The notes beneath the pieces are model-generated. The model worked only from the letters and a program-made list of their open reading frames with translations, was not told where the DNA came from and searched no databases. Source: Psilocybe azurescens (Eukaryota > Basidiomycota > Agaricomycetes > Agaricales > Agrocybaceae). From it: a stretch of 64,000 nucleotides of DNA. Shown in pieces: positions 1 through 64,000 of this stretch. The stretch spans positions 1 to 64,000 of the forward strand of contig JAJIRX010000718.1 in NCBI GenBank assembly GCA_023853785.1, read 5' to 3'. A program made the translations under genes and the position numbers. Numbering within the stretch: the first letter of the stretch is position 1; the number at the start of each line of letters is the position of its first letter.

Positions 1-232
1 GCGCCTGGCCTAGGAGAAATAGCACGTTCGGGACTGGTAGGAAAGGGGAGAGGGGACTGAGTACGGCCTGTGTTGTGAGTAGGAACGGGTATACGGGACA
101 TTCAGCACCTGCAACACTGCAGAAAATTCGACAAGCTATCAAAATATTCCAAAGTAAAGTAAATAACATATTTGCACGTATTTGTTGTACATATTATTAG
201 GGCTGAGACTAAGCTATTATGTAAGAAGAAGA

Positions 233-590
233 TCACGCGCGAGTCTTTCCGTTCCGCAGTGTGCCCCTATTCCTGGCTTGATACACTGTGTAAATGTAGT
301 ATGCACCTCCTAGTGCTGCGATTGCAACAAAATTCGCTGGTTTCAGAAATAAGTATAGACCATTCAAGGTTTTTGAACATAGACCTACCTGCAATAAAGC
401 CAAGGGCGCCTTGAAACACGTCTGTGACCATCGCGATCAGGTGTTGGGCCACTTTGAGGACGCTGGTGATAACGTCCGCTCCCAGAGCGAATATGGCATG
501 GAAGACAGCAAACACAGATTGCGTGAGTGAGACGAAGATGCCCACTATTGCGTTGATAAATTCGGTGGCGGCGTGTACAATTGAAGGCAT
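233..590 (-). CDS. Small hydrophobic two-exon protein, unknown function
   Basis: Exon 1 runs from the ATG at 590 to 389 and exon 2 from 336 to the stop at 233. They join in frame across a 52-nt GT-AG intron to give about 101 residues. The N-terminal two thirds is one long hydrophobic or amphipathic stretch beginning MPSIVHAATEFINAI. Exon 2 adds a second hydrophobic segment (AIAALGGAYYIYTVY) and a basic tail ending in NGKTRA. I see no known motif. A small membrane-associated protein is an inference from composition. The clean splice and the sensible C-terminal domain support a real gene rather than a chance frame. Confidence 0.6.
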
Positions 591-1021
591 TTGTGATATT
601 ATGCCTGTTCCTCCTCCCCCCCACCCCCTCGGATTTTATACGTTTTACTGGCTCCATAATTGACGACGACGTCATGCATCCATATATGCGCCACTGCCGT
701 CATGTCCTAACTCCTCGTTCATACTTGCTCGCAAGTATCCACATACATACACAACGATGAAACCATAATTAGCACTGTAAGCGCGCACTAAATAAAACGA
801 CAGCATCCAATCTAATAAAATAAAAGAACAGAAGACACGTCGCGCCTATTTCGACTGTTTCAAAGTTCGTCCCCAAAGATAAAGGAATTAAATGCAACCA
901 AGAATTGAATGCTTGTAGTTATTTCCAGCCGTATCTACACTCCAACCACAAGGACACTAATCAACTAACACCCCAACATAATGTCCAATCCTGATCAGCG
1001 AGAAATATGGACAGTCAAAAA
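591..1021. other. Intergenic, upstream of the small membrane protein gene
   Basis: No coding frame with support. The stretch lies between the start of the minus-strand gene at 590 and the stop codon of the POM33 gene at 1022. It should hold the promoter of the former and the 3' untranslated region of the latter. A pyrimidine-rich run of C residues near 610-630 is the only compositional feature. Confidence 0.5.
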
Positions 1022-2215
1022 TTATCGAGCGGCTTGAGGAGGCACGCCCGCATTAGGCGTCAGGGTAACACCGGCCCAAGTTTGAATCAGGTATTGAACC
1101 TTGTCCCAAACTTGGGCAAGGACAGGTGGGTTGGTGGGCTTGCGGATGAAACTATCAGCGCGGTTGTTCACGTTTCCGACGGCTTCGCGAGTAAACCCAG
1201 ACTGGAAGTAGCGCTGGCGCAAGAAGTGAGCAAAGATGATGGGTGCGAGGAGCGAGTTGCGGAAAGTGAAGAATCCGAGGATAACGCGGACCAGGATGAC
1301 AAGTTCTGTGTAAGCGACGATCCTCATGGCGTTGTCGTAGTTGGCTGGATTATCAGTCAGAACTAATGTATATGATTTGTGTTGTGCTCAAAACTGACCT
1401 TTGACCCAAGATTGAAGTTTCTTAGCCAAGGGGTGGGGCTGGGGAGGGCCGCCAGCTGTGGAAGGTTGACCAGGAGGGAGGAATTGGGTCATCAAAGTGG
1501 TGCGCGTGAAAGTAAGGCATGGAAAAGCGAGAAGATCATGTACGGGAACAAAGCGACTGCAATAGAGCGTATAATTAGTCCAGACAAGAGCTAAAGTAAA
1601 CACAAGTACGCACTCGCAACCGGTCTCGAGGACCACCAAAAGAAGGCGAGCAAAAGTATTGGACGTTCTAAATAATGCCAGTCATCATAGAACAGAATGA
1701 TAAATTACAAATGCAACAAACCTCATCGAGCATAGCTTTGCGCAAGTACGCGAGATTAGGTTGAGGGGTCTGTAAGGAAAACGTGTGTTACGTCATGTTA
1801 TAGGCAGCACATATGACACGGGTTGCACGCAAGGAAAATGTTCGACATACCCCCAGCGATTTTCTAGAAGCAAGGAAAGCAATCAGCATCCATTGTCACA
1901 CAGTAAAAATATGTGAACGCACTGGCATACGATGGCGTAACTGATCAACGCGCCGGTGAAGCTGGCTGCAAACAACGCGGAACAAGAGGTCAGCGGGTTA
2001 ATTCGGCTGCGAACAGATGAGAACTGTGGAGGGTGCTGACCTTTGTACCAGACAGTAGAAACTGTTTTGAAGGTAGCCCATGCGAGAATATATCGCAAAG
2101 AGGATATGAGGAGCAAGAAATGGCCCGAAGCCCAGAGATAGTGCTATAGACCGGAATGAGATTGCCTGTCTTGAACAAGACCAAAACCTCAAAGAAGTAC
2201 CTGAGTAGTTGCCAT
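1022..2215 (-). CDS. POM33: POM33/TMEM33 family nuclear pore and ER membrane protein
   Basis: Eight exons were read: 2215-2201, 2143-2041, 1965-1923, 1863-1851, 1769-1722, 1667-1614, 1556-1399 and 1344-1022. The first five join without a break. The product has the family pattern: an N-terminal membrane pair (HFLLLISSLRYILAW, GALISYAIV), then SLGTPQPNLAYLRKAMLDE, the FFWWSSRPVA and PYMIFSLFHA segments, TFTRTTLMTQFLPPG, and a last membrane stretch before a polar tail. Pom33/Per33 in budding yeast and Tts1 in fission yeast shape ER tubules and help nuclear pore assembly; the role here is inferred from that. Two one-base frameshifts interrupt otherwise conserved sequence, at the A-run 1652-1655 and the GG at 1516-1517. 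Both look like missing homopolymer bases. Exon 4 is only 13 nt and exon 1 only 15 nt. Confidence 0.85.
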
Positions 2216-2417
2216 TTGAACGGCCAGAAAAATGTCAAGAAGACGACTGTACAATTCAAGGTTGTAAATAAAAATTTAGAACCGGGGGAAACAGTGTCGA
2301 GGACCGCGGTACAAAGGACGAAAGGGTGAGTTTTCCAACCAAATTAAACGTGGCGTCACCCTCGTCACGTGTGCAAAACGTCACAGCTCCATTGCCAGGT
2401 ATGAAAACAAAATAATT

Positions 2418-4514
2418 CTATCTACTCCAATTCGTGCCCAATTTCTTCATCTCCTTGCCCTTTCTGAACATATCTTTTTCGACAGCCTTCTTTCCTAGCG
2501 TCTCGCTGCGTTTTAACTCTTTCACTCGCATTGGGCCGCGCACTGACCCATCTCCAACCTGTCCACTCCCCTTCAGCTTCTTGGGACTTTCCTCTGTCTC
2601 GGACACTTCTTCATCTGATACTGCACTGTCTTCATCACGGCGTCTCTTCTCGCCCGCTCGCGCAGACTGGCCCTTTCCAGGTCCGATGGCAAGGTTGACA
2701 CGAGGAGGCACTTTGAAACCGAACGCTTTGGCGATCTTGGTCAAGTCCAACGCGTTCACGTCAAAGATCTTCTTCAGCGAATACGACGCATACGACTGCA
2801 AGTATGCCCGGTACCCACTCGTCGCTGACCTATAAAGATTGTAGTTTTTGCAAGAAGATTCTCCAACTGCAAACAAAAAGAGTTTAATTTTGACGATTTC
2901 CTCGTCCATTGCAAGAGAACTTACTTGAGCCTGTACATTCTCAATTCGGTCTGCTGGAAAGACAAACTCGTTCAGAGGAACTTTAGCTTCCTTGAGGTAT
3001 CTCAAGAACCCAAGCTCGCTCTCCAAGAGAAACAGTAAACTCTTTCCCACTTTCCCGGCTCTGGCCGTTCGTCCTACTCTGTGGATGTAATCACGGGGAT
3101 CATCAGGAGGGTCATATTGCACAATGTAATCCACGCGAGGGATATCCAGTCCACGGGCAGCAACATCAGTACATAGCAAGATTCCAGACTCTGCGTTAAT
3201 AAACTCGAAAAAGGTGTTGGTTCGTTTTTGTTGTTTTTGTTTGCCCTATCATATCCTTGTTATATTTTCCAATTGAATTATTAAAAGAAAACAAACGTAC
3301 ATGAAGATCCAACACTGGAACATCGATATAATTAAGCAACTCTGAGTGGTACTTCACGGAATTGCAACTGGAGAAAAAGACAATGACTTTCTTCTTGAGG
3401 TTCTTTTGAGGAAGGTGAAGAGAGGAGGAAGCGGCGTTCAGATGGGCAGACGACATAGCCTTGCGAGAGAGTGGTCACTGTGCTCGTGGCTTCTCTTTAT
3501 CGACGTCGATGTGGACAGGACCAGGTCGCAGTGATATCCGAGCAAGATCCGTCACTTTTGTGGTTTGTGTGGCCGAGAACAGCATGGATTGGCGTTCATC
3601 TGTGGTGAAAGAAAAATAAGTAAAAGTCCGTTAGCTTCACAAAGATAAAGCGGACTCTTTGGGAAGCATAGCAATGATATCCTTCATCTGTTGCTCGAAA
3701 CCAATTTCCAATATCCGATCGGCTTCGTCGATGATTAGAGCTTTGATATTTCTTCTCACAAATCCTTTTGTATCCTGCACAGAATCAAGACCATAAGCAT
3801 GGTTGAAAAATGGACACTGAAAACGCACTTACCCTCAAATGATCCCAAAGTCGTCCAGGTGTAGCGACAAGCAGATTGACTCCCTTGACCAACTTCTCCT
3901 CCTCCTCCGCTCTTCGATTTGCACCGCCAATAACGATTCCAAACGTCTGCGAATGATACTTCATCAAATCCCTAGCAACACCGAAGATCTGGAGAGCCAA
4001 TTCTCTCGTGGGGGTAATAATGATGATACCCGTGCCGTTCATAGGCTTGAACTTGAGGCGGTGGAGGAGCTCGACGGCGGGAATGAGGAAGGCGAGGGTC
4101 TTGCCGGACCCTGTGCGAGCAGCGCCGAGCACGTCTTTACCTGCGAGTAGTACGGGAATGGATTTGGCTTGCACGGCAGTCATTGTAGTCATTCCCATCT
4201 CTGCGAGCGCACGAGTAGTGGGGGTGGAGAGATCAAGTGTTGAGAATGGGACTCGGGCAGGCTTGGAAGTCGATTCAGATTCTGCCTGTTCGGGGGTAGC
4301 TTTTGATTTGGAGTTGAATTTTTGGGCTCTGCAGCGGGTTCAGAGGCAGAGGTAGAGATAAATGCAGCGGAAGCAGAGGTAGACGCAAAAGTGGAGGCAG
4401 ATGCAGAAGTAGTAGGTTCGTTCGTGGATTCCTCTTGGTTCTTAAGCTTTTGCTTGCTTTTCTTTTGCTCAGTCCCGAGCTCGTAGAGCTAGAGCCAGAT
4501 TTTATGGGTGACAT
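2418..4514 (-). CDS. HAS1: DEAD-box RNA helicase HAS1 (ribosome biogenesis)
   Basis: Motifs appear in order: Q-motif region ([20 protein letters not shown]), Walker [35 protein letters not shown], a DEAD motif in [40 protein letters not shown] and [10 protein letters not shown]. The C-terminal block [18 protein letters not shown] is typical of Has1/DDX18. The enzyme unwinds pre-rRNA duplexes, releasing snoRNAs in the nucleolus. The N-terminus ([13 protein letters not shown]) and the tail are low-complexity and lysine- and serine-rich. One-base frameshifts occur at the C-run 4474-4476, the T-run 4319-4323, TT 3491-3492, near 3400-3415, and the T-run 2845-2849. The intron at about 3600-3656 has no clean GT donor in the expected phase, probably because of another base error. 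Each frameshift falls inside conserved sequence that continues in the new frame, so I treat this as one intact gene. Confidence 0.9.
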
Positions 4515-4695
4515 GTTGATGTCTTTTATATATAGTATGGATGAAAGACAATCTATGGGTATCCAGAAAGAGAGAAATATCGTCGTCGAAGGGGTAAGAA
4601 TAAGAAATGATGCTGAAGACAGAAAATTCCATTCGGGAGTTGCCGAGCTATTTACGATATTGTTCTTGATCGGGCTAGGACCTCTTCCTTATGCC

Positions 4696-5673
4696 ATGCC
4701 CTCCTCAAGTTCTTTAGCGTTTCAGAGCAAGTAGACCATTTGGTTTTTCGTACCATAACTGACTTGAGTGTGCAGTTGTCCTTGGCTCCTTGCTTCTATC
4801 CCTCGCCTCCATTGGTGTAGGATACCAACTTGGCGCGTTAACAACACGCGACACACCAATTTCGGAATCAACTCCTAGTGTTCAAAAACAAGAGACAGAA
4901 ATACCCCCACAAGTTGAAGAAGAAGAGGGAAGAAACTGACGATCAAGCCATATCTGATGGAGACCTTAAGGCTGTCCCCCTTGGATGGATGGAACCCTGC
5001 AAATTGGTGTGTTTCCGAGCTAATCTGCTTCTAATACTGATTTGTGTATAGGTTTTAGTCGTTCGTACAGATCTGAAGTTGAGCCCCGGGAGTATCGCTG
5101 CTCAGTTGAGTTGACATTTGGATATATTACGTTCATGAAGTTCGTTAACCTTTGTCGCGCCTTTCGATAGATGCTGGTAAGAGTTTCCTTTTGATAGGGA
5201 TGAGGCTTGAGAAACAATTCATTTTTTTACAGTCAAGCCACATTAGCATCCTACAAAGCCCTCAACAAGAAGAACTCATATGTATGTACACATCACTCTA
5301 ACGTTTACTATGATCTGAAGCCTTGCGTCATTCCGTAGCTTGTATATCAATGGGAAGTATTAGGGTAAGTACTACGATACCATTCACTTGCAATAAAATC
5401 TGACAGGGCTACAACCTGCAGACAAGCCAAAATCGCTCTCAAAGCCAAATCAGAGGACGAACTGCTGGAATTGGAGGCCATTGCGAAGAGTTTGAATCTA
5501 TGTGCACGTTCGGTGACAGATCCGTGCGTGTATCCATTGCTTCCTTCTATCTTCCTTCCAACAGCATTTGCTTATATAGCGAGAAAGGGGAAAATGTGCG
5601 TAGCGTTCTGGCCATAGGTCCAGGGCCTGTAGGGATTATAAATGAGGTCACAGGAAAATTACGCCTTCTATAA
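4696..5673 (+). CDS. PTH2-like protein (peptidyl-tRNA hydrolase 2 fold), catalytic motifs altered
   Basis: The family is clear from CKLVLVVRTDLKLSPGSIAA, YQWEVLGQAKIALKAK, EDELLELEAIAKSLNLCARS and SVLAIGPGPVGIINEVTGKL. A hydrophobic segment (VLGSLLLSLASIGVGYQLGA) precedes the domain, as in organelle-anchored PTH2. Proposed exons: about 4696-4708, 4776-5006, 5052-5104, a 6-nt microexon 5171-5176, 5233-5281, 5339-5364, 5422-5523 and 5580-5673. The usual QCSHAT motif reads QCCQAT, and the QDAGRTQ loop is missing: after SVTD the sequence goes directly to PEKGENVRS. Known PTH2 enzymes need that His and the Asp/Thr of the loop, so activity is doubtful. An extra G in GGG 4927-4929 shifts the frame once. 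The first exon and its splice are uncertain. It could be a diverged paralogue, a decaying gene, or a misread of small exons. Confidence 0.75.
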
Positions 5674-5863
5674 TTCGCGTAAGTAACTGCAGTCCTTTCA
5701 TCTCTGATTATTATTGTGCTGAACAGAAATTAAGGTGGAAATTATAAGGATTAATATACAATGGCGACTAATTACAGGTACCTGCCCTTTGCTGATGGTG
5801 ATTATTACGATTAGGTTTGCCCTTTCCTGTCCAGAGGCAGAACCGCCACTGCGAAAGGGAGAC

Positions 5864-6511
5864 TCAGTCCAGCCTCCTGCGGATAACCCTCATTATCCGC
5901 GACTTTCCTGAAGACCCCAATTTTTTAATAATAGTACTTGGATTTCCAGAAGATCCACTGCTCGCATCACCGCCGGATCCTCCATTGTCTGTAGTTGAAA
6001 GTCTAGTAAGCCTCTGCCCTGCAAAGTTAATGATTGATTCAACGTGCCTGAGAATAGTTCGAGAAGGCCTCCACTTGCTACTGTATCTCCCTTTAGCGAT
6101 ACCTCCGCTACCGCTGTATGCGTTGTCCACACTATTGGCAGTACTTCCACTGGAAGTGCTTCTGTCCGTGGTATTGTTACCTCCGACCTGCAGAGTAGAA
6201 GGTATGACAGCAGAGGACGCGCCCGAGTTGGCATGCCTTCCATTGCCCCCGTTGCCTGCAGTTCAAGTCGTGAGCCATGCTGCCTCTGCCGTTTGCTATG
6301 GAAAAGACAAACCAGAAAAGAGTTTGATGAGACCCTCATCCAAAAGACCCTTCGGAGCGCTGCTGTTGAGAACGTCGCCCCCTGATGCGTTGCCTCCGGT
6401 GCCGGTGTAGGCGTTGCCGACCTGATTGCTGTCATCTGGGACAGGAGCGGCAATGGCGAGGTGATATGATGCGAAAAGAATGAGTGCGGCAGCTTTTGTG
6501 TAAGAAGGCAT
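5864..6511 (-). CDS. Secreted Gly/Asn/Ser-rich protein with an internal duplication
   Basis: The ATG at 6511 opens a signal peptide (AAALILFASYHLAIAAPVP). The mature part is rich in Gly, Asn, Ser and Thr and is built from two copies of one unit. Copy 1 begins NAYTGTGGNASGGD and ends in KLFSG; copy 2 begins NAYSGSGGIAKGD and ends in ELFSG. Both are followed by an intron at the same place and then by NGGNG or DNGGSGG. Exons are 6511-6313, 6255-6048 and 5988-5864; the introns are 57 and 59 nt, and the second appears to start with GC. An extra G in the GGG around 6088-6090 seems to shift the frame within copy 2. The last about 20 codons are uncertain; another frame there is also open. Small secreted repeat proteins of this kind are common in mushrooms, but their role is unknown. 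Confidence 0.6.
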
Positions 6512-7107
6512 AGTAGTGGTGATAGTAATGGGCGAATGTGAAGTGAGTAAGTGGTGAATAAGGTGTTGTGTAATACCGATACGGTGCCCGATTAGCGATG
6601 TGATGAAAAATAGAATGTACAATGTGTAGTGTGAAAAAGAGAAAGTAATGAGTAATTATTACCCCTCTGAGGGCATTTTGTACTGTTCTAACTGGTGGCT
6701 GACCTGGAGGATGACTGGTGTGAGGCTGACAATATTTTCTAGCGCGTGCGGCGTGGAAGACTATAATTAGTACGAACGCGCCCATCACGTGCAGATTTAA
6801 GGTTAGATGCCACTGGTCTTGGCTTCGGCAGATCTCCATCGAAATGAATCGAAAAGCACGTTGACAAAGTTGTGGAGACGTCTCCTCCCTCACCCGGAAT
6901 GACCTAAATATTCTCCAAGGGTACGCACTTCATTCTCTGACCTATTAAATCCCACCTTCTTTTGACCCCAATCCACACAATTCCCAAAATTCTCAGTTTC
7001 TCCTTTCCTACACAACTTTGCATTGCATTTCGTATTTTATCATTGTCTCGCAAAATCCTCACTCATCTTAATTCACAAGACTTTAAACCCCCCGCTGCTC
7101 ATAAGAA
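6512..7107. other. Divergent promoter region
   Basis: About 600 nt separate the starts of the secreted repeat protein (minus strand) and the Mpv17-like gene (plus strand). No supported coding sequence. A pyrimidine-rich tract with CAAAATTCTC and TTTCCTACACAAC just before 7108 fits a transcription start region for the plus-strand gene. Confidence 0.45.
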
Positions 7108-8113
7108 ATGGCAGCTGTAACAATAGCACGCGCTTATATGCACTCTTTCGACTCTCATCCCTACTCCACTCTTGCAGTCACGGGTGGGTGTTTGAATGCT
7201 CTTGGAGACGTTGTGGCCCAAGTCGCACAGCGAACGGTGAGTTTCATGTCAAGCGAAATGTTGTACCTCGTGGATAGCGCCTGATGCATCGCGATCCTTA
7301 TGATAGGTTGGTAAAGGAGAGCACGAGGAGGTTCCACGATATGATGTTACTCGAACTGCTCGTTTCTTCGCCTATGGTGTTATGATAAGTGTGTCTTTGG
7401 CCTACTTTTCATCTGTGTTTGCATTTGAGCTGATACATTCACAATGCAGGTCCGTTCATGGGTCGGTGGAATATCTTTCTCGAAAGGCGCTTCCCATTGC
7501 GGGCTATCAAAGGTACCAATAAGGTATCCCTCAAAGCTTTAGGCAAGCGTGTTGCAGCCGATCAACTTTTCATGTATGTAGCTCCCATCCTTCAGTCTTT
7601 TGCACGTTGCTAAATTATCTCTTTCGTACAGGGCCCCCTTAGGCGTATGTTATCGTCTTCCAACACAATCTCATTTATAGCGACAGACTGGCTGACCACG
7701 CGATCGCAGCTCGGCCTATTCCTAACCTCAATGGGCATTATGGAAGCTCGTAGTCCTCGCCAGATAGGCGACAGGTTCAAAGACCTCTATGGAACCGCCC
7801 TCATAGCCAACTGGAGAGTATGGCCTCTAGCTCAGGTAAACGATAAGCATACTTGATACCGCTGACAGTTCTCCTAACCATGTCCATCCGCATTTTCAGC
7901 TTATCAATTTCCGATACATGCCTCTCCCATATCGTGTTCCATTTTCGCAGGCATGTGGAGTCTTCTGGACATTGTATCTTTCCATCCTAAATTCCGAGTA
8001 CGTCATACCTTCTTTGACCCCTTGATCAAATCAAATATTGATTGCCGTGCAGAGAAGACAAACGACAGGACAACGAGCTTGCAGACCGGCGCCAAAAGGT
8101 GCTGGATTCATAA
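7108..8113 (+). CDS. Mpv17/PMP22 family inner-membrane protein (SYM1-like)
   Basis: Seven exons join without any frameshift: 7108-7236, 7307-7388, 7450-7573, 7632-7644 (13 nt), 7710-7835, 7900-7997 and 8053-8113. The protein begins MAAVTIARAYMHSFDSHPY and shows the family landmarks GCLNALGDVVAQ, RFFAYGVM, PFMGRWNIFLERRFPL, ADQLFMAPLG, LTSMGIMEA, IANWRVWPLAQLINFRYMPL and ACGVFWTLYLSILNS, followed by a short charged tail. Family members are four-helix proteins of the mitochondrial inner membrane (Sym1, Mpv17) or peroxisome (PMP22). Which compartment applies here cannot be decided from the sequence. The stop at 8111-8113 follows KVLDS. Confidence 0.9.
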
Positions 8114-8569
8114 AGCAAACACCCTTCAACACTCCCATAAGAACAAAATTAATCTTCACCCTGGAATCGATATTCAGCTTCATTGCCAGGATTTCTCTTT
8201 TTCAGCATCTTTCCCTTCATGTTACGGTCATTTACGCGTATCCTGCATTCCCATTAGTCTGTTGTTATGACATCATCATGTAGCTTTAGACACCAGCATT
8301 ATTTTATCTGTTTATTTTCATTTCCTCATTCCAATCCCTCCATTACATCATTTTCTTAATTAGTTGTATCCAATTCATCTTCCATCTTCTAGACGACTAA
8401 AATTACAGTAGGGTTGGACCTTTGGCCAAATTCCTAGTATAACCCCTTTTCAACATTCAGTTCTCAGATAACATAGCGCGATGCAAACGGTGAAGCATTT
8501 ACGTAAATCGTAAGATTTAGGCAACGTCAGACATGCGAAATACAGTAGTACTTGTGTCTACAATAATAA
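8114..8569. other. Convergent 3' intergenic region
   Basis: AT-rich sequence between the stop codons of the Mpv17-like gene and UTP4. No supported coding frame. It should hold both 3' untranslated regions and polyadenylation signals; none stands out. Confidence 0.5.
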
Positions 8570-11500
8570 TCACGACGCGCCGTACTTGTGCTTGAAGTAC
8601 GCAGGCGGCAGTGTCAACAAAACATCTACAAGCGGCCGCTCGACCACCACCAGTTCATCCTTCGTCAGGAAATCGCAGCACAGCATAGGGCGGTACTGCG
8701 TGATCATTTTATAGTCTCTCCACTGCCTGTCCTCGTCTGCACCAGGCACCGGTGCCATCTCGCGACGCCTCTTTTTCGCGCCCGAGCGCACGGTGGTGTC
8801 CAGACTCACTTTGAACATCCACGTCGCGCCCCAGAAGAGCACGTATCGCGTCTTGCCCTGATCATCCGTGCCGGAGCTCGATGAGACGGCGGGGTCGAAG
8901 GCGACGCCCAGCACTGGGTCGTGTGCGTATGTGAATCGTTTGGGCAGGCTTGCGGCAAGCTCTTTGCCCCAGATGGGGAATTGCCGAGTCTCGACGTCGA
9001 ATATCTGGATGGTGTTGTCAGGGAAGGCGAGGAGGAGCACTGAGGGGTGCATAGGGTCGAACGCGAGCGCTTGCGCGGCACGTGGGAAGGTTGGGAGGAC
9101 GCAGTGGTGCTAATTTGAGGGAGGGTATTAGATACATCGCCGAGAAATCGTGAATGGATGACTGGAAAGAAAACTCACAGATATCAAATCGAGGTTGAAG
9201 ATGTGCGTTCTGGCCCGGCTGTTGGATGTGGCGAGCCATTGGCCGTCAGTACTCACGGCTATCCGATCGACGCTGACAATAGCAGCAGTCGAGCTAACGT
9301 CCTCGTCATCCTCTTCATCCTCAGACGATTCGCTTTCCTCGTTTTCGTTTTCAGCAGGAGCGGGCGAGTCTGCGTCAGGTTCAGCCATATCCACATCCAT
9401 ACTCACGTCGCCGTTGACATGGACGTGTCCGTTCACGCGCTCTGTGCCAGCATTATCAAGAGCTAGTGCCCTGCCTTTCACAACTCTGTCGTGCACGATC
9501 GAGTCCTGCATCCGATGTTGATCGAAGCGGCGCATGACACGCGGCTTATCTCCTGTTAGGTTGATGATGAGGACGTACGAGGAGAGGGCGGTTGACATGA
9601 CGAGCTTCGTTGAATCGGGGTGAATTGGAAGGCGCTGGCACCAGTAGACGCGGAATGACTAGAAGATGCGGGAATGTGTGCTTGGATAATAGACGAAAAG
9701 TCTTTTATTCGTTTAAGGTAAATTTCACCGGTGTCCTGTAGATTAAGTTGGGTAAGGTGAACATTGGTAACTCGCATTTAAATTGAACACTCACATCTGT
9801 GCTAAGAGAGAAGAGCTTGCTCTCATATAAATCCGAAACGACGAGCCATTTACCGTCGTCCGAGATTTCGTGGGTGGTTATATTTGTGTTGACATTAAGG
9901 TCCATCTCGAGCACTTTTTCCCATCCACCAGCAAAAGGTTCGGTTTCCAGGGGATCGAGAGTTGGTTCTGTCTGCATCTGCCGAGCACCTGCCTCGCCTT
10001 CTGTTTTTGTGAATTCTCCACACGCTAAGCCCAGCCTCCCGCGCACACGACACCAAACGAGCACCTCGGGCGACGCGCACAATGCCTCTCGCGACAAAAG
10101 CCAACTTACGGTGGTACGAATCTTCAAAGGTAGATTCCGTGCTCGTATTCAGCGGATTCGTGATCTTGACAACGGTGCTCGTAGGCAACGCGGCGGGGGT
10201 GAGTACAACAGACATATCAAGTCCTCCAGAGGCGAGAATGGGAGCTATATCGATCGCAAATTGTCTTTTGTATGGGGCCGGTAGGGGAGTGTATGGTGGC
10301 CAGATGGCCAAGGCTCGCACGTCGTGCGAATGCATGCGACGGGAACATGTTTGTGTCCACCGACTCGCAAAGGGACCGCTTTCAGTACTGGATGTTTTAA
10401 CAAGGGAGAATTGAACAGTTTTTTGATCAACACCTGCTGTGTAGATAGCCCTTCCTTCCTAGTTAGAGAGAACCTGGTTAATGGTAGTTTCGATACAAGG
10501 TCGAATGACTTACAGGACTGATGACCATACATAGGACGTCTGCACCATGGGCTTTGAAAGAGTAAAGTTGGGTACAGGTCCTTGAATCCCAGAATTTGAC
10601 CATTCCTAATGAATCGCCAGAAATTATAGTACCATCTCTGCAAATAGTCATTTAGAATGTCATTTAGTTTGCGAATGAGGAGAACATACCTAAGGACTCC
10701 AACTGTCCAAACTAATGTGCGTTCTCCTCGTACTTTATCGACTCCCATTCTCTCGATCACTCTACCGCTTGCAATATCCCATTTCCGAAGGCTGCTATCC
10801 GAACCTCCAGTGATTAACCAAGAGTCGGTCCATTCCTCCTCCTCATCATCATCATCGCTGCTCGAATCAGCAGAAGAATCCTGCGTTTTCTTAGCTTGCG
10901 GTTGTCGGGGCATGGGAGGTCCCCAAGCGATGCTTAACATCCGGCACTTCACTCTATCGAAGCGACGCGAGTGGGTCAAAGTATCGTTCGCTATTGAGAG
11001 AATACGAACTGTGCCGTCTTCGCACCCGAGTGCGAGAGCAGAGGAGGAAGGGTTGGCGGCGATGGACCATATAGATCCACCCTGCGAGTTAATGGTTCTC
11101 TGTGTTCGTAAAATCGGTTAACGCGCATATACACAGAAATGTTGTATTGGATGGCTCACGCGTATACATCCTCTTTCTAAATCCCATTCTATTAGTTCAC
11201 TTCCTCCGCCCGAGCTGAATAGACGAAGATCGGATTGCACAGGGACATCATCGGGTCCCACATCGTCTGGGTATCGAATAACATATGCCAAAGAGTCTAC
11301 CTTTGATGGATAAGGGCCAGGGAGTGTCTACATGTGTTAATTTGATGTGTAAGTGTTGTGAAAAGGAATATTCAGCATAGATTACGCACTTTTCGCACCA
11401 CCCAAGCCTGCGAGCACTGTGCCTCTCGCTCTGCACCCTGCCATTCGCATATATCGATGTTTCCATTAGCATGGCCGACTGCGAGAAGACCGAATCGAAG

Positions 11501-11651
11501 TGGTTGCTTCCCAGCAGTGGTCTTTTTTCTTGCCTTTGACCGATGGTAAAGGCAGGGGAGGGTAGGCCAAAGCAGTTATGGCAGAGGGAGCATAGTCGAC
11601 GAAACGACAACGATGGAGGGAGAGTGTGGTAGACTCTCTTTTCTTATCCAT
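8570..11651 (-). CDS. UTP4: UTP4 (Cirhin) WD40 protein of the small-subunit processome
   Basis: The gene starts at the ATG at 11651 with LHRCRFVDYAPSAITALAYP, followed by WD repeats: LLAVGHANGNIDICEW, LFSSGGGSELIEWDLERG, LALGCEDGTVRI, WLITGGSDSSLRKWDIASG, GDSLGMVKFWDS, YTAGVDQKTVQFSL and LASGGLDMSVV. The C-terminal half has KWLVVSDLYESKLFSL, QWLATSNSRARTHIFNLD and the ending DELVVVERPLVDVLLTLPP, which is diagnostic for Utp4. Utp4 belongs to the t-UTP subcomplex that starts assembly on 5' ETS pre-rRNA. Acidic Glu/Asp/Ser blocks lie in two loops. Frameshifts at the T-run 11523-11528, in an A-run near 10000, and at a CC near 9625 look like base-count errors. About ten introns of 50-70 nt are present. 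Confidence 0.9.
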
Positions 11652-11838
11652 GTATGATTTTGTATTTTTGAAATGAAATGATATGAGTGAGCACTGAGCG
11701 AGGCTCTGCGCGTCAGATTGACACAGTCCAAAACTTTTTCGGCTATGAGCTTGATCAAAAACGTGACCGGTCGACGGAAACACTTTCGTGTCGCGCGGCG
11801 CTCACTTCTTTGTCTCTACCTTATATTCGTTCTCAACT

Positions 11839-12238
11839 ATGTCTTTCCTCAGAGGCAATGTCCCAACGTCCGGCGGTGGAGGAGTCAATACCGACAAGAT
11901 TGAAATGGCTGTCACTGAGTGAGCTGTCCTGTTTCTTCCGTCGCTCAAACTCCGAGCCTTACTTCGTTCTTAGGCTTGACACAGTGACGGATTTCTTCAA
12001 CCGAATGGTCCAGTCAGTAGAAAGGGCATACCATACTTTGACTTCATTAATAATTATCTATAGGTCATGTCACTCAAAGTGCATTAGCGCGCGATACGCC
12101 GAACCTGACTTGAACAAGGGAGAAAGCGCGTGCATCGACCGATGCGTCGCCAAATTCAACGACGTCCAGAAGAAGGTCGGAGAGAAACTTCAAAGTCGCG
12201 GTGCTGCCAACGCAGCTGGTGGATTCACTCCCGTATAG
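11839..12238 (+). CDS. TIM10: TIM10 mitochondrial intermembrane-space chaperone
   Basis: Three exons (11839-11918, 11974-12012, 12064-12238) join cleanly. The start MSFLRGNVPTSGG is followed by TDFFNRMVQ, then the twin CX3C motifs CHSKC and CIDRC separated by a GES-containing linker, as in small Tim proteins. The tail ends in AAGGFTPV. Tim10 pairs with Tim9 and escorts hydrophobic precursors across the intermembrane space. Tim9 was considered, but YAEPDLNKGESACIDRC fits Tim10 better. The gene is divergent from UTP4, with fewer than 200 nt between their starts. Confidence 0.93.
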
Positions 12239-12415
12239 TCTTGCAGGCGGACGATAGCTCTCATGCGAGCATATACATTCGACGCATCCACGAACGCCTC
12301 TCTAAACTAATAACCGTCGACAAAAGTATCACTTTTGCTGTAGACGATATAATGGATATGACATATACAATCAGAAGAACCTCCAAAACCTCCATCCCTC
12401 ATATAATGAAATTGT

Positions 12416-12851
12416 TTACTTTCCGAAAGTGGGGAAGCATTCTGTCATCGTTTTTGAGTGCTTGTTAGCCGAGTGTTCCTCGAGTCTGTGGGGAGCGGTA
12501 TGGATGTCAAGGGAAAGGACCGAGTGAGAGATGTCAGAGTTTATATCGAAGGCTTGATATTTACAAGGAGACTTACGCAGGTGCGCGGGTGGTGATCAAC
12601 TATGGTGGTTTAATGCGTCAGTGTTACGAGGGCGAAAAAACGAAAGGCACTCACAAAGTTTTGCCTGCAGACACTGCAGATGATGGATTTAGCAGCCTCG
12701 TTGACTTTGGCCTGACTCTTGGAGCCTTTGGCGGCAGACTTGTCCGTATTGCGCTCACGCTTTTGTGCAGCTTTAGCTCCCTTTAAACACAAGACGATGA
12801 TCAGCCTGACCAACGAATGTTATCTTATTGTGATCGACTTACATTTCCCAT
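12416..12851 (-). CDS. Small zinc-binding SERF/zf-met2-type protein
   Basis: Four exons were read: 12851-12843 (only 9 nt, MGN), 12780-12655, 12599-12577 and 12485-12416. They give 75 residues with no frameshift. The N-terminal half is basic (GAKAAQKRERN, KSQAKVNEAAK) as in the SERF-like N-terminal domain. The C-terminal half has one C2H2 finger, CSVCRQNF with the His pair in LEEHSANKHSK, and ends ECFPTFGK. The layout matches the plant At2g23090-type family found across eukaryotes, whose function is poorly known. The automatic reading frame hides the first and last exons. The gene is tail-to-tail with TIM10. Confidence 0.85.
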
Positions 12852-13192
12852 GGTTATTGAATAGAAGAAGGGGTATTGAGATACAAGGAATATTAGGGCC
12901 GAGAACCAAACGAGAAAAACAACAGGCAAATGGGTTGAAATCAAAGTAGCCTGGTCAGTCTCTCCGCAGACCCCGTCAAAGTTTGCTTACTTACGTAATA
13001 TGATCACTTCCAATCCGGTACCGGCGGGACGACAATGCCGCCATCTCTCACTCGAATTTGCTTTTCGAGAGAAACAATGTGCAACTTTCCACCGTGGCTC
13101 CTTTTGAGAAGGGGTTTCTCATGACCTATCGGCTTACGCTTTCCTTACGCATCTTGACATTACCAAGAATCTTCATCAACTCAAGAAAGGCC
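12852..13192. other. Divergent promoter region
   Basis: Shared upstream region of the small zinc-binding protein (minus strand) and threonine aldolase (plus strand). An in-frame upstream ATG at 13121 could add an Arg-rich leader to the aldolase. Otherwise no supported coding sequence. Confidence 0.4.
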
Positions 13193-14820
13193 ATGTCGAC
13201 CTCTACCTTCTCCTCTATCGCGGATCAGCTTAAATTTGACGTTGTATCCAAGACCCATGCATTAGAAAATGCCAACAAACGCAAGGATATAGCGCGCACG
13301 TTCATCTGTAAGCGATAAACAACATTATTTATCGGGACATACGACCAATATATTTGCTATACAGCCGACACTGTTACAGGTTGAGCTCAGATTTTATTCA
13401 ATCATGCACTCGTATCTGAGTGCAGAATTCAGTGCCGACTGAGGAGATGTATTCTTATGCTGCTCTTGCAACTTTGGGAGATGATGTTTACTTCGAGCCA
13501 TCCACCGCGTCCGTTCAGCATTTCGATCAGGTTTATTCCGTGAATTTAACGACAGTAATCTCACAGGGCATTGGAAGCCCATATCGCCAAGATAACAGGC
13601 AAAGAAGCCGGTCTCTTCGTGGCTTCTGGGACTGCGTCGAACCAAATCGCACTGAGGACCCATCTTAAGCAACCCCCTATTCTGTTCTTTGTGACCATCG
13701 CGCGCATATCCACAAGTAAGTTTAGCTCGTTCGGATCTAAACTGGTCGATTAAATTAGCCAGATACGAAGCCGGAGGTGCTGCCTTCCATTCTGGAGCAG
13801 CCGTTATTGCAGTCGTCCCTACAAACAGTAAGGATAAGATCCGGCTTTGCGTATATGTCGACATTAACACTTTTCAGAGCATCACATCACCCTCCAGGAT
13901 GTTAAGGATAATATCATTATAAGCAATGATACTCATTTGTAAGCCTTACGAAATTATTCAATCACATCCACCGTGCTTACTATCCTATTCTAGTGCTCCC
14001 ACAGAAGTCGTTGCACTAGAGAACACTCTTAACGGGACTATCATACCCCAAGAAGAGGCCATTGCCATCTCAGAATATGTTCACTCCGTGGGCCTGAAGA
14101 TGCATCTTGATGGCGCGAGGATTTGGCACGTCGCTGCAGAAACATCCACTCCTCTGAAGGAACTATGCGATCCATTTGACTCCGTGAGTTTATGCTTCAG
14201 CAAAGGCCTCGGTACGAGCCTTTACTCGAAAGCATACGATCCTCTCTGGTTAATTTGTATTTTTATATAGGCGCACCTCTTGGATCGTGTCTAGTCGGAA
14301 CAAAGGAATTCATCACCAAGGCCCGATGGTTCCGCAAGCTCTTCGGAGGAGGCATGCGCCAAACAGGCTTCCTCGCAGGTGCAGCTGCGTATGCTTTGAC
14401 TAACAACTTTCCCAACTCCCTCGAGTCCATGCTTTGGCGAAACGACTGGAAAGCGGACTAGAGGAGATCGGAGCGAATATTTTGAGTAGGGCCGAGACTT
14501 GCATGGTAGGGATCCTTCATCCCAAGTTGTTTGTTGGTCTAACATATTTACAATAGATCTTCTATGACCCATCTCCCCTTGGAGTGACTTATGATGAAAT
14601 CGGTGACAGAGGATCAGCCCTTCCTGAACCTCTCTTCCTTGGCGGATCGCGCCTTGTGGTTCATATTCAAACATCCGAAGGGGCTGTGGACGACTTTTTG
14701 AGCGTTGTGCGGCAGCTCGCCGAGGAGAAGAAGGCTGCTGGCTTTATCAAGCCCGAAACTCAGGCTAACGGTGAGATTAAGGATGTCTACGTTAGACGCG
14801 TGCCCAAGGCCACAAAGTAA
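13193..14820 (+). CDS. GLY1: Low-specificity L-threonine aldolase (PLP enzyme)
   Basis: Cleaves threonine (and allo-threonine) to glycine and acetaldehyde. Family landmarks in order: PTEEMYSYAALATLGDDVY, TGKEAGLFVASGTASNQIA, the PLP-stacking His in DHRAHIHKYEAGG, ENTLNGTIIP, MHLDGARIW (PLP Asp), the Schiff-base Lys in CFSKGLGAPLGS, and RKLFGGGMRQ. The end is SAGFIK-like (KKAAGFIKPET). One-base frameshifts sit at the C-runs 13673-13677 and 14418-14420, both explained by one missing C. The splice joining STAS to ALEAHIAK near 13520-13566 is not resolved. Starting at the ATG at 13121 instead would give an Arg-rich leader (TYRLTLSLRILTLPRIF) resembling a mitochondrial presequence, so alternative starts are possible. 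Confidence 0.88.
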
Positions 14821-14966
14821 ATTTCACCGTCAGGAAGAGAATATTCTTTCAAGGCCTGGTGGCCAATGGGTAAAGTCTTTATTCATGTAGATCTAGAACA
14901 AGGATTTAATGTATCCGGGAGAGAAGCGGGTATAGTGATTTTATGAAATGTTTGCAAATGTTACAA

Positions 14967-17900
14967 CTATTGCGCAGCAATCTTACAGCTCCGAAGCAAA
15001 AATGAATTAAAAGGGTTCTCGTAAAATATTTCTTCGTCGTCATCGACGACAAAGCTTCCTAGATGATACTGATCCAGCTCCTCATCTGGTGGTGGCGGAG
15101 AGCTAGAAGATAACTGGCGAAACCGTGGCCCATCGTTTCTCCCGAATGGTCTCGCGCGCACAGGGCCATCAGTAAACAATGGCCCTTCACCGTTTCTTGG
15201 GGCTTGTGTAAGTAGACTCCGGCGATATATCTGACTCTGGTCGTAAGACTGAGAAACCTGAGTAGCTGGCGAGTCTTTCAAGAACATTCGATCCGACTCG
15301 CTCTCTTGGTCGTCTTCGCTGTTCGAGCCACCCTCACTGACATCGTCGCCGGAATGGGCTGCTTCACCATCGAACAACGTATTTGCATTCCGGCCTAGAA
15401 TAGTAGGTTTTGGCCGTCTTGACTTCCCCCTTCTCTTTCCCTTTCGTCTTGGATTTCGGTTGAATTGGTGTGGACTCGATACGATTAAGACGACGTTGAG
15501 GTTGGGGCGAAGATTCCATAGCTGGGGACTCAGGCTCATCGAATATGATACGACGTCTCCTTGTGTGATTCCCGACAGGACGCACAGGAAAAGACGGCTC
15601 CGGCATCTTGGGCGATTCCAGAAAACGATCCGGGATAACAGGGGGAGGCATAGTGGTTCTGCCTTCATTCCCTGTTGGAGACGTGGGTCCGCTGGAGAGA
15701 ACTAATGGCGAAGACATTATCTTTTTGGCCTGCAGTAACCGGCGAGTGTTGGTCGTCTTCGATGGAGAGAACAAGCTGGGCGGGATATCCCTGTTAGAAC
15801 CCTGCTGCCAATCGGCAGGTCTCGCCCTACTCGCACTTGGTTCAATAAATTGAACGGAATCCTCCTCTGGCGCTTCGAGAGGATCAGATGTATTCACATA
15901 CATGTCTCTGGAAATAGGATGTGATATTTCGATAGACTCATCTCCAATTTGTATTCGTTTGAAAACAGGTTTGGGCGTGGGACGGATGGGTGAGGAATCG
16001 ACAATTTCAAAGTTGAGATTATCTTCATCATCTTCAACCAACCAAGACATATCATGGTCATGGTCCTCATTAAGTGGATTTTCCGGGGCTGAACTATGAG
16101 ACTGGTGGTCCTCGTCAGGCGGGTCGTCCGGGGTTGAGGTGCGATTTCGAGGTTGCAACCTCCGTCGAATTGGAGAGACGCGACTCTGGTCGGAGTCGGA
16201 TAGTTCGATGACGGATTGGTCTATCTTTCTTTTCGTCTTTGGGGATGGTTCAGGAGTTGGAGACATATTTATAGGAGTTCTTGACCGAGCCTTCCCTTTG
16301 ACATTTGAAAGCGAAACGATGCCTTGTTCGATGTCCATATCATCTGAATCATCTATTCCTTTCTGCGAGAGTTGACTGGAAGTTGGTATCTCGACCTTTT
16401 TCGTCTTGCGTGGTTTGGGCGCTTTGGTGTCACCTAATGTAGCAGACTTCCTGAGCTTACCCTTCGCTGCAGGTTTTTAGTCCCAGAAGGACCTGCAACA
16501 GCGGATTGTGTCCGACGAGGAGCAGGGAGGATGCGACCTGATTCCAGTTCCTCGTCGGTTTGGTCGTCTTGGCCACAAGCATCGAAATCTTTCGGTAAAG
16601 CGACTTTTTCGCCTTCTTGGGTCCTTTGACCACAAGATCGCGTACGGACACGAAACCCGTACTGGCACCGTCAGGAATGTTCCTGGAGATATCATCGTTT
16701 CGCTTCCTCTTCTTCGCAGTGCCTTTCTTCGGAGACCCTTTCTTACGAGCGTCTTCCTTAACATAATGCTGAATCTCGACAACTTTTTCGATACATTCCG
16801 GTTTGATGTGGCTCGGGATGAGACGTTCGACATCCTCATAAAGCTCATAACTCTGTCCTTTGTTGACCATCTTTTGCACTTCTTTGTAGGTACTTTCCGC
16901 TTTGTCGATGTTGTTTTCTTCGCGACCCTCTGCCAGTAGAGCATGGATAACTCCTGCGCGTTTGCGACCTGTTCTTCCAAACCGTTGAATCTAAAAGAGT
17001 TTAGAATTATTCAATTCTGGAATGAAAAGATGTTCGTACCATCCGAGTGGGCGCCTTGTCAGCATCATAGCACACAGTAAGGTCGATTTCACCGATATCA
17101 AGTCCTTCTTCGCCAATGCAGGTCGCGACGAGTACATTATACTCACCGGCTTTGAACTTTTTGATAACCTGTCCGAAGAGAATCAATCATTTGTGAAATT
17201 GGAAGCGACATTCATACTGACCTCAAGCTGCTCTTTCTGTTGAAGGCCTTTATTTCCTTGTTTATCGGTGCCTTGGCCAATAAACTCGGCAGCGCGGATT
17301 AGAGGGCGCTCTTTATCCAGTTCCTTCACTATTTCTTGCACTACTCCTCGGTAGGAAGAAAAACCATAACTTTCGTGTCATCTGGCTCTGCATTGTCCCC
17401 GTCTGCCTCCTCGTCAGCGAGCTTTGATCCGAAGTGTTGGATTAGTATAGTCTTCAACTTTTCGATTTTCGGATGAATGCCCCAGCCAACTTGTCGTTGG
17501 GCTTCAACCTCTTTCATGAGCGTAATGTAGCTGGGGTCATTCTTGAATCGTTTACTGTTATTATTTTGTTTTTTGCTCCTGCCATGTCTTCGTCTATCTC
17601 TGTTCTTAATTCATTGAGATATAAATAGCACGTTTCGAAAGAGCCCGTCACCTATACAACGAATAATTAAATTAATCACAATTTTGGAAGAGAGTTTTGG
17701 GCACATACGAGGTACATCATAACTCTAGCCAGTTTTGATAGCACAGATAATGCCGTAAAGAGGTGAGGAGGAGACTCTCTCATCAAAGCCTGGGCCCTAT
17801 ATGGGTGCAGCGAAATTGCCGATTCGTTAGGACGAAGCACATTGGCTGCAACTAGTTTCTTTATGTGAGGCTACCACACAAGTAAATAACCAGTAAACCC

Positions 17901-19596
17901 AGTAGAAACGAGAAACTTACTTCCATGACCTTCACCAAAAGATTTCTAATCTTTGCGAGATCTTCGTTTGCTTTGATTATATGAGGCACAACCGTCTAGT
18001 AAAAACACATCAGGATCTCTTCAATCATGTGTCATTTGAAAATACCTTCTTGTGGATATACTGTTTAAGGTCTAAACTTTCTTCGTTACGAATTTCAATC
18101 CGACTAATATGCAATCCATCCACCAGCGTTTGAACAGCCTCGACAGTGTTTCCGGGAGTAGCGGTCAAAGCAAGAACCCTAAAATGGGGATTCTTGGCCA
18201 TCATAAATCGGACGACTTGATTGTACGCATAGTCTCCACTGGCACGATGAGCCTCGTCTACAAAAATGTAAATCAACAGATATCAAACAAGTCGAGATGC
18301 ACAGACCTATGACTAGCAAGACGATTTCTCCGACATCACAATTCTGTTTTACCAGATCGTTCATTAATGTCTGGGGCGTCATGAAGAAAACTCGTTTTTC
18401 TCTCCACTAAATCTCATGTAAGCTACTGTGTTACACATGAGTGAGCAAAGCTTACATATCGAGCCCGAGTCGCAGCAGGAACCTCCCCGTTCAATTCCAC
18501 GCTATCATTTCCAGGAATACCACAGGTTTCATGGCAGGCAATAATTTGCTGCGACACCAGAGGTTTGGTAGGAGCAACAAATATAACCTTTCCTTCCGGA
18601 AACCAGCGGTAGTCTATCGCAGGATTCCCCATTAGTTAATTCATTGTCAAGACTGAAAGTGCTCACAGTTCAGCATCATGACGCCTGCAATAAAAGTTTT
18701 ACCCAACCCAGTTGGTAAAGCAACCAGAGTATTCTCGAAGAGACAGTTCTTGACAATGTTATATTGATAGTCTCTTTTGGGTTTATTCAGAGGATATATC
18801 CAATGCTTAGCCTCGAGGAGATCCGGGGTCAATTTCATGGGAGGAGGCTGTTATTGCACCGATTAGCAAAGATCAACAGCATAAAAAGATACATACTGGT
18901 CTGAAAGGATGCCGTATTTTAGTTTCAATAAAAACTCACAGTGACGAAAAGATTAAAGCTTACCCGGCTAGAAACGAGATCGATGGTCAGCAGTTACACA
19001 CAGTGAAACGAGCTAACCAACTTGCTTGAGACGAATGGAGCAGGAAATTGCTCAAATTCTACAGTTTCCTCTCCAGAATCATCCCCAGCTTTACCTTTCC
19101 CCTTGCCCTTCCGTGTCCCACTCTTCGCGTATGCAGTCTGATCCCATTTCTTCGTCTTTGGCGCTTGCTGCCCAAAGAGACTCCGTTGATCAGACTTGGT
19201 TTTCTCTGGCTGAGATCTTGGAGCCTTGTTAGAGTTACTCGACGTTGTAGGAGGTAGGACATCTCCAAAGAGGGTGGTCTGCACTGTGTTCTTGGAAGAC
19301 GTGCGCAAAATCTTGCTGGGTCCAGCCACAGGTTGCGCCTTGCCAGCGTACGTATCATTAATAATATTGTCTAGTTTAGCCAGCTCAGTCTCGTCAACAT
19401 CAAACGTCATATCGTAGAATGACGAGTCGGAGGAAGGTTTCCTGGAGACTTTAGTAGGGGGGAATAGGGGTGTCGAAACAAGTTGCGGTAGTACTGCTTT
19501 GCGAGGTGAAAAATGAGCTGCCTCGATCGCATCTAGTTGTTGTAGGGCTGACAAGTCAAAGTCGTCGTCTCCATCAAAATATCCATCGGAGCTCAT
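14967..19596 (-). CDS. MPH1: MPH1, FANCM-type ATP-dependent DNA helicase
   Basis: The ATG at 19596 begins a Ser/Asp-rich N-terminus. Next come [20 protein letters not shown], Walker [30 protein letters not shown], the DEAH box in [15 protein letters not shown], and [15 protein letters not shown]. The second helicase half has motif [13 protein letters not shown] and [19 protein letters not shown]. The long C-terminal third is low-complexity, with many Ser, Pro and acidic stretches. Family members unwind D-loops and remodel stalled forks. About ten introns are present. A frame change at an A-run near 15410 (GCCAAAACC on the coding strand) fits one extra A, and others are likely in 16400-17500. 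The gene is divergent from the G-patch gene at 19956. Confidence 0.88.
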
Positions 19597-19955
19597 AGCA
19601 ATCGTGAGTAGAAAATGGTAAGGAGAGCAATGTTGAGCCTTTGAAGCACCCGGACATAAACAACTCGCGAAGTGCGTGTTCTAGCGGTGCCACCTTAACG
19701 CGACGTGGTCACGTGTCTGGCCCACATGGCTAATAGCCGCTTCACTCGAAAGCCTCAAGTTCAAGCACAAGCACAACGACAACGATAATAACAACGAACA
19801 CACAAACGATTCCCTAGCTTTGCTTGAACTGTTAGCTTAGCGCTGACATTAATAATACGCAAAGGTGAATTTGAATGCCTTGCTGCTCAGCAAAATGCCT
19901 TGACTTACCACAGTTCCTTCCTCAGGGTCTTTGACTTGGCTTTATCACGCAGACC
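19597..19955. other. Divergent promoter between MPH1 and the G-patch gene
   Basis: No coding support. The stretch holds an ACGCG core near 19698-19702, similar to cell-cycle MCB elements, and a CACGTG E-box at about 19710-19715. Both are short enough to occur by chance. The CA-rich stretch near 19760-19810 resembles a fungal 5' leader. Confidence 0.35.
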
Positions 19956-21721
19956 ATGTCTGCAAACGCAATCGCTCGTTGGAACGCGATCCCGCTGGAA
20001 CGTCCCAATGACGCGGACGCAGGATCTACCACTCTGAAGGTACTCACCCCAACTTCGCTCCGCTAATGGTCCTCGTTACTACTGCCTCTCTCTTTTCTTC
20101 ACCCTATCAGCGTGGAAGACCCGAGGACGATGGAGGTCTTGCCGACAACGACGACGACGACGACGTTTCGCTTGTCTCTCGATCCCCGTCACCCCGTCCT
20201 CACGATTCCATGGACGTGGATGAATCCTACCTCCATAAATATGACGAATACGTCCGAGGCCCGGTTCGGGAAGTCATTACTGTCGAGACAAAGATCAAAC
20301 CCTCCAATAAAGGGTTTGCTCTCCTTTCGAAATTCGGCTGGGTTGAAGGCCAGCCTGTAGGATTATCTGGCGACGGTAAGCGAAAAAATATCTACAGGGT
20401 CACTAAAACACCGTCTGTGATTTATCTAACCCAACTCTAATAGGACGAACTGAGCCTATTCCATTCCATATCAAATCGGACTTGACAGGACTTGGGAAAA
20501 CAAGCCAAGATGTTCGGATGATAGAAGAAACAGTCTCTCAAAGACGAGGTCTTGATTCGGAGCGCCAGCAGAAAGAAAGTGAAGAACAACGTAAATTGCG
20601 AGAGGTACGCCACTGAAACTTACATTAACCTCGCTCAATTCAATCATTTAAACGTGGCACGTCCAAAAACCTTTTCTATAGGACTCAGTAGCTCGCAAAA
20701 CTGCACTAGAATCGGAAATAACATCGACTCTTCGTGCCTTCTATTGTACTCTATGCGACAAGCAATTCAAAAATGTTGCTCAGTACGATGAACACACCAA
20801 CTCATACGCGCACCACCACAAAGCCCGCTTTAAAGACATGCAAGCCAGCGCCCGTCTTAAACCCAAAGAAGAAGTCGACAAACGTAAGGAAAAGGAGCGC
20901 AAGCGAGAGGAGAAGGAACTTCGTAAAATAGCCGCCGCTAATGGTATCAAAATGCCAAAACCAGCCGCCATCCCCAATCCTTCCATTGCACTAGCCTCTA
21001 CGTTACCAGCCGACATCACTAACAGCAACAACAGTGCTGCAACCGCCAACATGGAAATCGATGGCGTTCCCATCCCCACCGACTCGAAAAGGTTAAATTG
21101 GTCCTCAATATCTGGCGATAGCCATCACAGTGCCCAGGGTGATGGCAGCGGCGGCGGTTTCAACAAATCGGGTTGGGCTTCCCTCGGCCCCTCCTCAAAC
21201 TCCAGTCCCGCTGCCCCTAATAATAGCCGATTCGGCCCGCCCATATCTTCTGGGTCTTCCTCCCGGACCTCAGCAACATCAGCAGGCGAACCTACGACAC
21301 AAACGAGCAATCGATCGAGCCATATCCCCACTTTCCGAAACGCCGGTTGGACATCCCTTGACACAGGCAGCTCCCAGCCTCCACCTCCACCTCCTCCAAT
21401 AAGCCGTCAAGCATACGAACACCCACCTCCTCCACCGCCCTTGGAGGCTCCTCCGGCTCCTCCTCAGCTAGGAGGATGGTCGAACACATCGTCCTTGTCT
21501 GCAGGTCTAGGCTCGTCTTCACGACAGTGGCAGAGTTCTTTCGCATCACCACCACCTCCCTCAAATTCATTTGCACCACCGCCGCCCCTCCCGAGCCATC
21601 ATTTCTGCCCTCTGCACCCACACCGCCTCCATCTCACCCTGCGCCGGCCCCACCACCTCCTGAACCTAAGCCCGTCCGTTCAAGCTGGCAACAATTCCAA
21701 AAGAAAGGTGGACGGAAATAA
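19956..21721 (+). CDS. G-patch and U1-type C2H2 zinc-finger protein (GPATCH8-like)
   Basis: Exons 19956-20039, 20111-20375, 20444-20604 and 20682-21721 join cleanly. After an acidic Ser-rich stretch comes the G-patch (GFALLSKFGWVEGQPVGLS, then GRTEPIPFHIKSDLTGLG). A zinc finger follows: FYCTLCDKQF with the His pair in DEHTNSYAHHH. Next is a KE-rich helix (DKRKEKERKREEKELRK). This order matches human GPATCH8. G-patch proteins usually activate DEAH helicases in splicing or ribosome assembly; the partner here is unknown. The C-terminal 200 residues are Ser-, Gly- and Pro-rich with poly-proline runs, ending RSSWQQFQKKGGRK. That ending needs a one-base shift at the C-run 21585-21588. Confidence 0.85.
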
Positions 21722-22314
21722 TCTCGCTGCTCAAATTGTGTATACCCTTAGCTTTGACTTTTGCCCTGTCCATGCTCGTTATCCTCAAAATTGTTTGTCA
21801 CACAAAAATAGGAATACTTCGATTCACAAAAATTTGCTCTCAAAAGGTATTATCAACAAACGAGGCTGATTCATTATGTATGTAAAAAAAAACTATCTCA
21901 GCTGAGAGGTGAGGGAGACGAAGAGTAAAAAGAATACGAAAAGAGAACAATACTAATTAGCTACATTTGGAGAGAAAGGTGGTATGCGACGAAGATGGCT
22001 ACGTTCCCGAATAAAAAAGGTTCGTATGATTGATGAATTTTGAACGATGTAAAAGTAGGTAAAAAATATGACTTTTGTGGACAACATCGGTAGCAAGAGT
22101 GATTCGACAGAGGACAAGAAAACGAGCGACTGCGTCCCACGGACAAGATGGAACAGTTGGTTGACAAGGTGCAAGACTATCACTACAAAGGCCAAAGAGT
22201 TATGGATATATATGGGTAAGAGAGAGCGCGCAAGAGAAGTCGAAACGACAGGCAATGGGACCGAAGAAAGAAATAAAAAGTTTGGCAGCGGCGCGGCGAA
22301 CTGTCACCTTTAAA
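21722..22314. other. Convergent 3' intergenic region
   Basis: Nearly 600 nt between the stop codons of the G-patch gene and the BET gene. AT-rich with short A-runs and no supported coding frame. It probably holds both 3' untranslated regions. Confidence 0.45.
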
Positions 22315-24928
22315 TTACTCTGAATCGCTCCCAGAGCTGTCCGAGCCAGAGCTCGAGTCCGATGAGTGCTCGCTCTCGTCGTTTCGTCGTGCTGGAGCAG
22401 CGCTGGTCGCACCGTGGGGTTCGAACAGGGCCATGCGCTCTTCCAGCTGACGAATCTTCTCTGCCTCCTTCTCTTCATCCATACTCTTGCGCCTGAGACC
22501 ACCTGTGCCCGTGCCCTTGCCGGTGCGATTGCGCTTGGGTTGCGCTGGCTGGCGCATAGGACGTAGGACAAAATTATAGAGCTTGGTGAGGACGGCCGCT
22601 GGTAATTGATCAATCTCCAGCTCAATCTCCTCTGTGCTCTGTGATTCAAAGAACAGGTCAGGGCCAGTGTGTGCAAGGGCAAAAGATAACGAGTTGAACA
22701 GGCGAAAAAGACACTTACGTCTCGGATCTCGGGAACACCCTCGTGAATGATCTGGATGACGCGCTCCAGCCGGGCGCCGTCAAGTTTGCCAATGGACTCG
22801 CTGAGATCTTTCTTCTGTTCAAAGGTGAGGACGTCGTCATCAGTGACGTTCTTCTTGGTTTTCTTCTTGGACGGTGCCTTAGGTTGCTTGGGTGGGGGCT
22901 TTGACGTCGACGCAACAGGCGCCTTCTCCTTCTTCTTCTCTTTCTTCTTCTCCTTGGGTGCTTTGGCCGTCTTAAGAGATTCGATGTTATTCTTCATCGT
23001 CTCAATCTGGCTCTCCATCATCGCAATAGCGCCTAAATAGAAATAAATAAGCATCGATATGAAAGTAAGAATCCAACAACTTACGTCGACGCTCTTCATC
23101 AGAGTCTTCTTCGTCCTCTTCCTCGTCATCACTAGCGTCTTGAGGTTGCAGAGGTGGAAGACTCTTCCACTTGTCGTCGAAAAGTCGCTGCAACTCCTGT
23201 CCGGCGAGATTGACCGGTGTGCCCGAAGGGTTAAAAGTGAAACAGTTGCGAATCATTAATTTGAAATCGTCATAAAAGCTCTGTGCAGTTTCGTATTCTC
23301 CGCCGTCTAGTTTCTTCCGGATTGTCGACAAATCCATAGGCTTTTTGATGATTTTCGGATACGAGGGAATTTCAAGCTTCTGCCAGTCTGAATCACGTGT
23401 TTGTTAGGAAGCAGAAGTATTGATCAGAAAATTGTACTCACCAACAGGTTCGTAGAATGGATAAGCGAAGCCAGCATATTGTTTTCTATTCAACTCTTGC
23501 AAAATTTTGTTACAATACTTGAGCTGCTCGGATGTGCCATCAGGTTTAGTCTTCTTGCCTTTTCGGTTCTTCTTCGGCGCGTCGGCATAGGGTAAATCTT
23601 TCGGTGGCGGAGGATGAATTTCGCGCTTGGGACGGCCGACGGCCTCTGCGTCTGAGCGTCTGATAACAGGAACGGATGTCGAGGCCCGACGGGGAGCAGG
23701 AAGATTTTTCTTATTAGCGACAGGTGTGGGTGCCACTGGGGCGGGTGGCGTGGTGGCCTTTCGAACGACAGCGGGTTTAGGAGCGGGTTTCTACGAGGGC
23801 GAAAAAAAAGTCACATCAAACCTCGATGCGGTAATCAGTGATGCGAGAAAAAACTGACCTCTATTCTAGGGGGTAGATGTTTGATAGCTTTCTCGTAAAT
23901 CTCCAGAATCCGCTTTGCCATTTCCGAAACGAGGTGATCAGGGCCGTTGAAGGTAATAGCGTTCTGTACCATCAGACGAACATCCGCTGTCACATCCTCT
24001 GCGTCGTAGTAGCGAGGATTGTGGGGGTTTGAATCAGGCCTGGAAGGGTTGGAGGCAAAAGCTTGCGCTCAATGGTGGAGATGTCCATGGGCGTTTTGAT
24101 GATGGAAGGGTAATGAGGGACATTGAGCGCGATAGGGTCGACTGGACGTAAAAATGGAATGCCGTCTTTCAATTTCCTCAATGTCCTGAGTGTGGAGCCA
24201 ATATAGCGATATTGCTGCGGAGTGAGGGTGCACTCCCTCGTCGGCGGCGGGGGCTGCGAAGTCGACGAAGACGCATTGGTGGTGGGTGGAGGAGGAACTG
24301 TCGTTGGCGGTGGCGGAGGGGTAGGGGCGTGCGATACTGGAGGTGGAGTGGCGGACTTCAGACGAGCGACGAAGCCAAAGATCAGCACGCCTGGAACGGC
24401 GCACAGAGAAGGAGAAAAAGAGACTCACATGAGTCATGGACGCCATGTCCGCGTCTGAATGGACTCTCGCTCGCTTAGCGGGGGCTCATCGTGCTCATTG
24501 TCGCTGTCGTCGTGATAGGACCTGGTAGACGAGCCGATTGCCGTTTGTAGCTGGATGGTCGATGCTGGCCATGGAAAAGTCGGCGGAGATGCCGGGAGTA
24601 GCTGCGGGAATGTGAGAGTCGCCCATCACGACATCGGCGGTGCCATGAATGGAAATGGGGGCTGCAAAAATAACAAGGTAAGACAAAGAAGTGAGTAGAA
24701 CGGACTTGGCATACCATCGAGCTCCTTTACGGGAAGGGGCTCGTGGCGGACATCGCTCTCCTGCTCGTTGTCGGCGTAGTCCATGTCGATCTTGACATCG
24801 GGGGCGACCGAGTTGTCGACGGGGGTTGCGGGGGAGTCTGTGGCCGGAGAAGGAGGGTTATCATTGAGCGCGTGTGGCAATGGAAACACTTTGGCCGATA
24901 TACCATTGGTGGTGTGACCCGAGAGCAT
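22315..24928 (-). CDS. BDF1: BET-family double-bromodomain protein (BDF1)
   Basis: The ATG at 24928 begins a Pro/Thr/Ser-rich N-terminus. Bromodomain 1 shows PFLRPVDPIALNVPHYPSII, KTPMDISTIERKL and NAITFNGPDH. Bromodomain 2 shows AYPFYEPVDWQKLEIPSYPK, KKPMDLSTIRKKLDGGEY and NCFTFNPSGTPVN. After an acidic stretch and a Lys-rich coiled region comes an ET domain (LTFEQKKDLSESIGKLDG, VIQIIHEGVPEI, EIELEIDQLP). A C-terminal Ser/Asp cluster ends SGSDSE. BET proteins bind acetylated histone H4 and work with TFIID. Frameshift at the G-run 24480-24484 (one base missing). Several introns of 50-60 nt. Confidence 0.92.
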
Positions 24929-25144
24929 TATGTATTGTGACAGTCACCGGCGTGACACTTGGGAAGGCAAGGGAAGATTTTTGGGGAGTTAGGGGGATCG
25001 GATGCTCGCTAGGTCTTTATAGCTCAGAGAATTTAAGGTTCAGATCTCCCGCGCTGGGGCCATCTCATCTTTTTCGTTTCTGCCCCTTCAACTTTCTGTC
25101 CCCTGGCCCCCTCACTGGTCCCCATAGTACTACATACACGACCC

Positions 25145-27553
25145 TCACTCCTTGCCCTCCTCGCCCTGCTCTTCTGCAGCAAATACCGGCGTGGGTTGAT
25201 TCACTTTCCAGGCTGCGAGCAAACAAGGTTTCGGAATAAACCGCCACGTCAGCAAGCCAAACACAACCATACACTCAAATTTGTCCAGCACGTGCTTGTA
25301 CTGATGAATGCAATGCTCACCTTTTGTCCATTGCGGATCCTTGTCGTCTGCATATCTTAGGAGCGCTTCCCGCGGCTGGACACAGGCTAATGTTAGCCAC
25401 ACGGCAACCGTAACCACCAGTCCAGTCAACACTTACATCCACATCCCGCGTCGTGTCTCTGACCAGGTTCTGTACAACATGTTGCGTAGCGCTCGCCCCC
25501 ACCCGGCCTCCTTTCCCAGGTCCGGTCACTGGCAGTTCTGGTCGTTTGCTCTTCCGTGGATCCATCCTGTCTTTTTCCCGCTTCCGCTTTGTCCCCCGTC
25601 CTGCATCTAGGTCTCGGAACATCGGCAGCGCATGCGGCGTAAGAATGGTCGGCGCACTCAGCGCGTCAGACACATCCTCGATCGTCACCTTTCTCGGGGG
25701 CCCTTGCTCAGCAGCAGCTTCGCTCCATTTAGGGATGTGACGGGCGAGTACAGTACCACGATTTGTCCGTTCGATAGTCCTGTCACAATCTATCAATGCA
25801 TAACCGACATACACGGATGAGCGTTCATGCAAAGGGTACGAATGTAGGCATCAAACAACTAACCTGATTGATTTTGCTGTGCCAAGCTACTTTGACCGGC
25901 GTTGCATCCACGGCCAGCGACTTGACCTCTTCAAGTCCATCCTTGTTCAGAATGACCAGTCTGCCTTGCCCTCCCTTTGAAGTCGCTCCGGCCCCAGTGA
26001 TAACGTACTTGTCGTCGGGGCTAAACACAGCGTTTGTACTCGGGTATAGTGTGCTCAGTCCAGAATGCACAGCAAGGGGCTTTTTGAACGAACGGAGATC
26101 CCACACTGTATCACCAATTGTCTTCAGCAAAAACAATCATGATAAGACCATTCAAAGAAGACTTGCATTTAACCGTATCATCCCCACCGCGCGTAAGAAC
26201 CGTTTGTCTGTCCACTGAAAATACAAGAGATCCTGTCTCGGTCCCCTTTACGTGCGCATTCTCGATTGTCATGTTCGGCCTCACAAAATTCGAGTTGGTC
26301 TGCCACATGTGCAGTGCCCCATCGAGACAGGCTGTGGTGGCGAATGAAAATGAATAACATGTGAACAGAGCAGGATATTTTTGAACAATATAAGCGCACC
26401 TCCTCCGATGAGGTTGCCATCAGGCGAGTAATTGCACGCTGTGACTTTTGTTCTGGCGCCTCTCTCCTTGGACTTGACAACTATAACCGACTTCTGTTTT
26501 CGCTTATTCTCCACTTCCCAGATTCTTGATAGACCTTGAGTATGTTGCATCAAAACGGGAAATTAGTCACTTACCTGATAGTAGAATCAGCCGAACTAGT
26601 GATGAACAATTTGGGGTCTTTGGGGTGCCAGGCACAAGATGTCAGTTCGCCAACATGCCCTCTATATTTGGTAAAATGGTCAAGGGATGGTCCCATTATC
26701 TCAAAGAAAGAGAGAACTCACGAAGTATTCTTCATGTCACGAATATAGGGATCTCCCTTCACAAAAGTAGCCCTACGCAGTCAGGGATTGGCACCAATGC
26801 TCCGAGTCAGACAAAATTGTACGCACTGTTCTTCTCCATCACGGTCGAATAGTTTGGCTTGCGTAGTTCCTGATAGACACAAGAATTTCGAACCATCGTT
26901 GGAGTACTTCAGGTCGTTAACCTATAAGCCCCCTTAGTAACAGGCTATTGACGAAGAGTAAGAAAAAGGGTAACACACGTAATAGGTTCCAGCAGGCTCC
27001 CAGCTCTTGAAAGGTTTACACCGCATATCCATGCCACCGAAATCCCATAATTTGCAGTCATAGTCATAGGACCCCGATATGATTCGGGCGCCAGAAGGAT
27101 CCAGGGCAAGTGCTGAAACAACTTTAGAATGATCCTTTAGCGTAATCTCATGCGTGATGGGGAACTGAGGAAGATCCTCCTCGTCCTCTTCTCCGCCTGA
27201 GGGTTCAAATTCAGGTTCTTCTGGCTCGGTTTGTCCCCCTTGGTCTCGGATACTGGAGGGGCAGGTCCTTGTTCTTCGTTGTCATCGTCATCCCCATCGT
27301 TACTTTCACCATCCTTGGTCTGTGAAAGGGAAGAAGGTCCAGGAGCAGGGCCTACTGCCGATTTCCCGGCAGGTTGAGGTGCTTTCTGTGAACAAAGATA
27401 TGGTTAGAAGTGTCCGGTGTGAAGTGTGGACAGAAGTGAACGAACGTCACCGCGCTTATTCTTGTCAAAGCGTGAAGGGTCTAGCTCCTTCTTCTGAATC
27501 GTCTTACCAAAGCCAGCGATGCCCATGGCCGCAAACACGTCCATGTCGGCCAT
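25145..27553 (-). CDS. WDR70: WDR70-type WD40 repeat protein
   Basis: The start MADMDVFAAMGIAGFGKTI and an early acidic, Pro-rich linker lead into ITHEITLKDHSKVVSALAL, GARIISGSYDYDCKLWDFGG and KFLCLSGTTQAKLFDRDG, characteristic of WDR70/Gad-1. Later repeats include RIWEVENKRKQKSVIV, GNLIGGG and LTRGGDDTVK. The C-terminus has GPGKGGRVGASATQHVVQ, then PREALLRYADDKDPQWT and AWKVNQPTPVF. In fission yeast and human, WDR70 promotes H2B ubiquitylation near DNA breaks; that role is inferred here. About nine introns are present. The gene is divergent from the unknown gene at 27745. Confidence 0.9.
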
Positions 27554-27643
27554 ATTGAGGAACGAGGACAATAGTTGAACAACATGCGGTGGCTCCAGGT
27601 CTACACCATGCCCCCGACTTACCTAATCCTGCAATTAGGCTGT

Positions 27644-27657
27644 AAACCCTAATTAGG
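27644..27657. promoter_or_regulatory. Telobox-like AAACCCTAA overlapping palindrome CCTAATTAGG
   Basis: Lies in the 191-nt divergent promoter between WDR70 and the gene at 27745. AAACCCTAA (27644-27652) is a telomere-type motif, and CCTAATTAGG (27648-27657) is a perfect palindrome. A related motif sits upstream of frataxin. Telomere-repeat-binding factors act at such sites in fungal and plant promoters; binding here is inference. Confidence 0.4.
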
Positions 27658-27744
27658 ACCAAACCTACGCAGCTGGTTGTGAATACAGTCACAATAGCCT
27701 CTTTGCTTTCCACCCTCACCATCGCCCCTTTTTCTACGAGACCG

Positions 27745-28441
27745 ATGCTCAAACGACAGAGACCAGTATCGCCTCCGATACCTTCGTCCAGTGTGCCTTT
27801 CATCAGCGACTCTCCAGGCGACCTGATCGAGCGCCACTCGAAGCGCAGACGCACACTTCCCCCAGTGTTGGATGGCACCTCTCGGGGTTGGGCCATGACA
27901 CCGCAACTGAATGCAGACGATGAGGAGGACTATTACTCAGATGAGGATGGACAGGAAAACGTCGCGTCGGATTTTCAGCATAGTCAACAACAATTGCAAT
28001 CGGAATACAAATCCACGAACACCATGCTTCGCGAACTGCATACCCTACACCAACACAGACTTTTATTTTCACCTCACTTTCCGCAGGATGCTAGAGCTTC
28101 GCCCACGTCAATAAACATGTTCTTAAATCCTAAGTCATACCCACAACAGCAGACCCCAAACAAGAGCCTCATGCCACAGCATTTTGAGAGATTACAAACA
28201 CCGCAGCATCTCACAACCCCCTCGGATCGAAAAGAAATCCTCACATTTAGACCCACTCTCAGAAGAGGTCACCCGTGTAACAGAACGATACGAAAGTACT
28301 AACAGGTATGCCACCCTAATTTTTAGCTTAGTCCTTGTGATCACCAACCTGAGCTCCATCGCTCCCAGGCTATTAGGCTCCTGGTTTTTATCACGGAGAC
28401 GTGCACTTGACTCGTCGGATGAGGTGTCCGGTAATGCTTGA
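27745..28441 (+). CDS. Unknown basic/acidic protein, probably nuclear
   Basis: The ATG at 27745 begins MLKRQRPVSPPIPSSS, with a basic patch (RHSKRRRTLPP) that could be a nuclear localisation signal. An acidic DDEEDYYSDEDGQ stretch and a Gln-rich segment follow. EYKSTNTMLRELHTLHQHR looks helical. The end (EEVTRVTERYESTNRLLGS, then WFLSRRRAL) is spliced across a GT-AG intron starting at 28306 and ends at 28441. A one-base shift around 28222-28230 (A-run in GATCGAAAAGAAAT) is needed to reach the conserved-looking helical end. I do not recognise the family. Confidence 0.6.
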
Positions 28442-28891
28442 TCGTGGTACGTTTTGTTCTGATCCATTTTATTTCCGTATGCTCACACGTTACTCGTACT
28501 ATGTCCAGAAAGTGTCTGCCCGTCCCATCATTTCCATTCCTTGAACCTTCCATTTTTCAGATCTCTATAGACGACTGTTTGCAGTTTTCTTTCTTGCATT
28601 GCACGCATCACTTGTAACACTAGGCAATCCATTCCATCTCTGAAGTTTCTCTGTCCTCATTTCTCGCCTCCACACAACTCTCCGGCTTCAGCCTGGATGT
28701 TCTTTAGGTTGATTATTCATTATTTTTAAAAATAGCAGTTATAAATACACGTATATGCGGGTTATGCCACAGAGAAAAGACGTCAAAAACCCAGCAATAG
28801 CAACTTTCTGACGGAATGCCAATTCCGAAGATTTGGAAAGAGTCCACTGCCCACGATTATTATTGTTGGCAATGACTTTTGGATTGCAACG
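28442..28891. other. Convergent 3' intergenic region
   Basis: Between the stops of the unknown plus-strand gene and frataxin. AT-rich with no supported coding sequence. Confidence 0.45.
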
Positions 28892-29625
28892 TCAATCTAG
28901 GGTGAAAGATATCGGCTCCGAGAATATATCGGTCAGCTCTTCTGAAAGAAGGCCATCGAGAGTGCTGCCATCCCTGGTGTAGACCCACGATTGTGTATCT
29001 TCGTGATAGTCATACCGCTTAGGACCGCTGTATATCCATAGCTACAATCAAATTAAGTCTTTTAGCAAAAATCAAACGCGACGGACCTCCGTGGAGAAGA
29101 CAGCCATATCTGCTTGTTGGGAGGCTGTTTATTGATGACATATGTGCCGTATCGGCCTAGGTTTAGAGTAAGTACCCCACTCTGCATGAGAATCAAGTAT
29201 GGCGTCAGTCGTTGCGGACGACTGATGAGGAGTAAGAGTATGATTCACGTACATGGTAATCCACTTCCTGGTCTGCATCTCCGCACGTCTCGACCAATTC
29301 CTCCGAGGGATTCCAGCAGCCGGTCCATAACTTTATCAGCTAAGGCATGGTATTCTTCCACGGATATATGACTACTGAATGCACGAAAAGTATCAAAGCC
29401 GCCACTCAATACCTTACGTGCAACGCCTTGGCAAGATAACCCAACACACGCACCTCTCATTGACCTGCGGAGGGGTGTGCTTAACAGCCGACATCGGATC
29501 AGAGCGTTGTTCGAGACAGATGCACTGAAAGGGTACGCTCTGCGCGTAGCAAATCTCTGGACAGGCAGACGGCGGAGGGACGTTGCTGAAGAGCGGGATA
29601 GAGAGCGCAGGGTTTGCGAAAGCAT
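28892..29625 (-). CDS. YFH1: Frataxin, mitochondrial iron-sulfur assembly factor
   Basis: The ATG at 29625 starts an Arg/Ser-rich presequence ([19 protein letters not shown]). The mature domain begins [20 protein letters not shown], continues with the acidic helix and [19 protein letters not shown], then [18 protein letters not shown], and ends SEPISFTLD. Frataxin supplies or regulates iron and sulfur transfer on the Isu scaffold. The third splice (AG|GTCCGT to TACAG|CGGTCC) restores SPRSGPK exactly. One extra G near 29310 (CTCGGAGGAA on the coding strand) shifts the frame within LESLEELVE. The first intron's phase is unclear. The rhodanese gene lies just upstream in the same direction. Confidence 0.92.
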
Positions 29626-29682
29626 CTATACAAGGTCAAGAATTTGTATTCCGATGCGATTTCGCTTGCTTCACCAGTGTAA

Positions 29683-29697
29683 TTAGGGTTAGGGTTT
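29683..29697. promoter_or_regulatory. Tandem telomere-type repeat upstream of frataxin
   Basis: TTAGGGTTAGGGTTT lies 58 nt upstream of the frataxin start codon. This is two and a half copies of the canonical TTAGGG unit. At this position it looks like a promoter telobox rather than a telomere remnant; no longer array surrounds it. Confidence 0.5.
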
Positions 29698-29972
29698 CAG
29701 TCGCGTGCGCTCAGTAAATTACGACGCGATTCTGATGGTGGACACGCAATTCTTAAGGAGGGCGGGGATACACGGTGCTCAGGTTCTCAAATCCTTTGTT
29801 AGCATGACTGCCCGGCCTTTGAGAACAATGGTATAATAAAATGACAGGGTCGTATGGCAGTATGACGTGAGGAGTCACTGGAGATCAATAGGCTATTACT
29901 AGCCATGGCTCAATCGAACAGCATTTTGGAATGGCAGGAAACGATCAACATGATATATGGTATCGCAGTGGT

Positions 29973-30667
29973 CTACGACGATGGCTTGGGATTTTGCTTA
30001 TCAACCCATTCCAGCCATGATCCCTTGTAGTTCAGAATACTACATAGCGAAAGTCAATACCAACATCATTTTAAAAACAAGACAGATGAACAGACTTTGT
30101 GAAACCGTTCCGTTTAGCGACATCAGACGCAGTAGAGCTTCTCTTTCCACTTCGGCAGTAGAATATCACTTCCTGTGAGGGTTGAGGTTTTTCGTAGCTG
30201 AACTTGGCAAAGAACTCTTCCCTTGGTAGGTGAAGCGCATCGCCTAAGGACAGAGAGAGGCAGGTTGACTGCAGATGGGATCATTCCCTGGACAACCTCG
30301 TCCGGTTCTCGAACATCAATGATGTATGCGTCCTATTAGTTGTTCTGTCTGCTCAGTAGGGTATAAAACCAAAGTCGAGATATATTCGACGCACAGGTGA
30401 AGGGTTTCGCGTTTTGGGAAGGAAGTCTTCGTAGGTTATGACTTTTGCATCCCAGTCCCTTTGCATGTCGTCTTCTTTTTCGAGAGTTAGTTTCTTCTCT
30501 TCTTCCTCAGGAGTTTTGGGAGCTTTGGCAGTTGGTGAAGGGGTATTGAGAGGTTGAGTCGAGTTAAACCGAACGGTACGTAACACTGCGGGTCGAGCAG
30601 TAGTTACGGACGCGAGGTTATACCTCGACGCAGTCCTGAGCGTTCGTATAACGGATCTCTGTAGCAT
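29973..30667 (-). CDS. Mitochondrial single-domain rhodanese
   Basis: The ATG at 30667 starts an Arg-rich presequence (LQRSVIRTLRTASRYNLAS, then RFNSTQ). The rhodanese domain has VITYEDFLPKTRNPSP, AYIIDVREPDEVVQGMIPSA, the active-site loop VIFYCRSGKRS with catalytic Cys, and NYKGSWLEW near the end. The product resembles fungal RDL/TSTD1-type sulfur carriers. Splices at about 30356-30415 and at ACAA|GTCTGT were read to give NILNYKGSW. A one-base shift near 30240-30244 restores GDALHLPREEFFAKFSYE. Its neighbour frataxin also serves mitochondrial sulfur and iron chemistry. Confidence 0.85.
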
Positions 30668-31424
30668 TATGGGTATTAGAATTGACAGAGGGCGCTCAGG
30701 CGAATGGAGGCTTTAAGCAGAACTGAAATCAGGTACTCTCACAATCACAACTGGACTTTGTCAGGACTGTCGTGATAATGACGATGTGGTCACGGGATGC
30801 GGCATTATTGATTTATTTGATAAACAAAGAAGAGTGTCAAGGGGTCCTGTTCAATGGCCCCGCGAAATTGCCGCAACAATTTGAACTCCATGTGCCTCCA
30901 TCTTTCCTACCACGACCATCGTCAATAGCCACTTGCTTCCCAAATCCCCAAGGCCGCTGTGGAATACTTTTCCTTCCAGAGACTCCTGCGCATTCTTGGA
31001 CTGGATTGGGCTAAGCTTCTCCTCGACTGTCGTCCAATTCGCTTCTTGTTTAGCTCTATTCGCCAGGTTGACCCTGATGCCGTTTCTATTTGCCTTCAGT
31101 GTTTTGAATGCTAGAAGGGTCGCATCCTTCGAGGCTTGTCTGATTATATATGATAAGATGATGGATCTATCCAGGATAATGCTTGGGAGAGGCTAGAGGA
31201 TGCACTAGTGGTCTCGCCAGCTAGCCACCGCATTGCGCATGTCGGCAATGGGCGATTATTCAAACTCTGCTTAAATGTCCGATTCTCACCCTGGTTCCTC
31301 TGCCAAATTGATACAAACACTCAGCCATCTATCACTGGGCTAAACTCTGGAAACTCTTCGAACAGAACTCGACTTGCAGCACTGATATCGATATATTCCA
31401 TTCGACCTAACTGCTGGACGAGAC
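30668..31424. other. Intergenic, promoter side of the copper transporter
   Basis: About 750 nt between the starts of the rhodanese gene (minus strand) and CTR (plus strand). Short open frames exist at 30772-31014 and 30933-31196 but show no recognisable motif, splice structure or codon pattern, and they overlap each other. Probably regulatory. No TTTGCTC-type copper response element was found here. Confidence 0.4.
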
Positions 31425-32115
31425 ATGGCTCACAACCATGGAACCACAACTTCAACTTCAGGAGCTTCGTCATCGATTCATGACATGATGATTCCTTATC
31501 TTCACTTCACCGGCGGGGACTTCTTGTTCTTCGAGGCATGGCAACCTACTTCCGCTGGCGCCATTGCAGGAGCCTGTATTGGCCTTGCAATGCTTGCCAT
31601 TATAGAAAGGTGGCTTTCTGCCACAAGAAACGTCTTTAACGCTCACTGGCGCCGAAGGTATTTACACTTCGTAACTCCTTTGCTCGTGTTAAGCAACCAA
31701 TTCCTATCAGAGCTTTCGATCAAACGGCTGCTCGCGATCGGGTCGTGACAGGTCGCACAGTTTCCTCTGAAAGAGGGCATGATTCCATCGAAAATCTTGA
31801 TACTCATGAGAAAGAGGTATCTGAAGCAGGAGCGCAACCTCTCGCTAAATCGAAAGTTAAACCTCGCCTTCGCACTATCACCCCCTTTATCGCTGCCTAC
31901 GATATACCCCGTGGTCTTTTGTATGGACTGGAAATGCTCCTCATGTATTTGTTGATGTTGGCGGTGATGTATGACCTTTCACATCCTGTCTGTCTGCATT
32001 TCTCTGAATTCTTTCTAGGACCTTTCAAGCTGCCTATATGATTTCTATTGTGCTCGGCTTAGGCATAGGAGAGATACTTTTCGGGCGCGCTGTGGTCGTT
32101 GGAGGGGGTCATTGA
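31425..32115 (+). CDS. CTR1: Ctr-family high-affinity copper transporter
   Basis: Exons 31425-31657, 31711-31968 and 32019-32115 join cleanly. The N-terminus MAHNHGTTTSTSG is His/Ser/Thr-rich. Helix 1 is SAGAIAGACIGLAMLAIIER. A cytosolic loop follows. Helix 2 carries the MxxxM copper gate (LEMLLMYLLMLAVM), and helix 3 has the GxxxG packing motif GLGIGEILFGR. Ctr proteins form plasma-membrane trimers that import Cu(I). Two copper-binding BIM1-like genes follow in the same orientation, which supports a role in copper uptake. No frameshift is seen. Confidence 0.92.
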
Positions 32116-32650
32116 CACCACTGTGTCGGGAATTATTTGTTATTGTGTTACAGTTGCATATCTTGTAAAACCAGAGTTCTTATTTTACCCTTCGGTGTGC
32201 AGTACCTTGAGGCGACTATCGCGTATGGTTACCATGTCCAGCATTGTCCATCGTTGGACCCTCCCTTGGCTCATTTGCAAGGAGGATCGGTTAATATATC
32301 GAAATTTCTTTGCTTCTGCAATATTTCCAAAGACGCGATGGTCCTCAAGGAACAGTCAAGCTCCTTAGATTGTAAGGAGACTGGTCTGACTTCTCTGATA
32401 ATCGGATAGTGGCCAGTGGCGAACCGAAGACCAATTATTTCAGCGAATTCCTTGGCATTTTCGATCTATATTTCCTGGCCAAGCAATTCAGTGAGGACGC
32501 AAAAAGTTTTTCACCAAAGCACCGTAGAGGTCCCCTTTCCCTTGTTAACAGCGGTATACTATATAACCTGGCTTAACGAAATGGATAACTTCAGAGAATT
32601 CCACCACTTCTCCCTCACGACCTCTCTTATCCGTACAACTTGCACTCATC
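32116..32650. other. Intergenic between CTR and the first BIM1-like gene
   Basis: No supported coding sequence. A TATA-like element (TATACTATATAAC) near 32555-32567 lies about 85 nt before the next start codon. The rest is unremarkable. Confidence 0.45.
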
Positions 32651-33446
32651 ATGAACTTCTCTACTCTTACTTTCCTTCTGTGTATGTTTGGCGCTGCTAA
32701 TGCCCACTTCCGCCTGAACTACCCTGGCCCTCGAGGTGCTTTTGTCGCCGATAGAGAACCCCTTACTGTGGTCAGTGTCTTCCAGTGCTTCGCGGGTTTA
32801 TCGTGCCCTAAAAGTACATTGTTTTTCAGGCGGATACACTGATGTCACTACGAACCGTACGACCTTTCCACTTTCTGGTGGATTCTTCAAGATTGAAACG
32901 GGCCATCCCGACTGGAGTGGTTTGTAACCCATCTCATATAAAATGCATCGTAGAATTCGTGTGTTAAAAGATACTTTCTATCAGCTAGCGTCATCCTCTC
33001 TACGGCTGAAAACCCCAACTCGTTCGACCTCTTTTCCGTAGATGGACAAGAGCAGATCGTTTCTCCATGGGGCAACGAACATGATGCTGGATCTTTCTGT
33101 ATCCCTCTTAACATAAGCGCTGCCAACATCGAGGGTGTCAGGGATGGGTCGAACGTTACTATTCAAGTCGTCTTCAATGGTGGAGATGGGGCTCTGTATC
33201 AGGTACTTTTCATTTTGGTGTCCTATTCTTTTCACAGTGGATCTAATTCAACATTTCCAGTGTGCTGACCTTACGCTCTCTGCTGAACTAACACAACCTT
33301 CCGATGTTACATGCACTAACGCAACAACTCCGCACAACCACGGCTCTGACGACGCGCAATCTGGAGCCATGACTATCCATCATGGACTCGCGGCTTACAC
33401 AGCGGTTGGATGTGGTATCATGGGGCTCCTTGCTGCTCTCTTGTAA
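32651..33446 (+). CDS. BIM1/X325-like secreted copper-binding protein, copy 1
   Basis: Exons 32651-32770, 32830-32919, 32985-33202 and 33261-33446. A signal peptide (FSTLTFLLCMFGAANA) would be cut to leave an N-terminal His (HFRLNYPGPRG), the copper-binding His brace of X325 proteins. Further landmarks: [51 protein letters not shown], a Thr/His linker and a hydrophobic GPI-type tail. LPMO-like in fold, X325 proteins lack oxidase activity; Cryptococcus Bim1 delivers copper for Ctr1 import. A missing T at 32763-32764 hides the Cys before the first intron. The His of GHPDW and the Asp of QCAD are candidate extra copper ligands. Confidence 0.88.
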
Positions 33447-33861
33447 AATAGTACATGCTTACATTGTAAGCTACCTTTCTTCTTGCACGCCATGTGTATT
33501 GGAGGCGTTGCAGGATTGACAATATTATACCACTCTGAATTTCATTTGCCTTAGTCGTGCACATTCCCGCAAACCTGGGACCGGGTTGGCTGTTTCCTCT
33601 CTTGTTTCTAGGCCCCAAATAGAACCACTGCCTCTTCTCCCTTGGAATTCTGGATACTTCCTGTCAATGATATGAGGTATCGTTTTTGAACAATCGTGAG
33701 CATCACGTCGTATGGCATGAGGTTCTTAAAGTTCGGGCCGTTAACACTATGATAAAAATAGAATGTAAAAACTTTTTCACCTTTTAGCTTAGTGTATTTA
33801 AGGCTGGAGAAGCCTTCGACAACATTCAGCTCAGCTGCCAGCAACTATCAGTAACACATTC
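33447..33861. other. Intergenic between tandem BIM1-like genes
   Basis: Holds the 3' end of copy 1 and the promoter of copy 2. A TATTTAAGG element near 33795 lies about 65 nt upstream of the start codon. No coding support. Confidence 0.45.
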
Positions 33862-34727
33862 ATGCGTTTATCAGTAGCTGTCCTTCTTCCTTGTTTGGCC
33901 ACTGTCGTGACTGCCCACTTCCAGCTTCAGTTTCCACCACCGAGAGGCCCCTTCGTGGAAGACAACGAGAAGAACTTCTGTGGTTGGTTGCACCTTCCGA
34001 TAGAGACTTAAGATGGTTCGAATACTGAGAATACCCCTTTACAGATGACTATACTGAGGTCACGACCAACCGAACGGTATTCCCTCTGAGCGGTGGATTC
34101 TTCACGTTGAATTCGGAGCATCCCCAGTGGACGGGTGAGAGCACATATGCATTTGAACTACTGCCAAAAGTCTCATTGCTCTATTTTCCGAAATAGCTGC
34201 CGTCCAAATTGCCACTACTCCGGATCCTAACACTTTCGATGATTTCAAAGTCGTCAACAACTTCTTCCAGGTCAATGGTGAAGGCGTTTTCTGTATTCCC
34301 TTGGATTTCAAGTCTTCCAATGCTACAGGATTGACGAATAACCAAAACGTCACCATTCAAGTATGAAACCGACTCTTTGACTTCCACGATATATTTTGAT
34401 TCAGAATATTCTGTATAGATTGTGTACGCTGGTGGAGATGGGAATCTTTATCAAGTAAGTCTTCATCGAGATGTTCAGAATGGGACCGCCACTTACATGA
34501 AACCTTACCAGTGTGCCGACTTAACGTTGAGCGATAGTGCTAAAATATCATCTGATATTGCTTGCACCAATGGGACATCCTCGTCCTCAAGCTCAAACAC
34601 TGGCACTAGCGCCACCACTTCCGGTAACACGTCCCCTTCTCAACCCTCCTCTGCGCTCCCTGTTATCTCTTCGCCAATCTTTGGCGTCTTGTGCGCTCTT
34701 TCTGCTATTGCTTTAGTCGTTATATGA
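33862..34727 (+). CDS. BIM1/X325-like secreted copper-binding protein, copy 2
   Basis: The signal peptide [16 protein letters not shown] is followed by mature [20 protein letters not shown]. The family motifs recur: [64 protein letters not shown] Ser/Thr/Pro-rich stalk and a hydrophobic GPI-type tail ([15 protein letters not shown]) close the protein. Five exons with GT-AG introns fit without a frameshift, and intron positions match copy 1 after FC, after W(S/T) and at YQ|CAD, so the pair arose by duplication. An extra intron divides VTIQ from IVYAGG. The sequences have diverged strongly, so the duplication is not recent. Confidence 0.88.
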
Positions 34728-36653
34728 CGAAAACGAAGACATGTATCGCTTCAGCTAGGAAGGGCTTCTTGTCCATTTCAAATGGGCCAAGTTTGCACTT
34801 TACCTGCTCATGACGGGGAGGATACCCGTGCGGCTTCATAAATGATGTACCTACCCTTCAGATCATGGGATGAATACAAAGTGAATTTAATGAGCTCGCC
34901 TTAAATATATATATATCTTCTTTGCTCCGGCAAGTTTCAATTCATAGAGGATGCTAGGAATGAGTAATGGAATGAAGCCTTTTGTGAGGCAAACATGAAA
35001 ACAGAACACATGGTTGTCTTTCTGTTATACCGGCCGGCCTTAGTTCATGTACAGCGATACGAAGCAGTAAGTATTGCTACCAGAACAATGCATGTTTTAT
35101 GAACCAGGTTTGTTTGCATCTGCAGAGCGTTAATTAAAGATCGGAAATTGGACTGCGTTATAAATAGATCCGCCTTTGGCGTCTGTTCCGTTCGGGGACA
35201 TTGACAAACCAAACGTGACCGGTCGACCCCTTGAGCAAGAAGTCAAAGGGAAGAATGGAAGCGGATAGTAGCAGGCAAGAAGCGAGCAAAAAAATAGCGA
35301 CACTGACAGAAACTCGAGTCCCGGGACCCGGGCAGAGCACCTGGTAAGCTCTGAAGTGCTCACTTGCACGTTTACGACAACGTCGATCATTATACAGACC
35401 AGTTGTATGCTTTCGTTTTGCATCGGCGAAGGACGACACGTCTTGCTGTGACTTTTCTTGTTTACGAGAATCTATCATGAAATGCCTGTGGTAGGTGAAT
35501 TGCAGTTGTTACAGTTACACAAAATTCAAAATCCCTCCGGAAGATGAATCCGGCCGATTCACAAAGTCATCTAAGTATGAGTATGAGCTTATGTCTATTT
35601 AGCCTCGCTGCCGTCGGCGCTGACGAGAGTTCTAGCAGCTCAGCATACGGTATTGCAGGAGCACCCTTGATATTTCCCCAATATTTCTGCTTCTTTTGTT
35701 TATATCATTAGTAAATTGATGGTACATTTCTCCGTTACCTACAAAATTTATCAGCTGCGATTTTTTCAGTATTACTTACGCCGGTAATAGTATTAATCCT
35801 CTCTCAATATTTTTGCAACTTTCCTAGTCGCGTTAGAAATTTATCAGTGGTTTATCAATTAGCGGAATTCCTTCAGATACTGTATGTTTTGAATATTATT
35901 AAGTCAATAATCTGTATTCACATCATCGAGGTTTGAGTTTTCCATGAACATCGCTGCAGATACCGTGGTCATGCCGATCTTGTCAGCGGAATGCAAATTC
36001 CATCTAGAATTACCGTATCTGGAGATATGACTTGGTGTGAGTCATCGGAGTTGAATCAGCAATAACGTATGTTGCCTGGCATGTCCATCTCATCCACATC
36101 CACGTCCTTTGTAATGGCTCTTCGTTTGCCGACGATATTCGCAACAACTGTAGAGTCACAGTGAACTATGAAACACTCATCGGCGCTTGTCAATAATGTA
36201 CTGGGTCAGCGAACCGGGCCTTTGAAACACGTAATGCTCAGAATGTGAAGAAGCCCGACTGTGTAGGGAAACGATAATAGTCCGTGGGTCCCAGCGCCTT
36301 GGTGTGCTCGGGGCAGTGATAGTCACATCCCGGAGCCCGATCCCCAAGTAGGTTTGATGTATTTCCACAATAGGCCTTTTTGCTATTCAATACCAAGCCT
36401 TACAGAGCATAGTATGTGTTTTCGCGAGCTGACTGCGAGTCATCCCTGCGGGTTTCGGTGGCGGTGTTACTACGTACCGCTTAACTTGCATCCCTAATCT
36501 GGATGATCCTGGATTGTAATCTTATAAAGGAGGCACTTGCACCGGACACGCCCTTGCAATGTGAAGTAGCCCCGCGTTGATCTCCCGCAACAAGTCTTGT
36601 CTCTCTTCTCCTACTACATACAACCTATTTCCTAAGCTACTGGTCATTTCGAT
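34728..36653. other. 1.9-kb gene-poor region
   Basis: AT-rich, with a short TATATATATAT run near 34904-34915. The only long frames are overlapping minus-strand ones at 35130-35480, which encode a hydrophobic stretch (VSVAIFLLASCLLLSASIL). They show no signal-peptide layout, family motif or convincing splice. The rest contains no gene I can support. It could include a degraded gene. Confidence 0.4.
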
Positions 36654-37222
36654 ATGCTATTTCGTCGAAAGGAAATTCCATGGGAGGTCGTCGACAGCAA
36701 AAGTATTCAGCCTGTGCCGATGTATTATGAAGATGAAGGTACGAAACTTGCTTTAACAAAATTTCTACAAGCCAAAGGCTGATGATACCTTTTCTATTTC
36801 AGATCTAGACGTAGTCTCAGTCAAAGAGACGAACGTCCGGAGAACTTATGTTCTCGACGTTAAACGCGATGCAAGAGAAAGCAACCAGCTTCTGAGAGCT
36901 GTTGTGTTTGCGCGAGAACAACTACAACAAGAAATTAAACGAAACGGCTATAATATCCTTCTATCTGAAAGGTAACATTCTTTCCTACCAAATCGTACAA
37001 TTGAGCTGACGCCCCAATTTTTGCTTAGTTGGAATGTAACTGTGCTTCGTAAGGCAAAATTGTACCGGATCCAAGTTGAATATAGCGGGCGACGTGCGTT
37101 ATTTCTCTTACCTTCATACAACAGTAATGCTCATGCCAATTGTCAATCTAGCCGCTCTCGCTCTCAATAAAATCCCCGAGCGACATCCACCATTCATGGC
37201 CATCCTACAGACATCACACTAA
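36654..37222 (+). CDS. Small conserved-looking unknown protein
   Basis: Four exons (36654-36738, 36803-36971, 37029-37093, 37152-37222) join in frame with GT-AG introns and no frameshift, giving about 129 residues starting MLFRRKEIPWEVVDSKSIQP. The centre has a coiled, charged helix (RRTYVLDVKRDARESNQLLR, AVVFAREQLQQEIKRNGYN) followed by SWNVTVLRKAKLYRIQVEYS. The end is proline-rich (RHPPFMAILQTSH). There is no signal peptide, membrane helix or known domain. Four perfectly phased short introns make it a real gene. I do not recognise its function. Confidence 0.7.
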
Positions 37223-37869
37223 CCGCCGCCATGTACAACATATTATCATCTACTCTCCTTACTATTTATTGGTAACATAATATTCTGGTTAATATGTAGC
37301 ATAGGTTAGAACCCAAGCATGTTGTACATTATGTATCTCAAAAGTAGAAAAATCAAAACACTGTAAAATTGTATCAATAACCATCGCCGCGACTGCGCCG
37401 TGTGTGATCTTTATAATTGTGTTCGCCATCCACGTTCTGGGCGGGGAATTAGACAGCACTTTGAGTGGCCGCAGCAACTTATGTAACAATCAAGAAAGAT
37501 TACAACATGTAAAGTACGAATGGGAACCAGATTCTAACATACATGGCTTGATGATGACAGCCATCGAAAAACGCGAGGCCGTTGACCGTCTCTGACCGCT
37601 CAGGGCAAGCATATCTATCGTCATGTATGCGCCCAAACTGAAATGGGGGCGGTGTTTCAAGTACACCGCTCGGACTTGATAAGAAATCAAACATGCCTTT
37701 AACTTTTGGCCTTTCAGCTTGCGCATTCAATCGGCTAGAGTATACCGCGGGATTCACGGCTCATCTTGATATTTAATCAAATTAAGATAGTTGATTCCTA
37801 ATAAATCACACTGAAGATGAATCAAGCATACATACACCTTGTTCAGCTACCATTTATAGCTCAGCTAAT
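37223..37869. other. Convergent 3' intergenic region
   Basis: Between the stops of the unknown small protein and TUM1. Minus-strand open frames at 37289-37489 and 37490-37757 show no motif and are treated as chance. Confidence 0.4.
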
Positions 37870-39135
37870 CTATTTTTGGATTTGACTGGAAGGCCGCATA
37901 GCGTAACCAGTCCATGACTATAGCAGCATGTTTGAATAATTTACAGTGATACATTTGAAAATTGGATCTCACCTCATCGTATAAGCTGACCTGTTTGACT
38001 CCCAAAAGTTGCAAGCCAAGCCACAAGACACCCGCAGTCATGCCACTTCCGCAGCTGGCAACGACAGATCGTTCGCCCTGGATGATTTTCTCGGTTTCCG
38101 CAGGCCCGACCGCGTTTTCTAACGCCTTTCGGATTTCGAACGGAGGCAGAATGTGCTGTAATCTTTTCCGTCTTGGGTCTTATGTTTTTCGAGGAAGAGA
38201 TTAAAAGTCAAAGAAAACGAGTGAGGTATATGTCCCGACGAGAGCCCTGGACGGGGTTCAGGATCACTTCCCATGAATCTAAGATAGACACCGTCACTAC
38301 GAAGGATAATAGTCTGAACGGCGATGAAATAGGCATACCTTCCCCTCGGCCTAGCGTCAAGAACTATTTCGGATTTAGGTTCTACTGAGGGGTCGAACTG
38401 CGAATTTGACACTATTTGATCATAGCCTAGCAGAGTTGCTCATAAGAGTCTAAGCAAATGAATATAGCGCATGTCATTTACTCCTGATTGAATTCCCATC
38501 GAAATCTGGAAGAGCATACGCAGTGGGTTGAGGCTCGGTTGGAGAAGCAGTTTCCACGGGCAAGCCTTTGTCAATCCAGCGAGGTAGACCACCATCAATG
38601 ATGCTAGAGTTCTGATGACCAAAGGTTCTAAACATGAATAATGCGCGAGGGGCGGAAAAGACCCCATGCGTGTCGTAGCTGTTCGTGGTTTAGCATGATC
38701 CTTGAGATTCGGTTATGAAGACTACAGTCTCACATGATGACATGTGTGGAAGGCGAAATCCCCAGTCTTCCTAAATGAATAACCTCAGAACTAGTTTATA
38801 GCCCGTCCGCTATTATCGACACACATACCACAAGCAAGTGAAAAAGTTTGCCTGTCTGGCATCATGTGCTTTAGGCCAAGCTCTGAGGGGCTTGCGATAT
38901 CGTCTAAATCAAGAAACTGAGATCCAGGAATACGCCTGCTCAAGAATTCCTGCTTTGCATTCCTTGGTGAATTTGGCATAAACCATGTTGAGTCGAGCAG
39001 AGAAATTGACTTTGCGCCAGATTTAGTGATATCGTTCACTTGAGCAGGGGAGAGTAGCAGAGGTGCGGCAGCAGAGGACATCCTTCTCGAGGCTACAAGA
39101 GGTGATATATAGGCCGTTGCTCTGAAAAGACCCAT
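37870..39135 (-). CDS. TUM1: TUM1-type tandem rhodanese, 3-mercaptopyruvate/thiosulfate sulfurtransferase
   Basis: The ATG at 39135 begins a short Arg/Ser leader (GLFRATAYISPLVASRRM) that could target mitochondria. Domain 1 (non-catalytic): SLLDSTWFMPNSPRNAKQEF, RIPGSQFLDLDDI, LGLKHMMPD, DTHGVFSAPRALFMFRTFGH and SIIDGGLPRW. Domain 2: DARPRGRF, PRPGLSSGHIPHS and the catalytic loop VVASCGSGMTAG with active Cys, then SWTGYAMRPSS. The last intron ends at TCATGGACT and the stop is at 37870-37872. Tum1 passes sulfur to the Uba4/Urm1 thiolation pathway in yeast and also works as a mercaptopyruvate sulfurtransferase. Confidence 0.9.
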
Positions 39136-39327
39136 TGTGACAGAGAGGAACTCACAAATTGAGGAGCTCTTCAGGAAGGAAACGAAGCGAAGTTGCAAGT
39201 ATGTAGTGGAACTACATCAATAAACTCAATGGCCTTGAAAGACAACAACAATCAACTTCTGATAATGCACCTGCCCCTTACTTACTAGCAGACCCACCAG
39301 ACTCACTGATATCCATTACGTTCTTTT

Positions 39328-40944
39328 ATGCCTTCAGATCAGAGTACCTGGCTTGTATCTGTCCCTCAGGGGCATGACCCACAGGCTACCTATCAAAAAC
39401 TTGCAAACAAGTTAACTCAACAGGCCAAACTACCCCCTCGCAATATCGGCCAACTTGCCATACCTATTTTCAAGGTCAACCATTAGTTCCAGAATCAGAG
39501 AACATCATAATGGCTGAACAGGTTGAATGTAATAGACTGGAACTCTCGATTCTCTTATTGCTCTATCGGAAGATCTGCCAAAGCAAGAAGGCTTCTTTAC
39601 AGCAACTGTCGCAAAGACTGTGGAGACACTCCGCAACCTTTTGAATAATGATCCGGCAAAGCTAGAACAACACATTCTAGTCGACGAACAGAGTATCGAT
39701 GGCTATCTTTTGAGCGGCTGGAAATGGAAAGATGGGCGATATGACGTTCAGAAGAGCTTGCGGGATCTTGTAGACACCCTGAATAAGGTATTTGTTACAT
39801 TCTCATGCAGCACTATTTCTTAGTGATCGTACTCCCGTACAGGAAATGTCATCCATTGATAACGCGATGAAAACGAAACTGAACAACTATAACCTGGTCA
39901 AAGGGTCTTTAACTCAAATGCAACGAAAGAAAGCGTACGCTGAAACTACTCCTCCCTATCCAATAAATCCCTGACGAACGGCACAGTGGAAACTTGTCGA
40001 TCCGGTCACTGGCTGACGTCGTGTCCAAAGACGATTTCATCCAAGATTCGGAGTACTTGGAGACGCTGCTTGTTGCTGTACCGAAGTAAGAAGATATCAT
40101 GGCATCTAGGCGATTGCTTTAATCAATCCTAAGGGCTCTTACAAAAGATTGGAACGACAAATACGAAAGACTAACATCTATGGTTGTCCCGAGGACCTCA
40201 ACGTGTGTGCCTTTAAATCAACTATATGCGTGTAGTACTGATCTTTGTCCACCCAAGCCTCATAACCTCGGATGACGAATATTCACTAGTTAGTGTTGTG
40301 GTTTTCCGCCGGGTGCACGATGAGTTCGTCCAGAAGTGCCGTGAACACAAGTAATTATTGACCCGCCTGCATGCTCCAAATGACTGAGATAACATGATTC
40401 CTATCCCCAGATTCATTGTCCGGGACTTCGTCTATTCGGAAGAGGAAATTGCGAAGCAACAACAAGAACTGGAGGTGGCAGGCACTACAGCGAAAGAATT
40501 ATGGGTAAGAAATTCAAGCCTCTTGTCATTAAATGCAAGCTCATCCTATGTGTTGTAGACGGAGCTGTTGCGATTAGCGCGCACAAATTTCTCAGAATCA
40601 TTCCAGATTCTCGTTCATCTGAAAGTCATTCGTCTTTTCGTGGAAAGTGTTCTGCGTTATGGTTTGCCAGCAGAATATATCGGCTTTGCAATAAAGGTCA
40701 GTGGTTGAACGCCATTTAGTTGCCTTTCGAGAGCGCTCATTTCGATTGCCATTAGCCGGAATCCAAAAACGTTAAGAAGATTTTTAATGTCCTGCAAACG
40801 CAATTCGCATATCTCAGCTCCAAATCAAATGCCGGACAAGGGGGAAAGATTGGAGGAGAAGAGTTTATAGGAGAGTACCAGAATCTCATGGAGCAAGAAT
40901 TCTTTGATTTCATTCTTTACGAGGTTCCTTGGATCGTCACCTAG
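39328..40944 (+). CDS. VMA5: V-type H+-ATPase subunit C (VMA5)
   Basis: Begins [15 protein letters not shown] and continues with [144 protein letters not shown] and [20 protein letters not shown]. All are typical of subunit C, which links V1 stalk and Vo and controls reversible assembly of the proton pump. About nine short introns, including GC|GTACGC...CACAG|TGGAAAC, resolve the apparent stops. No frameshift is needed. It is divergent from TUM1, with under 200 nt between their starts. Confidence 0.93.
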
Positions 40945-41346
40945 GTTAAGACACATGTAAATTTAGTTGCGAACACTTTATTCATACGAAATTAATTAGT
41001 AAACAAATAAACTAAGGCCAGCCTATTTGCGGCAGGATAAGATAGTATACACGACATGGAAGTTACTTGAGATGATAGAGAAAACAAACTTCGTACAAGC
41101 CGTTATCAGAACATTTGAGAAACACACAAGCAAAGGAGGGAAGGAGTTGAGTTGAGGGAGAGGGGAAATGTGAAATGATGAGTTGGCAATAGATAATCGA
41201 AAGGAAGGTAAAGGCTATGGCAATAACAGTATATAAACACAAACGAGGCTCTTTATGCAGATACTTTTGTTACATCGAGTGGGATATAACGTCCATTTTT
41301 TCTTCGCGCGTAAAGGACACCCATGACAATGTCCAAAGAGAAATAT
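40945..41346. other. Convergent 3' intergenic region
   Basis: Between the stops of VMA5 and the KH-domain gene. AT-rich, no coding support. Confidence 0.45.
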
Positions 41347-44300
41347 CTACAAGCCGAGATTTGAGATGACTCGAGAAACTTCATCGACAGCATCGTCGTC
41401 CAGGGTGTGTCTTGTCTGAGCCGCTTGCCCGAAGACTCCTGATGATCGAGCTGATAATGGTGGACCGTAAACACTAGGGAAGGAAGGGGCGGTAGCAGAA
41501 TTGGGACTCGAGTTGCCTCCAGTACCGCCGGTGGAAGTGGTGGGCGATTCGGGCACTGCGTGGCTCGAAGCTGATTCGGCGATTTTTGAAAGAGAGTAGG
41601 TCAGGTCGAGAGACTGGGCACGATTGTTCAATGATCGGGGTTGTTTGGTGGTCTGCTCCTTCAGCTTGGCCTCCAGGAGCGAGTCCGAACCACGTTTGAT
41701 CGCATCTTGGGAATGTCTAGAGCGATGTGGCATTCCAGTTCCCTACAAATGGCGATAAATATAGAACAGACACGCGCGTAAAATGAGGGAAAACATACTA
41801 TAGGCGGAAGAGGTGTCCAGTAATCGACTCCTGGTACCGATGGACCAGGGATATAGTTCGTATCCGCATCCTCCTGCGCTTGTATATTATGGATGTATGC
41901 AGGCGAATTGAATAGAGCCTTGACGTCGGGAGAAGAATTAGCGAGCCTCAGACGGCGGTCACCCATGACGACGTCCGAGCGACCCATGTCCATAGATTCT
42001 AGACCATAGGAATTTAAAAGAGTTTAAAGTGTTAAATGGTAGGCATAAACGTACCGTGGCCGCGTGTCCTAGCTGCAGAAAGCACTTTGCTGTCAAAATG
42101 AGGGAATGCCTCGGCAAATGAATCGTTCTTCTTGTGAGATTGAGCCGTCGGAGATGGGTAGACATGAACATTATGGTTCTGCAAGAACTGCTCCAGCATC
42201 TCCCTGGCAGTGATCAAGAAATCGCTATTGCTACGTTGGCATCGGAACTTGAATGAATACTCGGTGGGCGTTTCGGTGCCGGTATTTCCGTTGGCAATTC
42301 CGGCTCTTCTGAAATTGGGAGAGATCGATACTTGCAGTTCGCGTTTGACATGCTCGACCATGGCATTGAATTCTGGAGAAGCACAAACACGAGGTAGCTC
42401 GCTGCTGGGAGGAACAGCCATGTCCGCCTCGAACGGAACGTGATCCTAACATAGCATAAACATTGAATGCAGTTGAGGCAGTCAAAGAACCAGTCACGTA
42501 CCAAAAGCATAGTAGCAGCAATTTGGACCTGACTCTCTGGACCATAAATAGTGACGACATCCGAGGCAGTTTCTTTGTCAGGGAAGCGAACTCGAGAGTT
42601 GGTCTTCGTCTCGATATCGCGAATAAAGATACTCTTCTCTCCCAACAAGGTACGATGATACCGGCGTGGTATAGAAACAGTTTCATTTACGAAGTCTTTG
42701 TCCTACCAAAAAGGTCAGACCTATGATTATAATGAGCTATCAGTGGCGCTTACCTTGGGGTTAACGAGCTCCATGACGGATAACTTGAGGTTATCCAAGT
42801 TGATAGCATTCTTGGCAGGTGTTCGAGCGACGACATTATCGTCATTATCATTGTAACCACCCAGAGCGGCGAATTCTTCTGCGTTCGAAAACTTGACGTA
42901 GACGCCATATTTCTTCATGATGCGCTGGATGCTCCTCCCTCCGACGCCAATGATGCGTTTATGATAGCCTTCCGGAACATGAAATGAAATTTCGGCGGGA
43001 AGTTCCTCTTGAAGTAAAGTGAGACCCTGAAGAACAGAATTATCCGGTCCAGCGATGTCGATCAGGAAATTGTGGTCGTTAAAAGTCTCGAACTTGATTT
43101 TGACATTGGTCGTTTGCATAATTTTGTTGATTTTGCCGTTCTTTTGCCACTGATAAAATCACGATGCTCGTTCGACAATTCTATCTGGAAACGGATTTCA
43201 TGGTGGAAAGCCTTACAAAAAGGATGAAAATGACATCATTGACAAGACAAGAAGTAACGCACCTTGATTACATCTAACTCCATTATCATATTGACCGCTG
43301 TTCGCACTTCCTGTTCGAGTCCATGCATCTCAAAGCACATGCTTTTGAAAACGACTTCCGCACCCGTCGCAGTCGATATTTGCTTCAACAACGCAGTGAT
43401 TGTAGAGCTATTAAGGTTTGCGGGAGGTAGAAGGGCATTGAACTGTACTGGCAAAAGCCAGAACGAACCGACGTAGTATTGGCAAGCCTGGACGTAATAC
43501 TATATTGGTCATCTATTCTGCATTTGAAGATATATTACTCACCAGTTGCATGATGGACCTAACAGTGCGCTGAATGTTGACTCTATGATCGCCATAGACG
43601 GTGATCAGACTCGTAGAGCTACCCAGAGGAGGAAATTGAATGAAAGTCGCGTTGTCACTCATAATTGATTTGAGGTCCTCTGCTCGGTCGGTTACCATCC
43701 AATCAAGCTTACGGGGTAGAATGGCCGTATCCCTTGAAATAACCGACTTGCTCTAAGATTAAATAGGTTAGTTCAATGCTGTGAACACGACGGAAAAAAA
43801 CGGACTTTTGTAACAGAAACCTGAAAGAGCATGTCGCGAGCTCTCTGGACTCCGAAAAATTCTCCAGTGATCCAAATGATATTGCTATTACGAGCACCCG
43901 TTCCTGTATGCGTACTGATGTCTGGGCCCATAAGGTCTTGTAGAGGCGAAGGGTAGTAAATGTTGGTCGCAGTCTCTTCTTGTATTGTTTGCAAGACGTT
44001 TCGTTTGCGACCAGCTACGATGGCATGCAATTTGTGATCAATCTCACAGACTTCGGAGTGCAGACCGCTCTAAGATCGAGTGAGCTACGTAAAAAAGTAG
44101 CTGAAAGGCTGACAACGTACCAATTCATCCAACATTACCAATAGACGTACACGAGCCAGGTCGACAGCATCCTCCGTTCCAGTTATGACCAACTCGCATA
44201 CGCGTTCTGTCTCCAACCCAGACCAACCAGCGCTGCTACTAATTCCATCGGGCGGTGTACGGTTTGAGAGAGCTAAAGGGCTGTTGACGACGGCTATGTG

Positions 44301-44824
44301 CGCCAAAGTTTGGGAAGCAATGTCATCCAACCTGCGTCGAACTTCGGGCTTAAGAGTAGGCTTCGAGAATGGGGAGTCAAGGATCTCGGACCGCGTCACT
44401 TTGATAGTTGCTCGATGCTGTTTGAGTAGCTGTCAGCAAGTGTCTTCGCGAGGCTGAATACCGGACAAAAACTAACTTGGATGGGACATTCTTTCAAAAT
44501 CAAACCACGAGTTATCATGACCTGCTGATATGCTCCAGTGATATGAAAATTCCAGGCCCTGCCTTGATCGACCATATAATAAGAGACATGGCAACCATGT
44601 AAAGACATAGCCATCATGGCCAATTTCTGAATGGCCTCCGCATCTGCTGTTACCGAAGCATCAGAGAGCTTGGGGTTTGTGGACTGGAGATGCTGAGAGG
44701 ACGGGTACTGGTCTGAGAGAGAGGAAGACTTGAGGTCTGAGGATTGGAAGTCGAGAGAGGAAGCAGGAGAATGAATGTGGCGCGACCTGCGTGGATAAGT
44801 AAAAGATGTGGTGTAGACGTCCAT
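41347..44824 (-). CDS. Multi-KH-domain RNA-binding protein
   Basis: The ATG at 44824 begins MDVYTTSFTYPRRSR. Repeated KH-type modules include HAIVAGRKRNVLQTIQEETA, HKRIIGVGGRSIQRIMKKYG and LGEKSIFIRDIETKTNSRVR; the GxxG loops GRKR, GGRS and GEKS are visible. Between them lie strand/helix blocks such as VTDRAEDLKSIMSDNATFIQ and TIYGPESQVQIAATMLL. The C-terminal 200 residues are Ser/Pro/Thr-rich and end DEVSRVISNLGL. Several KH domains in tandem suggest binding to single-stranded mRNA. The architecture resembles fungal YLL032C/bicaudal-C-like proteins more than 14-domain vigilin. About ten introns. Target and pathway cannot be read from the sequence. Confidence 0.8.
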
Positions 44825-45183
44825 GTCCGGTGGGTTCGAATCAAAGATTATAGAAGTGGATGTGTAGAGAAAGTGCTGGGATGGGAGGGTATGATGTTTG
44901 TTGGAGGGTATTGACACAAAAAATTGGTATCAATGTTCAAATCGTCCTGCCCAGTCTTTTTTGAGGGAAAGCTGAAGGAATAGACAATAGGTAGGACGAA
45001 GAGAAGATAGAAAAGCAGAGACAAGATATAAAACAGGATATATAGGAGCAAAACGAACAATTTGCAACAAGTCCAACACCAACTCAAAGAGTCTCAGCCG
45101 GTTTCGCGGGCTCAAAAACATACCGCGGGCTTTCAATTCTTTCCATGACATAAATAATTTATTTCTGAAACATATATACACAA
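44825..45183. other. Promoter side of the KH gene and 3' end of the RBR gene
   Basis: Holds the KH-gene promoter and the RBR 3' untranslated region. Long A- and T-rich stretches near 44930-45060; no coding support. Confidence 0.45.
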
Positions 45184-46862
45184 TTATTCCTCCATCTCCC
45201 ACTCGGCTTCAGGCACCTCAATGACGTCGAACAGCTGATTGAAACAACCATGCCTTGGATTTGAAAAGTGCGCGTACGGCTGCTCTGGGTTCAATCTCTC
45301 GCCGCAACGATAGCAGAAATGCTGAGAGCACTTCCAACATGTCATCTATGAAATAATCAGAACACCAGTTCAAATTCTAGACTCTCTCCACATACGTGAT
45401 TGCAGCCCATCGTCTTCTCCACATGGCACTGGCAGCCAGGACACTGCATCGTCGATGAATTTAGCCATTGCAAATTCGCTTTCTCTTCTTCGTATGTCGC
45501 AACCAATCTGCTAATATTGGCCTTGCCGTAACGACGCTCGAGTTTAGCTCGTTCTGGGGATCCTTCTTCTGCCTCGAGATATTCCAAAACCAGCTGCTCG
45601 TATTGAGCAATGGGACAGTTGTCGAGAGGGCCGTGCCTGGATTTCTTTTCATCAGTTTGTGCCCTATGATCATTTCGATTGAACCCTCACCAGGTCCGCC
45701 TACAAAATGCACAGAAAGTGTAATCACATCGAGGGCATTGTCGTAGTCTACTCCAGCCTGGTGTATCCGTGTCGGCGTCGATGGGTTTCGGTACAGGCGC
45801 CTGGCATACTGCAACTGGACAGTGTACGACCGTCGGGTCTGTAATAATAATTTGAATTAGTGGCCGTCTATCAAATGCAAAACGCACCTCTCTCGATATC
45901 TCGCTTTTCTCTCAACCACTTCCAGCGCTGTAATTCCGCTTCTGTTACGACTCTGGCTACTTCTTCTTCGCCGGCCTCATTTGCTTTCTTGACACACTCC
46001 GGATCCGGACAACATACTCGGCTGATATCCCCCTCTGCGATGCACATCTTCCAAAAGTCTTCTAAGCAAGAACGGCAGAAGATATGTTTACACTTCAACT
46101 GCAAGCATTTAGATCCTTTGAGCGAAGTGAGGCAAACAGAACATGGATAGGAATTTCGCGCAAATTGGCTAGATTGCGCTGATGTGTCATACTCCAGCAA
46201 AAGAGGCGCGATCAGTCGTGGGGCAGGATGGGGCAGCCTTGGTCATGATAAGCTTAATGAGCATCAAAGTTAAGAACAACTTGACGCACGCAATGATATT
46301 GCTATTGCCTGGGGTTACCAAGTTCATCCTCTGTAAAAAGTCACCAGTACGTATGTACTCTATCCAGTTAAATAGAACAGGGTCACCGGCTTGCCATAGC
46401 TCGATAAGTGCAGATTGCAAAATATCGGTATCTGGCAGCCAGACGTGCGTCGCCCGGATTGATGTAATTACAGGCGGTTTATGGAGGGGGTAAGATGGCG
46501 GTAAAACAATATTGATTAAGAGGGAGGCAAAGCAAATAGTGATATCGACTGAAGAGTCGATTTCTTTTCAGGCAATGACGATACGGCAGGGGGAGGTTCC
46601 GAGATCAAAACAGATTTAGATGTTCCAAATTGTACAGGGATTTCTAGTTTGAGAGCGTCGTCGTCAAGATTTTGGCTCGATACAAATTCAGGATATATTG
46701 ACTATGGTGACAGGATACGACTGCATTTAGTCTTACACCATTCATGAGAGTACGAAGACTGACCTCTAAGACTCCAAACTCGTCCTTTTGCATCAATGTG
46801 CATTGGTCAAGTTGGTCGGCATCTAGTACTGGAGATGGAAGATCCTCATCGTGCTGTGGCAT
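45184..46862 (-). CDS. RWD-RBR E3 ubiquitin ligase (RNF14-like), copy 1
   Basis: The N-terminal RWD part (MPQHDEDLPSPVLDADQLDQ, INIVLPPSYPLHKPP) is followed by RING1 (CSVCLTSLKGSKC, CKHIFCRSCLEDFW, CCPDPEC), an in-between-ring domain (CPVAVCQAPVPKP, CPRCDYTFCAFCRRTWHG) and RING2 (CPGCQCHVEKTMGCNHMTCW, CYRCGERLNPEQPY). The Cys in TMGCNHM is the expected thioester-forming residue of RING2. RBR ligases take ubiquitin from an E2 onto this Cys and then pass it to substrate. Order and spacing match RNF14/ARA54. The end EVPEAEWEMEE precedes the stop at 45184. A paralogue lies 2.9 kb away on the same strand. Confidence 0.88.
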
Positions 46863-47800
46863 AGTTCAGGGTGAGTGAGTAGTAGTCCTGTGTCGTGAAA
46901 CAAGTCCGGTTGGGTAAATAGCACTGCGCAAGAAATGTAGATGCAGAGATTATCTCAGTCTAATCAGTATAGGAAGCAGAGTCGGTGCCACAGGCCAATG
47001 TAGAGCAACAATTTTTCTTAGACCTGTGCCCCTATTCGGTAATTAGTCATGAACAAATCGTGAGACTAAAAATAAACACACTACCAACATACCAGCGTAG
47101 TAGTTAACTATTTGATCAGGTAGCCATCAAAGTTATAACTAAGTTATAACTAGTTACTAACTCGATAACTCTCCCACGGTTGATGGCTAGGGGTGAGTTC
47201 AGAGATCAACTGGCCAACTCAAGAGAATACTCAGGCGTAGAGCTAAAAGTTGTAAGTTTCGAACGAGTGGAGAACGTTGACATCAAAACGATTATTTGAT
47301 TTTTCTTCAAATTTATGAGTGTAACTCACTATGCTAAATTTGCGAACTTTACACTTTGATGAAGAGTTGGACTTACAGTACTTATATGACATATTGGAGT
47401 TGGATGCTGATGGCGATCTTGACCCAGAATTGGATGCGACTGCCGAGGTCATTCTTTCAGGTTAATAGCTACTTGTTTTCCTTATCAATACTTAACTAGT
47501 TAGTAACTTCGGCGTAACTCGCATATCACTGCAACATACTACATACTAAACTTGACTTCTTAAAGTTGAAGCTTATGTTGCTGGAAGTCTGAAGTCTGAA
47601 GGCTCTCAAAAGTCACTGTATTAACTCCTGTTACGCTTTTGGTTCTAATTCATTGCTTTCATTGACTAGGCAAAAACCGGTCTGAAAATTGTTACATGTA
47701 AACTCTGGGAGGGGTAGTCAGAGAGATTCCCTTCCACACTTGCCAGCCAGTAAATTATGCACGTCCGACATTCCTGCATCCTCGGCTGGTATCCCCTGTG
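46863..47800. other. 0.9-kb gene-poor region with TAACTAGTTA-type repeats
   Basis: Short direct and inverted repeats occur here. AGTTATAACT is repeated at about 47131-47150. AACTAGTTACTAACT near 47149 and AACTAGTTAGTAACT near 47492 are near-complementary and about 340 nt apart. An intervening plus-strand frame reads LDLQYLYDILELDADGDLDP, ending at a stop near 47465. This might be the relic of a small mobile element or gene. No target duplication could be shown. Confidence 0.35.
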
Positions 47801-49398
47801 TTACATAAACTTTTTGTGCATGCGCATAAACCACTCCGTGTGAATAACATGACCTCGTTCCCTGCGTAGGTAAACAAGGTACGAAGATGCCGCAGACACG
47901 ACTGCCCCAAAGCTGAGCGCAGCTGTATATTTGAACTCTGAGGGTCGACTGGTGTTCGTTAAGCCTCTGGAACAACAGTTATAGAAAAGGTGTGCTCACG
48001 ACAAGATGATGACCATTACATATCTAAGCAGATCCAAGATATTCTGCAGTGAAAATTGTAGTCCGTTAAGAGTGTTACGTCGTGGATGATCTGCTAGAGT
48101 AATCTGAAGTAGCTTCAGCTGACAAAGGTCGAACGACCAAAGGCCGACGCGTGATACGGCCATGCCACCGAATAGCAATGCTTGGTTCCATGAAGGCGCC
48201 TTCGCACCCTGTTTTGACCCGACATAAAAAGAAACAAGTACGGGTACAAGGGAGAGCGTCTCTGACCTTCAAAAGTTAACTGTCTCAGCAGATGACAAGG
48301 ATAGAGAACCACATACCATATACTCCAGCTTCCAGCCCTTGTCAGTCCGATCTTCTTCTCCAAAACAGGCATGATAGCTGTCCCAAGGAGTCCAGTGCAG
48401 ACAGCGACCCCTCGCATACCGGAAATAAGTCCATCGGAGTACGTGTTCGTCTTGAGCCATGCGATCATTGTTCCATCAAAACTAAGAGTGGTAAAGTACA
48501 ACAATGATATGGATAGAGAGCTCAGGAACACTGGACTGTGAATGAAAAGTCTCCAGTCCTTGTACGATGCTGTGGCCCAATGCTTGATCGACCCAAAAGA
48601 GAACTTTGAGGGAAGTAAGGTTTCAGGAGAGCCAAGCGAGGATTCTCCACCTATATGAACGGGGTGCAGGTTATGATGTCCACAATTTTGACTAGCGGCG
48701 AGGACTGGGAAGCGTTTCCAGACGATATTGATCCAGAATAATTCGAATGCTAATCCACCGATTGCTATGCTCGCAATAATGATAAGAGTCACAGTGTTTC
48801 CCACTGTACTTGTCAATAGACCTGTAAATAACGGTGATATAAGTTTACAGCCCAAGTCAATTCGCCTCATCCATAAATTAAGGCGCGTCAGGCGGGCGTC
48901 TGAGTTGGCTGCGATTGTGGTGACCCAGTCCCTTTCTATGGCCACAGACATGGCAATGTCCGAAAGTTTCATTACGCAGCCCGCAATTGTTGTCAGAGAA
49001 AATAAAGTCCAGACAATGCCTTGTCCCCCATGTCCTATTCTTTGACCAGCTTCTTTCGACTCGGATGGGTGTTTTACAAGCAGCACGAGCAAGAATGCGT
49101 AGAGGCTCACGACCGCGAATTTGGCAAGTAAAATATTGCACCGAATGACTTTGAGTCGTGATGGATTGTCTACGAGAGACCCGGCGTTTCCTCCGAAGAG
49201 AACACCCGCAAGAGTGGTAAAGAATCCATACAGTGCCGATGGAAGAAGAGTGGTCGGGAAAAGATCGATGAGAAACAGATAGCTGGCGAATTCGGCTGTC
49301 CTTTGCGTCCACGTTACAGAGAGATGCTGCGCTGCAAGAGAGAACAGTGCGATGGGGTCCAATCTGTCGTTTCCTTGATTGTCTTCAGTACTAGCCAT
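47801..49398 (-). CDS. Ferroportin-like (SLC40/IREG1) metal transporter
   Basis: The ATG at 49398 gives MASTEDNQGNDRLDPIALFS, then multiple membrane helices: SYLFLIDLFPTTLLPSALYG, FTTLAGVLFGGNAGSLVD, LLAKFAVVSLYAFLLVLLVK, KLSDIAMSVAIERDWVTTIA, RLNLWMRRIDLGCKLISPL and SLLYFTTLSFDGTMIAWLKT. The NLxMRRIDLxCKxxxP block and FDGTMIA are hallmarks of the ferroportin family. C-terminal helices include LLFGGMAVSRVGLWSFDLC. The product ends RRERGHVIHTEWFMRMHKKF. Animal ferroportin exports Fe(II); the direction and metal in fungi are not settled. Upstream in-frame GTG codons were not used as the start. Confidence 0.87.
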
Positions 49399-49778
49399 CA
49401 ATGGCACCACAATGATTGAAAGGAGTTGAGCCAAGACGGCGGTCGGCCGCGGTAAATTTCCCACGAACTACTTGAAAGCAAAGGGATGCATTGCTGATAC
49501 CTGCCAATACTAACCATTAACCAGGCTGGGTATTTGCTACATCGAGAACAATACATCTTATGGTCGCCTTTGTTTTCACTAACATCAATCTTCAGAGCAT
49601 TAAATAATAATTTAAGAAGACAAATCAAAAGATCGCACAGCAAGCACCTCAAGTTGATCTATTGAAGATGACATTCTGGCCACTTTGGAATTAACAAACA
49701 AACTTGAAACAAACTACACCGTCAAATCCGTTCATCATCTCAGTAGCCATACAATGTCATTGAGCCGAGGAAACAACA
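49399..49778. other. Promoter of the ferroportin-like gene and 3' end of RBR copy 2
   Basis: No coding support on either strand. This region must hold the promoter of the ferroportin-like gene. Confidence 0.45.
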
Positions 49779-51441
49779 TCACTGCCAGCCTTGTTCATGA
49801 AAAGGTTCAAAATCAAAAAGTTTCTCGAAGCATTGGCCCCCTCGACAGAAAAGTGATTATACGGAGTGATCGAATCCAGCAAATCTCCACAACGATAACA
49901 GAAATGCTTGTTGCACCTAGTGCATATCATCTATGCAAGAAAATATGAGAAGAAATAATAAGACACGACCACGGATTGATCAACTTACGTGGTTGCATCC
50001 CTCGCTTTTCTGAACCGGGCTCTCGCAGCCGGGGCAAAGTGTGGTTGAAGACGAAATCCATTGACTTGTCGCCTGCTCTTGTGCGTGTTCAGCTACAAGG
50101 CGGAAAACGAATAGTCGACCATAGCGCAACTCAAGTGTTGTCCGCGCTGTAGAACCTTCTTCGGTGGCAAGATATTCCTCGAGGAGCCTTTTCTCTATAC
50201 CCAACTGGACAAGGCGATAAAGGGCCATGCCTTTATTACATTGAGTTGGGCAGTTAAGGCTGAATGAATCGGAGCTACACTTACCATGTATTTTTACACA
50301 GAGCACAAAAACTGTAGAAACATTGGTCACATTGCCTGAATCGATCCCAACCAGATTCAGGATCCGCATCGCCTGGTTTCGGAACTAAATTCTGACACTG
50401 AAGTCGAGGACAATACATTATTGTTGGATCTAAGCAGAAAGTAAGCCAAGATGCCATAGTTTGAATATCACGGAAAAAACTACCTCGTTCGAGTTCTCGT
50501 TTGATTTTCAACCATTTCCATCTTTCAAATTGAGAGGCGGAAACGATTCTGGAAACCTGATCTTCGCAGGATTCTTTTCCCTCCTTGATACAGTCGGGAT
50601 CAGGGCAGCCAACTCTACCCGCATCACCCTCTGCTATGCACATTGACCAGAAGTCCTCAAGACAATTACGGCAAAAGATGTGTTCGCACTGTAGTTTCAC
50701 GCAGTTAATGCCTTTCAGGTGGGTGAGGCAGATAGAGCAGGGGTAAGAACTCTGAAAGAACTGTGCCGAGTTGAAAGAAACCTCGAATCCGCAAAGTAAA
50801 GTGGCAAGGATAGGAGGGCTTGGATGATAGAGTCTGCGAGTATTTCCGTTAGAAATTACTCAGGCTCGATACACATATAACGCACTCGACGGCAAGCCCA
50901 TCTTCTGAAGATACAGAATTCAAGTCCACCAAGAAATCTCCACTGCGCAGGTACTCGATCCAATTATAGAGGACAGATTCTCCTGAGTTGAATATTCTAA
51001 AGAGCGCGTCTTTGATACCTCTCGTATTGGCCAGCCATTGGTGAGTAGCTTGCAGAGAAACAATGTCCGGAGGTGCGTAAAGTGGGTAGGACGGTGGGAG
51101 CGATACAAAAAGGACCACAGGGGGTAGAACAGTAAGAGAAAGTCCTTCGCTCCGTCTTGCTGCAGATGACGAAGACGAGGATGTGGATAGATCAACATCT
51201 GTAATTTTGACGACTCGAGATGATCCAAACTCGATCGGTATTTCGATTTTGAGGATACCATCCGAATTTTGACTATGAATACATTCCGGAAAGATAGCCT
51301 GTTCAGACAGTCAGCCTATACGTTGAGAGCGTTAGTGAGGTGATGGCACACCTGTAGAACTTCGAGCTCCTCGTTTTGCAAAGAAGAACAAGTTTTGATA
51401 TCAGCAATATTGTCAGAAAGAGAAAGGTCGGAAATGGCCAT
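49779..51441 (-). CDS. RWD-RBR E3 ubiquitin ligase (RNF14-like), copy 2
   Basis: Paralogue of the gene at 45184-46862 with the same order: RWD (MAISDLSLSDNIADIKTCSS, VSLPPSYPLYAPPDIV), RING1 (CSICLTHLKGINC, CEHIFCRNCLEDFW, GCPDPDC), in-between-ring (CPRLQCQNLVPKPGDADPES, CDQCFYSFCALCKNTWHG) and RING2 (CPGCESPVQKSEGCNHMICT, CYRCGDLLDS). The active Cys in SEGCNHM is kept. The final exon needs one missing base in TTTTC near 49826 to read GQCFEKLFDFEPFHEQGWQ, which aligns with the end of copy 1; the stop is then at 49779. Identity with copy 1 is clearly partial, so this is an old duplication. Confidence 0.85.
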
Positions 51442-52129
51442 CAAGGTCTATGCCGATTGCTGTTTTTGATTGGAGGTGTTGGTAGGCGTCCGGAAGTGTG
51501 CCCTAGTTAGAAAACAATTTGTGGACACTCACTCATATTAATACTAAGGCATGACGTTGAGTTCATGTTCCATTGAGTCATATGGAGGCGAGATTAGAGT
51601 CATTCGGACTAACAGCCAATCCAAGCGTCGGAGTAACACGGTGAACCTTTGTGAATATTGAACATTCAGAGAATAAATCAAGTCTAACCCCTGGCAAGAG
51701 ACAGGTTGACAAGTTTTAAGGTCAAGCCAGGGCTGAGCTTGAAGTCCAAGAAAAGAAAGAGATGTTCTGACTCGAATGGACACAGCACCAGTAATAACAA
51801 CGGAGCAACTTGAATGACCAGAGACCCGTAACTGGACACGGTGCCGAAAGTGCCGGATATGACCAAATTAGAAACACTGCCTCTCGCAATCCTCAATCTG
51901 CTTCTGCCAAGCTTTTACTCCAGTAATTGCATCTTCTGTTTCGATATCTTCAGTTATCTGATGCTTCCTTTGCGAGACCTCTTTGAATTTAAGACAATAT
52001 CCTGGAAAATGTCTACCAGTAAAGTGCAGCCCGCGGAAAGTCTACCGGCGTTTGGTTATCAGCGGCCAACTGTCAACAAACATTGAAATTCAGTACGAAA
52101 TCCTGTTGTAGTACACGCATGCCCTCATC
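51442..52129. other. Divergent intergenic region
   Basis: Between the start of RBR copy 2 (minus strand) and the membrane-protein gene (plus strand). Minus-strand open frames at 51544-51896 overlap one another and show no motif, so they are treated as chance. Confidence 0.4.
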
Positions 52130-53911
52130 ATGCTCAATCTCCTCTCAATCATTGCTGTTGTAACATCCGCGACTGTATACTTTGGATCCATTCGCGCTTC
52201 ACCTGTGGGCGATATCGAATTGACTTCCACTTACCGGCTGAATGATCTCGATGCTTCCCAATGCTTATGCCCAAATACGAGAAACGTCCTGGATATCATA
52301 TGGAGCTGCCTGGCTACGATATTTCTATGCACTTGGGTATCGATACATCCCAATCTTCCTCCTGCTGGAGAGTATCGTATTAGGACACTCTTCAGTCGGT
52401 TGAAGCTCATGTTTACAGCGCTCATTGGACCGGAGGTGGTCCTGCTTTTTTCCGTGAGGCAGTGGCTAGCCGCACGAGAAGAATCAAATAAATATAAAGG
52501 TATGTTTATTGAATGTCGTGCCTATGAGTGGTACTTGTGGTATAATCTTTGATAATTGTAAATATAATATTCATATTTTTACTGTCTACCAGATCGTGGC
52601 TGGACAATGACACATGGGTACTTTCTCATAATGGGAGGGTTCGTACTCATGAAGGGCAGTGAAGACATGGGAACACTCTCCTGCGACATCCTTGAAGAAC
52701 TCACTGCCTCGGACGAAATCGAATTTCCTACATTGACGAAAGAAGATATAGAAGACAAAAGTAAAAGCGACGCACTTGCGAAAGGCCTAGTCATAATTCA
52801 GACACTGTGGTTCATAATCCAATGCATTGCTCGCGGTGTGCAAGGTCTTTCCATCACCGAACTCGAGATCGTCACTCTTGCATTTTGCAGTCTCAATGGT
52901 GCAATGTACTTCTTCTGGTGGCATAAGCCTCTAGACGTACAGCGCCGCATACCAGTATTTCTGAAACCAGAATCCAATTACGTGCATAAATACGAATTAA
53001 AAAGGGCTGAAGTGATTGAGGATCCTGAAGTTGCTGCGAGAGATATTGCAGAGGCTTTAGGTGAGGAGTCCAACCTGTCATTGGTCGAAGACGAAGGTCA
53101 AACCTATGCTGCTCGCGAAACTGTGAGTTCATCGTCTAAGAACTTGAAATCAACACAATTTATCTGACTAGTCTTTCCCTGCTTGTAGTCTGGTCCTATA
53201 TCTCGGTTACAGCGCTTTCCGACGCTTCCTCAAGTCCACGAAAGACCTGGCGCCATTTATAAGACAATGCAGAATCGATTGGGACAATCACGTCAAGTCC
53301 TATCCCGTGGTACTCGTGGTACTTTACTGGATCTTTGCTTATCTGATCCTCCTCCCAATTATTTCACTCATAGTACTCCCACTATTTGCAGTATCGTTGC
53401 TGATTTTCTATCTATTCAATCTTAACGTTTCGGGCAGCCAACCTTTACCCCCGGGACAAAATAGAGTAGGCACTTTCTATTCTCCCAAACTTAAAGGCAA
53501 CCACAGCTTTCTTATGTTCACTACCTTCTTCATCACTACGAGTACCTTCGGCGGATTGCACTGCATAGCATGGCGCTTCGAGTTTCCAACACAAGCCGAG
53601 TCCTATATGTGGCAAGCTTTATCGATATGCATTGCGTTAGTGCCTTCCGCTCTTCTTGTGCTATCGATTCCAATGGGCCTGGGAGGATCCGCACAGGAGA
53701 GCCTTGCTCCTTCACGATCCATTGGGGTAGATTTCTCTGGGTGATTTCAACTATTATATTCCTCTCTTCTACTACAGTAATAGTTCTTCTATTTTTCTCA
53801 TATATCCCTGCTCGTTTGATACTTCTATTAGAATCGTTCGTCCTGTTAAGAAACTTGTCTCCAAAGGCACTCCTGGAAATAGACTGGCATAATTACATAC
53901 CCCACTTCTAA
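52130..53911 (+). CDS. Multi-pass membrane protein of a fungal unknown-function family
   Basis: The signal-like start MLNLLSIIAVVTSATVYFGS is followed by NVLDIIWSCLATIFLCTWVS, IHPNLPP, LKLMFTALIGPEVVLLFSVR, MTHGYFLIMGGFVL, SITELEIVTLAFCSLNGAMY and FWWHKPLDVQ. A soluble loop with RAEVIEDPEVAARDIAEAL and several more helices follow (YWIFAYLILLPIISLIVLPL, FFITTSTFGGLHCIAWRFEF, STIIFLSSTTVIVLLFFSYI). The IWSCLATIFxCTWVSIHPNxP and THGYFxxMGGF blocks are typical of a large family of fungal integral membrane proteins without known function. A frame change at the G-run near 53724-53728 is needed to reach the last helices. Introns near 52500 and 53122. Confidence 0.72.
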
Positions 53912-54049
53912 AATGAACATATTTCAGTTACAATCAAGCTCATAAACGCTACTCGGATAACATTATCAATTCAACAGACAGGAAAGGTATGTATCGGTTT
54001 GTCGAATCAGACTTGACGAATGGATGGGCGCGGGCCAAAAGTGGAAAAG

Positions 54050-55533
54050 AGTTTGAGCTATTCTGAAGTGTCGCTGCCGCTCCCCTGCAACATGAAATTT
54101 GCGATAATTCAATTTGGACCACAACCTAAAAAGGACTTATAATGAAAGTCGAGGAGAAAGCTGGATCGAACTCCATAACACCCTCCAAGAATTTGATATG
54201 TGTTCGTTCGTTAAAGTGAGGTCCAGGGCCTTGATATTAGCTAACATATGCGCTCGACTTTTCGACCTCTAATGATAGGAAATACATATACTATCTTCTG
54301 TAGCAAATACGCAAGCGCAACTGCAAAGATATCAGCTAGTTGAGACTGTTGTGTTCGAGGAAGCGATTACATACCTGATCTTATCTGCTTGGTCCCAGCT
54401 TTGCGGCCACTTTTCCGAGAGCTTTGCGCACAAGTTTTTCTTTCTCTGTGCGTTCACAGGTGTTTCTAGGATCATTCTTCCATTCTCTCCTGTATTTACA
54501 CCGTTTCTCTTCTTCTTTGTCTGTTCGTAACCTTCCACCTGCAAGCGCATTCCAAGGGGCAAGTGCTATGCCTATTTTACTCATCAGTTTACTCGAAATT
54601 GGGAACAAAGTCCAGATGATATACCTTCAGACCTGGCCATAAGAGTAATCTCACGTTCAAAGGAACGGTTCATTATATTCCACAAGCTATGGTAGACGAC
54701 AAATGGTGTGGGTGCATGATCCCTGGCATACTGGTTGGCACAACTCATGCAGGTGAGTCAGAGATACCCTGCAAATCCAAATGTTATCCTGGAATTTTTA
54801 CAGACTAAACCCAGGCCACGTACAAGATATAAGACCTTTCGCTGGAGGACTAGGCCGTGGAGGGACTGCATGACTTCTTCAATGCTATCCCAATCCCGTC
54901 AATGAAGGTATAAAAGGTCAATGTACTCTGTTCGAAGCTTCTTGAGAGATGCTTGCACGGAGATGTATAGAGATTTGACACTGTTACCGGTATACATGAC
55001 TTTTTGTTGGACCGAGTCATTGCGATCCTTCCAGCAAGTGGAGAAACTACAGATGTCAAATGATGGTCAGAGAACTCAAGTGTTGACTGCATAACATCAA
55101 TGTCAACCGTTGTTGCAATGAAAAGCTGATCACAGATGCCTCGTTTTTCAGTCCACTCTCCTATGAATTATCAGGACTCTCATCTTGGCTAAACAAAATG
55201 CCAATTGATATGCATGAATAGTCTGAATGTGCGCCGCAACTCACTAACTGTTGGCTGTGTTGATGAAATTTCCACCATTGTCATAATATGCATCGAGTGG
55301 CTTGAAGCTAGATTCTTTGTCCATACCACCCACACCGATAGCCTCCCATTTGTCGCCGATATTCATTGCTCCAAGCTGCAGTGGGGAGAAATGGACACCG
55401 GCACGGGAAGACAGAACTCGATAGTGGTCAGGCTTGGTAGCAGGCAGTATTTTCGGAACGAAGAGAGATATTTCTTGTAATGTTTATGGATGCGAAGGAA
55501 CTATTAATCGGTACCATAGCTGCGAGGGGCCAT
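54050..55533 (-). pseudogene. Aryl-alcohol dehydrogenase (aldo-keto reductase), damaged copy
   Basis: Family segments appear in order: HYRVLSSRAGVHFSPLQLGA, MNIGDKWEAIGVGGMDKESS, DAYYDNGGNFINTAN, EWTEKRGICDQLFIAT, SVQASLKKLRTEYIDLLYLH, IEEVMQSLHGLVLQRKVLYL, ANQYARDHAPTPFVVYHSLW, IALAPWNALAGGRLRTDKEE, ALAYLLQKIVYVFPII and ANIKALDLTLTNEHIKFLEG. The family reduces aryl aldehydes with NADPH. Immediately after LLYLH the expected WWDWD reads stop-RDWD (TGA at 54899-54901, then CGG). This cannot be explained by one missing base and suggests true inactivation. Further frame changes occur near 54200. The start (MAPRSY at 55533) and end are uncertain. Confidence 0.7.
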
Positions 55534-56289
55534 GAGCTTTTATACCTTACAGAAAATTAGATGACAGGTCGACCCTTTGGAAGTCGCCCAAGACTTCCCA
55601 AGACAAAAGTAGACAAAGAGCAATGATGGATGTCGGAAAACACAATACCGCAATATGGCACCAACTATGCAGCTCTTCTGAGGACATACACAAGCTCAGA
55701 CAGGTCGCCGTATGCGCCATTCCAATTTCCTGTCCTTGGGCTCCCCATTGGAAGGGCTTTTGAAAATTAAAATGATCTAGTTGAGTCAACAGATGTGAGC
55801 CAACAAGACCTAGAAAAACAGTATCCGGATTAACAGCCATCCTAAAAGCTCAGATCATTTGCGTGGCCCTTAAATCGAAGAAGGGAGCATTTTCAAAGGT
55901 TTGTCGAGAGATCGCGTCTCCTGAGGTCATAGATAGAGCAATCATACTCGAAACGCCGGTACAAGGTGCACAGAATCTGAGGAATGGCTGGGTCGACAAT
56001 GACATGGCTTGATAGAATAAGACTAGACTAGCCCTTTTGCGGATTGATGAGGGACCTTGTGATGTATTAAACAGGGAGAGATTGACGCACTGAAAGCACT
56101 GAGTGATATAATAAAATTTCAGACATAGCCCTCCTTGATAGCTGCTGGTCGGTAGAAGTAGTAGTAAGTTCAGAATGAACAACCAGAACCTAAATCTATG
56201 GTTAGGTTTTCACGCTTGATGCACGCGAAAAAGTTGCAAGTCTTGAGCTTGGACTCAAGACTCCATTCACATATGCCTCACTTCTGAGG
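55534..56289. other. Intergenic with weak minus-strand hydrophobic frames
   Basis: Two minus-strand frames (55850-56182 and 55547-55840) are rich in Leu, Phe and Cys, starting MFILNLLLLLPTSSYQG and MAVNPDTVFLGLVG. They show no family motif or convincing splice linking them. The region also holds the URB2 promoter. Not called as a gene. Confidence 0.35.
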
Positions 56290-59200
56290 ATGTCTGCACA
56301 AACCCAGACACCCGCCTTTACGTCCTCGCAGGACTTTGTACGTGCACTGAAGTCTGCATCGGATCCACCAGTCGCAGGCGGTCCGTTGAAGATTCAAATT
56401 GTTCAAGAGGCGTGGAACAACACATCTTTTTATGTGCCCAGCAAGGCAGAAGTTATTGCAGATTGGGTACTCACAAAGTTAGTCAAGGACAAAGGGAAAG
56501 AGGTGTGCGTAACAGAACTTTCATTCTTCCGATTCATCGACTTATTATGTGTAATCAGAACTTTGAATCCTATCTTTGACACCCGCTATTGGGAGCTTGT
56601 CGCATCCCTCATAAGCACCCAAGATGCTACCGCTAAAATATCAGAACCACGCTCATTAAATGCCTGGCTAACGCCGTTGCTGCACCGCCTCCCTCTTAGT
56701 CCCATCCTGGTGTCTTTTTTTGACCGCGTTCAATAAAGTCGACGAAGCTCACCAGAGCACACTCGCAAGGCTTGTTAGCACTTGCTTCGTCGCAATATGG
56801 CCTATTGCGGTGCAGAGGATGCCTACGGAGAACTTACAGGAATGCTTTGGAGCTCTTCTATGCAGTCTTTCATCGGTTCTGGCGAATGACGGAATCGTGG
56901 CGATAGGCCGGACAGTGTCTGCTTCGTATCGTAACTCATTGGCTAATTCGTCCAACAAAAAAAAGGTGCCTTCGCTTCAGTTTATTATATGTCGTGTATT
57001 TCACCGAAAGCTATTCGTATGTGCAGCTATATCAATTGTTTTTACAATCCTATCTCAATCTTTGGATTCAAAGTCTTGCGTTGATCGGAGCACAAGACGA
57101 AAACTCCCTCAAGAATGCTGTCTTTGAAGCTGGCATAGAGACACTTTTCAATCTTGACATTTTGCGTCAAAGCCATGATTCCAAGGCCGAAAATCCGCTC
57201 GTGGAACGGTTGCGCAATCTAGTCAAAGTCGACAGGGAGATTGTCTTCGGAATCATACCTGACATTTTCGCATACTACATCTCTGCGATGAAGAGAAACC
57301 GAGGAGCGCTTTTCAGTCAAGGATCTCAGTCGCAACCAGGGGCAGCTTTGGAGGAATTCCATGCCTCTGGTCTACGGTTCTTCATGGCCTTACTCTTTTG
57401 GTGGACAATGTACATCAAGACCAGCAAGCGTGGAGAACAAGGCTTGCCCTTCTAAATACGATTGATGAGGAAAATATTTTCGATCGAACGCAGATAGAAG
57501 CTCAAATGAGATTCAACGAAATCCTCGAACTTATCATTATTGCCTTGAACGACGCTTGGCAAGGTAAAATCCACTTCATTCCGACAAAACATCTGTCTTA
57601 TTTTGTGTAAACAGATGATCGGATTGAATGCACTGCGATTGCTGTCCAATGCCTCTCGACGATTGCCCGTATTGATTACGATATCGTAATCCCTTTTGCC
57701 TCTCGCATACTACCTCTTTTCCTTCAAGTATGCATTTGTTGATAGTTTCATCCTGCATATACTGACACTGCCTGATAGATTCCTTCACCGAGCGAAGAGT
57801 ACTTTGTCTTTCTGGATATCTTAATCACTTATCACACAAAGACAAGGACTATGGGAACCCTTGTGCAAGATCTCTTTTCTTCCCTTTCGAGCGAGACATC
57901 ATATCCGAATGGACCCCGAGAGCGATATCAACTGTTTCTTTCAAGTCCTATAATGCATACCCTTTATTTGGGTCGACTTTCAAAGGCTTTGTACATATTC
58001 CTAACCGAAAATCAGTGTTTACCGACATTGAATTTCGTGCTCGACCGTGTCAAAACTAAGTGGGAAAGCTTCCACAATGACACCCCTCGAAAGGACACCG
58101 ATCCTGCAGAAGGACCGCGAAAAAAGCGGAAGACGGTGGCGGACGTTGGGGGTTATTCCGATAATTTGGCCGTAACATATTCTTTGATATGTCGGCTTGT
58201 TTCGGTTGTCCTGTCTTCGCTGCCTGTACCATCTATTTCAGCGGATACGCTGGAAGAGGTCCAGCGATTACTCAATGATTTCAGATCAGGATTCCTCCAC
58301 CATTCAATTGCGAAATCGATTAAAGTCATCAAGAACCAAAGTGGTGAGGACATATGGAGTGCAGAAGTTACAATCACGGCCAACCTTCGCTTACTTTACG
58401 CTCTCAATGTCTCAAGAAATTTGTCCCTTCTTCCTTTGCACGATGAAAAATTGGACAAAAGAGTGGTCGACTCGACCGTCAATGAAGAACTTTTGCCAGA
58501 ATTGGTTCTCGAACTAGTACGTGTCTCTGCCAGTATTACGATTGTAATGTGATTTTTACCTAATTTCAGTATCGAAATATTTTATACAATCTGTCCATTG
58601 GGAATCCCTTGGATCATGAAGAACTCATTGAACGACTTATTCAATACCTTTCAAGCCACTTCACTCCTGCTGATATCCAGTGGTCTGGCCATAGTCATCA
58701 TCTGACGAAGGGAGAGCCCGGAAGAGCTGAATCATCTCTTGCCTTGTTGCACATGTTGATTGAAAGATGGTTTCCAGTAATCGAGTGAGTGGTACGGTCC
58801 TGTTGAAATGTAGACGTATTTCTGACCTTCATCTCAGTCGTTTGGCATCTCCGGAACAGATTGAGAAACTACTCAAAATCATCATGTCCATCAACATCAT
58901 TCCTTCAAGTACCTCAAGACAACAAATGAAACCAGAAGACGTTCTCTTGGGAGTTTTACATTCCGCTCAATTCTGGGAGTTCCGGAATATTCGAAGTGAG
59001 TTACCTATTCCAAAAAATCTCATACAAACAATTGAAACCCGTTTATAGCCGTCTTTTCCAACCTTCTCGACAAAAGACCGCATTCCTGGATCCTACCAAT
59101 TCCAAAAAATTAAAATCGACATCATTGCTTGACAAGGTGTCAATATACCGCTATCTGTTGTTATTCCCGATGGAATATTTCTCCTGGAAGTTGTTGAACG

Positions 59201-61396
59201 ATTTGATAAAGCGGGCCCTTGGCAGTGGATTTTGCCATCAGTCGCATGTTATCTGGAAACGATTCAAAGGCAGTTGATACTCTGACAGTCGTTCGCGTCT
59301 TCTTAAAACGAGCCTACATCTACTGTGGCTCTGTCGCGCAAGATTCAGTAGATCTTTCTGATTTCATTTTCCATTCTGGATACTGATTACTCCCTTTGCA
59401 GAACCAGGAATCTTCGGAATATTTGCTTCATTTGTTGCAACCAGTATCCGTTGGCGCAGATCTTTCAACCGATTTTATCAAGGCTACTCTTGATCTGGTG
59501 GAAATTTACTTTTCGTGAGTTTAAGAAACTGCAGCGTGTTCGCCTCATCTTACTAGTTACCGTTCCTAGGAAAATGTTGAAGGGGCTGAAAAATAATGGC
59601 TCGCAGTCAATCTTGGAAGTTCTCGTGACGTTTACTCCTGAGATCTTCGATACTTCATCGATCGTTCAATCCTCCAGTTTCATCTCTATCGTAAATCTTC
59701 TGGAGCGGGAATTCCCATCAAATGAGTTGGCCTTTTCTCGTTTCGGTCTGGACTACTTGCTCATGTCGTTGGTCAAATAGCTTGTCGGAAGAAATACTTG
59801 CCGCCCTGGCAAACATCCATGCTCAATTATCTTCGTCATTAATCCCAAAAATTGGTTCTATTTATGAGAAAGATATTTCAAGCGAGGATATCAGAACACT
59901 TTCCGGCCTTGTATCTGGATGGTACAGCTTGCTTTGCTTGCGGGAAAGTGGCTAGCTGCCAGCGGACATACAGGTCGGACCCTAAGTTGTTGTGTCCTTT
60001 GAGAATGTGGCTGATTTGACCAATATAGTTCAAGCTGGACCCGTGATTGGTGAGAAGATCACAGCTAGTTTGGTGAAATATATGAAGCAAGAAACTCGTG
60101 ATCAAAGCAGCGGGCTGGACGACCTTTGCTCTAATGCCTTCGCTGTTCTTTTGCAAGAAATTGGATCTCGTCCCGCAGTAGAACATGCAGCACATCTTGA
60201 TGTCATTTTCGCTATCTACATCTCTTTTCTGTGATATCCTCAGCCCCTCATCTAGTAAGTTTCTTAAAACATTATCAAGGAATTGTCATTAAATGGGTGT
60301 TTAGGTCGAAAGAGCATGGATTTACATTTAGTCAGACACTGCAGAAAGATGGAGATTTCAGATTATGTCTACATGCTGTCTCTTATTTCCGACTCGCTTT
60401 CCTCCGACCTACAGCTGCTGTCGCCTAGTTATCTTCTACATTTGATTCATCTGGCGTCGATCATGCTTCATGAGCATCCAACCCGTGAGTGTACCGGTGT
60501 TTTTTCACTTTTTGTGGCCGCTGATAAATTTACCGCCTCCTAAGATTCTCTGGTTCATGTGCAAAAGTTCACCACGCGTTGCTTAAACATCTTTAATGAA
60601 AACTCTGTCTTCATTCAAGGTCCTATAGAACTGCGGCTACAGGTTTTGGAATTAATATCCCAGCATTGTTCAGACCAGGTATGGACAACCAACGTTTATG
60701 TAAAAAGGCTTCACTGCTTAAACTTACACCTTATAGCAAGCAGCTTTACGCTCAGTAGATACCACTGGGGTCTGGCTGCTTCTGTTCAAACATCTGGCTC
60801 CCTCCCAAGAACACGATGCGGGCACTGAAGCGACTATCTTCCACAAGATAGTTTCAATTATTAGCTCCCTCATCCGGCTTCGACGAGACCTCGTCGGTCA
60901 TGCCCTTCCTCACCTTGGCATGATTTTACGACAACTCATATTGTGTACCCGCGCCTGTCGTTCGCATCTCGGTGCGAAACAGACGGCTCTCGTCATGGCT
61001 ACCCAACCAAGATGGGTCAGCGCTACGCATCCCTTGGGCTCAGAAGAGGCCAAGATGCTGGGACGGCTGCTCGAAAGTTTGAATACGAAAACGACGGTGC
61101 GCTTCCTTGCATCTGCGTCTGCGGAGCCGCAGAAAGCGGAATCACTTGCGAAGCCCTTCTCCAAGCACGCTGCATATGTGCTGGAGGCGTACATTGAGGC
61201 TATGAACGACCCGCTTTGTGTACTGCCGTTGGAAGTGAGGAAGGAGCTCCAGCCTGGGATGTTTGCGCTTTGTGGGATGGTCAGCGAGCACAGCCGGGAT
61301 TCGCTGATGATTTCTGCGCTTGATGCTGGTGGAAAGGCGACTTTGAAGGCTTTGTGGACGGATTATGAGAAGCAAAGATATGTTGGAAAGGGCTAG
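56290..61396 (+). CDS. URB2: URB2/NPA2 nucleolar pre-ribosomal RNA processing protein
   Basis: Begins MSAQTQTPAFTSSQDFVRAL and is a long helical protein of roughly 1,500 residues spread over 5 kb. Recognition rests on the C-terminal domain: RACRSHLGAKQTALVMATQP, AESLAKPFSKHAAYVLEAYI, LEVRKELQPGMFALCGMVSE and MISALDAGGKATLKALWTDY, matching the Urb2/Npa2 C-terminus (about 60900-61396). Urb2 acts in early 60S assembly with Npa1 and Dbp6. A basic patch RKKRKTVADVG near 58115 could be a nuclear signal. The middle is broken into many frames by introns and probable one-base errors (56735, 56960, 59050, 60240 and others), so internal exon limits are approximate. Confidence 0.78.
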
Positions 61397-61744
61397 TTGG
61401 GTGTGGTCTATAAAACTACTCTAATATCATTCATGTTTTTCTCGGCTCAACAACGCGGATATTCTATATTTGGAATTGAAGCTCAGTGATTTCCAAGAAT
61501 CCACTCGACCTCACAACGTCACTACGTACTGAAGTATTGATAAAGCATTTGAAACTCTTCCGCTATTCTTTGGGAGTGACTAAACAACGCGAAAGGTGAC
61601 AACAAGTATCATCTGTAGTGAATATCACTATTAAACGTTGACTTTGGATCTTGACGTCATTAGGATCGACGAGGTCTCGCTAAGGCGCGACTACTGAGAG
61701 TCTAACCACAAAAATCACCACATAGAACTCAACTTGAGAACGCG
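61397..61744. other. Intergenic
   Basis: Between URB2 and the protease gene on the same strand. No coding support. CACCACATAGAACTCAACTTG just before 61745 suits a leader sequence. Confidence 0.45.
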
Positions 61745-63331
61745 ATGCATAGGCACCTTTCATCGCTACGCTCGAAGAATTTCGGTGGGCAGGTGATATT
61801 AAAATCCAGTTTCTTTCAAGTTTCTCGAAAGAGATGCCTCGCCACAGTTTCATCTTCGATAATCGCACAACCTCCGTTCCCTGAACCTCTTCGCAAGGAA
61901 TTCCCAGAGACAGTTCCACCCTTACTGGATTATCGAATCCTTCAGGCAACCTCCAAGCCTGGACGCACAACTCTTACGAAGATCATAAAAGAGTATATCA
62001 ATACTTCGGGAACGGTTTTGGACCTTTCCCTGCCATATGAATCAAGACCTTCCGAGAGTCGACGACCAGATTTCGCAAATGCAACTGATAGCTGTAAGAA
62101 TGTGGTCACGGTTGCACATTGCGCGCAGGTTGGGTCGGAGCATAAGATAACGCTCTCGTCAGGGTTTGCGCTCAATATTGAAGATAGTAAATCAAAGGGC
62201 GAAACAATTATCATAACATGTGCTCATACATTGGAGGAGGTGAGTTGCACGGCTTAATTAGCACCATGGTGTCTTATCATGGAGGAATGGATAGATTCGA
62301 CAGTCACCGTTGTTGGCGTCTGCTTCTGCAACATCGAAGAAGTACACAGGTTCATTTATTGTTACTGGATCTGGCCCCTCAGTTGAAGTGTACCCCGTTT
62401 CTCGAGTTGTTTCGGCACTTCCTCGATCGGATTTGATTCTGCTGTCTTGTCCACTGCCCGTTGATGCGATAAATAGCTTGCCTATTTCTCCTTATCCGGC
62501 TCATAAAGACACGGCTATTCGAGCGCACTTCGTAGCGCAGGAGAAACCAGATGATAGCGGATGGATGCCATGGATTGGAGGGACTTGGGGTAAGTGGCAT
62601 CATGGAAAGGTTCTGGGATATCGCGACTTTGCAGGACGCGAAACGGAGGTGAGTGCCACTGGTGCTGGACTTGTGAGGACAAAGTAAGACGAATAGAATA
62701 GCCCGGCACTTATGATGCACTGTCGCATTTGCTCTTTACTCCTCTTCCGACGGCTGGGTCGAGCGGTGGTCCTATTGTTGATGAAGAAAGTGGGGCGGTC
62801 ATTGGTGTGATGCTTGGGACAAGGATGGACAACCGCGTTGAAGGTGTGAGGGGTGGGGAGTGCCCTCAGAATCTGTGACAGAAGTGACTATCGTGACTGC
62901 GGGAGCGGCGATAGTTTCGTTCTGCCACACGGATAAAGGTTTGGGTAGTGAAGCTTTAGCTGGTATAGACAGGTATAAGAGCTGGTTATTCACTGGGGAT
63001 TGTAGCTACTACACGGTCTGTATTTATACTGTAGAGGAGAGGTCTAGAACTAGGTAAAAGGGTTTGTGGCTGAGGATAATAAATAGGGTATCTAGTAAAG
63101 GAAGGTTTCAGGGATAAGAGACGAAGTCATGTGTTAGGGGACGAAACGGAGTGGAGTCGAAACGATAAGATTAAAGAGATAGATAATCAGTAAGCAAGGA
63201 ATGTACCGGATCGTCACAGAATCAGTCTTTGAGGTAAGTAAAAGCCTACATGTTACTTATTGCTCAAGTCTCTGAATTGGTTGTGACTTTCACAGATGTT
63301 TAGTCTGCCTGGTTTAGAAAGCAAAAAGTAG
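61745..63331 (+). CDS. Trypsin-like serine protease, mitochondrial type; 3' end split by a solo LTR
   Basis: Exons 61745-62239, 62295-62648 and from 62702. A basic leader (MHRHLSSLRSKNFGGQVILK, then RKRCLATVSSS) suggests mitochondria. The triad is visible: His in IITCAHTLEE, Asp in LPRSDLILLS and Ser in TAGSSGGPIVDEESG. After RGWGVPSES the reading frame runs into an inserted element and stops at 63055-63057, adding a foreign tail (VTEVTIVTAGAAIV...). Removing the element and one GAATC copy gives SESVFE, a clean GT-AG intron (63234-63295) and MFSLPGLESKK with a stop at 63329-63331, so this was the original end. A missing G at 62850-62853 also shifts the frame. The substrate is unknown. The gene may still work if the catalytic domain folds. 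Confidence 0.8.
62869..63223. repeat. 5-bp target-site duplication GAATC flanking the LTR
   Basis: GAATC occurs immediately left (62869-62873) and right (63219-63223) of the element. Collapsing the two copies into one restores the protease reading frame exactly (TCA GAA TCA GTC TTT GAG), which shows that it marks the insertion point. Confidence 0.88.
62874..63218. mobile_element. Solo LTR of a retrotransposon, 345 bp
   Basis: The element starts TGTGAC and ends GTCACA, the TG...CA inverted ends of LTRs. It is flanked by identical 5-bp target duplications GAATC (62869-62873 and 63219-63223). It carries no internal coding region or second LTR, which is what recombination between two LTRs leaves behind. 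Inside, a TATA-like GTATAAGAGC near 62972 and an AATAAA-like AATAAATAGG near 63079 could be its promoter and polyadenylation signal. It sits in the last part of a protease coding region. The superfamily (Copia or Gypsy) cannot be told from an LTR alone. Confidence 0.85.
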
Positions 63332-63829
63332 TTAGAGACTGAGGTAATACTAATAGTTATCGGAAGTGGCAAGCTACAGTAAAATATTTTTTAAGGACAA
63401 GACTCGGGAAAATGCCTCAAGGTGACTGGGGTCCCATGAATTAGCAATTGACCAATGGCAGAAATGCGTGACGCTTAAAGGCCTCATCACATCAAAAACG
63501 ACGCAGTCACTCTATAAAAGCCTCAACCATATAACTCCACCACTTTCTTTCCTCCCCCTCATCCTTCTTTCTTCATTCCCTTTCCATTCCCGTCCTATTT
63601 CTCCTTCTTCCCTCCACAGTCATCTTTTCGATGTACTATTTCTCGTCCTCTCATACTCTGGAAACCTCTCAACGCTTGGACTACATTGGTATATCAACCT
63701 ATATACCGTCGTGCATTACTTGACTCTTCAAAGGTCCGATTCTACCCTTTATCCATGTCCCTCCTGGTCAACACTATTATAACAGTATAATGACCTTCCT
63801 TCGCCTCTCCTCACGTTCGCAATGCTACC
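63332..63829. other. Intergenic with core promoter at its right end
   Basis: No coding support. The last 300 nt are strongly pyrimidine-rich (TTTCCTCCCCCTCATCC and similar), typical of the leader of a highly transcribed fungal gene downstream of a TATA box. Confidence 0.45.
63513..63519 (+). promoter_or_regulatory. TATA box (TATAAAA) with C/T-rich leader
   Basis: TCTATAAAAGCC is followed within 30 nt by a long CT-rich block, the standard arrangement at strongly expressed fungal genes. It suggests a plus-strand gene whose body lies mostly beyond the window. Confidence 0.55.
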
Positions 63830-64000
63830 ATGGCAGTCCTACTCACTGTCGATGAATGCTATGCCTATGGTTCACTTTGCTCGTCACCCGATTTCCGAAC
63901 ACCTAGTTCCATCTCACTGACAATAGTTTTCCGGTATCGGCCGTATGACTCCCTCATGCTGACCAACTGGCCAACCTTTGTCATTCCATCATGGTCATCA
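63830..64000 (+). CDS. Possible gene start running off the window edge
   Basis: The ATG at 63830 opens a frame without a stop to the end of the window (57 codons), starting MAVLLTVDECYAYGSL and including PYDSLMLTNWPTFVIPSW. An ATG at 63790 in another frame closes early. The frame lies downstream of the TATA box at 63513, but the leader would be about 280 nt and no family is recognisable. This is a weak call. Confidence 0.25.
   Translation, partial: MAVLLTVDECYAYGSLCSSPDFRTPSSISLTIVFRYRPYDSLMLTNWPTFVIPSWSS

What the first reader, a model, noticed from the sequence alone, without database searches (positions are those of the whole stretch)
31425..34727. Copper-acquisition cluster: CTR transporter plus two tandem BIM1/X325-like proteins
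Seen: three plus-strand genes in a row, a Ctr transporter with the MxxxM gate and two secreted, GPI-type proteins that would expose an N-terminal His. Known: in Cryptococcus, the X325-type protein Bim1 works with Ctr1 in copper uptake. Inference: physical linkage with a duplicated helper suggests a co-regulated surface copper-loading module. Matching intron positions in the two copies show duplication, and their divergence suggests split roles.
Basis: partly seen in the sequence, partly recalled or inferred. Interest (0 to 1): 0.8.

Follow-up and report, generated by a model that had tools for sequence, protein, structure and literature searches.

The report
Mushroom copper-uptake gene cluster
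A Psilocybe-like mushroom carries a copper importer gene directly followed by two genes for copper-binding surface proteins, and the importer sits on the same piece of genome as such a gene in nearly all relatives that could be checked, which suggests that the proteins work together to collect scarce copper.

Summary
Mostly confirmed. Three plus-strand genes lie in a row: a Ctr copper transporter (195 aa, Pfam Ctr 4e-34) and two X325/BIM1-like genes. X325-2 is intact, with both copper histidines, the copper aspartate, four cysteines and a GPI-type tail. X325-1 is not: its first exon ends out of phase with the second, so it is a pseudogene, a base-call error, or uses a poor splice site. Three of X325-2's four introns are shared.

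The linkage recurs. In 34 of 37 species present in both homologue lists, Ctr and an X325 lie on contigs of identical length (about 1.5 expected). Hebeloma has consecutive tags Ctr, X325-1, X325-2. The two copies are old sister lineages, on one contig in 13 of 14 species with both, and differ by a coupled residue pair next to copper-site landmarks: Gly/Gly in LaX325 and in most first-copy relatives, Asp/Glu in the second class.

Best reading: a Bim1-like copper-loading module for Ctr, by homology. Copper binding, co-regulation and split roles are untested. No paper I could search reports the linkage or the two classes, but the two founding X325/Bim1 papers were not readable.

The parts
31425..32115 (+). 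CTR copper transporter gene, exons 31425-31657, 31711-31968, 32019-32115, 195 aa
   Evidence: Model; Pfam Ctr 4e-34; 97% identical to Psilocybe cyanescens CVT25_014941, 6 differences in 195 residues; MxxxM and GxxxG
32501..32515 (+). AAAAASTTTTTCACC word, 150 nt before the X325-1 ATG; candidate shared promoter element
   Evidence: one of only two exact copies in the 70.4-Mb assembly; chosen after the fact; 4 of 1000 shuffled promoter pairs and 12 of 1000 random window pairs reach a match as good
32651..33446 (+). X325-1 (BIM1-like, Gly class), exon 1 from 32651 (to 32770 at the donor that fits the sister gene), exons 32830-32919, 32985-33202, 33261-33446; exon 1 and exon 2 are out of phase as read
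   Evidence: exons 2-4 BIM1-like_dom 4.5e-23; X1 lineage
33767..33781 (+). AAAAASTTTTTCACC word, 95 nt before the X325-2 ATG
33862..34727 (+). X325-2 (BIM1-like, Asp/Glu class), exons 33862-33982, 34045-34134, 34197-34360, 34419-34454, 34512-34727, 208 aa
   Evidence: Model (stop codon at 34725-34727 from the ORF list); BIM1-like_dom 1e-30; LaX325 6ibh E 2e-32; X2 lineage

Best explanation
The locus is a copper-import module: a plasma-membrane Ctr transporter and GPI-anchored X325/BIM1-like copper-binding proteins that would capture Cu(II) at the cell surface in a His-brace plus Asp site and hand it, after reduction, to Ctr. The arrangement is an old Agaricomycete gene neighbourhood and not a feature of this strain alone. 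In Agaricales it often holds two X325 lineages side by side. Shown here: gene identities, conserved copper ligands, recurrent linkage, age of the duplication, class-specific residues. Inferred from homology to Cryptococcus Cbi1/Bim1 with Ctr1: surface capture and hand-over, induction by copper shortage. Whether X325-1 makes protein in this strain is open.
For: Families. A model of the X2-type homologue P0002 matches LaX325 first (Foldseek E 7e-15, TM 0.86 on the target) and AA10 LPMOs next (E 7e-5). Copper ligands in 198 homologues: N-terminal His 190, second His 193, GGDG Asp 194, all three present in X325-2. Linkage: 34 of 37 species; 14 of 16 when all contigs are under 1 Mb (0.13 expected) and 8 of 9 when under 250 kb (0.03 expected); adjacent tags in Gymnopilus dilepis (CTR CVT26_011901, X325 CVT26_011902, contig of 10,452 bases), Hohenbuehelia (007648/007649) and Hebeloma (CTR 440165, X325 440166 and 440167). 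Gymnopilus dilepis has a second CTR on another contig. Literature, passages only: Cbi1 is GPI-anchored, strongly Cuf1-induced in copper shortage and interacts physically and genetically with Ctr1 (PMC9258870); two BIM1-like proteins and both CTRs rise under copper withholding in Pseudogymnoascus destructans (PMC12113139, PMC13208438).
Against: No expression, binding or transport data. TTTGCTC/TTTGCTS is absent from the three promoters. The shared promoter word is not found at CTR. X325-1 is frame-broken as read. P. cyanescens and P. cubensis show a CTR relative but no X325 among listed hits, though one search lists 120 of 243. Three of 37 species are on different contigs. Contig identity rests on equal length, not on inspected sequence, and distance within large contigs is unknown.
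Confidence: 0.75

Rival explanations
1. Only one helper works here: X325-1 is a recent pseudogene in this strain and X325-2 alone serves CTR.
For: Exon 1 is out of phase with exon 2 at the donor that fits the sister gene, and of the 12 in-frame alternatives none keeps the usual protein with a normal-sized intron. P. cyanescens and P. cubensis show no X325 among listed hits.
Against: Exons 2-4 have no other disablement, keep the second His, the Asp and three Cys, and score well. The assembly is a 937-contig draft, where single-base errors are common, and no second haplotype of the locus is available to check.
Confidence: 0.35
2. The X325 proteins act on the cell wall (chitin or chitosan maintenance, copper stored in the wall) and not mainly as a feeder of CTR.
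For: Cbi1 loss changes chitosan and wall architecture, partly apart from Ctr1 (PMC9258870, passages). X325 was a major secreted protein of Crucibulum on sawdust media (PMC11766592, passages).
Against: Recurrent linkage with a copper importer. Family members tested so far had no polysaccharide-cleaving activity (PMC7529816, PMC7924993, passages). The two roles do not exclude each other.
Confidence: 0.2
3. The linkage is an inherited neighbourhood with no functional meaning.
For: Genes can stay neighbours by descent; species counted are related, so counts are not independent. No shared promoter element was found between CTR and the X325 genes.
Against: It persists in species assigned to Agaricales 17 of 19, Russulales 9 of 10, Polyporales 7 of 7 and Boletales 1 of 1, and joins two families with a known partnership.
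Confidence: 0.15

Closest known systems
Cryptococcus neoformans Cbi1/Bim1 with Ctr1
   Same: Same two protein families; GPI-type surface copper protein plus Ctr importer
   Different: Here the genes are neighbours and X325 is doubled. I did not examine the Cryptococcus gene positions, and cannot say which residue class Cbi1 belongs to
LaX325 of Laetisaria arvalis (PDB 6ibh, 6ibi, 6ibj)
   Same: Same family by sequence (E 2e-32) and, for the X2 homologue P0002, by fold; same His, His, Asp and four Cys
   Different: LaX325 has Gly after the first Cys and before the second His; X325-2 has Asp and Glu, as do 146 of 198 homologues. X325-1 has the Gly before the second His
BIM1-like proteins BLP1-3 and CTR1a/b of Pseudogymnoascus destructans
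   Same: Several BIM1-like copies together with CTR, of which two are raised in copper shortage (PMC12113139, PMC13208438, passages)
   Different: The locus tags quoted there (VC83_00191, 04814, 02818, 03095, 07867) are far apart, so no such cluster is described
Crucibulum laeve X325 pair (TFK41392.1, TFK41393.1)
   Same: Two X325 proteins with consecutive accessions, so probably neighbouring genes (PMC11766592, supplementary legend)
   Different: Read there as wood-decay secretome proteins; the passages seen mention no CTR

Membership tests
Ctr copper transporter (PF04145) | Ctr domain | tested here: met
   4e-34, 118.8 bits against a cut-off of 25.3
Ctr copper transporter (PF04145) | MxxxM followed by GxxxG in the last two membrane segments | tested here: met
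   MYLLM 156-160, GLGIG 177-181; the combined pattern is in 118 of 120 listed homologues
Ctr copper transporter (PF04145) | Copper transport | not testable with these tools
   needs an assay
X325/BIM1-like (PF20238), X325-2 | Domain match | tested here: met
   1e-30; LaX325 2e-32
X325/BIM1-like (PF20238), X325-2 | N-terminal His of the mature protein, second His, Asp on the GGDG loop | tested here: met
   His19, His66, Asp132 aligned with LaX325 and homologues; the ligand types are from PMC7529816 and PMC11766592 passages
X325/BIM1-like (PF20238), X325-2 | Four conserved Cys | tested here: met
   Cys40, 103, 138, 155
X325/BIM1-like (PF20238), X325-2 | GPI-anchor-type C-terminus | tested here: met
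   Hydrophobic uncharged tail, a simple rule and no GPI predictor; 146 of 169 homologues scored alike (28 of 34, 51 of 56, 67 of 79)
X325/BIM1-like (PF20238), X325-1 | Open reading frame with four conserved Cys | tested here: not met
   Exon 1 out of phase; three of four Cys readable in exons 2-4
X325/BIM1-like (PF20238), X325-1 | Domain match, second His and GGDG Asp | tested here: met
   Exons 2-4: 4.5e-23; His and Asp aligned
X325/BIM1-like (PF20238) | Copper binding without polysaccharide cleavage | not testable with these tools
   needs purified protein
Cbi1-Ctr1-type copper uptake pair | Joint induction in copper shortage | not testable with these tools
   no expression data; TTTGCTC absent from the three promoters
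Cbi1-Ctr1-type copper uptake pair | Physical and genetic interaction | not testable with these tools
   genomic linkage only

The most novel reading that the evidence does not exclude
Agaricales keep a two-step copper relay in one old locus: an Asp/Glu-class X325 whose extra acidic residues beside the copper site tune it as the capturing protein, and a Gly/Gly-class X325 (the class of the only solved structure) that releases copper to the linked Ctr. The two genes share a promoter word that occurs nowhere else in the assembly. Most Agaricomycete X325 proteins listed here would belong to a copper-site class that has not been studied structurally.
Probability: 0.2. Interest if true: 0.7.

Novelty: new variant of a known kind. 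Interest (0 to 1): 0.5.

Why it matters
How Bim1-type proteins pass copper to Ctr is not known (PMC9258870, passages). A conserved gene neighbourhood ties the two families together by an argument independent of Cryptococcus genetics, names which of several Ctr paralogues is the likely partner, and the old Gly/Gly and Asp/Glu classes offer a defined comparison for affinity and release. It also warns against counting X325 in mushroom secretomes as wood-decay LPMOs.

Tried and rejected
Hemizygosity of the module: rejected as unsupported. The locus has no second copy in the assembly, but the matching second-haplotype contig C51 (98-99% over window 12000-23843) simply ends at its last base, 29291. 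In some searches one candidate each was not scored and the window itself is not listed, so that candidate is presumably the window.

Known copper-response words: TTTGCTC and TTTGCTS, recalled as Mac1/Cuf1-type words, were not found in the three promoters; TTTGCTC occurs 16 times in the window. The reported word AAAAASTTTTTCACC came from comparing the two X325 promoters, so its rarity is partly built in; the control pattern occurs once in the genome. It is not within 3 mismatches in six of the fetched Ctr-paralogue loci, L001-L004, L006 and L007.

More X325 genes elsewhere in the assembly: none found with the family (1 match), X325-1 exons 2-4 (4 matches) or X325-2 (9 matches); all matches lie on C613. 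Very short exons could be missed.

Order of other species' genes and orientation: not available, because no fungal genome collection is held here and no metagenome scan was allowed.

Founding papers: DOI look-ups for Labourel 2020 and the companion Bim1 paper found nothing held. Ten text searches listed no paper that by its title or abstract start describes CTR-X325 linkage; passages of 11 papers were read, no paper in full.

Full report
What is in the window. The window is the start of contig C613 (179,266 bases) of a 70.4-Mb, 937-contig assembly. Its CTR protein is 97% identical to Psilocybe cyanescens CVT25_014941 (6 of 195 residues differ) and 75% to a P. cubensis protein, so the genome is most likely a Psilocybe. 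The CTR model has three exons and 195 residues, matches Pfam Ctr at 4e-34 and carries the MxxxM and GxxxG motifs. The gaps to the next genes are 535 and 415 bases. X325-2 has five exons and 208 residues and matches BIM1-like_dom at 1e-30 and the solved LaX325 at 2e-32.

The weak point. X325-1 keeps a good X325 body (exons 2-4, 4.5e-23), but its first exon ends one phase away from the second at the donor that corresponds to the sister gene (120 against 121 nt). Twelve in-frame donor/acceptor pairs exist; the three that use the corresponding acceptor either cut out conserved sequence, lose the first Cys, or need a 34-nt intron. In 198 homologues this Cys is present in 193 and gapped in 5. No second haplotype of the locus is in the assembly, so error and true break cannot be told apart.

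Introns. X325-2 has introns after codon positions 41, 71, 126 and 138; X325-1 has counterparts of the first, second and fourth. The copies are therefore related, as claimed, with one gain or loss.

Copper site. The family's ligands are two His and an Asp on a glycine-rich loop, plus four Cys (PMC7529816 and PMC11766592, passages). Among 198 listed homologues: first His 190 (7 gaps, 1 Asp), second His 193 (4 gaps, 1 Phe), Asp 194 (2 gaps, 1 Glu, 1 Ser), Cys 193, 198, 193 and 196. X325-2 has all seven. A model of the X2-type homologue P0002 (mean pLDDT 82.9) matches LaX325 first and bacterial AA10 LPMOs next.

Linkage in other genomes. Of 198 X325 hits 165 were named (137 species labels), of 120 listed CTR hits 83 were named (80 labels); unnamed rows were dropped. 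Thirty-seven labels occur in both. In 34 of the 37 the CTR and at least one X325 lie on a contig of identical length; random placement in a 40-Mb genome predicts about 1.5, in a 30-Mb genome about 2.0. With all contigs under 1 Mb it is 14 of 16 (0.13 expected), under 250 kb 8 of 9 (0.03). The exceptions are Coprinopsis cinerea, Lactarius psammicola and Lentinula raphanica. By order the counts are Agaricales 17 of 19, Russulales 9 of 10, Polyporales 7 of 7, Boletales 1 of 1; one member of each order was looked up, the rest assigned from recall. Adjacent tags: Gymnopilus dilepis CTR 011901 and X325 011902; Hohenbuehelia grisea 007648 and 007649; Hebeloma cylindrosporum CTR 440165, X325-1 type 440166, X325-2 type 440167, the order seen in the window. 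In Panaeolus cyanescens the tags are six apart. Species are related, so the counts are not independent events. The computed tail probability assumes independence and is not used.

Which CTR. The assembly has five Ctr loci. C30 and C895 are 96% identical to each other and C222 and C727 89%, so they are probably two haplotype pairs and the true number may be three. Of these C613 is the one next to X325.

Age and form of the duplication. In a tree of 200 rows the window's X325-1 falls in a set of 36 rows (SH-aLRT 99) and X325-2 on the other side. In a careful tree of 66 rows that I picked by hand the split has support 99/98 and is found in all 200 bootstrap trees examined. All named members of the X1 set are genera that I assign to Agaricales; LaX325 (Corticiales) also falls there, on a very long branch, so its place is unsure. 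Fourteen species have both lineages; in 13 they share a contig, and in the fourteenth, Agrocybe pediades, the two hits come from different assemblies. Five of the 13 have consecutive tags: Psilocybe cf. subviscida, Hypsizygus, Asterophora, Leucocoprinus and Hebeloma; in Volvariella they are 19 apart.

Two classes. The positions after the first Cys and before the second His are coupled: Asp/Glu in 146, Gly/Gly in 28, Asp/Gly in 9, other in 15, and Gly/Glu in none of 198. LaX325 is Gly/Gly, X325-2 is Asp/Glu, X325-1 has Gly before the second His (its other position cannot be read). In PfCopC a second-sphere Glu makes the site a strong Cu(II) chelator (PMC7529816, passages); a similar effect here is a guess.

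Regulation. The two X325 promoters share AAAAASTTTTTCACC at -150 and -95. It occurs exactly twice in the assembly. A match as good is reached by 4 of 1000 dinucleotide-shuffled pairs and 12 of 1000 random pairs of window segments. It was found after the fact, is not shared with CTR, and could not be checked in other species. TTTGCTC is absent from all three promoters.

Surroundings. On the other strand upstream lies a rhodanese-domain gene piece (30126-30332), downstream a KH-domain piece (42217-42702), a ferroportin-like gene (48118-49467) and an IBR/RING piece (50284-50859) (ten ORFs scanned). No other Ctr or BIM1-like gene was found in the window.

Prior knowledge. Passages of PMC9258870, PMC7529816, PMC10952591, PMC7924993, PMC12113139, PMC13208438, PMC11766592, PMC8708209, PMC8615602, PMC10349129 and PMC9550227 were seen. 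They describe X325/Bim1 as copper proteins partnered with Ctr1; none of the passages mentions gene linkage or the two residue classes. The founding papers were not held, and I cannot exclude that they report the neighbourhood.

Verdict. The module is real and old, its parts belong to known families, and its most likely work is copper uptake. New here, as far as searched, are the breadth of the linkage and the coupled residue classes.

Noticed in passing
window 31968-32003; L011 1501-1536: Thirty-six bases at the start of CTR intron 2 match C272:43544-43579 exactly on the minus strand. No explanation.
   Followed up: partly
window 12000-23843: A second haplotype (C51, 98-99%) is present up to the end of that contig; C51 carries about 7 kb extra near window position 14872.
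   Followed up: partly
L001/L002 and L003/L004: Ctr loci on C30 and C895 (96%) and on C222 and C727 (89%) look like haplotype or recent duplicate pairs.
   Followed up: partly
window 48118-49467: Ferroportin-like gene (PF06963, 7e-83) on the minus strand, about 13 kb from the cluster.
   Followed up: no
window about 47119-47531: Dispersed repeat: short stretches match many contigs at 77-100%.
   Followed up: no
PMC7924993 passages: The text names Laccaria bicolor as source of the solved X325 structure, the figure legend and the PDB entry name Laetisaria arvalis.
   Followed up: no
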